Shown piece after piece: positions 1-45,408 of a stretch of 45,408 nucleotides of DNA. The notes beneath the pieces were generated by a model, which saw only the letters and a program-made list of their open reading frames with translations, was not told the DNA's origin and searched no databases. Source of the stretch: an uncultured Chlorobiaceae bacterium. Lineage in GTDB: Bacteria; Bacteroidota; Chlorobiia; Chlorobiales; Chlorobiaceae. Numbering within the stretch: position 1 is the stretch's first letter; each line of letters begins with the position of its first letter. The DNA is taken from contig CAIPYV010000127.1 of NCBI GenBank assembly GCA_903869365.1, positions 1 to 45,408 of the forward strand, read 5' to 3'. Made by a program: the position numbers and the translations under genes.

Positions 1-32
1 AGCATGATTTTCGGGTCACAAGAGCATGGGGC

Positions 33-761
33 TCATACGGTTTTAATGGAAGCCGCAAAAGAGTAACCTGAGCCATGGGAGGTTTTAATAGGAATGTTGC
101 ACTTATTACCATCCTTTTTTAGACGCAAACGATGAACCAGCGCATCAAGGGAACGATTACCTTTTTCATTATCATCATAATCGAGAGCATGCAAAAGATC
201 CTGACGCTGGATTACTATCTCTGGAGATATCGCCAGCCTTTGAATTAAATCAAATTCCTTTGCGGTTAGTTTGATCTCTTCTCCGCCTGGTGAAAAGAGC
301 ATCCAGTTACTGCGAACAAGCATCCATTGCGGCTGTTGGTTCTGCCAGGAAGGTTCGGCTCTCTGCACCGAGTGCGGTTGGAAGTGACTCGGCTCAAGAC
401 GACTGAGCATACTGTAAATCGATGCAGACAATTCTGAAAAATCAATCGGTTTGACCAGATAGATATCCGCACCAGCCTTATAGGCATTTATTTTGCTTTC
501 CAGTGAAGACTGAGCCGTGAGCATAATAATGCGCATGGTGGTATTGTTTCGAATATATTCCGCCAATACCATGCCATTCTGGTCAGGCAAGCCGATATCG
601 AGAATTGCCAGATCATATTGTTGCAAGGAGATGCTTCTATAAAACTCCAGTGCCGATTCTACCCCGATAACATCAAGTCCATTCAGCACAAGATATTCCA
701 CCATACTTTCACGGAAATCACGATCATCTTCCACAACAATAACTCGTCTGCTGCCACTCAT
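33..761 (-). CDS. OmpR/PhoB-family response regulator
   Basis: DNA-binding response regulator of 242 residues. The N-terminal receiver domain (about 1-120) has the acidic pair D12/D13, the phospho-acceptor D55 in LDIGLP, T82 and K104 in VKPID. The C-terminal half (about 140-235) is a winged-helix trans_reg_C domain, with KLTAKEFDLIQ near its start and SLDALVHRLRLK in the recognition-helix region. It lies about 100 bp downstream of the multi-PAS histidine kinase on the same strand, so it is almost certainly the cognate output of that kinase. A possible intrinsic terminator overlaps the kinase stop codon, so the regulator may be partly uncoupled and have its own promoter. Targets are unknown; the divergent beta-barrel gene past the kinase is one possibility. 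Confidence 0.9.
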   Translation of the reverse strand: MSGSRRVIVVEDDRDFRESMVEYLVLNGLDVIGVESALEFYRSISLQQYDLAILDIGLPDQNGMVLAEYIRNNTTMRIIMLTAQSSLESKINAYKAGADIYLVKPIDFSELSASIYSMLSRLEPSHFQPHSVQRAEPSWQNQQPQWMLVRSNWMLFSPGGEEIKLTAKEFDLIQRLAISPEIVIQRQDLLHALDYDDNEKGNRSLDALVHRLRLKKDGNKCNIPIKTSHGSGYSFAASIKTV

Positions 762-851
762 AGGTAAGCTGAATTGTTTTATTAAAATACGCTATACATG
801 TAGCCTGAAAATTTTTATCCCGATCGAGGCCGGTAACCGTCTCAGGATTAC

Positions 852-871
852 AAAAAAAAGGTTCAACCTTT
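852..871 (-). terminator. Possible intrinsic terminator overlapping the kinase stop codon
   Basis: Read on the minus strand, AAAGGT-TGA-ACCTTT forms a 6-bp stem with a 3-nt loop that is the kinase stop codon itself, followed by a run of T. The stem is short, so this may only reduce read-through into the response-regulator gene. Confidence 0.4.
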
Positions 872-3800
872 CTGATGAAAAAGAGGCAGTCGAATTCTTG
901 CCTCAACTCCTGATGCAATGCCTTCAAGGCTGACCTGCCCGTTATGATGATCAATGATACTTTTTACCATCCACAACCCAAGACCTGCTCCGCCGGTATT
1001 CATGGAGTGACTGCCGCGTTTGTACTTTTCAAACAATAAAACGGCTTCGCTCTTTGTAATCTGTGTACCCTGATTACGGATGCTGATAACCGCTTCGTCT
1101 CCTTCCTGAAAACACTTCAGTTCGATCGTTGAGCCTGGTGGAGAATATTTACGGGCATTATCAAGCAGATTGAAAATAGCCAATTTGAGCTGTGAAGAGT
1201 CACCGTAAATTTCATTGTCGCCAAGGGTTGCTGAATAGTGCATAGCTCGATCAGGCCATAACGAAAGAAAAGATTCTACCTGTGAAGAAACAACGGGAGC
1301 AAGCTGAAAAGGCTTTAATAACAATTCCGTCCTGGATTTAAAAAAACGATTTTCATGCATAGACTCTTCCATAACCTCTACCAGCCGGTCGATAGCGCGT
1401 CGTATTTTGGTCATTTCAGCCGGGTTCACACAGTTATGATGCTTATTTTTCAGCTCGATGAGGTCAAGGTTGCCACGTATAATGGCCAGAGGCGTTCTGT
1501 ATTCATGCGAAATCATGTGTAAAAAGCTGTTCAGGCGCTTCACCTCCTCCTTAAGCTGCCCGGTGCGCTCAGCGACAATCTGCTCCAACCGCTCTATGCT
1601 GAGCTGTTGTAACTCCTGCAAGGTGATGTCCGTTATCATCACCAGAATACAGGCCTTGTCGTTATAAGTTATAAGCTCTCCGGAAAAAAGCACGTGAATG
1701 ATCTCTCCGGATTTTTTTCGAAATTGCATGGGTTTGTTTAAAATTTGCCCATGTTCATGGAGAGCAGTGACATTATGTTCATAATCTTCGCTTTTTAAGT
1801 AGATATCGAGCTCTTTTACACTGCGTCCTATGACCTCTTCTTTTGTATACCCGAAGATTCTCTCCCACGAATAATTGACGTCAAATAACGTACCATCCAG
1901 CACATCTCTGATAGCGATAGCAACAGGGGAACAAGCAAAGATAGTTCTGAATTTGAGTTCACTCTCCCTGATTGTTTTCTGAAGCAGTTTTTGTTCGGTG
2001 ACGTCACGAACGACAATGACCGATCCTGTAATATCACCATTTTGTTCTCGGATGGGGGCGAAGCTATAGCTCCCTGTCCATGTTTCGTCCGTATCTTTTC
2101 GATGCAACGTGTATTCGGCATTTGTAGCAATTTCACCATGAAGCGCTCGGGAAACCGGCCACCCGTTAACGGGTACCAATTCGCCATGGTGCATGAACAG
2201 ATCAAAAATTTCAGGGTACTCTGCCAAATTTTTTACACATTCAGATTGGTTCCTGAATCGGTGAAATGTTGCATAAGCAGCATTAAACTCTTTGAGATTT
2301 GCCTCAATATCAGAAATGAAAACGGCATCACTCATGCTTGCCAGCGCCGCTTCCAGTTTCGATTTGCCCTCAATAATCTCTTGCTCTGCCTTTTTGCGTT
2401 CGGTGATATCCCGTATAACACCTACAACATGGCTTGATTCACCATATTGTCCAGTCTTGAAAGCACCGGCAACCCAAATCCACCGCACCTCCCCTTTTGC
2501 ATCGTGAATCCGGCACTCGAAAGAATACTGGTTCTGTTTTTCTATGGAGTTCCTGATGATAGCCTCTATTCCATCGCGATCTTCTGGAATGATGTGATCG
2601 AAAAACATCTGAAGTGACCAAACGGGCGGCATTGTTTCGTAACCGAAAATACGGGCATGTTCAAACGAAATCACTGTGGTGCCATCTCGAAGATTAAAAT
2701 CCCATACTCCGACATGACTTTTTTCCAGAACGAAATCCAGGTGTTCCCTGCTTTTTCTATACTGTTCTTCTATTTTTTTTCTTTCAGTGATGTCGATAAT
2801 TGTCCCGATATATCGTTCAGCTTTTCCAAACTGGTCATATAAGGGTTTGCCGCGAGACATCAGCCAACGGAGAGAACCGTTAGGAGAATAGATGCGATAT
2901 TCGACATTAAGCTCACTTTCATTGTCAGCTGCCTTCGTAACAGCATGGAGTGCCGTATCGCGATCATCAGGATGAATGGTACTCATCCAAAGTTCGAAAG
3001 ATGGTGTCCGGCTCCCCTTTTCCAGTCCATATAACCGCCATGTCTCGTCCGACCAGATGTTTGCGCCTGTATTCAGGCTCCATTCCCAGACACCGGCACG
3101 AGCAGACTCCAATGCCTGGGTAAGCATCGTCTTACTGTCGACAAGGTCGTTCAGTAACTCTTTTCGGCTCGTAATATCCGTAACGGTTCCGATGTAACAT
3201 TTCAAACGGCCGTCAGCATGGTATGTCGGCAATCCTCGACACATAAGCCAGTGAATGGAACCGTCCCGGTGGCAGACACGGTATTCGACATTTATCTCGA
3301 TCTCTTTGCTTGCTGCCGCCATAACTTTTTCGAATATTACATCGCGATCGTCAGGGTAAATATTGCTTTCACAAAGTTGGTGTGTTGAGGGTTTGCTGTT
3401 CGGTTCCAATCCATATAATTTCCATACATTATCTGTCCAGGTGACTTTATCAGAGGTTACATCCCATTCCCATACTCCGGAGTTGGTGGCTTCCAGGGCA
3501 AAAGTCATTCTCTTTTTACTCTCGATGAGCGCTAATTCCGTCTGTTTGCGTTCGGTGATATCAATGATTGTTCCGATATAACGCGTCACTTGTCTATGAA
3601 TGTCATGCATCGGCATGCCTCGTGATGTGAGCCAGTGAACTGTACCGTCGGGATGGCAGACACGATATTCGATATTTAACTCTGCCTTATTGCTGGTGGC
3701 TGTTGTAAGTGTCTGCATTGCCATCTCCTTATCGTCAGGATGGAGCGTACTTGCCCAAAGCTTGATCGTTGGTTTTTCATTGCTCTGTTCCAACCCGCAT

Positions 3801-4324
3801 AACGACCATAACTCATTTGACCAGACAAGATCATTGGTTTTCAAGTTCCACTCCCAGACACCGGCATGAGCGGCCTTTAAAGCAAAGTCAAATCTTGGCT
3901 GGTAATGCTTGCGTTCAACCGCTAATCGGTCTTGCTCAGAAATATCCTGTATGATGATAATCAATCGGGTAATCTCTCCTGCCTGTGATCGGACTGGATT
4001 GATGCTGAACCTTTGCAGATGATTGTTTCTCACATCTTCAAACGTTGTTCGTTTTCCGGTTCGAAGAACTTCTTCAACCTTTTCTTTACGATGCGCAGCG
4101 ATCTCTGGATTTTTCAGCACCGTTGCCATCAATTCATAGACATTGACACCAATGCATTCATGGGGATGCATGCCGTAATATGCCGCAAACAAAGTATTTG
4201 AATTGATGATAAAACCCTTCGTATCCATGAGAAAGGCTTCTTCAGAAAAAGATTCAAGCAAGGTAAAAACCGTGTCATCTGACTGGTTGTTGTCTGATGG
4301 GATTGTTCTCTTGACCATCGGCAA
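863..4324 (-). CDS. Multi-PAS sensor histidine kinase
   Basis: Predicted cytoplasmic sensor kinase of 1153 residues with no evident membrane segment. About seven PAS/PAC modules are visible, roughly at 20-130, 145-265, 275-395, 400-525, 525-655, 660-785 and 790-910; most end in a D-I-T-E-R-K type PAC boundary. Modules two to four are near copies of one another (GVWEW, then HPDDR-type and RYIGTI-type motifs), so they arose by internal duplication. The transmitter follows: H-box ISHEYRTPL with H940, N-box DNARKYSPPG and G-box AGLGLWMVK. It is upstream of, and on the same strand as, the OmpR-type regulator, forming a two-component pair. The signal cannot be read from sequence; stacked PAS_3 domains often bind small ligands, haem or flavin. 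Confidence 0.9.
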   Translation of the reverse strand: MPMVKRTIPSDNNQSDDTVFTLLESFSEEAFLMDTKGFIINSNTLFAAYYGMHPHECIGVNVYELMATVLKNPEIAAHRKEKVEEVLRTGKRTTFEDVRNNHLQRFSINPVRSQAGEITRLIIIIQDISEQDRLAVERKHYQPRFDFALKAAHAGVWEWNLKTNDLVWSNELWSLCGLEQSNEKPTIKLWASTLHPDDKEMAMQTLTTATSNKAELNIEYRVCHPDGTVHWLTSRGMPMHDIHRQVTRYIGTIIDITERKQTELALIESKKRMTFALEATNSGVWEWDVTSDKVTWTDNVWKLYGLEPNSKPSTHQLCESNIYPDDRDVIFEKVMAAASKEIEINVEYRVCHRDGSIHWLMCRGLPTYHADGRLKCYIGTVTDITSRKELLNDLVDSKTMLTQALESARAGVWEWSLNTGANIWSDETWRLYGLEKGSRTPSFELWMSTIHPDDRDTALHAVTKAADNESELNVEYRIYSPNGSLRWLMSRGKPLYDQFGKAERYIGTIIDITERKKIEEQYRKSREHLDFVLEKSHVGVWDFNLRDGTTVISFEHARIFGYETMPPVWSLQMFFDHIIPEDRDGIEAIIRNSIEKQNQYSFECRIHDAKGEVRWIWVAGAFKTGQYGESSHVVGVIRDITERKKAEQEIIEGKSKLEAALASMSDAVFISDIEANLKEFNAAYATFHRFRNQSECVKNLAEYPEIFDLFMHHGELVPVNGWPVSRALHGEIATNAEYTLHRKDTDETWTGSYSFAPIREQNGDITGSVIVVRDVTEQKLLQKTIRESELKFRTIFACSPVAIAIRDVLDGTLFDVNYSWERIFGYTKEEVIGRSVKELDIYLKSEDYEHNVTALHEHGQILNKPMQFRKKSGEIIHVLFSGELITYNDKACILVMITDITLQELQQLSIERLEQIVAERTGQLKEEVKRLNSFLHMISHEYRTPLAIIRGNLDLIELKNKHHNCVNPAEMTKIRRAIDRLVEVMEESMHENRFFKSRTELLLKPFQLAPVVSSQVESFLSLWPDRAMHYSATLGDNEIYGDSSQLKLAIFNLLDNARKYSPPGSTIELKCFQEGDEAVISIRNQGTQITKSEAVLLFEKYKRGSHSMNTGGAGLGLWMVKSIIDHHNGQVSLEGIASGVEARIRLPLFHQKG

Positions 4325-4825
4325 TTATGAATTATTCCTCTATAACCATCTCTTGGTTATTAGATTTGTTGGTTGCAGGGAATCGGTGATGAGAAAAATC
4401 CCATCCACTCCCTTTTACAAGCGGTTCCAAGTAACTACTTGCAGGAAAATGCAAACTGTGTAATAAGGATATACGGCTGGCAAGCCTAATGACAGGGCGA
4501 CAGGAAAAGAGAAAAAATGCGAAGGATTGATAATCCCTCTTCTTCGAAAATGAATACTATCTTTATAACATCACTTAAAATATTTAACAAATAGTAATGA
4601 AATTACCAAAAATAATTCTGTTTCCGTTTTCCAGATCAGATAACGAAGTGACCACAATATCGTTGATCGCATCCAGCAAACCGTGTTTTTTTGAACACGT
4701 AACAGCGCATAACAGTCAAGGTGATACATACTTTTTCATCTTTACTCGTTTTTAGCTATTTTTAAACCGAATATTGACCGCTATGCTTTCAAGTTTTTTT
4801 CAACCACCCATTAACATATTGAACA
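4325..4825. other. Intergenic region between divergent genes
   Basis: About 500 bp separates the kinase start (leftward) from the beta-barrel gene (rightward). It must hold both promoters. It is AT-rich near the beta-barrel gene. No strong operator, RNA gene or convincing small gene was seen. Confidence 0.5.
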
Positions 4826-5422
4826 ATGAAAAAGCTTCTTCTTCTTTTTTGTGCTCTTCTTTCCTTCGGAATCTCTACAGCTCCAGCCTATGCATACGAT
4901 TCTTATGTCAGTGGCAATGTTGGATGGACGTTATCTAACGATCTTAACATCAAGGACACCAATGACCACATCGTCATAAAACTCCCTCTCAAGAAAGGCG
5001 TGAGTGTACTGGCTGCTCTTGGCTCCAGATCAGAAAATGTCAGACTTGAAGGTGAATTCGGTTATCAAACGAGAGATTTAAACTTAACCGGCCTGAATGG
5101 AAAGTGGGAAATACTGTCACTTTTAGCAAACTGCTATTATGATTTTTACACCGAGGGCATTCAACCTTACGTTACTGCAGGAATAGGAGCAGGCAGGATA
5201 ACTCTCACTGATTTTTTCACGGGAGGATATCAGTATAACTGGGAAGGCTCTACAAAATTAGCGTATCAACTCGGCGCCGGTTTCGCAATTCCGATTAACA
5301 ATAAAATTTCGATTGATGCGCGGTATCGGTATTTTGTGCTGAACGATGTTACTAACGGAAATGTGATCAAATATACTCCGGCAATCAGCTCCGTTCTGGT
5401 TGGTTTGAGGTTCGGATTTTAG
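4826..5422 (+). CDS. Small outer-membrane beta-barrel protein (OmpA-like/OMP_b-brl type)
   Basis: 198-residue predicted outer-membrane protein. It has a clear signal peptide (MKK, hydrophobic core, cleavage after APAYA near residue 23) and then alternating amphipathic strands such as YVTAGIGAG and IDARYRYF, ending in an aromatic C-terminus (VGLRFGF) typical of BAM substrates. The pattern of about eight strands fits a PF13505-type barrel of porin-family annotation. A strong terminator follows immediately, so it is probably monocistronic. A paralogue with the same leader (TAPAYA) and the same GLNG segment lies at the far end of the window, broken by an insertion sequence. Function is not inferable beyond an envelope role. 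Confidence 0.8.
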   Translation: MKKLLLLFCALLSFGISTAPAYAYDSYVSGNVGWTLSNDLNIKDTNDHIVIKLPLKKGVSVLAALGSRSENVRLEGEFGYQTRDLNLTGLNGKWEILSLLANCYYDFYTEGIQPYVTAGIGAGRITLTDFFTGGYQYNWEGSTKLAYQLGAGFAIPINNKISIDARYRYFVLNDVTNGNVIKYTPAISSVLVGLRFGF

Positions 5423-5434
5423 CTTATTGTCAAC

Positions 5435-5466
5435 AAGGGCCGCCTGAAGAGGTGGCCCTTTTCGTT
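5435..5466 (+). terminator. Intrinsic terminator of the beta-barrel gene
   Basis: AAGGGCCGCC and GGTGGCCCTT form a 10-bp stem with one G-T wobble around a TGAAGA loop, followed by TTCGTTT. It begins 12 bp after the stop codon. Confidence 0.85.
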
Positions 5467-5567
5467 TAATAACAGAAAAAATTGGCCGACGGGTTCGATC
5501 AAAAAAGCAAAAAAAAGAAAGCACATCGCGATTATTTCGCCAAAGTTATCTTTCATTTACATCAATC

Positions 5568-5809
5568 GTAGAATACTTTGTCGAACTACTCTGGAAGAGT
5601 GTTAAACATGAGGAAATTTATTGAAAAAATACTCCAGCTCGACAGAATTACAGCTCAAATTCAAGGAATATTTTATACTATTTAATGAGTGGCCGGATCA
5701 GTCGTTGGGCTGCAGTACGCCAAATAAGGTTTACAGAAAGCCCACGGATGAAGGTTCACCAGTTTTTGTATACAGGTTGTCGTTCACTTCAATACCCCCA
5801 AAAAACTAA
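5568..5809 (+). pseudogene. IS3-family transposase C-terminal remnant (frameshifted)
   Basis: The translated region reads EYFVELLWKSVKHEEIY, then, after a +1 frame change near 5620, LKKYSS followed by EYFILFNEWPDQSLG and TPNKVY. This is the C-terminal end of an IS3-type rve transposase, whose family pattern is VERLWRSVKYEEVYL followed by YNEERPHQSLGYRTPAEVY. Both halves are in the right order but different frames, and nothing upstream continues the integrase domain, so this is a degraded fragment. It sits at the left edge of the AT-rich accessory genes and may record how they arrived. Element ends could not be identified. Confidence 0.65.
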
Positions 5810-5821
5810 TATTTAAATTCA

Positions 5822-7072
5822 ATGGACGTTTACTCTGATAATGCAATTGTACTTTCAGATTTTTTTTCGGTACAATCATCAATACCTCTACCACAGGATG
5901 ATTCACTGAAACTGTTAGCGTTAGGTGTAACAAAATCTATCGCCGTTAAATCAGGGATCTCTTCAGAGACAGAAGTTAACAAAATTTTTAAAAAAGTAAA
6001 TTCTGCGTTTAAGCTTTTTGGTGCCACAAGTAAAAGTATTAAACATAGAAGTATGGTTTTCGGGCCAAGTGACTATAGTAATATTTTGGCAGCTAACCTT
6101 GTTGAAAATAATCAATTTGTTAATTTTGATATAAATTTTTCATTGTATGATGATTTAATTCACAGACATACTAATCCCTCTGGTGCCGATCTGAATAAGC
6201 GAATACTAATGATTTGTGAAAAATCTATTGAATTAGTTGAGTCTCTTTATCAAGGAGAAACAAGACCTCCTGATGATATTATTCATGTCACATCCACTGG
6301 TTATATCGATCCAAATCCTATAGATACGCTGGCAAATAATCGTAAATGGTATGATACGATAATTTCGAACTGTTATCACCGTGGTTGTAACGCTTCATTG
6401 CAGGCAATCAGAATGGGACATGATTTTTTGAAATCATCGATGTATAATGACTTTGAGAAAAATAAATCAAGAATTGATATTGTTCATACGGAAGTGAATA
6501 GCGCTCATATGGATATTGGTAAATACGACCCAATGAATGTAATATTTCTTTCTGAGTTCAGTGATGGATTTATTCGTTACTCCGTGCGTCCTCAAAGCTC
6601 AATTATACATAATGGCTTGAACGGGTTAAAAATATTATCTTTCAGTCAGCAATTAATTCCCAATACAATTGATTGCTCGAAAGTCAGTACAGCTTCCCCT
6701 GTTTTTTTACTCGAGGTTAATACACTGAGCTACATTTATTCTATAAAGAAGCATTTCAAGAATTTTGTTGTTAATCTATGCCGCAAGGTGGGTATTGATT
6801 ATGATAAAGAGAAAAGTAAGCTTGTCTTTGCAATTCAGCCATCTGGTGCTGAGTATATAAAAAAAATAGGTAAAATGTTACATTTATCAGATGAACAATT
6901 ATATTTCAGTAAAAATGTCATGTATGAATACGGTGATATGACATCTGCCGGTTTGCCATACATCTACAGAGATATACTTGACTCTGATGATGTTCCAAGA
7001 GGAACGAAGGTTTTGGGCATAGGATATGCACAAGGCATAATTCTTGGGGGTATTGTTTTTGAAAAAGTATAA
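5822..7072 (+). CDS. Type III polyketide synthase/KAS III-like condensing enzyme with altered catalytic triad
   Basis: 416-residue thiolase-fold protein resembling chalcone synthase-type enzymes. Landmarks in order are HVTSTGY (about 155-161), the nucleophile region HRGCNAS with C189, a central DGFIRY segment, FAIQPSG (336-342), YGDMTSAG (about 370-377) and a C-terminal GIGYAQG loop. Active family members have Cys-His-Asn; here the His position is Q339 (codon CAG) and the Asn position is D372 (codon GAT), while the Cys is kept. Either the chemistry differs (for example thioester hydrolysis or acyl transfer) or it is a non-canonical partner. The gene is markedly more AT-rich than its neighbours and next to a transposase remnant, suggesting transfer. 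It is followed by an acetyltransferase and then by the lipid cluster, so it may supply or modify its product. The start is the first ATG of the frame. Confidence 0.7.
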   Translation: MDVYSDNAIVLSDFFSVQSSIPLPQDDSLKLLALGVTKSIAVKSGISSETEVNKIFKKVNSAFKLFGATSKSIKHRSMVFGPSDYSNILAANLVENNQFVNFDINFSLYDDLIHRHTNPSGADLNKRILMICEKSIELVESLYQGETRPPDDIIHVTSTGYIDPNPIDTLANNRKWYDTIISNCYHRGCNASLQAIRMGHDFLKSSMYNDFEKNKSRIDIVHTEVNSAHMDIGKYDPMNVIFLSEFSDGFIRYSVRPQSSIIHNGLNGLKILSFSQQLIPNTIDCSKVSTASPVFLLEVNTLSYIYSIKKHFKNFVVNLCRKVGIDYDKEKSKLVFAIQPSGAEYIKKIGKMLHLSDEQLYFSKNVMYEYGDMTSAGLPYIYRDILDSDDVPRGTKVLGIGYAQGIILGGIVFEKV

Positions 7073-7152
7073 TTTTTTTATAGCTAAGGGTTTAATTTTC
7101 TGGAACTTGCACAAAACTGACAAAAAATTCATTTTATAAATAAAAATCTATA

Positions 7153-7785
7153 ATGCCCATAGAAAAGCAAACATCTTTGATCAATCTTACTCCACTCAAT
7201 TGGTTTAATATTCTGACTGCATGGAGTGTAGCTAAAAAGATTTTCAAAAAAGAAGCAATGGATATTCTGATTTGTTATTCCGGATCACTTCTACCGCGTT
7301 GGCTTTGGCCTAAAATAAATCGAGATGCAATCAGTGAGCTCAATTATTTCATTGCTATGAAGGATAATCAGCCAGTTGGTATTACGGGCTTATACACGAC
7401 ACATAATCAACCTGAAGAAGTTTGGCTTGCTTGGTTTGGTCTGAATGAAAAATTACGTGGCCGTGGTTTAGGTAAAGAACTTATGGTAGCAACAATAGAT
7501 ATGGCTCGAAAACATGGATATCAATCTTTGAGATTATGGACGACTGCCAATGAAGAGCCATTTATTGTTGCTAATTATTTATATCAAAAACTTGGTTTTA
7601 TAGCTCAAGAAACCGATCTAAAATCTTATGGCTTTCCGGTCCTTATATATAGTTTAGGACTCAGTGGAATAACTCCACCACTCTATAAAGCTGATATGAC
7701 CACAACAATCGGAGGAACTGATAGTAATACGAAATCGCATAACTCTATTTTCCGAATACTATTTCGTTTATATTGTAAACAATAA
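7153..7785 (+). CDS. GNAT-family N-acetyltransferase
   Basis: 210-residue protein with a GCN5-related acetyltransferase domain at about 60-165. The acetyl-CoA motif A is visible as LRGRGLGKEL (consensus Q/R-x-x-G-x-G/A), preceded by the beta4 strand (WLAWFGL) and followed by YLYQKLGF, the usual motif B ending. The roughly 60-residue N-terminal extension and about 35-residue polar tail are not recognised. Base composition is AT-rich like the preceding type III PKS-like gene, 80 bp upstream, and the two probably form one transcript and one acquired unit. The substrate is unknown; N- or O-acylation of a cluster product is speculative. Confidence 0.75.
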   Translation: MPIEKQTSLINLTPLNWFNILTAWSVAKKIFKKEAMDILICYSGSLLPRWLWPKINRDAISELNYFIAMKDNQPVGITGLYTTHNQPEEVWLAWFGLNEKLRGRGLGKELMVATIDMARKHGYQSLRLWTTANEEPFIVANYLYQKLGFIAQETDLKSYGFPVLIYSLGLSGITPPLYKADMTTTIGGTDSNTKSHNSIFRILFRLYCKQ

Positions 7786-8093
7786 CTTTTCTATCTTATA
7801 ACTACGTTGAGCAATTCGTCATCATCGAGACAGTGCAGAGTGTCTTACCATGGAACGAGCGGAATCCAGCAAGGTGATGTGGCGACCGGTGCCGATCAAG
7901 AGGTTATAAGCACAATAGTCAAGGAACTTTGGTTTAAAGAATTTTAATAGTTCGTTAAGTCTATATTATATATATATTGCGGTGGTAGTCACAGGAAATG
8001 ATGTCATGGTACTGACATTTTAAACGGCATCCTTTGACACTTGCTGATAACAGTAAAAATAAGGCATTTTAACCAGTATAACGATCAACAGCT
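7786..8093. other. Intergenic region with a possible degraded coding fragment
   Basis: This 308-bp gap is heterogeneous. About 7800-7965 has higher GC and, on the minus strand, an open frame of about 49 codons without a start (includes KFLDYCAYNLLIG and HITLLDSARSMV), with a further open stretch in another frame (CLDDDELLNVV). It looks like a frameshifted gene remnant of unrecognised family. About 7960-7980 is a TATATATA tract, a plausible promoter region for the lipid cluster. Confidence 0.3.
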
Positions 8094-8468
8094 ATGTCAG
8101 GAGTGCAGGATATCGGGGTGGATATCGTTGACGTTGATCGTATCAGGGTATCGTATGAGCGGTATGGTGATAGGTTTCTGTTCAAAATCCTTACGGAAGA
8201 AGAAATTGCCAGTTGCAGAAAAAAAGGTGATATGATTCAAAGCGTTGCAGCAAGGTTTGCAGCTAAAGAAGCTCTTTCTAAAGCACTGGGGTGCGGTATC
8301 AGCAAAAAATTCAGTTGGCATAGCGTTGAAATACTCAACGCTTTGAATGGAAAACCCTATGTCAGAGTAGTCGATAATTCAAGCACTCTGAAAAATGCAT
8401 CTATCAAAATTTCACTCACGCATGACAAACGGTATGCGGCTTCGGTAGCAATGATTTCATTTCCTTAG
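8094..8468 (+). CDS. acpS: Holo-[acyl-carrier-protein] synthase, cluster-dedicated
   Basis: AcpS-type phosphopantetheinyl transferase of 124 residues, the normal family length. It would move 4'-phosphopantetheine from CoA to the serine of an acyl carrier protein. The two metal-binding family motifs are present: IGVDIVDVDRI with D10, and RFAAKEALSKALG with E59. It is the first gene of a co-directional run that includes its probable substrate, the ACP at 9722. A green sulfur bacterium is expected to carry a housekeeping acpS elsewhere, so this copy is likely specific to the cluster. Confidence 0.9.
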   Translation: MSGVQDIGVDIVDVDRIRVSYERYGDRFLFKILTEEEIASCRKKGDMIQSVAARFAAKEALSKALGCGISKKFSWHSVEILNALNGKPYVRVVDNSSTLKNASIKISLTHDKRYAASVAMISFP

Positions 8469-8534
8469 TGCCTGGGTCACAAGGAGTTTCAGTTTTTCAA
8501 GATTATTTGTAAATTTTACTAAGCCTTACAGTAC

Positions 8535-8978
8535 ATGCGGTGGTTATTGATTGATAAAATTCTGGAAATGGAGGCGGGAAAAAGAGCTGTTGGTGTCAAG
8601 TGTTTCTCGCGTTCCGAGTTATTTTTTATGGATCACTTTCCTGAATATCCCATTGTTCCAGGTGTGTTGCAGATTGAAATGATCGCTCAACTCGCCGGCA
8701 AGTGCATTATGGCCACCTCCCCACTTTTTCTTCCCGTACTTACTTCAGTAAAGAGCGCAAAGTTTAGAAAAGCGATTGAGCCTGGCGATAAAGCTTTTGT
8801 TTATACTGAGGTAGCAACTCGTCAATCATTTGCCACGGCAGTCGGCCGGATTGAAGTTGATGGAATTCATATCTCTTCGGCAGAGGTGATGTTTGGTTAT
8901 ATACCTATTCCTGAGAAAATGCGTTTCCATGCTGTAGGCAATTCTGTTTCAGGAATCACAACCACTGAAGGAATATGA
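8535..8978 (+). CDS. FabZ-like 3-hydroxyacyl-ACP dehydratase
   Basis: 147-residue hotdog-fold protein. It begins with the family's R-x-LLIDK-type opening and has the FabZ catalytic block HFPEYPIVPGVLQIEMIAQ, which carries the expected His (H34) and Glu (E48). It should remove water from 3-hydroxyacyl-ACP to give trans-2-enoyl-ACP. The C-terminal 20 residues are not part of the core fold. The stop overlaps the start of the next gene by 4 bp, indicating translational coupling. Similar stand-alone FabZ-like dehydratases occur in aryl-polyene and related type II synthase clusters. Substrate chain length is unknown. Confidence 0.85.
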   Translation: MRWLLIDKILEMEAGKRAVGVKCFSRSELFFMDHFPEYPIVPGVLQIEMIAQLAGKCIMATSPLFLPVLTSVKSAKFRKAIEPGDKAFVYTEVATRQSFATAVGRIEVDGIHISSAEVMFGYIPIPEKMRFHAVGNSVSGITTTEGI

Positions 8979-9721
8979 GCAAAATTCTATGGAGTTCTAC
9001 GCTTGTTCCAGGCACTGATGTCATAGCAAAACCTTATACCTCAGAGTATTACGGGGAATCACTAAGGATTCCAATGACAAAATCTCTTGCTTTAGAAGAG
9101 AGTAAAGCACCGCTTCCTGACCGGAAGGTTTATCGCTCAATGAGCAGGGCTGGCGTTCTCCTGTCGCTTGTTTGTCTTGATGGTCAGTTGGTCATAAAGC
9201 CTTTTCTTGATACATCTCCCTTTTGTGTCGGAATATATGCAGCTCTTGAAAATGGGCCTGTAGATCTCAAATCCACGCATGAAATGATTGATGTTTCGCA
9301 GGAGGACTTTGCGGAACAATACAAAAAGCTTCGTAATCCTAAAATGTTTCTTATGCAGTTGCCCAATCTGGCTGCAGCACAGATGGGAATATTTCTTGGC
9401 ATTCTGGGACCGCTCAATGTCTACAACAGCTCTTCTTACGGCAGCATGCATGCCCTTGAGCAGGCTGAAATGGATCTTCATGAGGGCAGGGTTGATGCTG
9501 CTCTCGTTTGCAGCGCATTCAGTTTTGAAAATCCAATGATTCTTGAGCGCATAAGTCGGCAACCGTTACAAGACCGAGTCCTTTGTGAGGGTGCTGCTGC
9601 GCTTTTGTTGACTGCTGACGGCACATACTCTGACTGGAAGAATTTTGACTATAATGCTACGGAGTCATATTACGGCATCAGTCACCAGATCATCACTCAA
9701 ACACAAAATAAGGGGGAATAA
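8975..9721 (+). CDS. Ketosynthase-like protein lacking the active-site Cys (chain-length-factor-like)
   Basis: 248-residue protein resembling only the N-terminal half of a KAS I/II ketosynthase. Where an active enzyme has the nucleophilic Cys (A-C-A-S/A-G), this protein reads YNSSSYGSMHALEQA around residues 150-164, with serines and no Cys. The second half, which carries the two catalytic His, is missing. It is therefore probably a non-catalytic partner of the full ketosynthase encoded two genes later, comparable in role to the chain-length factors or N-terminal KS-like proteins of type II PKS and aryl-polyene clusters. It starts within the previous gene's stop (ATGA overlap) and ends directly before the ACP gene. 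Confidence 0.7.
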   Translation: MSKILWSSTLVPGTDVIAKPYTSEYYGESLRIPMTKSLALEESKAPLPDRKVYRSMSRAGVLLSLVCLDGQLVIKPFLDTSPFCVGIYAALENGPVDLKSTHEMIDVSQEDFAEQYKKLRNPKMFLMQLPNLAAAQMGIFLGILGPLNVYNSSSYGSMHALEQAEMDLHEGRVDAALVCSAFSFENPMILERISRQPLQDRVLCEGAAALLLTADGTYSDWKNFDYNATESYYGISHQIITQTQNKGE

Positions 9722-10018
9722 ATGTTATCGGAAAAAGAGCTGTTCGACAAAATTGAGGAATCAATTCGCGTTGTGCTGAACGCACCAGAAGTTCAAATCA
9801 AGAAGGAAAGTATGTTTAAGGCTGACCTTGATGCTGAGAGCATTGATTTTCTTGATATCAGTTATGAAATTGAGCAGCGAACTGGAATTGCCCTTGATTT
9901 TAACGAGGCAATGCACTATATCACCGAAAAGAAAGGTGCCGATATCACCGATATTTCCGTAGGTGATGTTTTCGATTACATCATACAGGCACGCCAGCAA
10001 AACAAGGAGAATGCATAA
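9722..10018 (+). CDS. Acyl carrier protein
   Basis: 98-residue acidic helical protein with the phosphopantetheine attachment region LDAESIDFLDI. S40 is the predicted attachment serine; the usual Asp before it is Glu here. The final 25 residues extend slightly past a typical ACP. It begins immediately after the stop of the chain-length-factor-like gene and is followed two bases later by the ketosynthase. It is the expected substrate of the AcpS encoded at the head of the cluster and would carry the growing acyl chain. It is distinct from a housekeeping AcpP, which is usually near 78 residues with a DSL motif. Confidence 0.85.
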   Translation: MLSEKELFDKIEESIRVVLNAPEVQIKKESMFKADLDAESIDFLDISYEIEQRTGIALDFNEAMHYITEKKGADITDISVGDVFDYIIQARQQNKENA

Positions 10019-10020
10019 CC

Positions 10021-11256
10021 ATGCCTGATGTCGTTGTTACTGGTTACGGTATCGTTTCCCCCATCGGTTCTTCAATACCTGAATTCGAACAACGCATGTT
10101 TGCCGGGGACTCAGGGATTATCGATATAAGGGGATCTCTTGTAGGAAAAAACTTTCCCGTTCCTTTCGGAGGAGTCGTTGACAATACAACGATTGCATCA
10201 GCAAAGGAGCTCGGAATAAATCCTGCTGCTCACACAAACGGCGGAAGATATTTACTCCACTCTTTACAACAGATTCTTGAATATCTTCCTGCAAATTTGC
10301 CGATTGATGGCATTGTGCAGGCAACCCCTGGAGGCATTTATTTTGATATTGTACTCGATTCGCTTAAGAATTATGCTCCGGACTCCTTGTTTTGGGATGA
10401 GCTCAAGGCTGAATGGATTGTGGAAATTATTAGTGATCAGCTTCATAAAAGAGGCCATGGAATTATCCCGCCCGAAAACCAGATCTGTGTTAATTCAGCA
10501 TGTGCGGCTGGAAGTCAGATAATCGGTCTGGGCTACCACTATCTGAAATCCGGACGGATGAAACGATGTCTTGTAAGCGCTGTTGACGCAGGAGGATGGG
10601 AAAGTCAGTTAATGAATTTTCATCTTCTTCATACACTGACGACCGATGATGTTCCAGCCCATACCGCAAGCAGACCATTTTCTAAAAGCAGATCCGGTTT
10701 TGTTAAAGGTGAAGCGGCTGCGATACTGCTCCTTGAAACAAGAGAGGCGGCTGAAGAACGCAATGCGGAAATACTTGCAGAAGTATGTGGTTATGCCTTC
10801 AACTCGGACTCATATCGCCTGACTGATGGCAGGGACGATAATCTCTGTGTTGTCAAAGCGATGGAGGACGCTGTTCTTGATGCAGGCATCGATAAAAAAG
10901 CGATCGGGTATATCAACGCTCATGGCACATCGACGCTGCTCAATGATCGACTTGAGACACAAGCTATAAAAAAAGTATTTGGTGAAGATGCTTGCCGAAT
11001 TCCAGTAAGTTCATTGAAATCACAGATTGGCCACTCAACAGTTGCGGCTGGCGCGGTTGAAGCTATAGCCTGCATTCTTATGCTAAAGCGGCAAAAAGTT
11101 GCCCCTACAATTAATCTGACCGACCCCGATCCGGAATGTGACCTCGATTATGTAACGGAAGGAAGCAGAGAGGTAACGATGGATTATGTTCTCAGTAACA
11201 GTTTTGGTTTTGGAGGTCAAAACGCATGCCTGGTATTTAAAAAAGAAACAATCTGA
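10021..11256 (+). CDS. Beta-ketoacyl-ACP synthase (KAS I/II type)
   Basis: 411-residue condensing enzyme, the normal FabF length. The full Cys-His-His triad is present: C161 in NSACAAGS, H301 in INAHGTST and H338 in KSQIGHST. The C-terminus carries the conserved SNSFGFGGQNACLVF. It should condense malonyl-ACP with an acyl starter on the neighbouring ACP, probably paired with the Cys-less ketosynthase-like protein upstream. It starts 2 bp after the ACP stop. The sequence is divergent from a housekeeping FabF (for example GGIYFD near residue 105), consistent with specialised chemistry. Confidence 0.9.
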   Translation: MPDVVVTGYGIVSPIGSSIPEFEQRMFAGDSGIIDIRGSLVGKNFPVPFGGVVDNTTIASAKELGINPAAHTNGGRYLLHSLQQILEYLPANLPIDGIVQATPGGIYFDIVLDSLKNYAPDSLFWDELKAEWIVEIISDQLHKRGHGIIPPENQICVNSACAAGSQIIGLGYHYLKSGRMKRCLVSAVDAGGWESQLMNFHLLHTLTTDDVPAHTASRPFSKSRSGFVKGEAAAILLLETREAAEERNAEILAEVCGYAFNSDSYRLTDGRDDNLCVVKAMEDAVLDAGIDKKAIGYINAHGTSTLLNDRLETQAIKKVFGEDACRIPVSSLKSQIGHSTVAAGAVEAIACILMLKRQKVAPTINLTDPDPECDLDYVTEGSREVTMDYVLSNSFGFGGQNACLVFKKETI

Positions 11257-11259
11257 TTG

Positions 11260-12027
11260 ATGGAAAAACGTCTTGCCTTGATTACAGGCGGAACATCAGG
11301 TATTGGTTTTGGCGCTGCAAAAGCATTGGCTGGGAGCTGTGATCTGGCGCTTGGTTATGCTTCCAATCATGAACGGGCTCAGAAAGCAAAAGAAGCATTG
11401 CTTGAACATGAAGGATGCAGAGTCGAGCTGTTTTCACAACATCTTGCAGGCTATGATGATGCTAAAACGCTTTTTGATAATGTTGTTCACTCTTTTGGAA
11501 AACCGCCTGAAATACTGATTAATTCATCAGGAAAGATTAAAGACGGTTTTTTTTTACAGACTGATTTTTCGATTCATCAACAGCTTATTCAGGAACATCT
11601 TATCGTTACGATGGCGATGTGCCAGCTGGCCTTGAAATCAATGTATGGAAAACGGTATGGCAGAATTATCAATCTCAGCTCAATAAGCGGATTCTATGCA
11701 AAACGTGGGCAGGTAAACTATGCCGCAGCGAAAGCAGGGATCATCGGTTTTACGAAAACATTAGCCTTGGAAGTTGCCCACCGCGGTATTACCGTCAATT
11801 CAGTTGCCCCCGGACTGATAAAAACTCCCATGACATCGCATATTGTAAACTATCTGGAAAATGCTTCGGGCAAGGAAATCGGCAGGCACATCCCTGTTGG
11901 TTTTATCGGGGAACCAAGTGATATAGGGCCCCTTATCGCTTTTCTGTGTTCCGATGACGCTCGTTACATCACTGGCACACTCTTAACCGTTGACGGAGGA
12001 AGTTCTTTAGGAGACTGCGGAATATGA
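11260..12027 (+). CDS. 3-oxoacyl-ACP reductase (FabG-like SDR)
   Basis: Short-chain dehydrogenase/reductase of 255 residues. It has the NADP(H)-binding GGTSGIG (near residue 10), an N-S-S-G segment, and the catalytic Ser-Tyr-Lys set: LSSISG followed by NYAAAKAG, then PGLIKTPM. The C-terminal DGGSS is typical of FabG. It should reduce 3-oxoacyl-ACP to 3-hydroxyacyl-ACP, feeding the FabZ-like dehydratase. A TTG lies directly before the ATG chosen here, so the annotated start could be one codon earlier. The 3' end overlaps the next gene by 4 bp. Confidence 0.85.
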   Translation: MEKRLALITGGTSGIGFGAAKALAGSCDLALGYASNHERAQKAKEALLEHEGCRVELFSQHLAGYDDAKTLFDNVVHSFGKPPEILINSSGKIKDGFFLQTDFSIHQQLIQEHLIVTMAMCQLALKSMYGKRYGRIINLSSISGFYAKRGQVNYAAAKAGIIGFTKTLALEVAHRGITVNSVAPGLIKTPMTSHIVNYLENASGKEIGRHIPVGFIGEPSDIGPLIAFLCSDDARYITGTLLTVDGGSSLGDCGI

Positions 12028-12776
12028 ACCATTTGCAGGACAAAACAGCGGTGGTGACCGGCGGAACAAGAGGTATCGGCAGAGCTGTTTCGCTTGCCCT
12101 TGCTGCATGCGGAGCCAATGTTTTCGCTCTTTATGCAAGAAGTCGTAAAAATGCCGAGTCACTGGAAAAAGAAGCTGAATCAAGAGGGTTGCATATTACC
12201 ACAATAAGAGGTGACCTCTCTCATGAAGAGAGTTATAGCCATACGGTGCAACAGCTTCATCAAGCCTGTGATCACATTGATATTCTGGTACACTCTGCAG
12301 CAAGCGGAGTACACCGAAAAGCAATGGAACTTTCTGAAAAACAATTGAAATGGACATTTGAAATCAACTTCTTTGCGGTGCACAAGTTGACCAGAGAGCT
12401 TATTGGAAAAATGGGAAGAGGAGGCAGGATCATCGGGATCACTTCACCCGGGGGTACTCATGTTATTCCCAACTATGCAGCAGTCGGCTCAACAAAAGGT
12501 GCTATGGAGGCTTTGTTTCGTCACTATGCCCGTGAGCTTGCTCCTGAAGGGATTGTGGTGAACCTTGTCTGCCCGGGTCTGGTCATGACTGACGTTGTAA
12601 AGGAGGTGCCGGAGCTTGAAAAACTTTTGAACATAACCCTTGAATATACTCCTTCAGGAATACTGACAACCCCAGCGCAGGTTGCTGAAGTTGTAACATT
12701 CCTTACAACTGATGCCGCGGCCCAGATAGTAGGACAGACTATCGTTATTGATGGAGGCAAAGGATTATTGGCCTAA
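12024..12776 (+). CDS. SDR reductase, FabL (enoyl-ACP reductase III)-like
   Basis: 250-residue SDR. The cofactor motif is GGTRGIG near residue 13. The active-site region reads ITSPGGTHVIPNYAAVGSTKGAMEAL and the C-terminus QTIVIDGGKGLLA. From family knowledge, the GxTKGAxEALxR pattern and the ending GQTIxVDGGxSLL resemble the Bacillus FabL enoyl reductase more than FabG. If right, the cluster has a ketosynthase, ketoreductase, dehydratase and enoyl reductase and could make a saturated chain. It may equally be a second ketoreductase. It overlaps FabG by 4 bp, and the ABC ATPase follows. Confidence 0.65.
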   Translation: MNHLQDKTAVVTGGTRGIGRAVSLALAACGANVFALYARSRKNAESLEKEAESRGLHITTIRGDLSHEESYSHTVQQLHQACDHIDILVHSAASGVHRKAMELSEKQLKWTFEINFFAVHKLTRELIGKMGRGGRIIGITSPGGTHVIPNYAAVGSTKGAMEALFRHYARELAPEGIVVNLVCPGLVMTDVVKEVPELEKLLNITLEYTPSGILTTPAQVAEVVTFLTTDAAAQIVGQTIVIDGGKGLLA

Positions 12777-12810
12777 CCGCCAGCAATGGAAAGAGAAGAA
12801 TGCACTGCAA

Positions 12811-13518
12811 ATGAAGAACACCGTTATAGCAAAGCTGGTTGATGTATCAAAATATTATGGCAATGGGGCTGCTCGTGTAACCGCGCTGGACAGAGTCAAT
12901 CTCTCTCTCTGTCGCGGCGATATCGTTGTGCTTGTTGGTCTTTCGGGAAGCGGTAAATCAACTCTTCTTCATCTTCTCGGCTGCATTGATAAACAGGATA
13001 AGGGAAACATCATTATCGATGGAATTGATACATCATCGATGAGCCTTGAACAATTGGCTCCTCTAAGACTCAATAAAATCGGCTTTGTGTTCCAATCGTT
13101 TAATTTAATTCCAGTGCTTACGGCTTACGAAAATGTTGAGCTTCCGCTTCTGTTTAAAGGTTTAGAAAAAAAGGCTATCAGTGAACGAGTTCATGAAGTA
13201 CTGGATGAAGTTGGACTTCAGGACAGGAAAAAACACTACCCTAGAGAGATGTCTGGAGGACAGCAACAGAGAGTAGCTATTGCACGAGCTTTAGCTGGCC
13301 AGCCATCGATTGTCCTGGCCGATGAACCTACAGCGAATCTTGACAGTAAAACCGGGGAAGGAATTCTTGATCTTCTCTTGAATCTGAACCAGCAGAAAAA
13401 AAGCACACTGGTTATCTCTTCACATGATTCGGTCGTGCTTGATCGGATTAAAAGTGTCGTTCATATTCTTGACGGAAGAGTATCAGTAGATACTGAACAT
13501 TCACCCGTTCAGACATGA
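12811..13518 (+). CDS. ABC transporter ATP-binding protein (LolD/MacB-type)
   Basis: ATPase of about 235 residues in the LolD/MacB family of mechanotransmission-type ABC systems. Walker A is GLSGSGKST, the Q-loop GFVFQSFNL, the signature MSGGQQQR, Walker B IVLADEPT and the H-loop SSHD. The frame is open back to 12748, overlapping the upstream reductase by 29 bp; I prefer ATG 12811 because a GGAAAGAGAAG stretch lies upstream and alignment to the family starts there. An intermediate ATG at 12751 is possible. The partner permease is 118 bp downstream. In this context it would power release of a lipid or lipoprotein from the inner membrane. Confidence 0.9.
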   Translation: MKNTVIAKLVDVSKYYGNGAARVTALDRVNLSLCRGDIVVLVGLSGSGKSTLLHLLGCIDKQDKGNIIIDGIDTSSMSLEQLAPLRLNKIGFVFQSFNLIPVLTAYENVELPLLFKGLEKKAISERVHEVLDEVGLQDRKKHYPREMSGGQQQRVAIARALAGQPSIVLADEPTANLDSKTGEGILDLLLNLNQQKKSTLVISSHDSVVLDRIKSVVHILDGRVSVDTEHSPVQT

Positions 13519-13636
13519 GGATGGTTTCATAGACTAAAAAAATGTTGTCGTTCACTTCAAGCTACAGGAAGGTTTGTGTGATACAGCTGAACTGAGAAAA
13601 AGAGAAAACAAACCAGATCCTGATTTTTTATAAGGT

Positions 13637-14926
13637 ATGACCATTATAAAACTTATTAATATTGCGCTTAGAAACCTTTTTCGCAATAGCCGAAGAACTT
13701 TTATTACTGTTCTGGTGTCGGCATCAGGTTTTGCAGCGCTTGCGATTATTGCCGGATATATGGAATTTACATTTTTCGGTCTCCGGGAAATGACAATTTG
13801 TAAAGGTTTTACTGCCAGCGGAGGTACAGGTCACCTCCAGGTTTTTATGCAGGATGCTTTACAGAAGGAAGAACGTTACCCTCTCGAATTTGGTATTGAA
13901 GTCAACGATAAGCTCCAGTCCAATATTGAATCGACAGGAAATGTATCCTTCACAATACCGCGGGTAGAGTTTAACGGACTTATTTCCAACGGAGAGAAAT
14001 CAATTTCATTTTTGGGAATGGGTGTTGACCCTGTAAAAGAATCAAAACTTATTGAGTACTGGTATGCGCTTGACAATATGTCTTCAAAGGCAGTAAGGGC
14101 CGATTCATCATTCACACAACTTAAAAACACAGCTCCCAACGGCGTTCTGCTTGGCGAAGAAATGGCAAAGGCTCTGAATGTTAAAAAAGGTTCTGGTCTG
14201 ATGCTGATGTCCACAACTGTTGATGGTGCTGTCAATGTTGTCGATGTTACGGTTGCTGGTATTGTTCAAAACACCATAAAGTCAATAAACCGCTACTATC
14301 TCGTCACCAATATCAAAACAGCTCAAAGCCTGATGCAGACTGAAAAAGTCTCAAAAATAGTTGTCATACTCAACAAAACAGAGAACACAGATGCGGTCAG
14401 ACCTCTTTTGTCAAAAAAGCTCAACGGTTCAAGCGCGAAACCACTTTTTTCAGTTATACCCTGGAATAATCTTGCTGAATACTACAATTCCGTCATCGAC
14501 GCGTATCGTATCATCTTCAGTTTTTCCGGTATTATCATTGTTGTCATTGTTTTTTTAAGCTGCACCAATACAATGCTGATGGCAACGATGGAAAGGGTAA
14601 AAGAGATTGGGACACTCAAGGCAATTGGAATTTCCAACATCTGGATCATTCTTATGTTTCTTTTTGAAGGGTTTTTTATAGGAGTGTTAAGCGTAGTGGC
14701 TGGTATTGCTCTTAAATATATTTTTTCATGGATTATCAATAATTCAGGATTTATGATGCCACCACCACCAGGTATGACATCATCATACGAACTCAATATA
14801 TTTTCTGCTGTTGAATTTCTTCCCTGGATTTCGCTGCTTGTCATGGTATCAACCACATTTTCAGGATTACTGACGTTTGTTAAAATCAGAAAAATCTCAA
14901 TTGTAAATTCTTTAACCCATGTGTAA
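13637..14926 (+). CDS. FtsX/LolE-type ABC permease
   Basis: 429-residue membrane protein with the four-helix MacB/LolC/E layout: one transmembrane segment near residues 20-45, a large periplasmic domain of about 230 residues, and three C-terminal helices (about 288-315, 332-365 and 390-415). The cytoplasmic coupling region MERVKEIGTLKAIGIS between helices 2 and 3 is the FtsX-family signature. It would work with the ATPase upstream and with the LolA-like periplasmic protein, whose gene overlaps its 3' end by 8 bp. Only one permease is encoded, so the transporter is probably a homodimer rather than a LolC/LolE pair. The cargo is inferred, not seen. Confidence 0.85.
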   Translation: MTIIKLINIALRNLFRNSRRTFITVLVSASGFAALAIIAGYMEFTFFGLREMTICKGFTASGGTGHLQVFMQDALQKEERYPLEFGIEVNDKLQSNIESTGNVSFTIPRVEFNGLISNGEKSISFLGMGVDPVKESKLIEYWYALDNMSSKAVRADSSFTQLKNTAPNGVLLGEEMAKALNVKKGSGLMLMSTTVDGAVNVVDVTVAGIVQNTIKSINRYYLVTNIKTAQSLMQTEKVSKIVVILNKTENTDAVRPLLSKKLNGSSAKPLFSVIPWNNLAEYYNSVIDAYRIIFSFSGIIIVVIVFLSCTNTMLMATMERVKEIGTLKAIGISNIWIILMFLFEGFFIGVLSVVAGIALKYIFSWIINNSGFMMPPPPGMTSSYELNIFSAVEFLPWISLLVMVSTTFSGLLTFVKIRKISIVNSLTHV

Positions 14927-15734
14927 CTTTTTTTTTCGGATCATTCTTTCTGTTTTCCTGCTGTTGTCGCTTGTTGCAAGAGAGGATAGTCGAGCAGCAG
15001 GTACAGCATCCATCACCATAGGAGATAAGTCAGACACCATACATGCAGCTGAAATCCTGAAAAAATCAGATGAGGTAAGATCTCCCTGGCCAAATTTCAT
15101 CATGGTTGCTCATCTTTCCTTTGAAAAATTCAACGAAGAAAAACAAGAGGTGTTCAGAGTATTTAACAGAGATTATTTCAAAAGTCTGGTAAGTTATATA
15201 GAGCCCGTCAAACAACGAGGAAACATTCTCTTGATGGTCGATGATAATCTTTGGTATTATGTCAATAATACCCAGTACCCCATGAGGATTACCCCCATCC
15301 AGAAGCTTTCTGGTGGAGCGTCATACGGAGATGTTGCAAGACTGAACTGGTCAAGGGATTATAATGCGACTATGGTTGGGGAGCAGACTTTGACAGTAAA
15401 AGGGCAGACCTACGAAACCTGGGTTCTGAAGCTCATTGCCCGTTCAAATAGTGCAACATACCATATTATTGATCTTTATATAGAAAAAGGAACATCTTAC
15501 CCAAGAAAAGCTGAGGTTTATCTGCAATCAGGCAAAAAAATGAAAACATTATATTTTACTGCATATCAACCAATGGCTGGCAAGATGATGAACACGAAGA
15601 TTGAGTTTATCGATCATCTGAGTTCAGATAATGTGACAACCCTCACCTTCAGCAAGGTGCAAGTCAAAAAATCACCTGATCGTTTTTTTCTTAAATCGAA
15701 CCTCCCATCCCTTAACAGTGAGGTTATTTATTAG
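14919..15734 (+). CDS. LolA-like outer-membrane lipoprotein-sorting protein
   Basis: 271-residue exported protein. A hydrophobic signal sequence covers about residues 5-27 (SVFLLLSLVA and then REDSRAAG). The mature part shows the beta-rich pattern of the LolA-like (PF17131) family, including MVDDNLWYYV, the loop GGASYGDVARLNW, and TYHIIDLYIEKG with YPRKAEVY. Family members are periplasmic shuttles that accept hydrophobic cargo in a half-barrel. Its gene overlaps the permease by 8 bp and precedes an outer-membrane barrel, so a path from inner membrane through periplasm to outer membrane is encoded in order. A second ATG start is not obvious. Confidence 0.8.
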   Translation: MCNFFFRIILSVFLLLSLVAREDSRAAGTASITIGDKSDTIHAAEILKKSDEVRSPWPNFIMVAHLSFEKFNEEKQEVFRVFNRDYFKSLVSYIEPVKQRGNILLMVDDNLWYYVNNTQYPMRITPIQKLSGGASYGDVARLNWSRDYNATMVGEQTLTVKGQTYETWVLKLIARSNSATYHIIDLYIEKGTSYPRKAEVYLQSGKKMKTLYFTAYQPMAGKMMNTKIEFIDHLSSDNVTTLTFSKVQVKKSPDRFFLKSNLPSLNSEVIY

Positions 15735-15758
15735 CTCATAACTGAAACCAACACAGCC

Positions 15759-17120
15759 ATGTTATCTTACTTGCTTGATGCTCTTCAATACAACCATGGT
15801 CGATGGCTGCGGCCTGGAAAAGCCACCCTATCTTTTGCTGTTTTCTTTTTGCTTACAGTCGGATACTCTTTGCAACTTCATGCTGAAGATGAATCCAGTG
15901 TAAGCAGTTTTCCTCTTTCCGGTTCGTTGCGTCTGACTGGTGAAGGAGAAAAAAGCACACTGAGCCACTCCCTGCTCAACCCCTCCAACATACTCATGCG
16001 TCCAGAAACGCGTGCCGAGGGCTTTCTTCTCGGCAACACCACCTTTAAGGGATTGGGTGGTGCAGTTGAATCAGAGATACGTCTCGGATACGAATATCTT
16101 GATGGAAAAGACTCATCATTTTTGGAAAAAAAATTATCCGATGTCAATATTAATCAGTTGTATTACCAGGCAACGAGCGGTCCTTTTTTGTTTCAAGTTG
16201 GCAGAAAAAAAGTTCGCTGGGGGGTAGGCTACTCATACAGCCCTACCGATCTGATTACTCAGTTAAAAAATCCTGAGGACCCTGAAGACCGCCTGAACAA
16301 AATCAAAGGCGCCGATCTTTTCCAGCTTACCTATATCAAAAATAACAGCGAGCTTGATCTGGTTTATTTTCCCATGATTAACTGGAGCTCAAGCAATGCT
16401 TTCATAAACAGCAGCCGATTCGGCTTGAGATGGTATAACCTGATAGATCCATTTGATCTTGCATTTGTTGGAAAAGCTGAACAGCAAGGGCAATGGGCTT
16501 CTGGCCTTAACACATCAGTGGCTATTGGAAAAGCGATCGAACTCCATGCTGAATACCTCTACACGTCTCAGAGTAATACAAACTACCCTAATCTATATCT
16601 CGACCCATCTGAAACTGCTTACCCTTTTTTTTTACAACAGAAAAAAAAGGGGGCCAACGACATTTTACTTGGAGGTCAGGTCACGTTTTACGGAGACTGG
16701 AATCTGACTGCTGAATATCTTTATCATGGTTCGGGATATTCATCAGAAGAATTTAATGCGTATATCAATCGTCTCAAAAGTCTGAATATGCAATTTGGAA
16801 CTTCTTATAACCAACTCCCAATAGTTGCAGGGCTTCAGGAATCCGCACTGAATTTTTCAACACCTCTGCGTCAACATTATCTCTTCGGTCGGTTATATCA
16901 TCCCAACGTGACACATTCAATATCCCTTGAAATGTACAGTTTCTTAAGTCTTGCAGACAGAAGCGGTCTGTTTGTTATTAAGCCAAAATATACCGGGTCG
17001 AAGAGTTATGAAGTCTATTACTGTATGGAAAAGTTCTGGGGGAAAAATGTTACGGAATTCGGTCTTATTCCGGATAGATTGAAGGGTATTGTCGGTATTT
17101 CATTATTTCTGGACAAATAA
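15759..17120 (+). CDS. Outer-membrane beta-barrel protein of the lipid-export cluster
   Basis: 453-residue predicted outer-membrane protein. A long N-terminal leader (hydrophobic at about 24-41, ending LHAED near 44) is followed by alternating strands rich in aromatic pairs, such as RLGYEYLDG, FQVGRKKVRWG and AEYLYHGSGYSS. The repeated YxxSPTDLITQ and GADLFQLTY motifs resemble barrels annotated DUF1302-like or beta-barrel porins that accompany LolA-like/ABC operons. It is the last gene of the cluster, 24 bp after the LolA-like gene, and would receive or insert the exported product at the outer membrane. The exact family is uncertain. Confidence 0.7.
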   Translation: MLSYLLDALQYNHGRWLRPGKATLSFAVFFLLTVGYSLQLHAEDESSVSSFPLSGSLRLTGEGEKSTLSHSLLNPSNILMRPETRAEGFLLGNTTFKGLGGAVESEIRLGYEYLDGKDSSFLEKKLSDVNINQLYYQATSGPFLFQVGRKKVRWGVGYSYSPTDLITQLKNPEDPEDRLNKIKGADLFQLTYIKNNSELDLVYFPMINWSSSNAFINSSRFGLRWYNLIDPFDLAFVGKAEQQGQWASGLNTSVAIGKAIELHAEYLYTSQSNTNYPNLYLDPSETAYPFFLQQKKKGANDILLGGQVTFYGDWNLTAEYLYHGSGYSSEEFNAYINRLKSLNMQFGTSYNQLPIVAGLQESALNFSTPLRQHYLFGRLYHPNVTHSISLEMYSFLSLADRSGLFVIKPKYTGSKSYEVYYCMEKFWGKNVTEFGLIPDRLKGIVGISLFLDK

Positions 17121-17185
17121 CCTCCCAAACCCACCCAGAAAGAAGTTTACTCTGGATGGGATGAGCAGGGGTGATGCAGGATGCA

Positions 17186-18457
17186 TTAAAATGCGCTGTA
17201 GAGAACAAGAGTTGTAAGATTTTTGCCAACATCACTCGTATGGGTATCACCCGAATAGAAACTCTGGTTCAATTGAAACTGGATATTTCTGGCCGGCATA
17301 TAGGCCAGACCGAGAGTCACAGCATTATCAGAATCTGGTAACTCTGATCCTGTATTTGCTTTTCTGTATCCAACACCGAGGGCAAGCTTATCTGGAATAA
17401 CTCCAAGCATACCAGAGACCGTCCATACTTTTTTATCCCCAATGGTACTCGGATTGTAGGTATTGGGATCGAGAGGATCAGCAGTTTTTCCTGCTTTGCC
17501 ATAGGTTGCATAGAGGCCTAACGGAAGGTTGCCTATTTTTCCCTGACCTTGCATATCTACAGCCCACGCATTTGCATATTCATCCCTTGTCGTGAATGTA
17601 GACGTTGCATTGTCCACTATTTTGACTTTTGATTCTCCGGTCCATATCTGGACACCTGCAGCAAGATCCCACTCGCCTGCTTTCGGCGTAACGACTGCTC
17701 TGATGTAATTCAGCGGCTGTTTTATTCCAAAATTACCCTGGTTCATAACATAGGGAGTATAATTTATGTAACCATACTTGTGGTAAACAACTAAAGCGAC
17801 GCCTGAAGCTTCATGAGCTGTGCCCAAATATTGCTGTGCAGAAGTCTCTTCTGCATTTTCAAATGCACGAGCAAACTCAACTGCACCGGTATTCAACAAC
17901 TCAAAACCATACGCAGGACCTTGTGCAGATGTTGTAAATGGAATAGCACTCAGCGTGAAGTCATCGAGTTTTGTCGAAATCGGCATTTTAAAGTCAGACA
18001 AAATTTTTCCTGAAGTCACATCATCAGGAACAACTGAAAGTCCTACCTGAAAACCAACATTCTTTGAAACCCTTCCGCCTATAGTAAGAAAAGCCTCATC
18101 CGGAAACGAGATATTACCATAATTCGTTGGCCCGGCATCGACGGTTTTTGCATCGCCATTTGTTTTCTGATAGCGGAGTTTGCTGACAAATGAAGTATTC
18201 AGCGTCGATGGAAGTGAAAGATTATCATCCTCAATTTTGCCCTGTTTTCCAAGTCCTGAATCAATATATCCATTAGCTTTAAAACTACGGCCAAAAGCAT
18301 TCAGGAGGGGAAATTGTTCGAAATGGCATGCAGCACAAGAAAAGCCTGTTTGACGTGCATAGACAGGTGTGGCTGATGCCTCCTGTGGCACTGAAGATAA
18401 AAGAGGAGCCAACGCTCCGATAGAAATTAGAAAAGTTCGCATTTTTTTGACGTGCAT
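17186..18457 (-). CDS. cyc2: Cyc2-type outer-membrane cytochrome-porin (Fe(II) oxidase candidate)
   Basis: 423-residue fusion of a monohaem cytochrome motif and a beta-barrel. The signal peptide ends near ASA (residue 29). The haem motif CAACH (C41-H45) follows 12 residues later, then the family-typical P-LNAFGRSFKANGY. The remaining 370 residues alternate as barrel strands (for example YINYTPYVM, WDLAAGVQIWTG, LALGVGYRKA) and end in YSAF, an aromatic outer-membrane C-terminus. This architecture is that of Cyc2, shown in acidophilic and neutrophilic iron oxidisers to accept electrons from Fe(II) and present in photoferrotrophic Chlorobium. A periplasmic cytochrome gene lies directly upstream on the same strand, a plausible electron acceptor. 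Confidence 0.85.
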   Translation of the reverse strand: MHVKKMRTFLISIGALAPLLSSVPQEASATPVYARQTGFSCAACHFEQFPLLNAFGRSFKANGYIDSGLGKQGKIEDDNLSLPSTLNTSFVSKLRYQKTNGDAKTVDAGPTNYGNISFPDEAFLTIGGRVSKNVGFQVGLSVVPDDVTSGKILSDFKMPISTKLDDFTLSAIPFTTSAQGPAYGFELLNTGAVEFARAFENAEETSAQQYLGTAHEASGVALVVYHKYGYINYTPYVMNQGNFGIKQPLNYIRAVVTPKAGEWDLAAGVQIWTGESKVKIVDNATSTFTTRDEYANAWAVDMQGQGKIGNLPLGLYATYGKAGKTADPLDPNTYNPSTIGDKKVWTVSGMLGVIPDKLALGVGYRKANTGSELPDSDNAVTLGLAYMPARNIQFQLNQSFYSGDTHTSDVGKNLTTLVLYSAF

Positions 18458-18556
18458 AAGAATATTCCGTTTTATGATGAAGAAAATAACAGGGTTAAAT
18501 AAATAGTCACTTTAATTGCAATAAAAAACATGTATAACTCTACAGAGTCGATACGT

Positions 18557-18955
18557 TCAGGATATCATATAAGCAACAATATTTTCTATATCGATATCAC
18601 TGATTGATTCGTTACCGCCTTTGGGCGGCATCTTATTAAAACCCGAAACGGCGTTTTTAACAATCGCTCCCCATCCTTTAACAATGCGTGATGTCCATAA
18701 TTCTTTCTGGCCAGGTTTTGGCGCGCCCAAAATACCATTATCATGACACCCGGAACAGCCTGCTGTTTCGTATTTTTTCTTACCTATCGAAACATTATAC
18801 TTTTTATCAATGATTGTCTTTACATCAATCTCTTGATGACTGAGATGATGATTATTTTCTTGAATTTTATTTGTTTCTTCCGCATTGACTTGCTGATTGC
18901 CGTTAAAAACAATCATAACAAGAATAAATGATATTGTTAAAATTCTTGATCTCAT
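18557..18955 (-). CDS. Periplasmic monohaem cytochrome c (c5/class I type)
   Basis: 132-residue exported cytochrome. A signal peptide (hydrophobic 7-18, ending VNA near 25) is followed by a polar linker rich in H, N and E (26-45). The haem motif is CSGCH (C67, C70, H71) and the likely sixth ligand is M109 in MPPKGG, the small-domain pattern of cytochrome c5-like proteins. The final YMIS helix completes the fold. It precedes cyc2 by 99 bp on the same strand, so the two are probably co-transcribed, and it is the obvious candidate to carry electrons from the Cyc2 haem across the periplasm. AT-rich codon use is noticeable compared with the nif genes. Confidence 0.85.
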   Translation of the reverse strand: MRSRILTISFILVMIVFNGNQQVNAEETNKIQENNHHLSHQEIDVKTIIDKKYNVSIGKKKYETAGCSGCHDNGILGAPKPGQKELWTSRIVKGWGAIVKNAVSGFNKMPPKGGNESISDIDIENIVAYMIS

Positions 18956-19696
18956 AATTTCTCAATATTTATAAATAATTAATATTAATTTGCTGAATTT
19001 ATCCAAAAAACCTGATCGTCAATAAAATAATCTGCCGCTACAGGAATAGTGCTAAACTGCAACACACAAAACATTCCAACACAATTCTGTAATCGGCAGA
19101 ATAATAAAAGTTCAAGCTATCTGAATAAAAATATCAACAATACTCTCATAATTAACATTTGTTTATACACAAGACAGAATACACACAGCAACGTCACTAT
19201 TTATTGCAACCTTGCATGACTTTACCGTGAAATACCAACAGATAACGCATTGAAATATATTCTTCTTAAGAATACATTAAGATTCCTTAAAGGATGGTTA
19301 ACGAAAGATTAAAATTCCCTTAAAAAATCATTTCTGTTCAATAACGCTTATCCGCTGTATCTCTCGTCTTGAAATTTCAGCATTTTCAGCTGTTCTGGTT
19401 GAGCAGTGTATCTTAACGTATGGTGCTCCTCAAGTTTGCCGATGACATGGGTTGCCATGGTTGAAAGAAGGAAAGCCCCCTGACTGCTGGAAATCCTGAC
19501 AATTGCTTATAATGATCTGTAAGTTTTTGTCTGTACTGAATGACTGCGGTATAGGATTTTACTTCCTCAGTTCCATAAATTACTTGAAAAGGCTTTTTGT
19601 TTGTTGAGAACTGAATTTCGTCTCTTACTGTTTTATGTCATAAGGGAAACAAATTGATAAGATGTGTTATTGTTGTAAAAAAGCAAAGGATTTATC
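18956..19696. other. Long intergenic region upstream of cyc2 operon and hybrid kinase
   Basis: This 741-bp divergent region contains a phased TTAA repeat at 19266-19323. At 19413-19637 the minus strand has an uninterrupted frame of 74 codons with no good start (includes KPFQVIYGTEEVKSYTAVIQ and LTDHYKQLS), which reads like coding sequence but is unrecognised and may be a gene remnant. The rest is AT-rich and holds the promoters. No RNA gene was recognised. Confidence 0.4.
19266..19323. promoter_or_regulatory. Six TTAA cores at 10-11 bp spacing (Pho-box-like operator array)
   Basis: TTAA occurs at 19266, 19277, 19287, 19298, 19309 and 19320, steps of 11, 10, 11, 11 and 11 bp. Cores are embedded in CTTAAG, ATTAAG, CTTAAA, GTTAAC, ATTAAA and CTTAAA. 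Helically phased direct repeats of about 11 bp are characteristic of OmpR/PhoB-family binding sites; the cyanobacterial Pho box also has a TTAA core repeated with 11-bp period. It is about 310 bp from the cytochrome start and 370 bp from the kinase start, so the controlled gene is uncertain. Confidence 0.55.
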
Positions 19697-22252
19697 ATGA
19701 AGCTTTTTGAAAAAAACATTCAGAAATTTTATCAAAAAGTTTTAGACATCGTAGAGCAGGCTGAACCAAATCTGCCGATTATAGGATTGTTCGCTACTGT
19801 AGGATATCCGCTCTTTTATATTGTATGGAAAACGTTATTGCCTCAACCCTATGAAAATCTTTTACTCCGTTGTATTGAGGCCGTTATAAGTCTACCATGG
19901 CTCTTGCATCCATTTCTCGCCAAAAAAATTAAAGCACTTTTTCCGTTATACTTTGTTTTTTCTGTACCATTACTTCTTCCTTTCTTTTTCTATTTTATGC
20001 TGCTTAAAAACGAGTGGTCATTGACCTGGGCAATGTCATCAATGGGAGGCTTGCTCTTACTCATTCTTTTAATTTATGACTGGCTGCTTATCTGCGTCAT
20101 CTCTGCTGTTGGCTTTGCCATAGCTTATGGAGCGGTACTCTACCTCGATGGGCATGTTTCATATACCTATTTTCAATGGGAGTACATTCCAACCTATTGT
20201 TTTGCACTGATTGGAGGTATTATTGTCAGTCATAGAAAACAGAGTGCTCAAAAATCAAAGATATCTCTTTTGAAAAGCCTGAGCGGCAGCATCGCCCATG
20301 AAATGAGAAATCCGCTCAACGCCATTTCCAACGCTATAGCTTCGGTACATGCCAAGCTCCCCGAAAAACCCAGTAGCGATATTGGAGCTGAAACGTATTC
20401 GATCACCAATTCCGGCCTGATCAGCATTCATCATGTCATTGAAGAGAGTTCAAACATTCTGAACAGGGCCAACAAAATCATTGATTCAATCCTGACCAGC
20501 ATGCAGGGAGGCGAAGTCGCTACCAAGGGCTTTATCCGTCTAAGAGCCTCCGATGCAATTAATGCAGCAGTGAACAGTTTTCCCTTCGACGATCCAGCAG
20601 ACAAAACATTGGTGAGCATCAATACTATCCGGAATTTTGATTTTTTCGGTGATCGAGATCTGTTTTACTACGTACTTTTTAATCTTTTGAAAAACTCTCT
20701 TTACTACAAAACTGATCCCGGCTTCTGTATAGCAATAACATCAGACTCAATACCGTCGGCTAACATTATCCGGATCAGGGATACGGGGCCCGGTGTATCG
20801 AAAAACAAAAGAGAGCTGATATTTGAACACTTCTATACATCGAATAAGAAAGAGGGAAACGGCCTTGGTTTGTCATTCTGCAGAAGAGTTATCGATTCAT
20901 TCGGCGGAAGCATTGTCTGTAACTCGAAGGAGGGAGAGTGGACGGAGTTCACCATTACCTTGCCGATATATGAGTCAAAAAAAACACAGGAAATAAAGAA
21001 TAAAATCCTCAGAAAAAAAAGGATCCTTATCACCGATGATCAAATCAGCAATCGACTGATTCTTGCAAAATACTTATCGGAAATGGCCTGCCAGTATGAT
21101 CAGGCTGAAAACGGCAAGCAGGCTATGGCATTACTTTCAGAAAATCGGTATGACCTTATTTTTATGGATTTTGAAATGCCCTTACTGAATGGAGATAATG
21201 TTGTAAAATTTATTCGCTCAGCTCAGGATATTGATCCGTCCCTGGCTTTTCATTATCTACAGGTACCGATCATCGGTATAACCTCACTGCCGGAAGCTGA
21301 TGCGGCAGTCAGAGGGAAAAAATGCGGCATGAATGAAGTGCTTTCAAAACCAATAAGAAGAACTGATGTCAAAAATACCATTGAAAAGTACTTTTTTTCG
21401 GAATTAGCATTCATCAACAACGATCAGAATGAGATTATTGATGGCAAACGCATTCTCCTTGTTGACGATAATGAGACAAGCAGAAAATTCATGAGTATGG
21501 TGCTTAAACATTATGGGTGCAATATTGAACAGGCGATCAATGGAAGAGAAGCTATCAATGCTCTTGAAAAAGATGATTTTGATCTCATACTGATGGATGT
21601 GGAAATGCCGGTTATGAACGGCATTGAAGCAGCAAAAGCAATACGAAGCGGAAAAGATTTCACTCGATTCTGTGCATTCAACACTATTCCAATCATAGGC
21701 CTGACTGGCAATACTGATGAACAAAGCTCGCTTGAACTACAAGAAGCCGGCATGAACTATCATCTCGGAAAACCTGTATTCAAAGATGAACTTGTATCAG
21801 CCATTGCCGTGATGCTGAAAAACCATACCTACCGAAACAAAACTATGAACAGCCAAAATCCCTATGTACCGGAACAAAATGAAGCAAAGTTCTGGGAAAG
21901 TATTGCGCATGAAAAAGTTTTAGACCTTTCAACCATCAACAGCCTCAAAGAGATAGGCGGTGAGGAATTGATTGCAAGTCTTTTCGAGACGTTCATCACC
22001 GATACTGACAAACTGATTGATGAACTTACCGATGCTGATGTCAGAAAAGATATGAAACAATATGACCAGATACTGCACACCCTTAAAGGCTCCACAGGAA
22101 GTATCGGCGCCAATAAAATGTATGTGCTTTCCAGATACCTTAACGCGGTTTCACACCAAGGCAAATGGCCTGAAAACAAGTTATGGATACAGATCTTTAA
22201 AGCTGTGTATGCAGAAACTGTGCAAGAACTGCAAAACCTTGCTCGACAGTAA
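19697..22252 (+). CDS. CqsS-like hybrid sensor histidine kinase
   Basis: 851-residue membrane kinase. The first 180 residues form about six transmembrane helices and contain EPNLPIIGL, a GYPLFYIVW segment and LPQPYENLLLR, matching the sensor module of CqsS/LqsS kinases, which detect alpha-hydroxyketone autoinducers in Vibrio and Legionella. The HisKA box AHEMRNPLNAI has H201, followed by ATPase motifs LLKNSLYY and GNGLGLSFC. Two receiver domains follow (D491 and D634) and a C-terminal Hpt domain with H794 in LHTLKGSTGSIGA. So it is a complete phosphorelay in one chain. No CqsA-like synthase or partner regulator lies in the window. The next gene, an amidotransferase, is 13 bp downstream. Confidence 0.85.
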   Translation: MKLFEKNIQKFYQKVLDIVEQAEPNLPIIGLFATVGYPLFYIVWKTLLPQPYENLLLRCIEAVISLPWLLHPFLAKKIKALFPLYFVFSVPLLLPFFFYFMLLKNEWSLTWAMSSMGGLLLLILLIYDWLLICVISAVGFAIAYGAVLYLDGHVSYTYFQWEYIPTYCFALIGGIIVSHRKQSAQKSKISLLKSLSGSIAHEMRNPLNAISNAIASVHAKLPEKPSSDIGAETYSITNSGLISIHHVIEESSNILNRANKIIDSILTSMQGGEVATKGFIRLRASDAINAAVNSFPFDDPADKTLVSINTIRNFDFFGDRDLFYYVLFNLLKNSLYYKTDPGFCIAITSDSIPSANIIRIRDTGPGVSKNKRELIFEHFYTSNKKEGNGLGLSFCRRVIDSFGGSIVCNSKEGEWTEFTITLPIYESKKTQEIKNKILRKKRILITDDQISNRLILAKYLSEMACQYDQAENGKQAMALLSENRYDLIFMDFEMPLLNGDNVVKFIRSAQDIDPSLAFHYLQVPIIGITSLPEADAAVRGKKCGMNEVLSKPIRRTDVKNTIEKYFFSELAFINNDQNEIIDGKRILLVDDNETSRKFMSMVLKHYGCNIEQAINGREAINALEKDDFDLILMDVEMPVMNGIEAAKAIRSGKDFTRFCAFNTIPIIGLTGNTDEQSSLELQEAGMNYHLGKPVFKDELVSAIAVMLKNHTYRNKTMNSQNPYVPEQNEAKFWESIAHEKVLDLSTINSLKEIGGEELIASLFETFITDTDKLIDELTDADVRKDMKQYDQILHTLKGSTGSIGANKMYVLSRYLNAVSHQGKWPENKLWIQIFKAVYAETVQELQNLARQ

Positions 22253-22265
22253 AGCCAATGGCCTC

Positions 22266-22982
22266 ATGAAAAAAACAATACTGATCGTTAAAAACATTAC
22301 CCATGAAGGCCCCGGGCTTCTTGAAACCGTGCTTCTTGAACGTGGTGTTGCATCAACGTCTCTTGATCTTTCGACTGGAGAGTCATTCCCCGACCCCTCT
22401 ATGTTCAGTGCTCTTGTTGTTCTCGGCGGCCCCCAGAGTGCCAACGATGAAACCCCTTCCATGCTGCTTCAACTTCAGCAAATAGAGCGGGCATTGCAGG
22501 AAGGAGTACCTTATCTTGGTATCTGCCTCGGTATGCAGCTGCTGGTGAAGGCTGGCGGAGGAAACGTGGTGAAATGTAAGATCAAGGAGACCGGATTTGT
22601 TGACAGAGAGGATAACGCTTATCGTATAGAACTTACCCGTTCCGGCAAAGAAGATCCGCTTTTTGCTGGACTGGACAACAGTTTTCCGGTGTTCCAGCTT
22701 CACGGAGAGACGGTTGAACTTGCATCATCCGGAATGGAACTTCTTGCCACGGGACAAGGCTGCAGAAATCAGGCTGTGAAAGTCGGAAAAAATGCTTATG
22801 GACTGCAATGCCATTTTGAAATGACCAATACCATGTTTTCAGAATGGATATCCATCGACAGTGACCTGAAACGTATGGAGCGCAACACCCTGATCCATCA
22901 GTTTGATGCTCTCCGTACAGAATATACCGTAACAGGTCTGAGACTTATGCATAATTTTCTGACTCTTGCCGGCCTGGCCTGA
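22266..22982 (+). CDS. Class I glutamine amidotransferase (GMP synthase-like)
   Basis: 238-residue stand-alone glutaminase-type domain. It has GGPQSANDE near residue 54, the nucleophile elbow GICLGMQ with C87, and the His-Glu pair H183/E185 in QCHFEMT, completing the Cys-His-Glu triad. Such stand-alone proteins are annotated as GMP synthase-like amidotransferases and act on poorly defined substrates. The open frame extends upstream into the hybrid kinase gene, but ATG 22266 is the only start consistent with family length. It follows the CqsS-like kinase by 13 bp and may be co-transcribed. It converges with the RNase R gene, leaving only 10 bp between stops. Confidence 0.8.
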   Translation: MKKTILIVKNITHEGPGLLETVLLERGVASTSLDLSTGESFPDPSMFSALVVLGGPQSANDETPSMLLQLQQIERALQEGVPYLGICLGMQLLVKAGGGNVVKCKIKETGFVDREDNAYRIELTRSGKEDPLFAGLDNSFPVFQLHGETVELASSGMELLATGQGCRNQAVKVGKNAYGLQCHFEMTNTMFSEWISIDSDLKRMERNTLIHQFDALRTEYTVTGLRLMHNFLTLAGLA

Positions 22983-22992
22983 ACAGCAACGT

Positions 22993-25377
22993 CTACTCCA
23001 GAACCAGATCGATGGTGCGGCGCTGCAAATCCACACTGTTCACTTTGACCTTCACCCTTTGGCCGATCTGCAGACGTTTCTTGCGCCGTTTTCCAACGAG
23101 AGAATAGGTGGCTTCATCATACTCATAATAGTCGTCAGTGAGATTACGCATGTGCACCATGCCTTCAATGGCAAAATCAACCATTCGCACATAGATTCCG
23201 TAATCGGTGGCACCGGAAATAATACCCGCATAAACCTTGCCGACATGAGAATCCATATATTCTACCTGCTTGAGCTTGATTGATTCCCGCTCGGCCTCGA
23301 CGGCGCTTTTTTCCCGTTCGTTGGATATCTGACAGACTGTCCGGATCTTTTCGGTTAATTCCGCTAATCGGGCAGCGGATATTTTTTTTCGTTTTTTCCG
23401 AAGGGCTTCATATTCAAAAAGCAGACGGTGCACGATCAAATCAGGATAACGCCGAATCGGAGAGGTGAAATGAGTGTAGTGCTCAAAACCCAGACCATAA
23501 TGTCCTGCGTTGTCGCCGGTATACACGGCCTTTGACATTGAACGAAGCACAAGCTCATTGACCAGAAACTCGACATTGGTACCCTTCACCTCCTGCAGCA
23601 AATGCCGGAGAACAGTCGCTGAAACAATAGGACCTTCCTTCCCGCGGTTCAGTTTGAGATCAAAACCAAGTCTTTTCACAAAATTGGCAAGAATCAGCAC
23701 CTTTTCCTGCTGAGGAAAGTCATGAACCCTATAGATAACCGGTTGGGGTTCTTTCTTGTTTTCCTTGAACGTTTTGGTAAGGTATTTGGCCACCTTGCGA
23801 TTGGCAAGCAGCATAAACTCTTCAATGAGACGATGGCTTCCAAGACGCTCTTTTTTAATGACTTCAAGGGGTTCGCCTTTATTGCCCAGTTTGAAACGCA
23901 CCTCTTCGGTTTCAAAATCGAGCCCGCCATGCTTAAATCGTTTTTCACGCAGAATAACACTGAGACGGTCCAGCAACTGAAGCTCTGCAACATAATCGCC
24001 TTTACCCTGCTTCAGAATCTCCTCCACATCTTCGTAGGCAAAGCGGCGTTTGGAGTGAATGACCGTTTTATGAAACTCATGCTTGCGAACTTCACCATCG
24101 GCAGTCATGGTAAAAAACACAGAAAACGCCATTCGGTCAACACCGGGATTGAGACTGCACACCTGTTCTGAAAGCCTGGCAGGCAACATGGGAATAACCC
24201 GGTCGACAAGATAGACCGAGGTCGCTCTTTTCAATGCCTCACGATCAAGAGGAGAGTTTTCCGGTACATAATGCGATACATCGGCGATATGAACCCCTAT
24301 TGAATAGAGCCCGTCTTCAAGAGACTCAATTGAAAGAGCATCATCAAAATCCTTTGCATCGACAGGATCGATAGTAAAAACCGTTTTCTTCCGAATATCA
24401 AGTCGGTCTTTAAGATCCTCATCAGTTATACCCTCACGGATAGATGCTGCAAAGTCAAGGAGTTTGGCATCAAAGGTTTCGTCGATCCCGCGACTTCTTG
24501 CTATCGCGCTCACTTCAACCGCAGAGTCACCCGCTTTGCCAAGGATTTCGAGAACCTTTCCCTGAATAATCCCTTCCTTGCTGAAATCAAGCTCTCCAAC
24601 AAGTACTTTCTGCCCATCACTTGCTTTGGCGGAATTTCTGATCGGGACAATAATTTCAGGAAGAATCTTCCTGTTATCCGGTTTAAGCACAAACTTGCGG
24701 TTTGCCTTGGCAAGTGTACCGATAATGGTTGTAATTGCACGTGATATAACGCTCTTCACCACACCTTCGCACCGCTGATGGGGAGTGGATTTCGACGCAT
24801 AGGTATCCGGCACCTTTGCAACAAGCACTTCAACTTCGTCGCCGTGAATAGAAAAATTCAAATCTCCGGCTTTGATGAAGATATCGTCATCGAAACCTTC
24901 AACATCAACAAAACCATATCCGTTAGGATGGGTGGAGATATGGCCGGTATAAGTTTTGGAAACCTTGTAATGTTCCTTGCCTGGAAGAGGAAATGGTTTG
25001 GCATGCACAAGATGATCTTCATAGGTCGTGGCCTCAATGACCGACAGCCCGTAACAGCGATCAGAATCCTTGTCAACGGCTCCTTCTTCCTGCAGTTTGT
25101 GCAGCACATACCAGAAACCAGGCAGCTGCTTTGATTCAGTATAACCAAGGGCAATAGCCAAATCCAGAGACCTTAAGCGCGCACCTTCATGATCAGAGAA
25201 AAATGTCACAATTTCGGCAGCAAGAGAACTTTCGCCACGCCTGAAAAGAAACTCGTTAATCAGAATATGATCATTCGGTTTCACCCGCTCACCAGTATGC
25301 GATACAGACGGTCTTGTGTTCTTCCTGGGCGGGGTTTTTGATTTTCGGTTAAAACGCTGTCTTGCCACTACATTCAA
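22993..25377 (-). CDS. rnr: Ribonuclease R
   Basis: 794-residue 3'-to-5' exoribonuclease of the RNB/VacB family. Domains in order are a basic N-terminal tail, a winged-helix segment (about 35-110), cold-shock domains (about 135-300), the RNB catalytic domain with [13 protein letters not shown] (near 335-350), which carries the Mg-binding aspartates, and [16 protein letters not shown] near 635, and a C-terminal S1 domain (about 710-794). Length matches typical RNase R rather than RNase II. It would degrade structured RNA and act in RNA quality control. No conserved neighbour relationship is visible. Confidence 0.93.
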
Positions 25378-25795
25378 TCATTTATGTTAGGATTCTATTG
25401 TCTCTCTATTTTTAAGAAGTTAATAACATCAGAATGCTTCAGCAAAAAATAAGCAACACATTCTGTGCTTAAGCTGAAAACTCACGATGATTCAAATGTC
25501 AAAATGAAAAAACGCCTCTTTGAGAAGAGTGAATAAGAAAGCAGAAGCGTATGATTTGCCCGATTCAGGCGGGTTCTGGTAACAACATAGTAAAAAGTTG
25601 CCACAAAACACCTTACACCACGTTTATTCTCCTTGTTTTTACTCTATTTCTTTTTTATGCACCTCGGAGAGAGCAACTCCATGCATCTCAGCATAGAATT
25701 ATTCATACTGCCGAGATTTGCATACATTATTGGTAGTAAAATATGGAAGCAGGGTATACCATTTTTATTCCTGAACATTGCAACCATTTCTTTGT
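25378..25795. other. Intergenic region between RNase R and adenine deaminase genes
   Basis: The 418-bp gap holds the divergent promoters. A weak hairpin at about 25516-25529 (CTCTT/AAGAG), followed on the minus strand by a T-run, could act as a leader attenuator or terminator for rnr transcripts. I looked for purine riboswitch features because a purine salvage operon follows, and did not find the conserved core. Open frames in this stretch look non-coding. Confidence 0.4.
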
Positions 25796-26815
25796 ATGAA
25801 CTCGCTTGCCGGTTTTATTGCAGGTATTCCAAAAGCGGAATTACACCTCCACATCGAGGGGACACTTGAACCAGAATTGATGATTACCTTGGGAAAACGG
25901 AACGGGGTTTCACTTCCCTTTCCAGATGCTGAAACCGCTCGAAAAGCATATCAATTCAATGACCTGCAATCATTCCTTGATATATATTATCAGGCAACAG
26001 CTGTTTTGATAACTGAGGAGGATTTTTACGACCTGACCATTGCCTACCTCACAAAGGCCGCGTCACAACATGTCCGCCATGCAGAGATTTTTTTTGACCC
26101 CCAGAGCCATACGAATCGAGGTATTGCCTTTGAAACCGTTATCCGCGGCATTGAACGAGCGGTTGTTGAGGCAAACAGCTCACTTCATATTTCGACAAAG
26201 CTCATTATGTGTATTCTCCGCCATCTGAGCGAAAAAGAAGGATTGGAGATATTTGAGAAGGCCCTTGCATGGAAACAATGGATTGCCGGCATTGGTCTTG
26301 ACTCTTCAGAACGGGGCAATCCGCCGGAAAAGTTCAGCACCCTTTTTAAAAAAGCACACCATGAAGGATTTTTTACGGTTGCCCATGCCGGTGAAGAGGG
26401 CAGTGCCGCCTCTGTGAGGAAAACCCTTGAGACGCTGCACGTCACCCGTATTGATCATGGGGTTCACTGCATGGAAGATGAAGAGCTGGTTGCTGAACTT
26501 GTACAAAAGCAAATTCCGCTCACCGTTTGCCCCCTCTCTAATGTCAGACTCAAAGTTTTTGAGACCATGAAGCAACACAACCTGAAAGCAATGCTTCAGA
26601 AAGGAGTGTGCATCACCATCAATTCGGACGATCCTGCCTATTTCGGAGGGTATGTCAACGAAAACTATCTCGAAGCCGCAAACGCCCTTCAGCTTGATCG
26701 CAACGATATTATACAGCTTGCACAAAACTCATTTATTGCATCATCGCTCAGCACCGTTCACAAACAGCTCTATCTGCATGAAATTGAGCGTTATAGCGGC
26801 AACCAGAGCAATTAA
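25796..26815 (+). CDS. Adenine/adenosine deaminase (probably adenine deaminase)
   Basis: 339-residue amidohydrolase of the adenosine deaminase superfamily. Zinc and catalytic motifs are KAELHLHIEG (H17, H19), AHAGEEG, TRIDHGVHC and NSDDPAYFGGYV near the end. The SDDPAYFGG form is, from family knowledge, typical of the adenine-specific branch (Aah1/ADE type) rather than true adenosine deaminases. The frame is open to TTG 25778, but ATG 25796 fits the family start. The next gene, 20 bp downstream, encodes hypoxanthine phosphoribosyltransferase. Together they would convert adenine to hypoxanthine and then to IMP, which supports the adenine assignment. Confidence 0.8.
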   Translation: MNSLAGFIAGIPKAELHLHIEGTLEPELMITLGKRNGVSLPFPDAETARKAYQFNDLQSFLDIYYQATAVLITEEDFYDLTIAYLTKAASQHVRHAEIFFDPQSHTNRGIAFETVIRGIERAVVEANSSLHISTKLIMCILRHLSEKEGLEIFEKALAWKQWIAGIGLDSSERGNPPEKFSTLFKKAHHEGFFTVAHAGEEGSAASVRKTLETLHVTRIDHGVHCMEDEELVAELVQKQIPLTVCPLSNVRLKVFETMKQHNLKAMLQKGVCITINSDDPAYFGGYVNENYLEAANALQLDRNDIIQLAQNSFIASSLSTVHKQLYLHEIERYSGNQSN

Positions 26816-26835
26816 CCATATACTCCGCAGATCAG

Positions 26836-27378
26836 ATGAGCGAACCATATACCAGCAATACCATTACGCCGCTCTTTTCTGCAGGCGCAATTGAAAAACG
26901 GGTCAGTGAGATCGGTAAGGCAATAGCAAATGATTTTGCTCTGGTTACCCCTGAATGCCCGCTTCTCCTTATTGCTGTTCTTAAGGGGGCTTTTATCTTT
27001 GCCGCTGATCTTCTGCGCACGATAACAATTCCCTGCTGCATAGATTTTGTTCATGCATCAAGTTACGGTTCAGAAAAGACTTCATCAGGCTCTGTCTCCA
27101 TTAAACACAACCTGACCATTACGGATCGACATCTCCTTATCGTTGAAGATATTATCGATACAGGACTTACCATGCAGCAGATCACAGCCGAGCTTTTAAC
27201 CATGAAACCAGCTTCACTCGGCATCTGCACGCTGCTCGACAAACCTGAAGCCCGGAAACATCCCGTAGACATAACGTATACGGGCTTTATGGTGCCCGAT
27301 ACCTTCATTGTCGGTTACGGTATCGACTATAACGAACATTACCGGGAACTTCCCTTCTTAGGAGTACTTAACTCCTGA
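26836..27378 (+). CDS. hpt: Hypoxanthine phosphoribosyltransferase
   Basis: 180-residue type I phosphoribosyltransferase. The PRPP-binding loop is LIVEDIIDTGLTM (the two acidic residues followed by DTG), the flexible-loop strand is FVHASSYGS, the early PPi loop LKGAF, and the C-terminal base-recognition segment VGYGIDYNEHYRELPFLG is typical of bacterial Hpt. It converts hypoxanthine (or guanine) and PRPP to IMP (GMP). It lies 20 bp after the adenine deaminase gene in what looks like a two-gene purine salvage operon. The following 240 bp is AT-rich and probably the promoter region of nifV. Confidence 0.92.
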   Translation: MSEPYTSNTITPLFSAGAIEKRVSEIGKAIANDFALVTPECPLLLIAVLKGAFIFAADLLRTITIPCCIDFVHASSYGSEKTSSGSVSIKHNLTITDRHLLIVEDIIDTGLTMQQITAELLTMKPASLGICTLLDKPEARKHPVDITYTGFMVPDTFIVGYGIDYNEHYRELPFLGVLNS

Positions 27379-27621
27379 CCCTGGCCATCAAACCCACCAT
27401 CCTTCACTTGAACGCGACTATACCCGTTTGATGTGCAGCAAAACCAGTACATAAAAAACATTTATCTTTAAAATAATAGATATTAGTACGAAAATGTCTG
27501 ATTTTTTATTATTATTCGATTAAAAATCCTTACTTATTTAGGTATAAGCCGCACGATTCTTAAATAAAAGTAATCAATAAACACCAAGAGCACGTTTTCA
27601 GACTGATAAAATAGCCCCCTT

Positions 27622-28779
27622 ATGCTCACAGAAAGCCAGACTTCTTCCCATTCCGGCATAAAGCCCTGGATAATAGATACAACCCTGAGGGATGGAGAGC
27701 AGGCGCCCGGCGTTGTGTTCAGCGCTGAAGAAAAAACTCAAATTGCCTGTCTTCTTGCTGATGTCGGAGTCAACGAACTTGAAATCGGTTACCCTGCAAT
27801 CAGTGATGAGGAACGCAACACGATCAGAAAAATTGCTTCTCTCAATCTTCCAGTCCGTCTGACCAGCTGGGCCAGAGCAAAATGGCAGGACATTGAAGAT
27901 GCCCGTATATGCGGCACTGAAGCGCTTCACATCAGCTTTCCTGTCTCCGCACTCTACCTGCAGCTTATGGAAAAAGATTACGCATGGGTACAGCAACAAT
28001 TACAGGAGCTCATTCCGAAAGCGAAAAAATATTTCAGCTTTGTCAGCGTCGGGGCACAGGATGCTACAAGGGCAGAGTTTGAGATGTTGAAGAGTTTTGT
28101 TCTTGATGCCGAAGCGTGCGGTGCCGACAGAATCCGCATTGCTGATACCGTCGGCATAGCGACACCGACATCAATCCTGACTCTTATAAGCGAACTGAAA
28201 TCAGTAAGTTATGCAGCTCTTGAATTTCACGCCCATAATGATCTCGGCATGGCAACCGCCAATGCATATACCGCTCTTGAAGCAGGGTGCAAAGCAGTCA
28301 GCGTATCGGTAACCGGACTTGGCGAACGGGCAGGAAATGCCGCACTCGAAGAGCTTGCCATAGCATTAACATTATCGGGAAAATACGAGTCACGTCTTGA
28401 TACCCGGCAGCTTTCGCATCTCTGTGAAGCTGTAAGTAAAGCGTCAGGAAGAGTTATTCAGGATCAGAAAGCGGTGGTTGGAAAATCGGCATTTCAGCAT
28501 GAATCAGGTATCCACTGTGCGGCTCTGCTGAAAAATCCTCTCTCCTATCAACCATTTCTTCCTGATCAGGTGGGACGCAGCAAACAAGAGCTTGTTATCG
28601 GAAAACACTCGGGCAGTGCTTCCTTACAGTATTTTTTTTCCAACAGGGGAATTATACTCTCACGAAGCGAAGCTGGCCATCTCCTTGAAATAGTCCGCAA
28701 GACAGCCACTGAAAAGAAAAGAGCCCTGCAACCGGAAGAACTTGAAAGCATCTATACCACCCTTTTAGTCAAACAGTGA
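27622..28779 (+). CDS. nifV: Homocitrate synthase
   Basis: 385-residue DRE-TIM metallolyase. The signature DTTLRDGEQAPG is near residue 19, the metal site EFHAHNDLGMATAN near 205, and GLGERAGNAALEE follows. It also has GKSAFQHESGIHC and IGKHSG, typical of homocitrate synthase. NifV condenses acetyl-CoA with 2-oxoglutarate to homocitrate, the organic ligand of FeMo-co. The short C-terminus, lacking a LeuA regulatory domain, and linkage to a NifA-type regulator and the nif operon support NifV over isopropylmalate synthase. Its stop overlaps the regulator's GTG start by 4 bp. No sigma-54 promoter was recognised in the 240 bp upstream. Confidence 0.92.
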   Translation: MLTESQTSSHSGIKPWIIDTTLRDGEQAPGVVFSAEEKTQIACLLADVGVNELEIGYPAISDEERNTIRKIASLNLPVRLTSWARAKWQDIEDARICGTEALHISFPVSALYLQLMEKDYAWVQQQLQELIPKAKKYFSFVSVGAQDATRAEFEMLKSFVLDAEACGADRIRIADTVGIATPTSILTLISELKSVSYAALEFHAHNDLGMATANAYTALEAGCKAVSVSVTGLGERAGNAALEELAIALTLSGKYESRLDTRQLSHLCEAVSKASGRVIQDQKAVVGKSAFQHESGIHCAALLKNPLSYQPFLPDQVGRSKQELVIGKHSGSASLQYFFSNRGIILSRSEAGHLLEIVRKTATEKKRALQPEELESIYTTLLVKQ

Positions 28780-30431
28780 TTAATCAGACCGCAAGTATCA
28801 TGCTTATACCCCAGGAAGAGGATCATAGCAGTATCAGTCTGCTTGCCGAAGTCAGTAGAACCATCACCAATGAAGATGATATCAACAAGGTCTTGAGACT
28901 TGTTCTGTTCATCATGTCCGAACACATGAACATGCTCAGAGGGATGATTACGATTCTTAACCGCGATACCCGAGAGATTGTCATCAACGAATCATTCGGC
29001 CTTACCACCGAAGAAAAGGAAAGGGGCCGTTACCGTATCGGTGAAGGTATTATCGGACAGGTCGTTAAAACCGGTAAAACGGTTATTGTCCCGAGCATTA
29101 ACAACGAGCCGCTCTTTCTTGATCGAACACGCTCACGATCAAAGTCAAAAAAAGAGGGTCTTTGTTTTATCTGTATTCCAATCAAGGCCGGTACAGAAAT
29201 CATCGGCACCCTCAGTGCGGATCGTCAGCTTGAACCGGTAACAGGAGATGAACATGGTAAAAAAAACAAATCTGACAAGGGGCAGAGAGATACGCTGCAG
29301 CACTATGTCGACCAACTCTCCATCATAGCTGCCATGATTTCACAGGCTGTACGCCTCCGACAGCTTGCACACGAAGAAAGCACTAAAACCCCTCTGGACA
29401 ACAAAACAGCTGATAAGCAGTCAAAGCAGAAGCGCTATACGGATGAACACAATGAAGAGACCATTTCTGAAGAAGAACGTCCTGCAAACATTATCGGTAA
29501 CGCAAAACCGATGATTTCGCTCTTTAAAATGATTGATAAGATTGCCAAAACCAATGCCACAACCTTGATACTTGGAGAAAGCGGCGTTGGAAAGGAGTTG
29601 GTTGCCAGCGCCATTCATTTTAAAAGCCACAGATCCGACAACACCTTCATTAAATTCAACTGCGCAGCACTGCCGGAAAGCATTGTTGAAAGCGAGCTCT
29701 TCGGCCATGAAAAAGGTGCTTTCACCGGAGCATCAGCTACCCGTCAAGGAAGATTTGAGCTTGCTGATAAGGGAACAATCTTTCTTGATGAAGTTGGCGA
29801 ACTCACTCTTCCAGTCCAGGCAAAACTGCTCAGAATCATTCAGGAAAAGGAGTTTGAACGAGTAGGAGGATCAAAAACCATTAAAGTTGACGTAAGAATT
29901 ATTGCCGCAACAAACCGCAATCTCGAAGAATTAATAAAGGAAGGGCTTTTTAGGGAAGATCTCTATTACCGGTTGAATATTTTTCCCATTACCGTCCCTC
30001 CACTGCGAGAACGCAAAACCGATATTCTCCTTCTTGCAGATTATTTTGTAGAAAAATACAATGCTGCCAACCATAAAGGTATCCGGCGTATCTCAACAAC
30101 AACGATTGATATGCTCATGCGATATCACTGGCCGGGCAACGTCCGGGAACTTCAGAACTGTATGGAACGGGCAGTCATTCTGAGCGAAGACAACGTTATT
30201 CACGGTTATCACCTCCCGCCGACACTGCAGACTGCTGAATCGAGCGGAACCCCCTATACCGGCTCACTGCAGCAGAAGCTGGATGCCATTGAAAAAGAGA
30301 TGATCATGGAAGCGCTGAAACGCACGAAAGGAAACATGTCGAGGGCCGCAATACAATTAGGTCTTTCTGACAGAATTATGGGGCTTCGAATAAAAAAATT
30401 CGATATCGACTACAGAAAATTCCGTCCATAA
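28776..30431 (+). CDS. nifA: NifA-type sigma-54-dependent transcriptional activator
   Basis: 551-residue enhancer-binding protein. The N-terminal GAF domain (about 20-200) carries GEGIIGQVVKTGK. A charged linker (205-235) leads to the AAA+ domain with Walker A GESGVGKE (267-274), the sigma-54 contact loop GAFTGA (314-319) and TIFLDEVGEL. A C-terminal Fis-type helix-turn-helix is present (NMSRAAIQLGLSDRIMGLRIKKF). The GAF-AAA-HTH layout is that of NifA. The GTG start overlaps nifV; an in-frame ATG lies at 28800. A consensus sigma-54 promoter precedes nifH about 5 kb away, the likely target. There is no Cys-rich interdomain linker, so the direct oxygen sensing described for rhizobial NifA is not expected. 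Confidence 0.88.
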   Translation: MINQTASIMLIPQEEDHSSISLLAEVSRTITNEDDINKVLRLVLFIMSEHMNMLRGMITILNRDTREIVINESFGLTTEEKERGRYRIGEGIIGQVVKTGKTVIVPSINNEPLFLDRTRSRSKSKKEGLCFICIPIKAGTEIIGTLSADRQLEPVTGDEHGKKNKSDKGQRDTLQHYVDQLSIIAAMISQAVRLRQLAHEESTKTPLDNKTADKQSKQKRYTDEHNEETISEEERPANIIGNAKPMISLFKMIDKIAKTNATTLILGESGVGKELVASAIHFKSHRSDNTFIKFNCAALPESIVESELFGHEKGAFTGASATRQGRFELADKGTIFLDEVGELTLPVQAKLLRIIQEKEFERVGGSKTIKVDVRIIAATNRNLEELIKEGLFREDLYYRLNIFPITVPPLRERKTDILLLADYFVEKYNAANHKGIRRISTTTIDMLMRYHWPGNVRELQNCMERAVILSEDNVIHGYHLPPTLQTAESSGTPYTGSLQQKLDAIEKEMIMEALKRTKGNMSRAAIQLGLSDRIMGLRIKKFDIDYRKFRP

Positions 30432-30600
30432 CGGACTGAACCCTGAGAGCGGATGAAAACTTTACTTTCGTAAAAAAGCTAATTTTTTTGCATTTTATTT
30501 AACTGATCATATTGAGTTCCTGAGAATACCGCCCCAATATTAGTCGCAGCAAGATGTGATTCATAGTTGATTCATACTCAAACTTCCGAAGCATAGAGCT

Positions 30601-32646
30601 ATGGGCGCCTTCAACAACAATGCACGAAACCTCACTCCTGACAATAACGGAAAAAGAGAGTCCGTTTCTCTTGAAATGATTGATTTTAATCCGGAATGGC
30701 AATTCAAGGACAGTAAAACAGGAGTGTTCTACAAAAACGGTATTATCCCCCAGAAACTGTTTATAACCTTTCTCGGAGGGAATATTCAACCTGAAAGCGC
30801 AAAAAGAGCAATCGATATCCTTGAAAAAATGTTTCAAAGCGGTGTGCTCACGAATTGCGAATATATCAGGATTGCTGATTATAATGAGGTTATCAACGCA
30901 CCGTTCAGCACCAGAATCCTTTACGCCAATTCGCTGAACCGCCTTAACAGCACCTACAACTGCCGTCCTTCCATCACCTACATCTGTGGCGCATCCCTCC
31001 TGTTAAAAACAATGCTGCGCCTCTTCGCATCCTATGTAAAGCAACTCTTCATCTTTGTGCCGACCGTACAGGACGCTTTCGTCAAGATAAACACAGGGCC
31101 GAACCTTGACAGAGTTGAGCGTGACCGCAAGATTGTTCTTTCACAACAGGAAATCGATCAATTTGCAACACTATGCGGACACATTCTTTTCAATGAATCC
31201 TTTACGTTTGACGAAAAGCTGAATGGTGTATCACCTGATAATCCTCTGCACGATCTCTATACCATCATCTCACTCCTGAACAACGATCTCAGAGAACTTC
31301 AGAAAACCGAAAAAGAGCAGAAGAAGCAAATAGAAGATGCCCTTGAAGATTTCCGAATGTTGAACAGCCAACTTTCGGTACAGAAAAAAAATGTCGAAGA
31401 AAAAGAACAGATCCAGCAAATTCTTATTAAAAACCTGACACAGGCAAGAAAAGAGGCTGAAACAGCAAACCGGGCAAAAAGCGAATTCTTAGCCAACCTT
31501 TCCCATGAAATCATAACACCCCTGCACGCGGTCATCGGCATGACGGATCTTCTTTGCTCCACTTCACTCAACAGCGAACAGAAAACTTATACCGATACCA
31601 TACAAATGAGTACACAGCAACTTCATCAGTTGCTCAACAACATTCTTGAATTCAGTAAAAACGTATCAGGAAAACTCGATAGTGAACAATCAATCTTTGA
31701 TATCCGAAGACTTTTTGATGATATCTCTTCACTCCTGCTTGATGAAGCCCTGAAAAAAAGGCTGCTGTTAACGTTCGCCATTCCGAACTCAATTCCGACA
31801 CCTCTTTTAGGGTATCCTGCTTTTCTTTTGAAAGTGCTGATCAACCTTGTTGAGAATGCCATCAAATTTTCCGAAAAGGGGGAAATTGTTGTCAGCATCA
31901 GACATCTCTCTGAAACCTCGGATGATATCACGCTCTGCATCTCTGTCAAGGACTCTGGAATAGGCATACCTGAAGGGAAAAAAGAACTTATTTTACAGCA
32001 ATTTACCCAGTTGGACTCTTCAGCTACCCGTAAAGCCGGTGGTACCGGACTCGGCCTGGCTATCGCAAAGCAACTTATTGAGTTTATGGGGGGAACACTC
32101 AATCTCTGCAGCGTTGAACATGAAGGCTCTGAGTTCTGGTTTATCCTTGCATTCATAAAGCCACAAGAAAACAGCAACCTACCGAAAGCATTCACCGCCA
32201 TGCAAGAGAGAGTTTCACCATCGGAAAAAGAACTGTCTGGCTCTCAACAATCAATCGAGAATGCATTACCAATAAATAACCGCATTCTGCTTGTTGAAGA
32301 CAACAGTGTCAATCAGCGAGTAGCTAAGGCCATGCTCAACAAACTTGGGTGCACGGTAGATATTGCCGCCAATGGTTTCGAAGCGCTTGATGCCCTTCAG
32401 CAAAACACCTATGCTCTGGTGATCATGGATTTGCAAATGCCCCTCATGGGAGGACTTGAAGCTACAAAAGAGATCAGAAAACAGGCAACAGGAAGAATAA
32501 ACCCGAACATCCCTATCATTGCCATGACTGCAAATGCAACGAAAGAAGACCATAACAACTGCCTGAAAGCCGGCATGAATGACTTCATCTCAAAACCCGT
32601 CATGATGACGACCCTTCAGACATTGCTGCAAAAATGGGTGCAGTAA
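30601..32646 (+). CDS. Soluble hybrid sensor histidine kinase next to nifA
   Basis: 681-residue kinase without membrane segments. Residues 1-225 form an unrecognised sensor region (DFNPEWQF, IIPQKLFITFLGGN, TYICGASLLLKTMLRLF). A coiled coil spans about 225-295 and leads to the HisKA box NLSHEIITPLHAVIG with H302; the usual R-T-P is changed to I-T-P. The ATPase domain has LVENAIKFS and GGTGLGLAIAKQ. A C-terminal receiver follows (LLVEDNSVNQR, phospho-acceptor D610 in IMDLQMPLMGG). It is 170 bp downstream of nifA in the same direction, so a link to nitrogen or redox control is possible but not shown. A bidirectional terminator lies 60 bp after the stop. Confidence 0.85.
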   Translation: MGAFNNNARNLTPDNNGKRESVSLEMIDFNPEWQFKDSKTGVFYKNGIIPQKLFITFLGGNIQPESAKRAIDILEKMFQSGVLTNCEYIRIADYNEVINAPFSTRILYANSLNRLNSTYNCRPSITYICGASLLLKTMLRLFASYVKQLFIFVPTVQDAFVKINTGPNLDRVERDRKIVLSQQEIDQFATLCGHILFNESFTFDEKLNGVSPDNPLHDLYTIISLLNNDLRELQKTEKEQKKQIEDALEDFRMLNSQLSVQKKNVEEKEQIQQILIKNLTQARKEAETANRAKSEFLANLSHEIITPLHAVIGMTDLLCSTSLNSEQKTYTDTIQMSTQQLHQLLNNILEFSKNVSGKLDSEQSIFDIRRLFDDISSLLLDEALKKRLLLTFAIPNSIPTPLLGYPAFLLKVLINLVENAIKFSEKGEIVVSIRHLSETSDDITLCISVKDSGIGIPEGKKELILQQFTQLDSSATRKAGGTGLGLAIAKQLIEFMGGTLNLCSVEHEGSEFWFILAFIKPQENSNLPKAFTAMQERVSPSEKELSGSQQSIENALPINNRILLVEDNSVNQRVAKAMLNKLGCTVDIAANGFEALDALQQNTYALVIMDLQMPLMGGLEATKEIRKQATGRINPNIPIIAMTANATKEDHNNCLKAGMNDFISKPVMMTTLQTLLQKWVQ

Positions 32647-32704
32647 TTTAATGATAAATAGTGTAAAAATACCTCAAAAATACTAACTATTAAAAAATAA
32701 AAAT

Positions 32705-32725
32705 CGGACCACCTGAGGTGGTCGT
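32705..32725. terminator. Bidirectional intrinsic terminator between convergent genes
   Basis: GACCACC-TGA-GGTGGTC gives a perfect 7-bp stem. On the minus strand it is followed by CGATTTTTATTTTTT, a good terminator for the FGE-like gene; on the plus strand a weaker GTTTCTGTTG follows for the hybrid kinase. Confidence 0.8.
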
Positions 32726-32742
32726 TTCTGTTGTCGTTTGTT

Positions 32743-32803
32743 ACCAGAACATTTTGGCGTGCGGCGCTCGTCCCTCACTGCCGCTCACCAAAATGTTGGT
32801 ACT
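32743..32803. repeat. Large imperfect hairpin downstream of the FGE-like gene
   Basis: ACCAGAACATTTTGG pairs with CCAAAATGTTGGT (10 bp perfect at the core, a 2-nt bulge beyond), and GCGGC/GCCGC inside adds a second stem. The structure spans about 60 bp and begins about 45 bp past the FGE-like stop codon. It is separate from the terminator. In known diversity-generating retroelements a hairpin or cruciform just downstream of the variable region is needed for homing; here that role is inferred. Confidence 0.6.
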
Positions 32804-32846
32804 GCTCTCTCGCTCAAAAGCAAAGCCGGAATGAGCTGCCAACTGA

Positions 32847-33512
32847 CTACGGGACGAAAACCAGGCGGAAGCCAACACGGTTGAACCGGTGGCCGGGGGT
32901 GCCGTCGCCCCGATACGCCGACCGACAGCGCCCGGCAGAGCTGCCCCAGCCCCCGCCACGAAGCACACGGGACGAACGAGTTTTTTCATCATACCAACTA
33001 TCAGTCCACTCCAATACATTACCGGCCATATCGTACAACCCTTCAGGTGTGGCTCCGTCGGGATAGCTGCCGACTGGTGTTGTTGTGCCTACATTGCTAT
33101 TATAGTTGAGCAATTTTGAGGTTGGTTCACCCTTCTCTGTTGGCCAAGGGTATTCACGCTTTTCCTTGCCTGCTGCGGCATATTCCCACTCCCATTCTGT
33201 GGGTAACCGGAACTTCTTCCCTGTTTTTGATGACCGCCACTTGCAATAGGCAACAGCATCATCCCAGGAAACACCAACAACAGGATGATTATCATCAGTC
33301 AAGGCATCCCCTAATTTCTTATAATAGTCGTTGCCTCCTGTTTTTACATTATATTCACTTCCTTCTTCCATCCATTCTGGATAATGAGTAGTCGTTTCCT
33401 GTGCAAATTGCAAATATTCCTTGACCGTCACAGCATACTTGCACATATAAAAGTCAGCGACCTTCACCCTATGCTCTTTTTCATCGCCGACAAAAATCGC
33501 ATCGCTTGACAT
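32847..33512 (-). CDS. Formylglycine-generating-enzyme-like (SUMF1/C-type-lectin fold) protein, possible DGR target
   Basis: 221-residue FGE-sulfatase domain protein. Family landmarks are HRVKVADFYMCKYAVT near the start, HPVVGVSWDDAVAYCKW (about 75), FRLPTEWEWEYAA (about 100), GLYDMAGNVLEWT and the C-terminal RVLRGGGW through VGFRLVF. It lacks the catalytic Cys pair context of true FGE and starts within the usual M-G-S-D motif, so about 10-20 N-terminal residues are missing; a TAA lies seven codons upstream. It is exported or cytosolic unknown. The final 35 codons are GC-rich and almost all end in C or G, as in the variable region of diversity-generating retroelements, whose target proteins often use this fold. 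No reverse transcriptase is present in the window. Confidence 0.8.
   Translation of the reverse strand: MSSDAIFVGDEKEHRVKVADFYMCKYAVTVKEYLQFAQETTTHYPEWMEEGSEYNVKTGGNDYYKKLGDALTDDNHPVVGVSWDDAVAYCKWRSSKTGKKFRLPTEWEWEYAAAGKEKREYPWPTEKGEPTSKLLNYNSNVGTTTPVGSYPDGATPEGLYDMAGNVLEWTDSWYDEKTRSSRVLRGGGWGSSAGRCRSAYRGDGTPGHRFNRVGFRLVFVP
32850..32951 (-). other. Candidate diversity-generating retroelement variable region
   Basis: Codons 188-213 of the FGE-like gene include NNC codons (GGC, AGC, CGC, GGC, GAC, ACC, GGC, CAC, TTC, AAC) at the positions that are AAC in typical template repeats, followed by an invariant GFRLVFVP segment that could serve as the IMH-like end. Base composition changes sharply to GC-rich here. 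The template repeat is not in the window, so this is inference. Confidence 0.45.
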
Positions 33513-33673
33513 TTCAAGCGCAAAACTGAGTTACTTTATCCAAGCTTCATCGAGAGAGTTAACAGAAAATAATATACCGTTTCCCGCAGGCAGGCTAAAG
33601 GAATTTTGATTAAAATTCGTATACTAGGTGTAATAATGGTCTCACAGAAGATTGCTGCAAGAAATTATATACT

Positions 33674-33886
33674 ATGAGACAAGTTCAGAAAAGCGGATAT
33701 ACTTACATGGAAAATTTGAAGCAAGAGGCTATCAGGGTAATATCCGAATTGCCGGAGACAGCAAACATTGATGACATCATGTATGAACTCTATGTTGTTG
33801 ATAAAATCAAGAAAGGTAAAGATGCGATTGACCATGGGGAGTCAATTTCAACCGAAGAGTTAAAAAAAGAGATGCAAGCGTGGTAA
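33674..33886 (+). CDS. Antitoxin of a RelE/ParE-type toxin-antitoxin pair
   Basis: Small acidic protein of 70 residues (or 59 if the in-frame ATG at 33707 is used, which gives MENLKQEAIRVISELPE and fits the family start better). The body LPETANIDDIMYELYVVDKIKKGKDAI followed by a Ser/Glu-rich tail is typical of the short antitoxins found before RelE/ParE toxins in cyanobacteria and Chlorobi. Its stop overlaps the toxin start (33880) by 7 bp, so the two are translationally coupled. It would bind and neutralise the toxin and probably autoregulate the operon. Confidence 0.75.
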   Translation: MRQVQKSGYTYMENLKQEAIRVISELPETANIDDIMYELYVVDKIKKGKDAIDHGESISTEELKKEMQAW

Positions 33887-34341
33887 AATGGTCACAACCG
33901 GCAAAAAACGACTTAAGGCAAATTTATGATTTCATTGCAAGGGATTCCAGGTTTTACGCGCAGAAAGTCACTTTTGAAATCGTCAAAAAGTCAGAAAAAC
34001 TAAACTCCTTTCCAGAAGCTGGCAGAATTGTTCCTGAGATGGGAGATAACAATATTAGAGAGTTACTTATTTATTCCTATCGAATAATTTATGAAATCTC
34101 ACCAAACAAAGTTGAAGTTCTTGCATTGATTCATGCTAAGCGTAATTTCTTGAACGATTTAATGAGTGAGCACCTGCATTTGCTTAAAAGCCATTGCGAG
34201 CAATGTCGTCATAGTATTATTCTCCTCTCTATTGTTGTTTGCGGTGCGTCTCTCCTTCTGTTCAATATTGTAATAATAACAAGGTTTATTTCGGCATGCC
34301 AGCAATATATTGATCAATCCGAGCGATCTCTTCCTGGCTGA
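33880..34341 (+). CDS. RelE/ParE-family toxin with an unusual C-terminal extension
   Basis: The first 95 residues are a ParE-type toxin: MVKWSQPAKNDLRQIYDFIARDS, then FPEAGRIVPE, RELLIYSYRIIYEI and ALIHAKRNF, the normal ending. The frame continues for about 57 more codons with a hydrophobic stretch (IILLSIVVCGASLLLFNIVI) and overlaps the 3' end of the convergent aldo/keto reductase gene by 56 bp. A TGA is present in a neighbouring frame exactly where family members stop (about 34163), so a one-base indel probably removed the native stop. Toxicity, partner specificity and membrane association of the extension are unknown. Confidence 0.75.
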   Translation: MVKWSQPAKNDLRQIYDFIARDSRFYAQKVTFEIVKKSEKLNSFPEAGRIVPEMGDNNIRELLIYSYRIIYEISPNKVEVLALIHAKRNFLNDLMSEHLHLLKSHCEQCRHSIILLSIVVCGASLLLFNIVIITRFISACQQYIDQSERSLPG

Positions 34342-35245
34342 GTCTGAATTCACCCGCGCCAATGATACCCTCCACCTGGGCGGCAGTGCGGCCTCCGACT
34401 ATTGCTCCTGTAACTGCCGGATGACGCAGGGTCCAGGCAATGGCTACTTCTCCTGCTGAATGGCCATAGGGTGATCCGATAACTTTAAGCAGCTCAACCA
34501 GCTCAATATTTGCTGAGAGGCGAGGCTCCTGAAACTCCTTGTTCCCCCTGCGCCAGTCATCCTTGGGAAAATTTGCAACACGTTCATGCGTCATTGCACC
34601 GGTCAGCATTCCCGAAAGCATTGGAGAGTAGACAATGACACCGATGTTATGCTCCATGCAGAAGGGTAGAATCTCTTTTTCAATCGCAGGGCGCAACATT
34701 GAATAGGGAGGCTGGAGGGATGCGATAGGTGCTATCGGCATGATACGGCGCAAGTGTTCGACATTGAAATTCGATACTCCGATATGCCGCACAAGACCTT
34801 GCTCCTGCAGGGATGCCATCTCCTGCCAGCCCTCTTCAATATCGACGTCAGGGTTCGGCCAGTGTATCTGGTAGAGATCGATTGCATCAACACCCAGCCT
34901 CTTCAGACTCCCTTCACATTCACGCTTGATAGAGTCAGCCTTGAGAGAGTTGCTGATCTGTCTCCCTTCATCCCAAGCCAGGGCACATTTGGTAAAAATA
35001 AAGGGCTTCTTTTGTAAGCCGGCCACAGCCTTTCCGACAAGTTCCTCTGAATGACCGAGTCCATAAACTGCTGCCGTATCAATCCAGTTTATGCCAAGCT
35101 CAAGAGCCCGATCAATTGCTCCGACAGCATCGCCGTCATCCTGAGCACCCCAGCCATACGCCCAGTTGCTGCCTCCGATGGCCCAACTTCCGAAGCCAAT
35201 GGGAGTAATATGCATATCTGTATTTCCAAGCTGCCGTGTCTGCAT
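34286..35245 (-). CDS. Aldo/keto reductase
   Basis: 319-residue NAD(P)H-dependent oxidoreductase of the AKR superfamily. The catalytic tetrad is complete: D56 and Y61 in DTAAVYGLGHSEE, K86 in FTKCA and H128 in YQIHWPNPD. The cofactor segments GVSNFN and, near the C-terminus, GAIVGGRTAAQ are present. It is most like the AKR11/YajO-type general-stress or sugar-aldehyde reductases. It is a single gene facing the toxin gene and divergent from the nif operon. Palindromic sites of the form CCTACA-N4-TGTAGG lie about 45 bp upstream and may control it. Substrate unknown. Confidence 0.88.
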   Translation of the reverse strand: MQTRQLGNTDMHITPIGFGSWAIGGSNWAYGWGAQDDGDAVGAIDRALELGINWIDTAAVYGLGHSEELVGKAVAGLQKKPFIFTKCALAWDEGRQISNSLKADSIKRECEGSLKRLGVDAIDLYQIHWPNPDVDIEEGWQEMASLQEQGLVRHIGVSNFNVEHLRRIMPIAPIASLQPPYSMLRPAIEKEILPFCMEHNIGVIVYSPMLSGMLTGAMTHERVANFPKDDWRRGNKEFQEPRLSANIELVELLKVIGSPYGHSAGEVAIAWTLRHPAVTGAIVGGRTAAQVEGIIGAGEFRLSQEEIARIDQYIAGMPK

Positions 35246-35290
35246 GATTCTATGGATTTTGGTTCAATGGTTGTTCAATCACTCTTTGAT

Positions 35291-35306
35291 CCTACATATT
35301 TGTAGG
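35291..35306. promoter_or_regulatory. Palindrome CCTACA-N4-TGTAGG upstream of the reductase
   Basis: CCTACATATTTGTAGG has perfect 6-bp half-sites around a 4-bp centre and lies 46 bp upstream of the aldo/keto reductase start. It is one of three related boxes in the interval. Confidence 0.5.
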
Positions 35307-35469
35307 TTTAATACTGATCATCTTTTCTGTATACCATGACAGAATACATTTTTTTGCAATAAAATAAAGGATACAGGCACTCTGCTGTTTTGATTTGCGT
35401 CAAGAACAACGCATAGGAGGCATCGAGCACAGGTATGACTTGGCCTCCTGTAAAATAAACGCCAATTAG

Positions 35470-35483
35470 ATACATAAATGTAT
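35470..35483. promoter_or_regulatory. Palindrome ATACA-N4-TGTAT
   Basis: ATACATAAATGTAT shares the TACA-N4-TGTA core with the flanking boxes and lies between the reductase and nifH. Confidence 0.35.
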
Positions 35484-35496
35484 TTTTCCTCATCAT

Positions 35497-35512
35497 CCTA
35501 CTAATTTGTAGA
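35497..35512. promoter_or_regulatory. Palindrome CCTAC-N6-GTAGA related to the first box
   Basis: CCTACTAATTTGTAGA has the same length and the same ATTTGTAG right half as the box at 35291, with one changed base in the left half. About 160 bp upstream of the nifH sigma-54 promoter. Confidence 0.4.
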
Positions 35513-35666
35513 AAATTTCAAGAGTGATAATCGACGTCAAATAAGATAGTTACGCATGATATTCGTGTAATGAAATCTTTTTGATTATCTGAAATCCTTC
35601 TGCTATGCGGGTTTGACAGCCCTCTCTTTTCTTTTATCCATCTCCATGTCAGAAAAAAGCTGACTT

Positions 35667-35681
35667 TGGCACGCATGTTGC
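35667..35681 (+). promoter_or_regulatory. Sigma-54 (-24/-12) promoter of the nif operon
   Basis: TGGCACGCATGTTGC matches the sigma-54 consensus TGGCAC-N5-TTGC exactly, with the invariant GG and GC at the right spacing. Transcription should begin near 35693, leaving a leader of about 77 nt before nifH. A clear TGT-N10-ACA NifA site was not found in the upstream 150 bp; the rest of the 524-bp interval has the palindromes listed separately. Confidence 0.92.
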
Positions 35682-35757
35682 TTATTAAAGACATAAATAT
35701 TCAGGACGAATAATCATTATCCCTGAATATCTGACGAGAAAGACATCGCTAACCTAA

Positions 35758-36594
<837 letters not shown>

Positions 36595-36614
36595 AAAAAA
36601 CGGAGTACACACAC

Positions 36615-36971
36615 ATGTTAATGATCAGAACAATCGTCAGACCGGAAAAAGTTTACGAAGTCATGCAGGGACTGCTTGATGCCGGCTACCCTGCTGTCAC
36701 CAAAATCCCGGTGGTCGGACGCGGCAAACAGCGCGGACTTCGCGTAGGCGACGTGGTCTATGATGAAATCCCGAAAGAGATGCTCTTCGTTGTGGTTCAA
36801 GATAGCGATAAGGATTTTGTTGTAAGGGCCATCCTGGATAATGCAAAATCAGGTACAGATGGAAAATTCGGTGACGGCAAGATCTTTATTTCCGCCGTTG
36901 AAGAGGTCTATACCATCAGTTCCGGTGAAAAAGAAACCGAACCGACACTCGCAGCCGCAAAGGAGGCCTAA
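36615..36971 (+). CDS. nifI1: Nitrogenase-associated PII protein NifI1
   Basis: 118-residue GlnB-family protein. It begins MLMIRTIVRPEKVYEVM, has a T-loop region with GRGKQRGLRVGD and ends with the PII C-terminal GDGKIFISAVEEVYTI. Its place between nifH and nifD identifies NifI1. In methanogens NifI1 and NifI2 form a complex that inhibits NifDK when ammonium is high and is relieved by 2-oxoglutarate; the same role is expected here. A CGGAG ribosome-binding site precedes it, 21 bp after nifH. Confidence 0.95.
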   Translation: MLMIRTIVRPEKVYEVMQGLLDAGYPAVTKIPVVGRGKQRGLRVGDVVYDEIPKEMLFVVVQDSDKDFVVRAILDNAKSGTDGKFGDGKIFISAVEEVYTISSGEKETEPTLAAAKEA

Positions 36972-36972
36972 C

Positions 36973-37350
36973 ATGAAAGAAATTATTGCAGTCATCCGGA
37001 TCAACAAGGTAAACGAAACCAAGCAGGCGCTCATCGATGCAGGAATTCCAGCCTTTACCGCCACAGGCAGGGTTATGGGCCGAGGTAAGGGTCAGGTTCA
37101 TTTCGACATTCTCAATGGTGCGGCTGCCGGACACCCGGAGGCAATCGCGCAGCTCGGCGGTGCACCAAGGCTGGTTTCAAAAAGAATTGTCACGGTTGTT
37201 GTGCCTGAAGAGTTATGCAAAACAGCCATCGACACCATTATCAAAACAAACCAGACAGGAAAACCCGGTGACGGAAAAATATTTGTAACACCGATTCTCG
37301 AAACCATAAGAGTGAGAACCGGCGAAAAGGATCAGGCGGCACTGAATTAA
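36973..37350 (+). CDS. nifI2: Nitrogenase-associated PII protein NifI2
   Basis: 125-residue GlnB-family protein, partner of NifI1. It starts MKEIIAVIRINKVNETKQAL, has a longer T-loop (GRGKGQVHFDIL followed by GHPEAIAQLGGAPRL) typical of NifI2, and ends with GDGKIFVTPILETIRVRTGE. The frame is open upstream inside nifI1, but the ATG chosen has a strong AAAGGAGG site 8 bp ahead and lies one base after the nifI1 stop. It would sense 2-oxoglutarate and ATP and switch nitrogenase off in ammonium. Confidence 0.95.
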   Translation: MKEIIAVIRINKVNETKQALIDAGIPAFTATGRVMGRGKGQVHFDILNGAAAGHPEAIAQLGGAPRLVSKRIVTVVVPEELCKTAIDTIIKTNQTGKPGDGKIFVTPILETIRVRTGEKDQAALN

Positions 37351-37387
37351 GCATATCAATTTTCAAGGTGTAAACGGAGAGAGTTAC

Positions 37388-39034
37388 ATGGAGGCGAACA
37401 AAATTTATCCAGATCCTTTGCAGGTAAGGGAGGAGCTCATACAACGGTATCCGAGCAAGGTCGCAAAAAAACGTGCCAAGTCGATTATCGTCAATGACCC
37501 GGAGATTATTCCTGAAGTTCAGGCGAACGTACGGACTGTTCCCGGCATCATCACACAGCGCGGCTGCTCTTATGCCGGCTGCAAAGGTGTTGTGCTTGGG
37601 CCGACACGAGACATCGTCAACATCGTGCACGGCCCTATCGGCTGCAGTTTCTACGCCTGGTTGACCCGGCGTAACCAGACACGGACCGAGTCTTTGATGG
37701 ATGCCAACTACATACCCTACTGTTTTTCAACGGACATGCAGGAGGAGAACGTTGTCTTCGGCGGTGAAAAGAAGCTTAAAATAGCGATCCAGGAGGCTTA
37801 TGACCTCTTTCATCCGAAGTCCATCGCTATTTTTTCGACCTGTCCGGTTGGTCTGATCGGTGATGACGTTCATGCTGCATCAAAAGAGATGCGCGAGAAG
37901 TTTGGCGACTGCAACGTGTTTGGATTCAGCTGTGAAGGGTACAGGGGCGTCAGTCAGTCTGCAGGACACCACATTGCCAACAACGGTGTCTTCAAGCACA
38001 TGGTGGGTCGTAACAACACTCCGAGTGAAGGCAAGTTCAAGCTCAACTTGCTTGGCGAGTACAACATTGGAGGTGACGCATTCGAGATTGAGCGCATTTT
38101 TGACAAGGTAGGCATTACTCTGGTCTCCTCTTTCAGCGGCAACTCGACGGTCAGCCAGATTGAAAATGCCCATACTGCTGATCTTAACGTGATACTCTGT
38201 CACCGTTCGATCAACTATATGGGTGACATGATGGAAACGAAGTATGGCATACCCTGGATGAAGGTGAACTTTGTGGGTGCAGAATCGACAGCCAAATCAC
38301 TGCGCAAAATTGCAGAGTACTTTGGAGATGAAGAGTTGAAGGCGAAGGTTGAAGAGGTCATTGCCGAAGAGATGCCGAGGGTCAAGGCAATTATTGAGGA
38401 GATACTGCCAAGAACAACCGGCAAGACAGCCATGCTTTTTGTTGGAGGCTCACGTGCCCATCACTACCAGGATCTCTTCAGCGAACTTGGCATGACAACG
38501 GTTGCTGCGGGTTATGAGTTTGCACACCGTGATGACTATGAGGGTCGTGATGTGCTGCCAAAGATCAAAGTCGATGCTGACAGCAAAAACATTGAGGAGC
38601 TGAAAGTGCTTCCCGATCCGGAGCTTTACAATCCAAGAAAAACCGAGGCCGAACTTGAGGCATTGAAAGAGAAGGGGCTTGAAATCAACGGTTACTCGGG
38701 AATGATGAAGCAGATGACCAAGAAGTCACTCGTCGTTGATGACCTGAGCCATTATGAGTCTGAAAAGCTGATCGAGATCTATAAACCGGATATTTTCTGC
38801 GCCGGCATCAAGGAGAAATATGTCGTACAGAAGATGGGAATTCCATTGAAACAGCTCCACAGCTACGACTACGGCGGTCCATACACAGGCTTTGAAGGTG
38901 CGGTGAACTTCTACAAAGATATCGATCGCATGGTCAATAACCCTGTATGGAAACTGATCAAGGCACCTTGGCAGAAAGCGGCAGCCACAAACGGAAAAAG
39001 TAAAGGACTCGAAGCCAGTTACGTTACACAGTAA
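37388..39034 (+). CDS. nifD: Nitrogenase molybdenum-iron protein alpha chain
   Basis: 548-residue alpha subunit. P-cluster ligands are C60 (in RGCSYAGC; C65 is nearby), C86 in GPIGCSFY and C152 in STCPVGLIGDD. FeMo-co ligands are C271 in ILCHRSINYM and H491 in LHSYDYGG; H195 in AGHHIAN is also kept. The protein is about 55 residues longer than Azotobacter NifD because of an insertion around 380-440 (YEGRDVLPKIKVDADSKN onward), as in clostridial and other group III enzymes. It pairs with NifK, encoded 26 bp downstream. A GGAGAG ribosome-binding site is present. Confidence 0.98.
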   Translation: MEANKIYPDPLQVREELIQRYPSKVAKKRAKSIIVNDPEIIPEVQANVRTVPGIITQRGCSYAGCKGVVLGPTRDIVNIVHGPIGCSFYAWLTRRNQTRTESLMDANYIPYCFSTDMQEENVVFGGEKKLKIAIQEAYDLFHPKSIAIFSTCPVGLIGDDVHAASKEMREKFGDCNVFGFSCEGYRGVSQSAGHHIANNGVFKHMVGRNNTPSEGKFKLNLLGEYNIGGDAFEIERIFDKVGITLVSSFSGNSTVSQIENAHTADLNVILCHRSINYMGDMMETKYGIPWMKVNFVGAESTAKSLRKIAEYFGDEELKAKVEEVIAEEMPRVKAIIEEILPRTTGKTAMLFVGGSRAHHYQDLFSELGMTTVAAGYEFAHRDDYEGRDVLPKIKVDADSKNIEELKVLPDPELYNPRKTEAELEALKEKGLEINGYSGMMKQMTKKSLVVDDLSHYESEKLIEIYKPDIFCAGIKEKYVVQKMGIPLKQLHSYDYGGPYTGFEGAVNFYKDIDRMVNNPVWKLIKAPWQKAAATNGKSKGLEASYVTQ

Positions 39035-39060
39035 TGAAGGAAAACGGAGACTATTGAATT

Positions 39061-40443
39061 ATGCTATTACGACACACATCAAAAGAGGTTAAAGAGCGTG
39101 AAGGGCTTACGATCAACCCGGCAAAAACCTGCCAGCCGATCGGAGCCATGTATGCAGCGCTCGGCATTCATGGCTGTCTTCCTCACAGCCATGGCTCCCA
39201 GGGCTGCTGCTCATATCATCGCAGCACCCTGACCCGTCACTACAAAGAGCCTGTTATGGCGGCTACCAGTTCGTTTACCGAGGGAGCTTCGGTTTTTGGC
39301 GGACAGGCAAACCTGCTTGCGGCCATCGAGACCATCTTTTCGGTCTATGAGCCGGACATCATTGCGGTACACTCGACATGTCTGTCCGAAACCATCGGTG
39401 ATGACTTGCAGCAGATTACCAGAAAAGCAAGAGATGACGGCAAAATTCCTGAAGGAAAGCATGTTATTTTTGCCAGCACGCCAAGCTTTATCGGATCGCA
39501 TGTGACTGGTTACTCCAATATGCTCACCGGCATAGCTGAACAGTTTGCTGTTTCAACCGGTGCAAAGAAAAACCAGATTAACATCATTGCCGGATGGATG
39601 GAGCCTTCGGACATGCGCGAAATCAAGCTGCTTTCAAAAAAGCTTGGTATAAAGATTGTGCTCTTCCCTGACACGTCGGATGTCCTTGATGCACCCCAGA
39701 CCGGAAAGCATGTCTTTTATCCGAAGGGCGGCACAACGGTGTCGGAACTGCAGAGCACTGGCGACAGCCTCTTTTCGCTTGCCCTTGGTTCCATAAGCGC
39801 GGAACCGGCAGCAATCGCGCTGGAAAAAAAGTGCAAGGTCGGCTTCGAAACGCTTGACATCCCGATCGGCCTGACGGCAACTGACCGGTTCATTATGAAG
39901 ATGAGCGAGGTTGCCAACGTGAGTGTGCCTGATGAGATTACCGAGGAGAGAGGAAGACTTGTGGATGTGATGGCCGACATGGAACAGTATTTCTATGGTA
40001 AGAGAGTGGCGCTCTTCGGAGATCCGGATCAGCTTCTCCCGCTCACCGAGTTTCTGCTTGATTTGAACATGAAACCAGTTCATATCGTCAGCGGTACTCC
40101 TGGTCAGCGTTTTGAAAAGCAGATGCGACAACTTCTTGACCAAAGGTCACCTGAAACAAACTTCCGCAACGGGCTTCAGGCTGATATGTTTCTGTTGCAC
40201 CAGTGGATGAAGAATGATCCTGTTGACCTCCTGATCGGGAACACGTATGGAAAGTATATGGCCCGCGACGAGGATGTTCCGTTTATCAGGTTCGGCTTCC
40301 CGATTCTTGACCGCATCGGCCACAGCTACTTCCCGAATGTCGGGTACAGCGGCAGCTTGAGGCTGGTTGAAAAGATTCTCAGCGCCCTTATGGACCGCCA
40401 GGATCGCGATGCGCTTGAAGAGAAGTTTGAACTGGTTATGTAA
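39061..40443 (+). CDS. nifK: Nitrogenase molybdenum-iron protein beta chain
   Basis: 460-residue beta subunit. P-cluster ligands are C24 in KTCQPIGAM, C49 or C50 in GSQGCCSYHR and C107 in STCLSETIGDD. The N-terminal arm of about 50 residues found in Azotobacter NifK is absent, as in group III enzymes. The doubled Cys at 49-50 is a small peculiarity: only one is needed as a ligand. The C-terminal region has FPILDRIGHSYFPNVGYSG, the usual NifK pattern. Together with NifD it forms the alpha2-beta2 MoFe protein that reduces N2. Confidence 0.98.
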   Translation: MLLRHTSKEVKEREGLTINPAKTCQPIGAMYAALGIHGCLPHSHGSQGCCSYHRSTLTRHYKEPVMAATSSFTEGASVFGGQANLLAAIETIFSVYEPDIIAVHSTCLSETIGDDLQQITRKARDDGKIPEGKHVIFASTPSFIGSHVTGYSNMLTGIAEQFAVSTGAKKNQINIIAGWMEPSDMREIKLLSKKLGIKIVLFPDTSDVLDAPQTGKHVFYPKGGTTVSELQSTGDSLFSLALGSISAEPAAIALEKKCKVGFETLDIPIGLTATDRFIMKMSEVANVSVPDEITEERGRLVDVMADMEQYFYGKRVALFGDPDQLLPLTEFLLDLNMKPVHIVSGTPGQRFEKQMRQLLDQRSPETNFRNGLQADMFLLHQWMKNDPVDLLIGNTYGKYMARDEDVPFIRFGFPILDRIGHSYFPNVGYSGSLRLVEKILSALMDRQDRDALEEKFELVM

Positions 40444-40483
40444 AAGTAAGGAGAGTACAACAATTATTAACGGGGTTGAAGCT

Positions 40484-41845
40484 ATGGAACAGATCACTAT
40501 TCTCGAAGGTAGACAGAAGCAGATCTTTGAAAAGAAAACTGGTGTTGAGCAGCTTGATATTTCCTGCGACACTTCCAGCCTGTCAGGATCTGTAAGCCAG
40601 CGCGCCTGCGTCTTTTGCGGCTCCCGGGTGGTACTCTATCCAGTAGCTGATGCTCTTCATCTTGTCCATGGTCCTATCGGGTGTGCCGCCTATACGTGGG
40701 ACATCCGGGGGGCTGTCTCCTCAGGACCTGAGTTGCACCGGTTGAGTTTTTCAACAGACCTGCAGGAAATGGACGTGATTTACGGTGGTGAAAAAAAGCT
40801 CTACCATTCACTCATTGAACTGATTGAGCAGTATAAACCAAAAGCTGCCTTTATCTATTCGACCTGCATTGTCGGGCTTATCGGGGACGATATTGAAGCT
40901 GTCTGCAGAAAAGTCGCGAAAGAGACAGGTATTCCAGTACTCCCCGTCCATTCCGAAGGGTTCAAAGGCACCAAAAAAGATGGCTACAAAGCAGCATGCC
41001 ATGCCCTGATGAAGCTTATCGGTACGGGATCAACCGAGAATATCAGTAAATACAGCATCAATATCCTTGGCGAATTCAACCTTGCCGGCGAGGCCTGGAT
41101 TATCAGGAAGTACTACGAGAAAATGGGTATTGAAGTTGTTTCGACCCTGACCGGTGATGGACGAATCGATGCGGTAAGGCGCGCACACGGAGCATCGCTC
41201 AATGTTGTACAGTGCTCCGGTTCCATGACCTGGCTTGCCAAAGAGATGGAACAGAAATACGGTATCCCCTATATCCGCGTATCTTACTTCGGTATTGAGG
41301 ATATGTCAAAATCGCTCTATGATGTTGCAAAACACTTTCCTGAGCGCACCGATATTATGGAAGCCGCAAAACAGGTGGTCAGTGAGGAGGTAAAAGAGCT
41401 TTATCCTTCACTGCAGAAATTCAAAAAAGCACTGACCGGCAAGAAAGCTGCAATTTATGTCGGCGGTGCATTTAAAACATTTTCACTTATCAAGGCACTC
41501 CGCTCCATCGGTATGTCGGTAGTGTTAGCCGGGTCACAGACCGGTAACAAGGATGATTATGCAAGACTCAAGGAGATGTGCGATGAAGGCACCGTGATTG
41601 TGGATGATTCAAACCCCGTAGAGCTTTCGAAATTTATCCTTGAAAAAGAGGCTGACCTGCTTATCGGCGGTGTTAAAGAACGACCGATCGCCTTCAAGCT
41701 CGGTATTGGATTCTGTGATCATAACCATGAGAGGAAAATTCCTCTCGCCGGATTTGTCGGTATGTACAATTTTGCACTGGAGGTCTATCAATCGGTCATG
41801 AGCCCGGTATGGCAGTTCGCTCCAAGAAAAGGAGTCAAGATATGA
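40484..41845 (+). CDS. nifE: FeMo-cofactor scaffold protein NifE
   Basis: 453-residue NifD paralogue that, with NifN, forms the scaffold on which the NifB product is matured with Mo and homocitrate. Conserved Cys motifs are ACVFCGSR, GPIGCAAYTWDIRG and YSTCIVGLIGDD; the Q-C-S-G-S-M-T-W segment replaces the NifD FeMo-co ligand region. The frame is open from 40367, inside nifK, but ATG 40484 gives the normal length. An AAGGAGAG stretch lies 30 bp upstream, unusually far, so a non-AUG start (ATT/GTT region near 40463-40475) is possible. The stop overlaps nifN by 4 bp. Confidence 0.95.
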   Translation: MEQITILEGRQKQIFEKKTGVEQLDISCDTSSLSGSVSQRACVFCGSRVVLYPVADALHLVHGPIGCAAYTWDIRGAVSSGPELHRLSFSTDLQEMDVIYGGEKKLYHSLIELIEQYKPKAAFIYSTCIVGLIGDDIEAVCRKVAKETGIPVLPVHSEGFKGTKKDGYKAACHALMKLIGTGSTENISKYSINILGEFNLAGEAWIIRKYYEKMGIEVVSTLTGDGRIDAVRRAHGASLNVVQCSGSMTWLAKEMEQKYGIPYIRVSYFGIEDMSKSLYDVAKHFPERTDIMEAAKQVVSEEVKELYPSLQKFKKALTGKKAAIYVGGAFKTFSLIKALRSIGMSVVLAGSQTGNKDDYARLKEMCDEGTVIVDDSNPVELSKFILEKEADLLIGGVKERPIAFKLGIGFCDHNHERKIPLAGFVGMYNFALEVYQSVMSPVWQFAPRKGVKI

Positions 41846-43194
41846 AGCACGCAAAAACAGCAACACAGAACGCCTGCAAACTCTGCAACCCACTTGGGGC
41901 TTGCCTTGCCTTCAGGGGCATAGAGAACTGCGTGCCTTTCCTGCACGGATCCCAAGGGTGCGCGACCTATATACGCCGCTACCTGATCAGCCATTACAAG
42001 GAGCCTATAGATATCGCTTCATCGAACTTCCACGAAGAAACCGCTGTATTCGGCGGCAGTCATAACCTGAAAATCGGACTGAAAAACGTCAGCAAGCAGT
42101 ATAAGCCGGAAGTTATCGGCATAGCGACCACTTGCCTGAGCGAGACCATAGGGGATGATGTGCCCATGATCATCAGGGAGTATAAACAGGAGTTCAAAAA
42201 CGGCTCCCCGATGCCTATCATGATTCATGCTTCTACTCCAAGCTATATGGGCAGCCATATCGACGGTTTTCATGCCGCTGTCCGGGCTACTGTGAAAACT
42301 CTGGCTGAAAAAGGAAGTCGGGAGAAGCTGATCAACATTTTTCCGAACATGGTATCGCCGGCTGACATCAGATACCTCAAGGAGATTCTTGAAGATTTCA
42401 AGATACCCTATATGCTTCTGCCCGACTATTCGCAGACGATGGACGGCGGTCCATGGGGGGAATACCATCGTATCCCTCCCGGCGGCACTCCGGCAAGCGC
42501 AATTGCCATGGCTGGCAGTGCCATAGCAAGTATCGAATTCGGCTCAACCCTTGAAGCCTCGAAATCAGCTGCCGGCTATCTCGAAGAGGCATTCGGTGTA
42601 CCGAGATATCATTATGCACTGCCCATCGGCATCAAAGAGAGTGACAAGTTTTTTACGCTGCTTGAAACGCTCACGCAACAAGAGAGGCCTGAAAAATATA
42701 ACGATGAACGTCGCCGTCTGATTGACGCTTATGCTGATGGACATAAATATGTTTTCGAACAGAAGGTCATCATCTACGGCGAAGAAGATCTGGTGATCGG
42801 TATGACCGCATTTCTCAGCGAAATCGGCATAACCCCTGTCCTCTGTGCTTCAGGAGGAAAAAGCGGCCTTCTGAAAAAAAGCATCAAGGAGCTGATTCCA
42901 GACATGGAAGAACTTGGTATCAAGGTGCGTGAAGGCGTTGACTTTGTCGATATCGAAGATGAAGCAAAGTTACTGAAACCTGATTTTCTTATCGGCAACA
43001 GTAAAGGGTACACCATGTCAAGAAAAAACAATATTCCACTGCTCAGGCTCGGCTTCCCGATTCACGACCGATTCGGAGGCCAGAGAATGCACCACCTGGG
43101 TTACCGAGGCACCCAGGAACTGTTTGACCGGATTGTCAACACCGTGATCGAACAGCGGCAGAATGCTTCATCAATCGGCTACACTTACATGTAA
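41842..43194 (+). CDS. nifN: FeMo-cofactor scaffold protein NifN
   Basis: 450-residue NifK paralogue and partner of NifE. It opens with NACKLCNPLGACLAFRGIENCVPFLHGSQGC-type sequence (Cys at about 8, 11, 17, 26 and 36), followed by TTCLSETIGDD, and has the GYTMSRKNNIPLLRLGFPI region typical of NifN. ATG 41842 overlaps the nifE stop as ATGA and has an AAGGAG site upstream; the frame is open further upstream but that would run inside nifE. With NifE it receives NifB-co and passes FeMo-co on to apo-NifDK. Confidence 0.95.
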   Translation: MKHAKTATQNACKLCNPLGACLAFRGIENCVPFLHGSQGCATYIRRYLISHYKEPIDIASSNFHEETAVFGGSHNLKIGLKNVSKQYKPEVIGIATTCLSETIGDDVPMIIREYKQEFKNGSPMPIMIHASTPSYMGSHIDGFHAAVRATVKTLAEKGSREKLINIFPNMVSPADIRYLKEILEDFKIPYMLLPDYSQTMDGGPWGEYHRIPPGGTPASAIAMAGSAIASIEFGSTLEASKSAAGYLEEAFGVPRYHYALPIGIKESDKFFTLLETLTQQERPEKYNDERRRLIDAYADGHKYVFEQKVIIYGEEDLVIGMTAFLSEIGITPVLCASGGKSGLLKKSIKELIPDMEELGIKVREGVDFVDIEDEAKLLKPDFLIGNSKGYTMSRKNNIPLLRLGFPIHDRFGGQRMHHLGYRGTQELFDRIVNTVIEQRQNASSIGYTYM

Positions 43195-43206
43195 AGGGAG
43201 GAAACC

Positions 43207-44481
43207 ATGTCACTGAAAATAGAAAACCACCCCTGTTTCAACGATGCGTCCCGCCATACATTCGGCCGCATACACCTCCCTGTTGCACCGAAATGCAACA
43301 TCCAGTGCAACTACTGCAACCGGAAGTTCGACTGCATGAACGAAAACCGTCCAGGCGTAACGAGCAGGATACTCTCGCCGCTTCAGGCGCTGCACTATCT
43401 TGATCAGGCGTTAGTGCTCTCTCCGAACATTGCCGTTGTCGGTATTGCCGGACCTGGAGACCCTTTTGCCAACCCGGAGGAAACCATGGAGACGCTCCGG
43501 CTGGTAAGGGCAAAATATCCCGAGATGCTGCTCTGCCTTGCGACCAACGGGCTGGAGTTGCTGCCCTATATTGATGAACTTGCAGAACTGAAGGTAAGTC
43601 ACGTCACCATTACCATTAACGCCATCGACCCGGCAATCGGTGCCGAGGTCTATGCCTGGGTCAGATATAATAAGAAAATGTACCGCGATGTCGAGGCGGC
43701 CAGGGTGCTCATAGCCAACCAGCTGGAATCACTTAAAAAGCTCAAGGAAGCAGGCATAACAGCTAAGGTGAACTCGATTATTATTCCAGGTGTCAACGAC
43801 ACCCATGTGATAGCTGTTGCATCAAAAGTAGCTGAGCTTGGAGCCGATATTCTGAACTGTCTGCCCTATTACAGCACAACAGAGACTGTCTTTGAAAACA
43901 TTGAGGAGCCATCACTTGAAATGGTGGCAGCAATTCAGACCGCCACCAGCGAGTACCTGCCGCAAATGAAGCACTGTGCCAGGTGCCGTGCTGATGCAGT
44001 CGGCATTATCGGTGAACTCAACAACGAAGAGATGATGAAAAAGCTCGCAGAGGCAGCGGCGTTACCGAAAAATCCTTTGGAAAAGCGCCCCTACATTGCT
44101 GTAAGCAGTATGGAAGGTGTCCTGATCAACCAGCACCTCGGCGAAGCAGAACGCTTTCTGATTTATGGTATGAACCCTGAAACCAGCGAGTGTATGCTGG
44201 TTGATGCCCGAACAGCACCACCAGCTGGCGGAGGTCAACAACGCTGGGAAGCCCTCGCCGACTCTCTGAACGATTGCCGGGCATTGCTCGTCAATGGTGC
44301 CGGAGACTCTCCGACCAAAGTCATGAAAGCAAAAGGCATAGAGGTCATGGTTCTTGAAGGAGTCATTGAGGAAGCTGTCCACGGAGTCTTTAATGGTCAG
44401 GATCTGAAACATCTCATGAAAAGCAGTCAAATCCATGCCTGCGGATCAAGCTGTTCCGGCACAGGAGGGGGCTGCGGCTGA
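43207..44481 (+). CDS. nifB: FeMo-cofactor biosynthesis protein NifB with C-terminal NifX-like domain
   Basis: 424-residue radical-SAM enzyme fused to a NifX-like domain. The radical-SAM cluster ligands are C30, C34 and C37 (CNIQCNYC), followed by C43 in KFDC, GIAGPGDPFAN, and the second Cys region HCARCRADAVG. Residues about 295-405 form the NifX/NafY-type domain (YIAVSSMEGVLINQHLGEA, AGGGQQRW). The C-terminus is Cys/Gly-rich (CGSSCSGTGGGCG). NifB makes the 8Fe core with the central carbide. A strong GGGAGG ribosome-binding site precedes it, 12 bp after nifN. Confidence 0.97.
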   Translation: MSLKIENHPCFNDASRHTFGRIHLPVAPKCNIQCNYCNRKFDCMNENRPGVTSRILSPLQALHYLDQALVLSPNIAVVGIAGPGDPFANPEETMETLRLVRAKYPEMLLCLATNGLELLPYIDELAELKVSHVTITINAIDPAIGAEVYAWVRYNKKMYRDVEAARVLIANQLESLKKLKEAGITAKVNSIIIPGVNDTHVIAVASKVAELGADILNCLPYYSTTETVFENIEEPSLEMVAAIQTATSEYLPQMKHCARCRADAVGIIGELNNEEMMKKLAEAAALPKNPLEKRPYIAVSSMEGVLINQHLGEAERFLIYGMNPETSECMLVDARTAPPAGGGQQRWEALADSLNDCRALLVNGAGDSPTKVMKAKGIEVMVLEGVIEEAVHGVFNGQDLKHLMKSSQIHACGSSCSGTGGGCG

Positions 44482-44526
44482 ATAATTATAAACAATCAGT
44501 AATTATAACATTTACAAACCACCATC

Positions 44527-44835
44527 ATGGACAAACCAAAACATCACATTTTCGTCTGCGCAAGTTTCCGTGCCCAGGGAACACCCCAGGGCATCTGTCA
44601 CAAAAAAGAGTCGCTCAGTCTTATTCCCTATCTTGAAAGCGAACTCTCTGACCGTGGCATGACCGATGTAGCTGTCTCAGCAACAGGCTGCCTCAACATC
44701 TGCGAAAAAGGGCCTGTTGTTGTCATTTATCCTGAAAATTTCTGGTACGGGGAGATTGATGGAGAGGACAAAATCGATGAAATCCTTGACGCCCTTGAAA
44801 ATGGAGAAGCCTGCGAAGCACATCTGATAAGCTGA
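44527..44835 (+). CDS. Thioredoxin-like [2Fe-2S] ferredoxin
   Basis: 102-residue ferredoxin of the Clostridium pasteurianum 2Fe type. The four Cys ligands lie in VCASFRAQGTPQGIC (C11 and C23-region) and TGCLNIC (near 58-63), followed by GPVVVIYPENFWYG, the family signature. Such proteins are common at the end of nif operons (FdxD/FdI type) and may donate electrons to nitrogenase or to NifB-related maturation. It is the last gene of the operon, 45 bp after nifB, with a probable terminator after it. Confidence 0.9.
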   Translation: MDKPKHHIFVCASFRAQGTPQGICHKKESLSLIPYLESELSDRGMTDVAVSATGCLNICEKGPVVVIYPENFWYGEIDGEDKIDEILDALENGEACEAHLIS

Positions 44836-44857
44836 AAATCTCCCTCATTACACTCCC

Positions 44858-44884
44858 CCCGGCGTTCTCCAGCGTCGGGATTTA
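44858..44884 (+). terminator. Probable terminator of the nif operon
   Basis: CCCGGCG and CGTCGGG form a 7-bp stem (one G-T pair) with an 8-nt loop, followed by ATTTATT. The T-run is weak. Confidence 0.55.
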
Positions 44885-44973
44885 TTCCCTTTAGATAAGC
44901 AGAGAAGAGTGCTTATATTACAAGCTGTGTGCAAGAGTTTATTTTTGCAAAACAGTAAACGCAAGGAACCCCC

Positions 44974-45270
44974 ATGAAAAAAAGTCTTTCCATTTTTTGT
45001 GCAGTACTTACTGCCGGTATGCTCACAGCTCCGGCATACGCTGCCAACCCCTATATTAGTGGCAATTGCGGTGCAACGTGGTTTGATAATATCAACACAT
45101 CAGCAGGAGCCCAGCTAATCTCAGGAGGTATTAATGTGACGGGTGCCGTCGGTATGGCAATGGATAATTTCCGGCTTGAGGCGGAAGTTGGCAACCAGAC
45201 AAACATTGACCAGGTGATTACAGCTGTGTTCGGTTTAAACGGGGGTTCCGTTTCCGCGACATCACTTCTA
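44974..45270 (+). pseudogene. Outer-membrane beta-barrel gene interrupted by an IS630-family element
   Basis: The first 99 codons encode a paralogue of the protein at 4826: signal peptide ending TAPAYA, then YISGNCG (YVSGNVG in the other), FRLEAEVGNQT (VRLEGEFGYQT) and a GLNG segment followed by SLL. The paralogue continues SLLANCYYD and onward to a full barrel, but here the frame enters foreign DNA at a CTAG site and stops 30 bp later at 45300. The truncated product would lack about half the barrel. It is probably non-functional unless the element excises. The rest of the gene must lie beyond the window. Confidence 0.85.
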
Positions 45271-45278
45271 GTGTATAG

Positions 45279-45408
45279 TCATGCTTCAATTGACGGATAA
45301 AGATGTAAAAGTTTGATTCTCGCCTTATCGGTAGTAAAACGCCAGTTGATTGTAGCCTTTTTATTGTTCCTTTCTTCTTCCCATGCAGTAACCTGGGTTC
45401 TGACTTCG
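45279..45408 (-). mobile_element. IS630-family transposase, C-terminal end (runs off the window)
   Basis: On the minus strand the last 42 codons read VRTQVTAWEEERN, then INWRFTTDKARIKLLHLYPS and IEA, then stop. This W-E-E-E-R-N, W-R-F-T-T-x-x-A-R-x-K-L-x-x-L-Y-P-S pattern is the C-terminus of IS630/Tc1-mariner-type transposases. The element's end appears to be just past the stop, at TA in CTAG (45268-45271), the preferred IS630 target. The remainder of the element is outside the window. Confidence 0.85.

Follow-up and report, generated by a model that had tools for sequence, protein, structure and literature searches.

The window, the whole 45,408-nucleotide stretch of DNA analysed here, is part of the 2.93 Mb genome (136 contigs) of a green sulfur bacterium. 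On its reverse strand it carries an intact gene for a Cyc2-like protein and, in the same orientation and separated from it by 99 nt on the upstream side, an intact gene for a small cytochrome c. The features of this pair are as follows:

17186–18457, reverse strand: cyc2-like gene for a predicted 423-aa fused monohaem cytochrome-porin, with a signal-peptide-like start, ATPVYARQT...CAACH...PLL, a barrel-like remainder of about 350 aa and a C-terminal YSAF
18323–18337, reverse strand: CAACH haem-binding codons (residues 41–45 of the Cyc2-like protein), located by pattern match
18458–18556, reverse strand: 99-nt intergenic stretch of the pair, probably transcribed together with both genes
18557–18955, reverse strand: gene for the 132-aa partner, a monohaem cytochrome c of the periplasm with a CSGCH motif, whose relatives include Chlorobaculum c-556/c-555 and cytochrome c5
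18956–19400, reverse strand: sequence ahead of both genes, in part conserved in the sister species and probably containing the promoter

The Cyc2-like protein begins with MHVKKMRTFLISIGALAPLLSSVPQEASA, continues with ATPVYARQTGFSCAACHFEQFPLLNAFGRSFK and ends in VLYSAF. Its start resembles a signal peptide, just past which the preliminary description had placed the CAACH motif of a fused monohaem-porin, and the reading frame, the motif and the coordinates all hold on the reverse strand. In the published Cyc2 consensus, AXPXFAR[Q/K][T/Y] precedes CXXCH by a short distance, and PXL follows the haem motif at four residues (PMC8406198). Near the N terminus of the window protein we find ATPVYARQT-GFS-CAACH-FEQFPLL, in which all fixed positions of the first motif are matched except for a Y in place of F, and in which PLL follows the haem motif after FEQF. 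P50 and L52 of this PXL are invariant among 18 aligned sequences. Across the 22 members of the Chlorobium clade described below, the first motif is exact in 11, has Y for F in seven (two of which also have V for T) and has S for A in four. As marks of Cyc2 membership we considered a single haem motif, a length of at least 365 aa, a signal peptide and an outer-membrane β-barrel of about 16 strands. The window protein has one CXXCH in its 423 residues, and it matched no Pfam or NCBIfam model.

The remainder of the protein is probably an outer-membrane barrel. Its C-terminal residue is Phe, which is usual in outer-membrane proteins. The preliminary description had spoken of a full barrel, and a barrel is indirectly supported by porin and barrel families that recur in other members of the clade: Porin_4 in five of 18 (best 5.9e-5), YadA_anchor in 10 of 18 (best 0.0014) and OMP_b-brl in two of 18, whereas the window protein itself matches none of them and its amphipathic-strand and strand-periodicity counts lie only weakly above those of shuffled sequences. 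A PDB profile search with the Cyc2-like family gave chance matches only, and AlphaFold2 run on two sequences returned a model with a pLDDT of 26, which we did not use.

Full-length homologues free of stop codons are present in 22 of 65 Chlorobium genomes at 49–100% identity, and 94 columns are invariant among the 18 aligned sequences, which together show that this is no chance open reading frame. This number of carriers is near the 40% of Chlorobium mOTUs reported to have cyc2 homologues (PMC8125076). We built a maximum-likelihood tree of 67 cytochrome-porins, with three proteobacterial Cyc2-like proteins from a plasmid search serving as a distant comparison. The window protein falls in a single branch made up of the 22 full-length Chlorobium sequences (support 100/100), apart from the FARK-type paralogues. 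Within this branch it sits in a sub-branch of six genomes (support 96/100) that is approximately 47–58% identical to the rest of the clade. Also among the 22 is the protein of genome G025, which we take to be C. luteolum DSM 273. The Cyc2 proteins of C. luteolum and C. phaeovibrioides are close relatives, and those of photoferrotrophic Chlorobi cluster with the Cyc2 of known neutrophilic iron oxidisers (PMC12442345). The window protein is a putative member of Cyc2 Cluster 1, placed there indirectly, through its Chlorobium relatives and not through the biochemically tested Cyc2 proteins of Mariprofundus, Acidithiobacillus and Leptospirillum. The proteobacterial proteins from the plasmid search matched over a short N-terminal stretch only, viral contigs contained no match to the Cyc2-like protein, and a single-sequence search of contigs returned the sister MAG JABDHL as the sole match.

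The partner gene encodes a protein with one CSGCH motif that scores 41.4 bits against Pfam Cytochrome_CBB3 (cut-off 27). Among proteins of solved structure it is most closely related to c-556 (8hn3, E 4e-22) and c-555 (4j20, E 4e-16), with cytochrome c5 more distant. No terminator-like site on the reverse strand was found in the gap between the two genes, and we infer that their co-transcription is likely. A same-strand monohaem cytochrome of 112–157 aa lies upstream of the Cyc2-like gene in 21 of the 22 loci, which, together with the Pfam score, bears out the adjoining periplasmic monohaem cytochrome of the preliminary description. The exception is the homologue in G051 (L078 6611–7894, G051:C22), which has no adjacent cytochrome c. 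In the 17 loci beyond the sister genome, no other neighbour from the window recurs, if generic matches of low identity are set aside. Since the cytochrome stays adjacent while the other neighbours differ, the pair behaves as a conserved two-gene cassette. The gap of 99 nt and the G051 locus could be taken to mean that the two genes are chance neighbours and that the barrel protein works alone, but with the cytochrome as the sole conserved neighbour in otherwise different surroundings this is extremely improbable.

The surroundings of the pair in the window have features of their own. Upstream of the pair lies a divergent gene (19697–22252, forward strand) that is not conserved beside Cyc2 in other genomes; its product is a hybrid histidine kinase containing two receiver domains and one Hpt domain. 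Convergent with the pair is an operon-like run (5822–17120, forward strand) that first encodes chalcone-synthase-like, GNAT, ACPS, FabA, ketoacyl synthase and two SDR proteins, and in its later part a LolD-like ATPase, a LolC/E-like permease, a LolA-like protein and a 453-aa protein that fits no known family; as a whole it resembles a locus for lipid or pigment synthesis and outer-membrane export. Farther along the window are a nitrogenase cluster, with NifH followed by three proteins of nitrogenase component-1 type (35770–43194, forward strand), and near it the ParE-type toxin gene of a toxin-antitoxin pair (33880–34341, forward strand).

The window genome encodes the FMO antenna protein, which identifies the cell as phototrophic, and of the two marks of a photoferrotrophic green sulfur bacterium that we considered, light-dependent growth on Fe(II) and a phototrophic apparatus plus a Cyc2 gene, the second is present here as FMO and the Cyc2-like gene. 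The same genome contains dsrA (515.9 bits, over the cut-off) and soxB (844 bits), and sulfur compounds are likely donors in this organism as well. Given these sulfur-oxidation genes, the pair is not needed to account for phototrophic growth, and iron would be an optional donor, one among several. For the same reason we rejected the idea that the genome belongs to an iron specialist. Among the Chlorobium genomes, dsrA is over the cut-off in 11 of 22 carriers of the clade versus 32 of 43 non-carriers (Fisher p = 0.06 overall, 0.02 at a completeness of at least 90% and 0.26 at 95%). Carriers therefore show at most a weak tendency to lack dsrA, and the window genome has both.

The occurrence of dsrA in half of the carriers bears on another reading, in which the protein belongs to the broader Cyc2-like superfamily of cytochrome-porins but takes no part in electron uptake and instead serves, for example, sulfur chemistry, metal handling or the discharge of excess electrons. 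Chlorobiaceae do contain further cytochrome-porins of the FARK type, which are full-length kin of the window protein (hhalign probability 98.6%) and are found also in genomes that lack the window clade. The ARQ and PXL motifs, however, belong to the window clade and not to these paralogues, and PXL was not found in any FARK paralogue of the Chlorobiaceae. Moreover, the window clade is linked to a cytochrome of the reaction-centre type, whereas no small monohaem cytochrome adjoins the two paralogues of the window genome in the stretches read, and a sulfur role is not favoured since carriers tend to lack dsrA. We consider a function outside electron uptake very unlikely. The two paralogues in question (G000:C76, at L057 3943–5193, and G000:C112, at L058 3501–4940) are cytochrome-porins with FARKY...CxTCH and no PXL. 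They fall in two Chlorobiaceae-wide clades and, with the window protein, make three Cyc2-like proteins in the genome.

In our judgement, the pair is quite probably the form that the Cyc2 iron-oxidation module takes in Chlorobium, with electrons running from Fe(II) through the Cyc2 haem and the periplasmic cytochrome to PscC/P840. In this scheme the Cyc2-like protein would be an outer-membrane porin whose N terminus bears one c-type haem, and at the cell surface this haem would accept a single electron from Fe(II) in solution. The electron would then pass to the adjacent 132-aa cytochrome, presumably by direct transfer between the two proteins. This cytochrome, or a related soluble carrier of the c-555 type, would in turn reduce PscC (cytochrome cz) and through it photo-oxidised P840, and light would thereby drive Fe(II)-dependent CO2 fixation. 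The cytochromes c-556 and c-554/555 have been proposed to donate electrons to PscC in the reaction centre of Chlorobaculum (PMC11108878), and the kinship of the partner to such reaction-centre-feeding carriers makes an electron path inward plausible. Fe(II) oxidation is the activity that has been tested for the Cyc2 family (PMC8406198), and according to PMC9342728 culture tests of what Cyc2 does in Chlorobium were still to come; judged by homology, Fe(II) is the likely substrate of the window protein. The preliminary description had named the locus a photoferrotrophy module. What stands of this is the Cyc2 layout and the partner cytochrome, for which the motif, the phylogeny within Chlorobium and the conserved pairing are the evidence, and the phototrophic genome with FMO, whereas the role of Fe(II) is held as likely and dsrA and soxB imply other donors.

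The nature of the donor is also where a further reading enters. The cytochrome-porin and its partner might form a general inward conduit that in this organism naturally draws on reduced humic or dissolved organic matter (hydroquinones), while Fe(II) would serve as a shuttle at most. The nearest relative of the window genome is Trout Bog GSB-B (GSB_B_Oct13, JABDHL, L006/G037). According to PMC12285243, both Trout Bog Chlorobium populations have three Cyc2 homologues each, one of them highly transcribed, and light-linked oxidation by Trout Bog Chlorobium is attributed to dissolved organic matter. We likewise found three Cyc2-type matches in the window genome and three in G037, in each case one member of the 22-sequence clade and two FARK-type paralogues. 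PMC12285243 nevertheless allows that Fe(II) could still be the direct substrate, and the tested activity of the family speaks against an organic donor, so that we regard this reading as unlikely. Within the six-genome sub-branch, the partner is of its own type (41–46% identical outside the closest pair), and the change from F to Y in the motif is common to the window protein and its sister. The narrower proposal that this sub-branch is a Cyc2 variant of humic lakes whose adaptation is to reduced humic matter instead of Fe(II) seems to us quite doubtful.

The pair is an ordinary example of a known system and recurs in roughly one third of the related genomes that we examined. It adds a freshwater Chlorobium with a likely electron route from the outside to photosynthesis alongside sulfur oxidation. 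In addition, the retention of Cyc2 and a small cytochrome as a cassette amid differing surroundings names a likely periplasmic carrier.

The closest known systems are the Cyc2 proteins of C. ferrooxidans, C. phaeoferrooxidans KB01, strain N1, Ca. C. masyuteum and C. luteolum, which belong to the same genus-level group as the window protein and resemble it in the motif region. The likeness to the Cyc2 of photoferrotrophic Chlorobium and C. luteolum lies in the full-length clade shared with the G025 sequence and in the small cytochrome c that is adjacent nearly everywhere. The window protein differs from them in its six-genome sub-branch, at approximately 47–58% identity to the rest, and in the Y for F in its motif, and the window genome, unlike that of Ca. 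C. masyuteum, has dsrA and soxB. In Trout Bog GSB-B (JABDHL, L006/G037), the Cyc2-like protein is 94% and the partner 84% identical to those of the window, the downstream neighbours are the same and there are again three homologues per genome, although it is a separate species-level genome for which dissolved organic matter has been put forward in print as the donor. The FARK-type cytochrome-porins of the Chlorobiaceae are also fused monohaem cytochrome-porins with full-length profile similarity to the window protein, but they form a separate clade with an ARKY-type motif and no PXL. As marks of Cyc2 Cluster 1 we considered branching with the Cyc2 of Mariprofundus, Gallionellaceae and Chlorobium, and Fe(II) oxidase activity with a redox potential near 0.2 V. 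With Cyc2PV-1 of Mariprofundus ferrooxydans, a tested Fe(II) oxidase, and other Cluster 1 members, the window protein shares a single CXXCH, a signal-peptide-like start and a probable fused porin, and its likeness in AXPXFAR[Q/K][T/Y], apart from the Y for F, and in PXL is judged from the description in PMC8406198. The two systems differ in the next carrier, which for Cyc2PV-1 is proposed to be the dihaem periplasmic cytochrome Cyc1, while the partner in the window is of the c-555/c5 type.

Follow-up and report, generated by a model that had tools for sequence, protein, structure and literature searches.

A diversity-generating retroelement variable region in Chlorobium, probably written in trans by HRDC-class cores and since orphaned

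Remote variable regions (VRs) of diversity-generating retroelements (DGRs), VRs that lack a reverse transcriptase (RT) or template repeat (TR), and the use of non-adenine identity to judge activity in trans are known from Treponema denticola (PMC4891356) and Thiohalocapsa (PMC10907252). In T. denticola, VR genes occur in some isolates that have neither RT nor TR, and in one case a remote VR matches the TR of another isolate type (PMC4891356). The paper on the multiple DGRs of Thiohalocapsa PB-PSB1 noted multiple DGRs in Chlorobi as well (PMC10907252), and the consulted part of an earlier survey reports that DGRs of Chlorobium phaeobacteroides and Pelodictyon phaeoclathratiforme can have more than one VR (PMC3521204). 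In BPP-1, an inverted repeat 3′ of the VR is needed for efficient homing (PMC3240598). RT-anchored surveys miss remote and orphaned VRs, a limit stated in PMC8144416.

The locus described here lies in the window, the whole 45,408-nucleotide stretch that was analysed, in a genome (G000) of the genus Chlorobium in GTDB terms, available as a 2.93 Mb draft of 136 contigs that is 99.99% complete. A preliminary description, made from the letters of the window, had proposed a remote DGR VR at the end of an FGE/C-type-lectin gene. This proposal was largely borne out: the template lies elsewhere, and it is the adenines of the template at which the VR has changed. The features of the locus are listed below in window coordinates.

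30601–32646, + strand: histidine kinase/response regulator gene, the synteny anchor flanking the insertion site (syntenic in the relatives compared)
32707–32723, − strand: terminator-like end of the target gene, a perfect 8-bp palindrome followed by a T run (inverted repeat; 100% identical in the relative G087)
32740–32801, − strand: hairpin after the VR, with a GAGGGACG apical loop (loop 32769–32776; fold z and covariation)
32847–32876, − strand: invariant 3′ end of the VR (GTTGGCTTCCGCCTGGTTTTCGTCCCGTAG), IMH-like and common to TRs (TR/VR alignments)
32847–32977, − strand: DGR VR, 131 bp with the stop codon included (comparisons with the TR at G012:C28 and with sibling VRs)
32847–33512, − strand: FGE/C-type-lectin target gene, encoding a variable protein of 221 aa (ORF, Pfam and phmmer)
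34286–35245, − strand: aldo-keto reductase gene, the synteny anchor on the opposite side (Pfam Aldo_ket_red)

The variable region and the hairpin that follows it

The 221-aa target contains one FGE-sulfatase domain (Pfam, E = 2e-49) and matches TvpA, a T. denticola DGR variable protein of solved structure (2y3c; phmmer, E = 6.7e-11). These matches give it, by sequence, the C-type-lectin/FGE fold of a DGR target; an AlphaFold2 model built from 6 sequences reached a pLDDT of 40, too low to bear on the fold. The product ends in GFRLVFVP, the fixed terminus remarked upon in the preliminary description. That account had also singled out a GC-rich end of 35 codons. The composition was confirmed, with 71% G+C in the VR vs 45% in the remaining gene and 44% in the window, and homology to the template proved slightly longer, covering 32847–32977. 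The suspected NNC-codon pattern was likewise recovered: C-ending codons make up 21 of 43 in the VR vs 32 of 179 in the gene body.

Aligned to the TR of a relative's DGR (G012:C28), the VR is near-identical over its 131 bp at the 3′ end of the gene, differing at 24 of 32 adenines and at 3 of 97 other positions (p = 3e-16). The same concentration on TR adenines appears among four VRs of this genome (window, C11b, C33 and C45), which vary among themselves in 26/32 template-adenine columns and 3/97 others (p = 2e-18). Cognate TR/VR pairs of intact relatives, used for calibration, mostly have 0 non-A mismatches. We conclude that positions 32847–32977 on the − strand are the VR of a DGR. The contrary reading, an ordinary family of FGE paralogs with GC-rich ends and a coincidental likeness to DGRs, could appeal to the frequency of FGE domains across the genus. 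Its probability is negligible, since the adenine-specificity test refutes it with p down to 2e-18; the existence of TRs, an unvarying 3′ end and covariation within the hairpin speak against it too. No TR/VR-like repeat pair was found inside the window, and ∼10 further matches to the VR region occur in the genome. All RT matches of the genome lie off the window's contig, as the earlier remark that the window holds no RT would have it.

A hairpin with a 10-bp perfect core had been predicted past the stop codon, and it is real. Its 18-nt arms (32748–32765 and 32780–32797) are 89% complementary, it begins 50 bp after the stop codon, and its DNA fold has z = −5.0, with none of 200 shuffles as good. 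Two-sided compensatory change affects 14 of the 18 predicted pairs in an 11-sequence alignment. Most VRs examined in the genus have a hairpin at roughly +50 to +100; three VRs of this genome (C96, C108 and C114) have no clear one. As in DGR targets, the hairpin lies 3′ of the VR and is absent 3′ of the TR: it was missing after all 8 TRs examined, and also after the VR-like sequence on C45. The motif GGGAC occurs within 150 bp downstream of 50/69 VRs vs 8/69 TRs (p = 2e-13, the pairs from related loci not being independent), counted over 69 TR/VR pairs in 59 loci that were chosen across phyla by related RTs and not by the HRDC gene. Loops of the GAGGGACG type recur in the 3′ flank of VRs, and not in that of TRs, at loci L102–L178 in Chlorobiaceae, Saprospiraceae, Bacteroidales and others. 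The portion of the DGR literature consulted yielded no description of this loop, which is not proof of its absence.

Like the BPP-1 element, the hairpin is an inverted repeat just 3′ of the VR and outside the TR/VR homology. BPP-1-type hairpins have a 7–10 bp stem and a 4-nt GRNA loop, and lie 4–34 bp after the VR (PMC3240598); the window hairpin, in contrast, has a stem of ∼18 bp, a GAGGGACG loop of ∼9 nt and a start ∼50 bp after the VR. Given the shorter stems and loops of BPP-1, we regard it as a longer variant. By analogy with the same system, the invariant segment at 32847–32876 may act as an IMH.

Templates and the syntenic site

The preliminary description had called for a search of the genome for a near-identical template beside a DGR-type RT, and for doubt should the genome hold neither. 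The genome does hold an AAC-rich TR at C11:506–640, with RT genes and fragments elsewhere. The RT adjoining this TR is broken, and the window VR differs from the TR at 24/32 adenines and 9/97 other positions. As cognate pairs mostly have 0 non-A mismatches, these 9 rule out the C11 TR as the last or direct template. The best fit is instead the intact TR at G012:C28, and sequence comparison thus points to a G012-like TR as the last template of the window VR. The assembly contains no such TR: that on C11 is its sole TR of the HRDC-class family, and none matches the window VR at every non-A position. We also considered the C11 TR as a decayed fossil, in view of its Pro in place of Leu in GFRLVFVP, and dropped the idea when the VR at the syntenic site of G087 proved to agree with it at all 97 non-A positions, the Pro codon among them.

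This relative, the closest whose match covers the kinase region (87%), allows the site to be compared directly. Its VR differs from the C11 TR at 0/97 non-A and 16/32 A positions. Over the stretch from the VR end through the terminator, G087 shares 99–100% identity with the window, vs 83.6% over the kinase and 77% over the VR. The two VRs at the same locus fit different TRs, so one lineage or both must have had the VR replaced, and retrohoming was presumably the mechanism. One locus would thereby have been written from two templates, neither found at the locus.

Ordinary gene conversion among paralogous VR genes could also have switched the template, without new retrohoming at the locus; sibling VRs and their 3′ flanks are alike enough to recombine. 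We hold this improbable. The window VR differs from each sibling in its group at many adenines and almost nowhere else, and conversion alone does not create adenine-specific novelty; no donor VR with the exact adenine pattern of the window was present in this assembly. Relative to G087, moreover, the altered sequence ends with the VR, and the flank 3′ of it is 99% identical.

Other relatives bear on the origin of the site. It is empty in G084, G005, G033, G069 and G016: the target gene is missing from all five, and their aldo-keto reductase stands directly after the kinase. The interval holds the FGE gene, VR and hairpin in the window genome and in G087, and in G062 it additionally holds HRDC and an RT truncated at aa 236. 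The earlier view of the locus as remote as such therefore probably did not always hold. The G062 site suggests that the VR probably arose in cis and later lost its core, and the simplest reading of the synteny would be an ancestral cis cassette whose core was lost progressively.

Reverse transcriptases and HRDC-class cores

All three HRDC-class cores found in the assembly (C11, C110 and C45) are broken, and RT searches of its 136 contigs recovered fragments of an HRDC-class RT, on C11 and C110, and no intact one. On C11, a 132-aa ORF upstream of the TR matches both ends of a 334-aa DGR RT; ∼600 bp have been lost in frame, near a short AGTTGC-like sequence common to both sides. The right part of C11 is 98% identical to the intact DGR of G071 and the left 206 bp are closer to other relatives (81–86%), so C11 may be a recombinant or an assembly chimera. 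The RT fragment at C110:1–227 is 98% identical to the RT of G020; at one side the start of the contig cuts it short, and at the other unrelated sequence takes its place. From the TR position onward, C45 shares 89.4% identity with the intact DGR at G012:C28 across 919 bp. At that position, however, the sequence is VR-like and is fused to a metallophosphatase/NACHT-type gene that lies upstream and is truncated. The locus has neither HRDC nor RT; we infer the scar of a VR × TR recombination together with a further deletion. Separately, C11 (L023:2131–5751) encodes a 1206-aa sibling target with metallophosphatase, NACHT and FGE parts and its own VR, an architecture that would fit a conflict-system sensor.

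Such losses extend to the genus. In a survey of 65 genomes, ∼20 have at least one near-full-length HRDC-class RT, and RT remnants occur in several others, also beside intact RTs, which within the limits of draft genomes indicates that core loss is recurrent. At four further loci (G018:C120, G018:C82, G012:C54 and G087:C77; L057, L058, L056 and L192), TR-like repeats, some partly altered, are preceded only by the last 60–80 RT codons. The remnants in G018, G012 and G087 show that DGR cores have decayed repeatedly across the genus.

Two other DGRs of the genome are apparently intact. That on C36 (L025:309–2597) is of the Avd type, with a 344-aa RT, a bAvd gene, a TR and an FGE target VR, and its TR and VR mismatch at template adenines in 20/20 cases. 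That on C134 (L026:6115–8269) has a 405-aa RT, 22 of 29 TR/VR mismatches at adenines and, by our own reading, a target of a different, DUF1566-like type. One might suppose that these Avd-type DGR RTs act on the window VR through the C11 or another HRDC-class TR, given that both loci look intact, with full RTs and, on C36, the bAvd gene. Little probability attaches to this, given that their own TRs are unlike the HRDC-class TR, their RTs are only ∼31–39% identical to the HRDC-class RT, and the C11 TR has the 9 non-A mismatches noted above. Among the remaining RTs, those on C41 and C65 are group II intron-like by our own reading. C37 (L006:1048–2550) encodes an RT of another type, 500 aa long and matching RVT_1 more weakly, which we read as unlike DGR or group II intron RTs; it is possibly a defence-type RT.

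Taken together, the window VR belongs to the target of an HRDC-class DGR; it was maintained in trans and has probably become an orphan. Its ancestor, to judge from G062, would have been an HRDC-RT-TR cassette with an FGE target between the kinase and the aldo-keto reductase. After deletion of the core in the lineage of the window, the leftover VR, together with its invariant 3′ segment and its hairpin, would have stayed a valid acceptor, to be rewritten through mutagenic retrohoming by TRs located elsewhere. In the sister species G087 this TR would have been of the C11 type; in the window genome it would have been a G012-like one that is now missing. This order of losses and the present inactivity are what the comparison suggests. 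The preliminary claim of action in trans would accordingly stand as regards the writing, and probably belongs in the past tense, the cognate TR being missing and no intact HRDC-class RT having been found.

Orphaning is probable as a statement about this draft assembly. Several contigs end within VR/hairpin repeats and both C110 and C11 begin within DGR sequence; a gap could thus hide an intact HRDC-class core, or these two contigs could have been put together wrongly. On the rival reading the VR would be active, with a cognate HRDC-RT and a G012-like TR in an assembly gap still diversifying the gene in trans. The near-perfect non-A identity of the sibling VRs argues for recent activity, the VRs of this genome having only 2–4 non-A mismatches to the G012 TR, and the ‘broken’ DGRs of Thiohalocapsa PB-PSB1 were rescued by population long reads (PMC10907252). 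We nonetheless consider an active locus unlikely, although less so than the other alternatives: a genome of such completeness gave HRDC-class RT fragments only, and C45, the TR-flank ortholog of the best-fitting DGR, is without HRDC and RT.

Comparison with described systems

There are precedents for VRs that are remote or lack an RT or TR, and for multiple VRs in Chlorobi; the template switch at one locus is the most informative feature of the present case. Two templates at one locus in sister species provide comparative evidence for trans retrohoming and template switching, and the acceptor, VR plus hairpin, is separable from the writing machinery. More tentatively, HRDC-class VRs, with their invariant 3′ end and GAGGGACG-loop hairpin, might be portable acceptors, each able to survive the loss of its own core and to be written by one core after another. 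A genus such as Chlorobium would in that case share a pool of targets and competing, short-lived templates and RTs. The class-wide hairpin loop offers a handle for finding remote or orphaned VRs. It also follows, as a caution, that VRs without a working core can appear recently diversified.

A close likeness is to the HRDC-class DGR of T. denticola (TvpA; PMC4891356), which shares the FGE/C-type-lectin target, the 3′ VR, the HRDC accessory gene and several remote targets. Unlike that system, the syntenic locus of the window matches two TRs in two species, and the wrecked cores are still visible. The DGRs of C. phaeobacteroides and P. phaeoclathratiforme come from the same bacterial family and likewise have multiple VRs per DGR; in its consulted part, the survey that reports them (PMC3521204) lists DGRs with RT-associated VRs and, unlike the case here, describes no orphaned VRs. 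Thiohalocapsa PB-PSB1 (PMC10907252) belongs to a different phylum, its DGRs were disrupted by MITE-like repeats, and their diversification was measured in populations, whereas the Chlorobium cores were lost via deletions and rearrangements and are known from the assembly alone.
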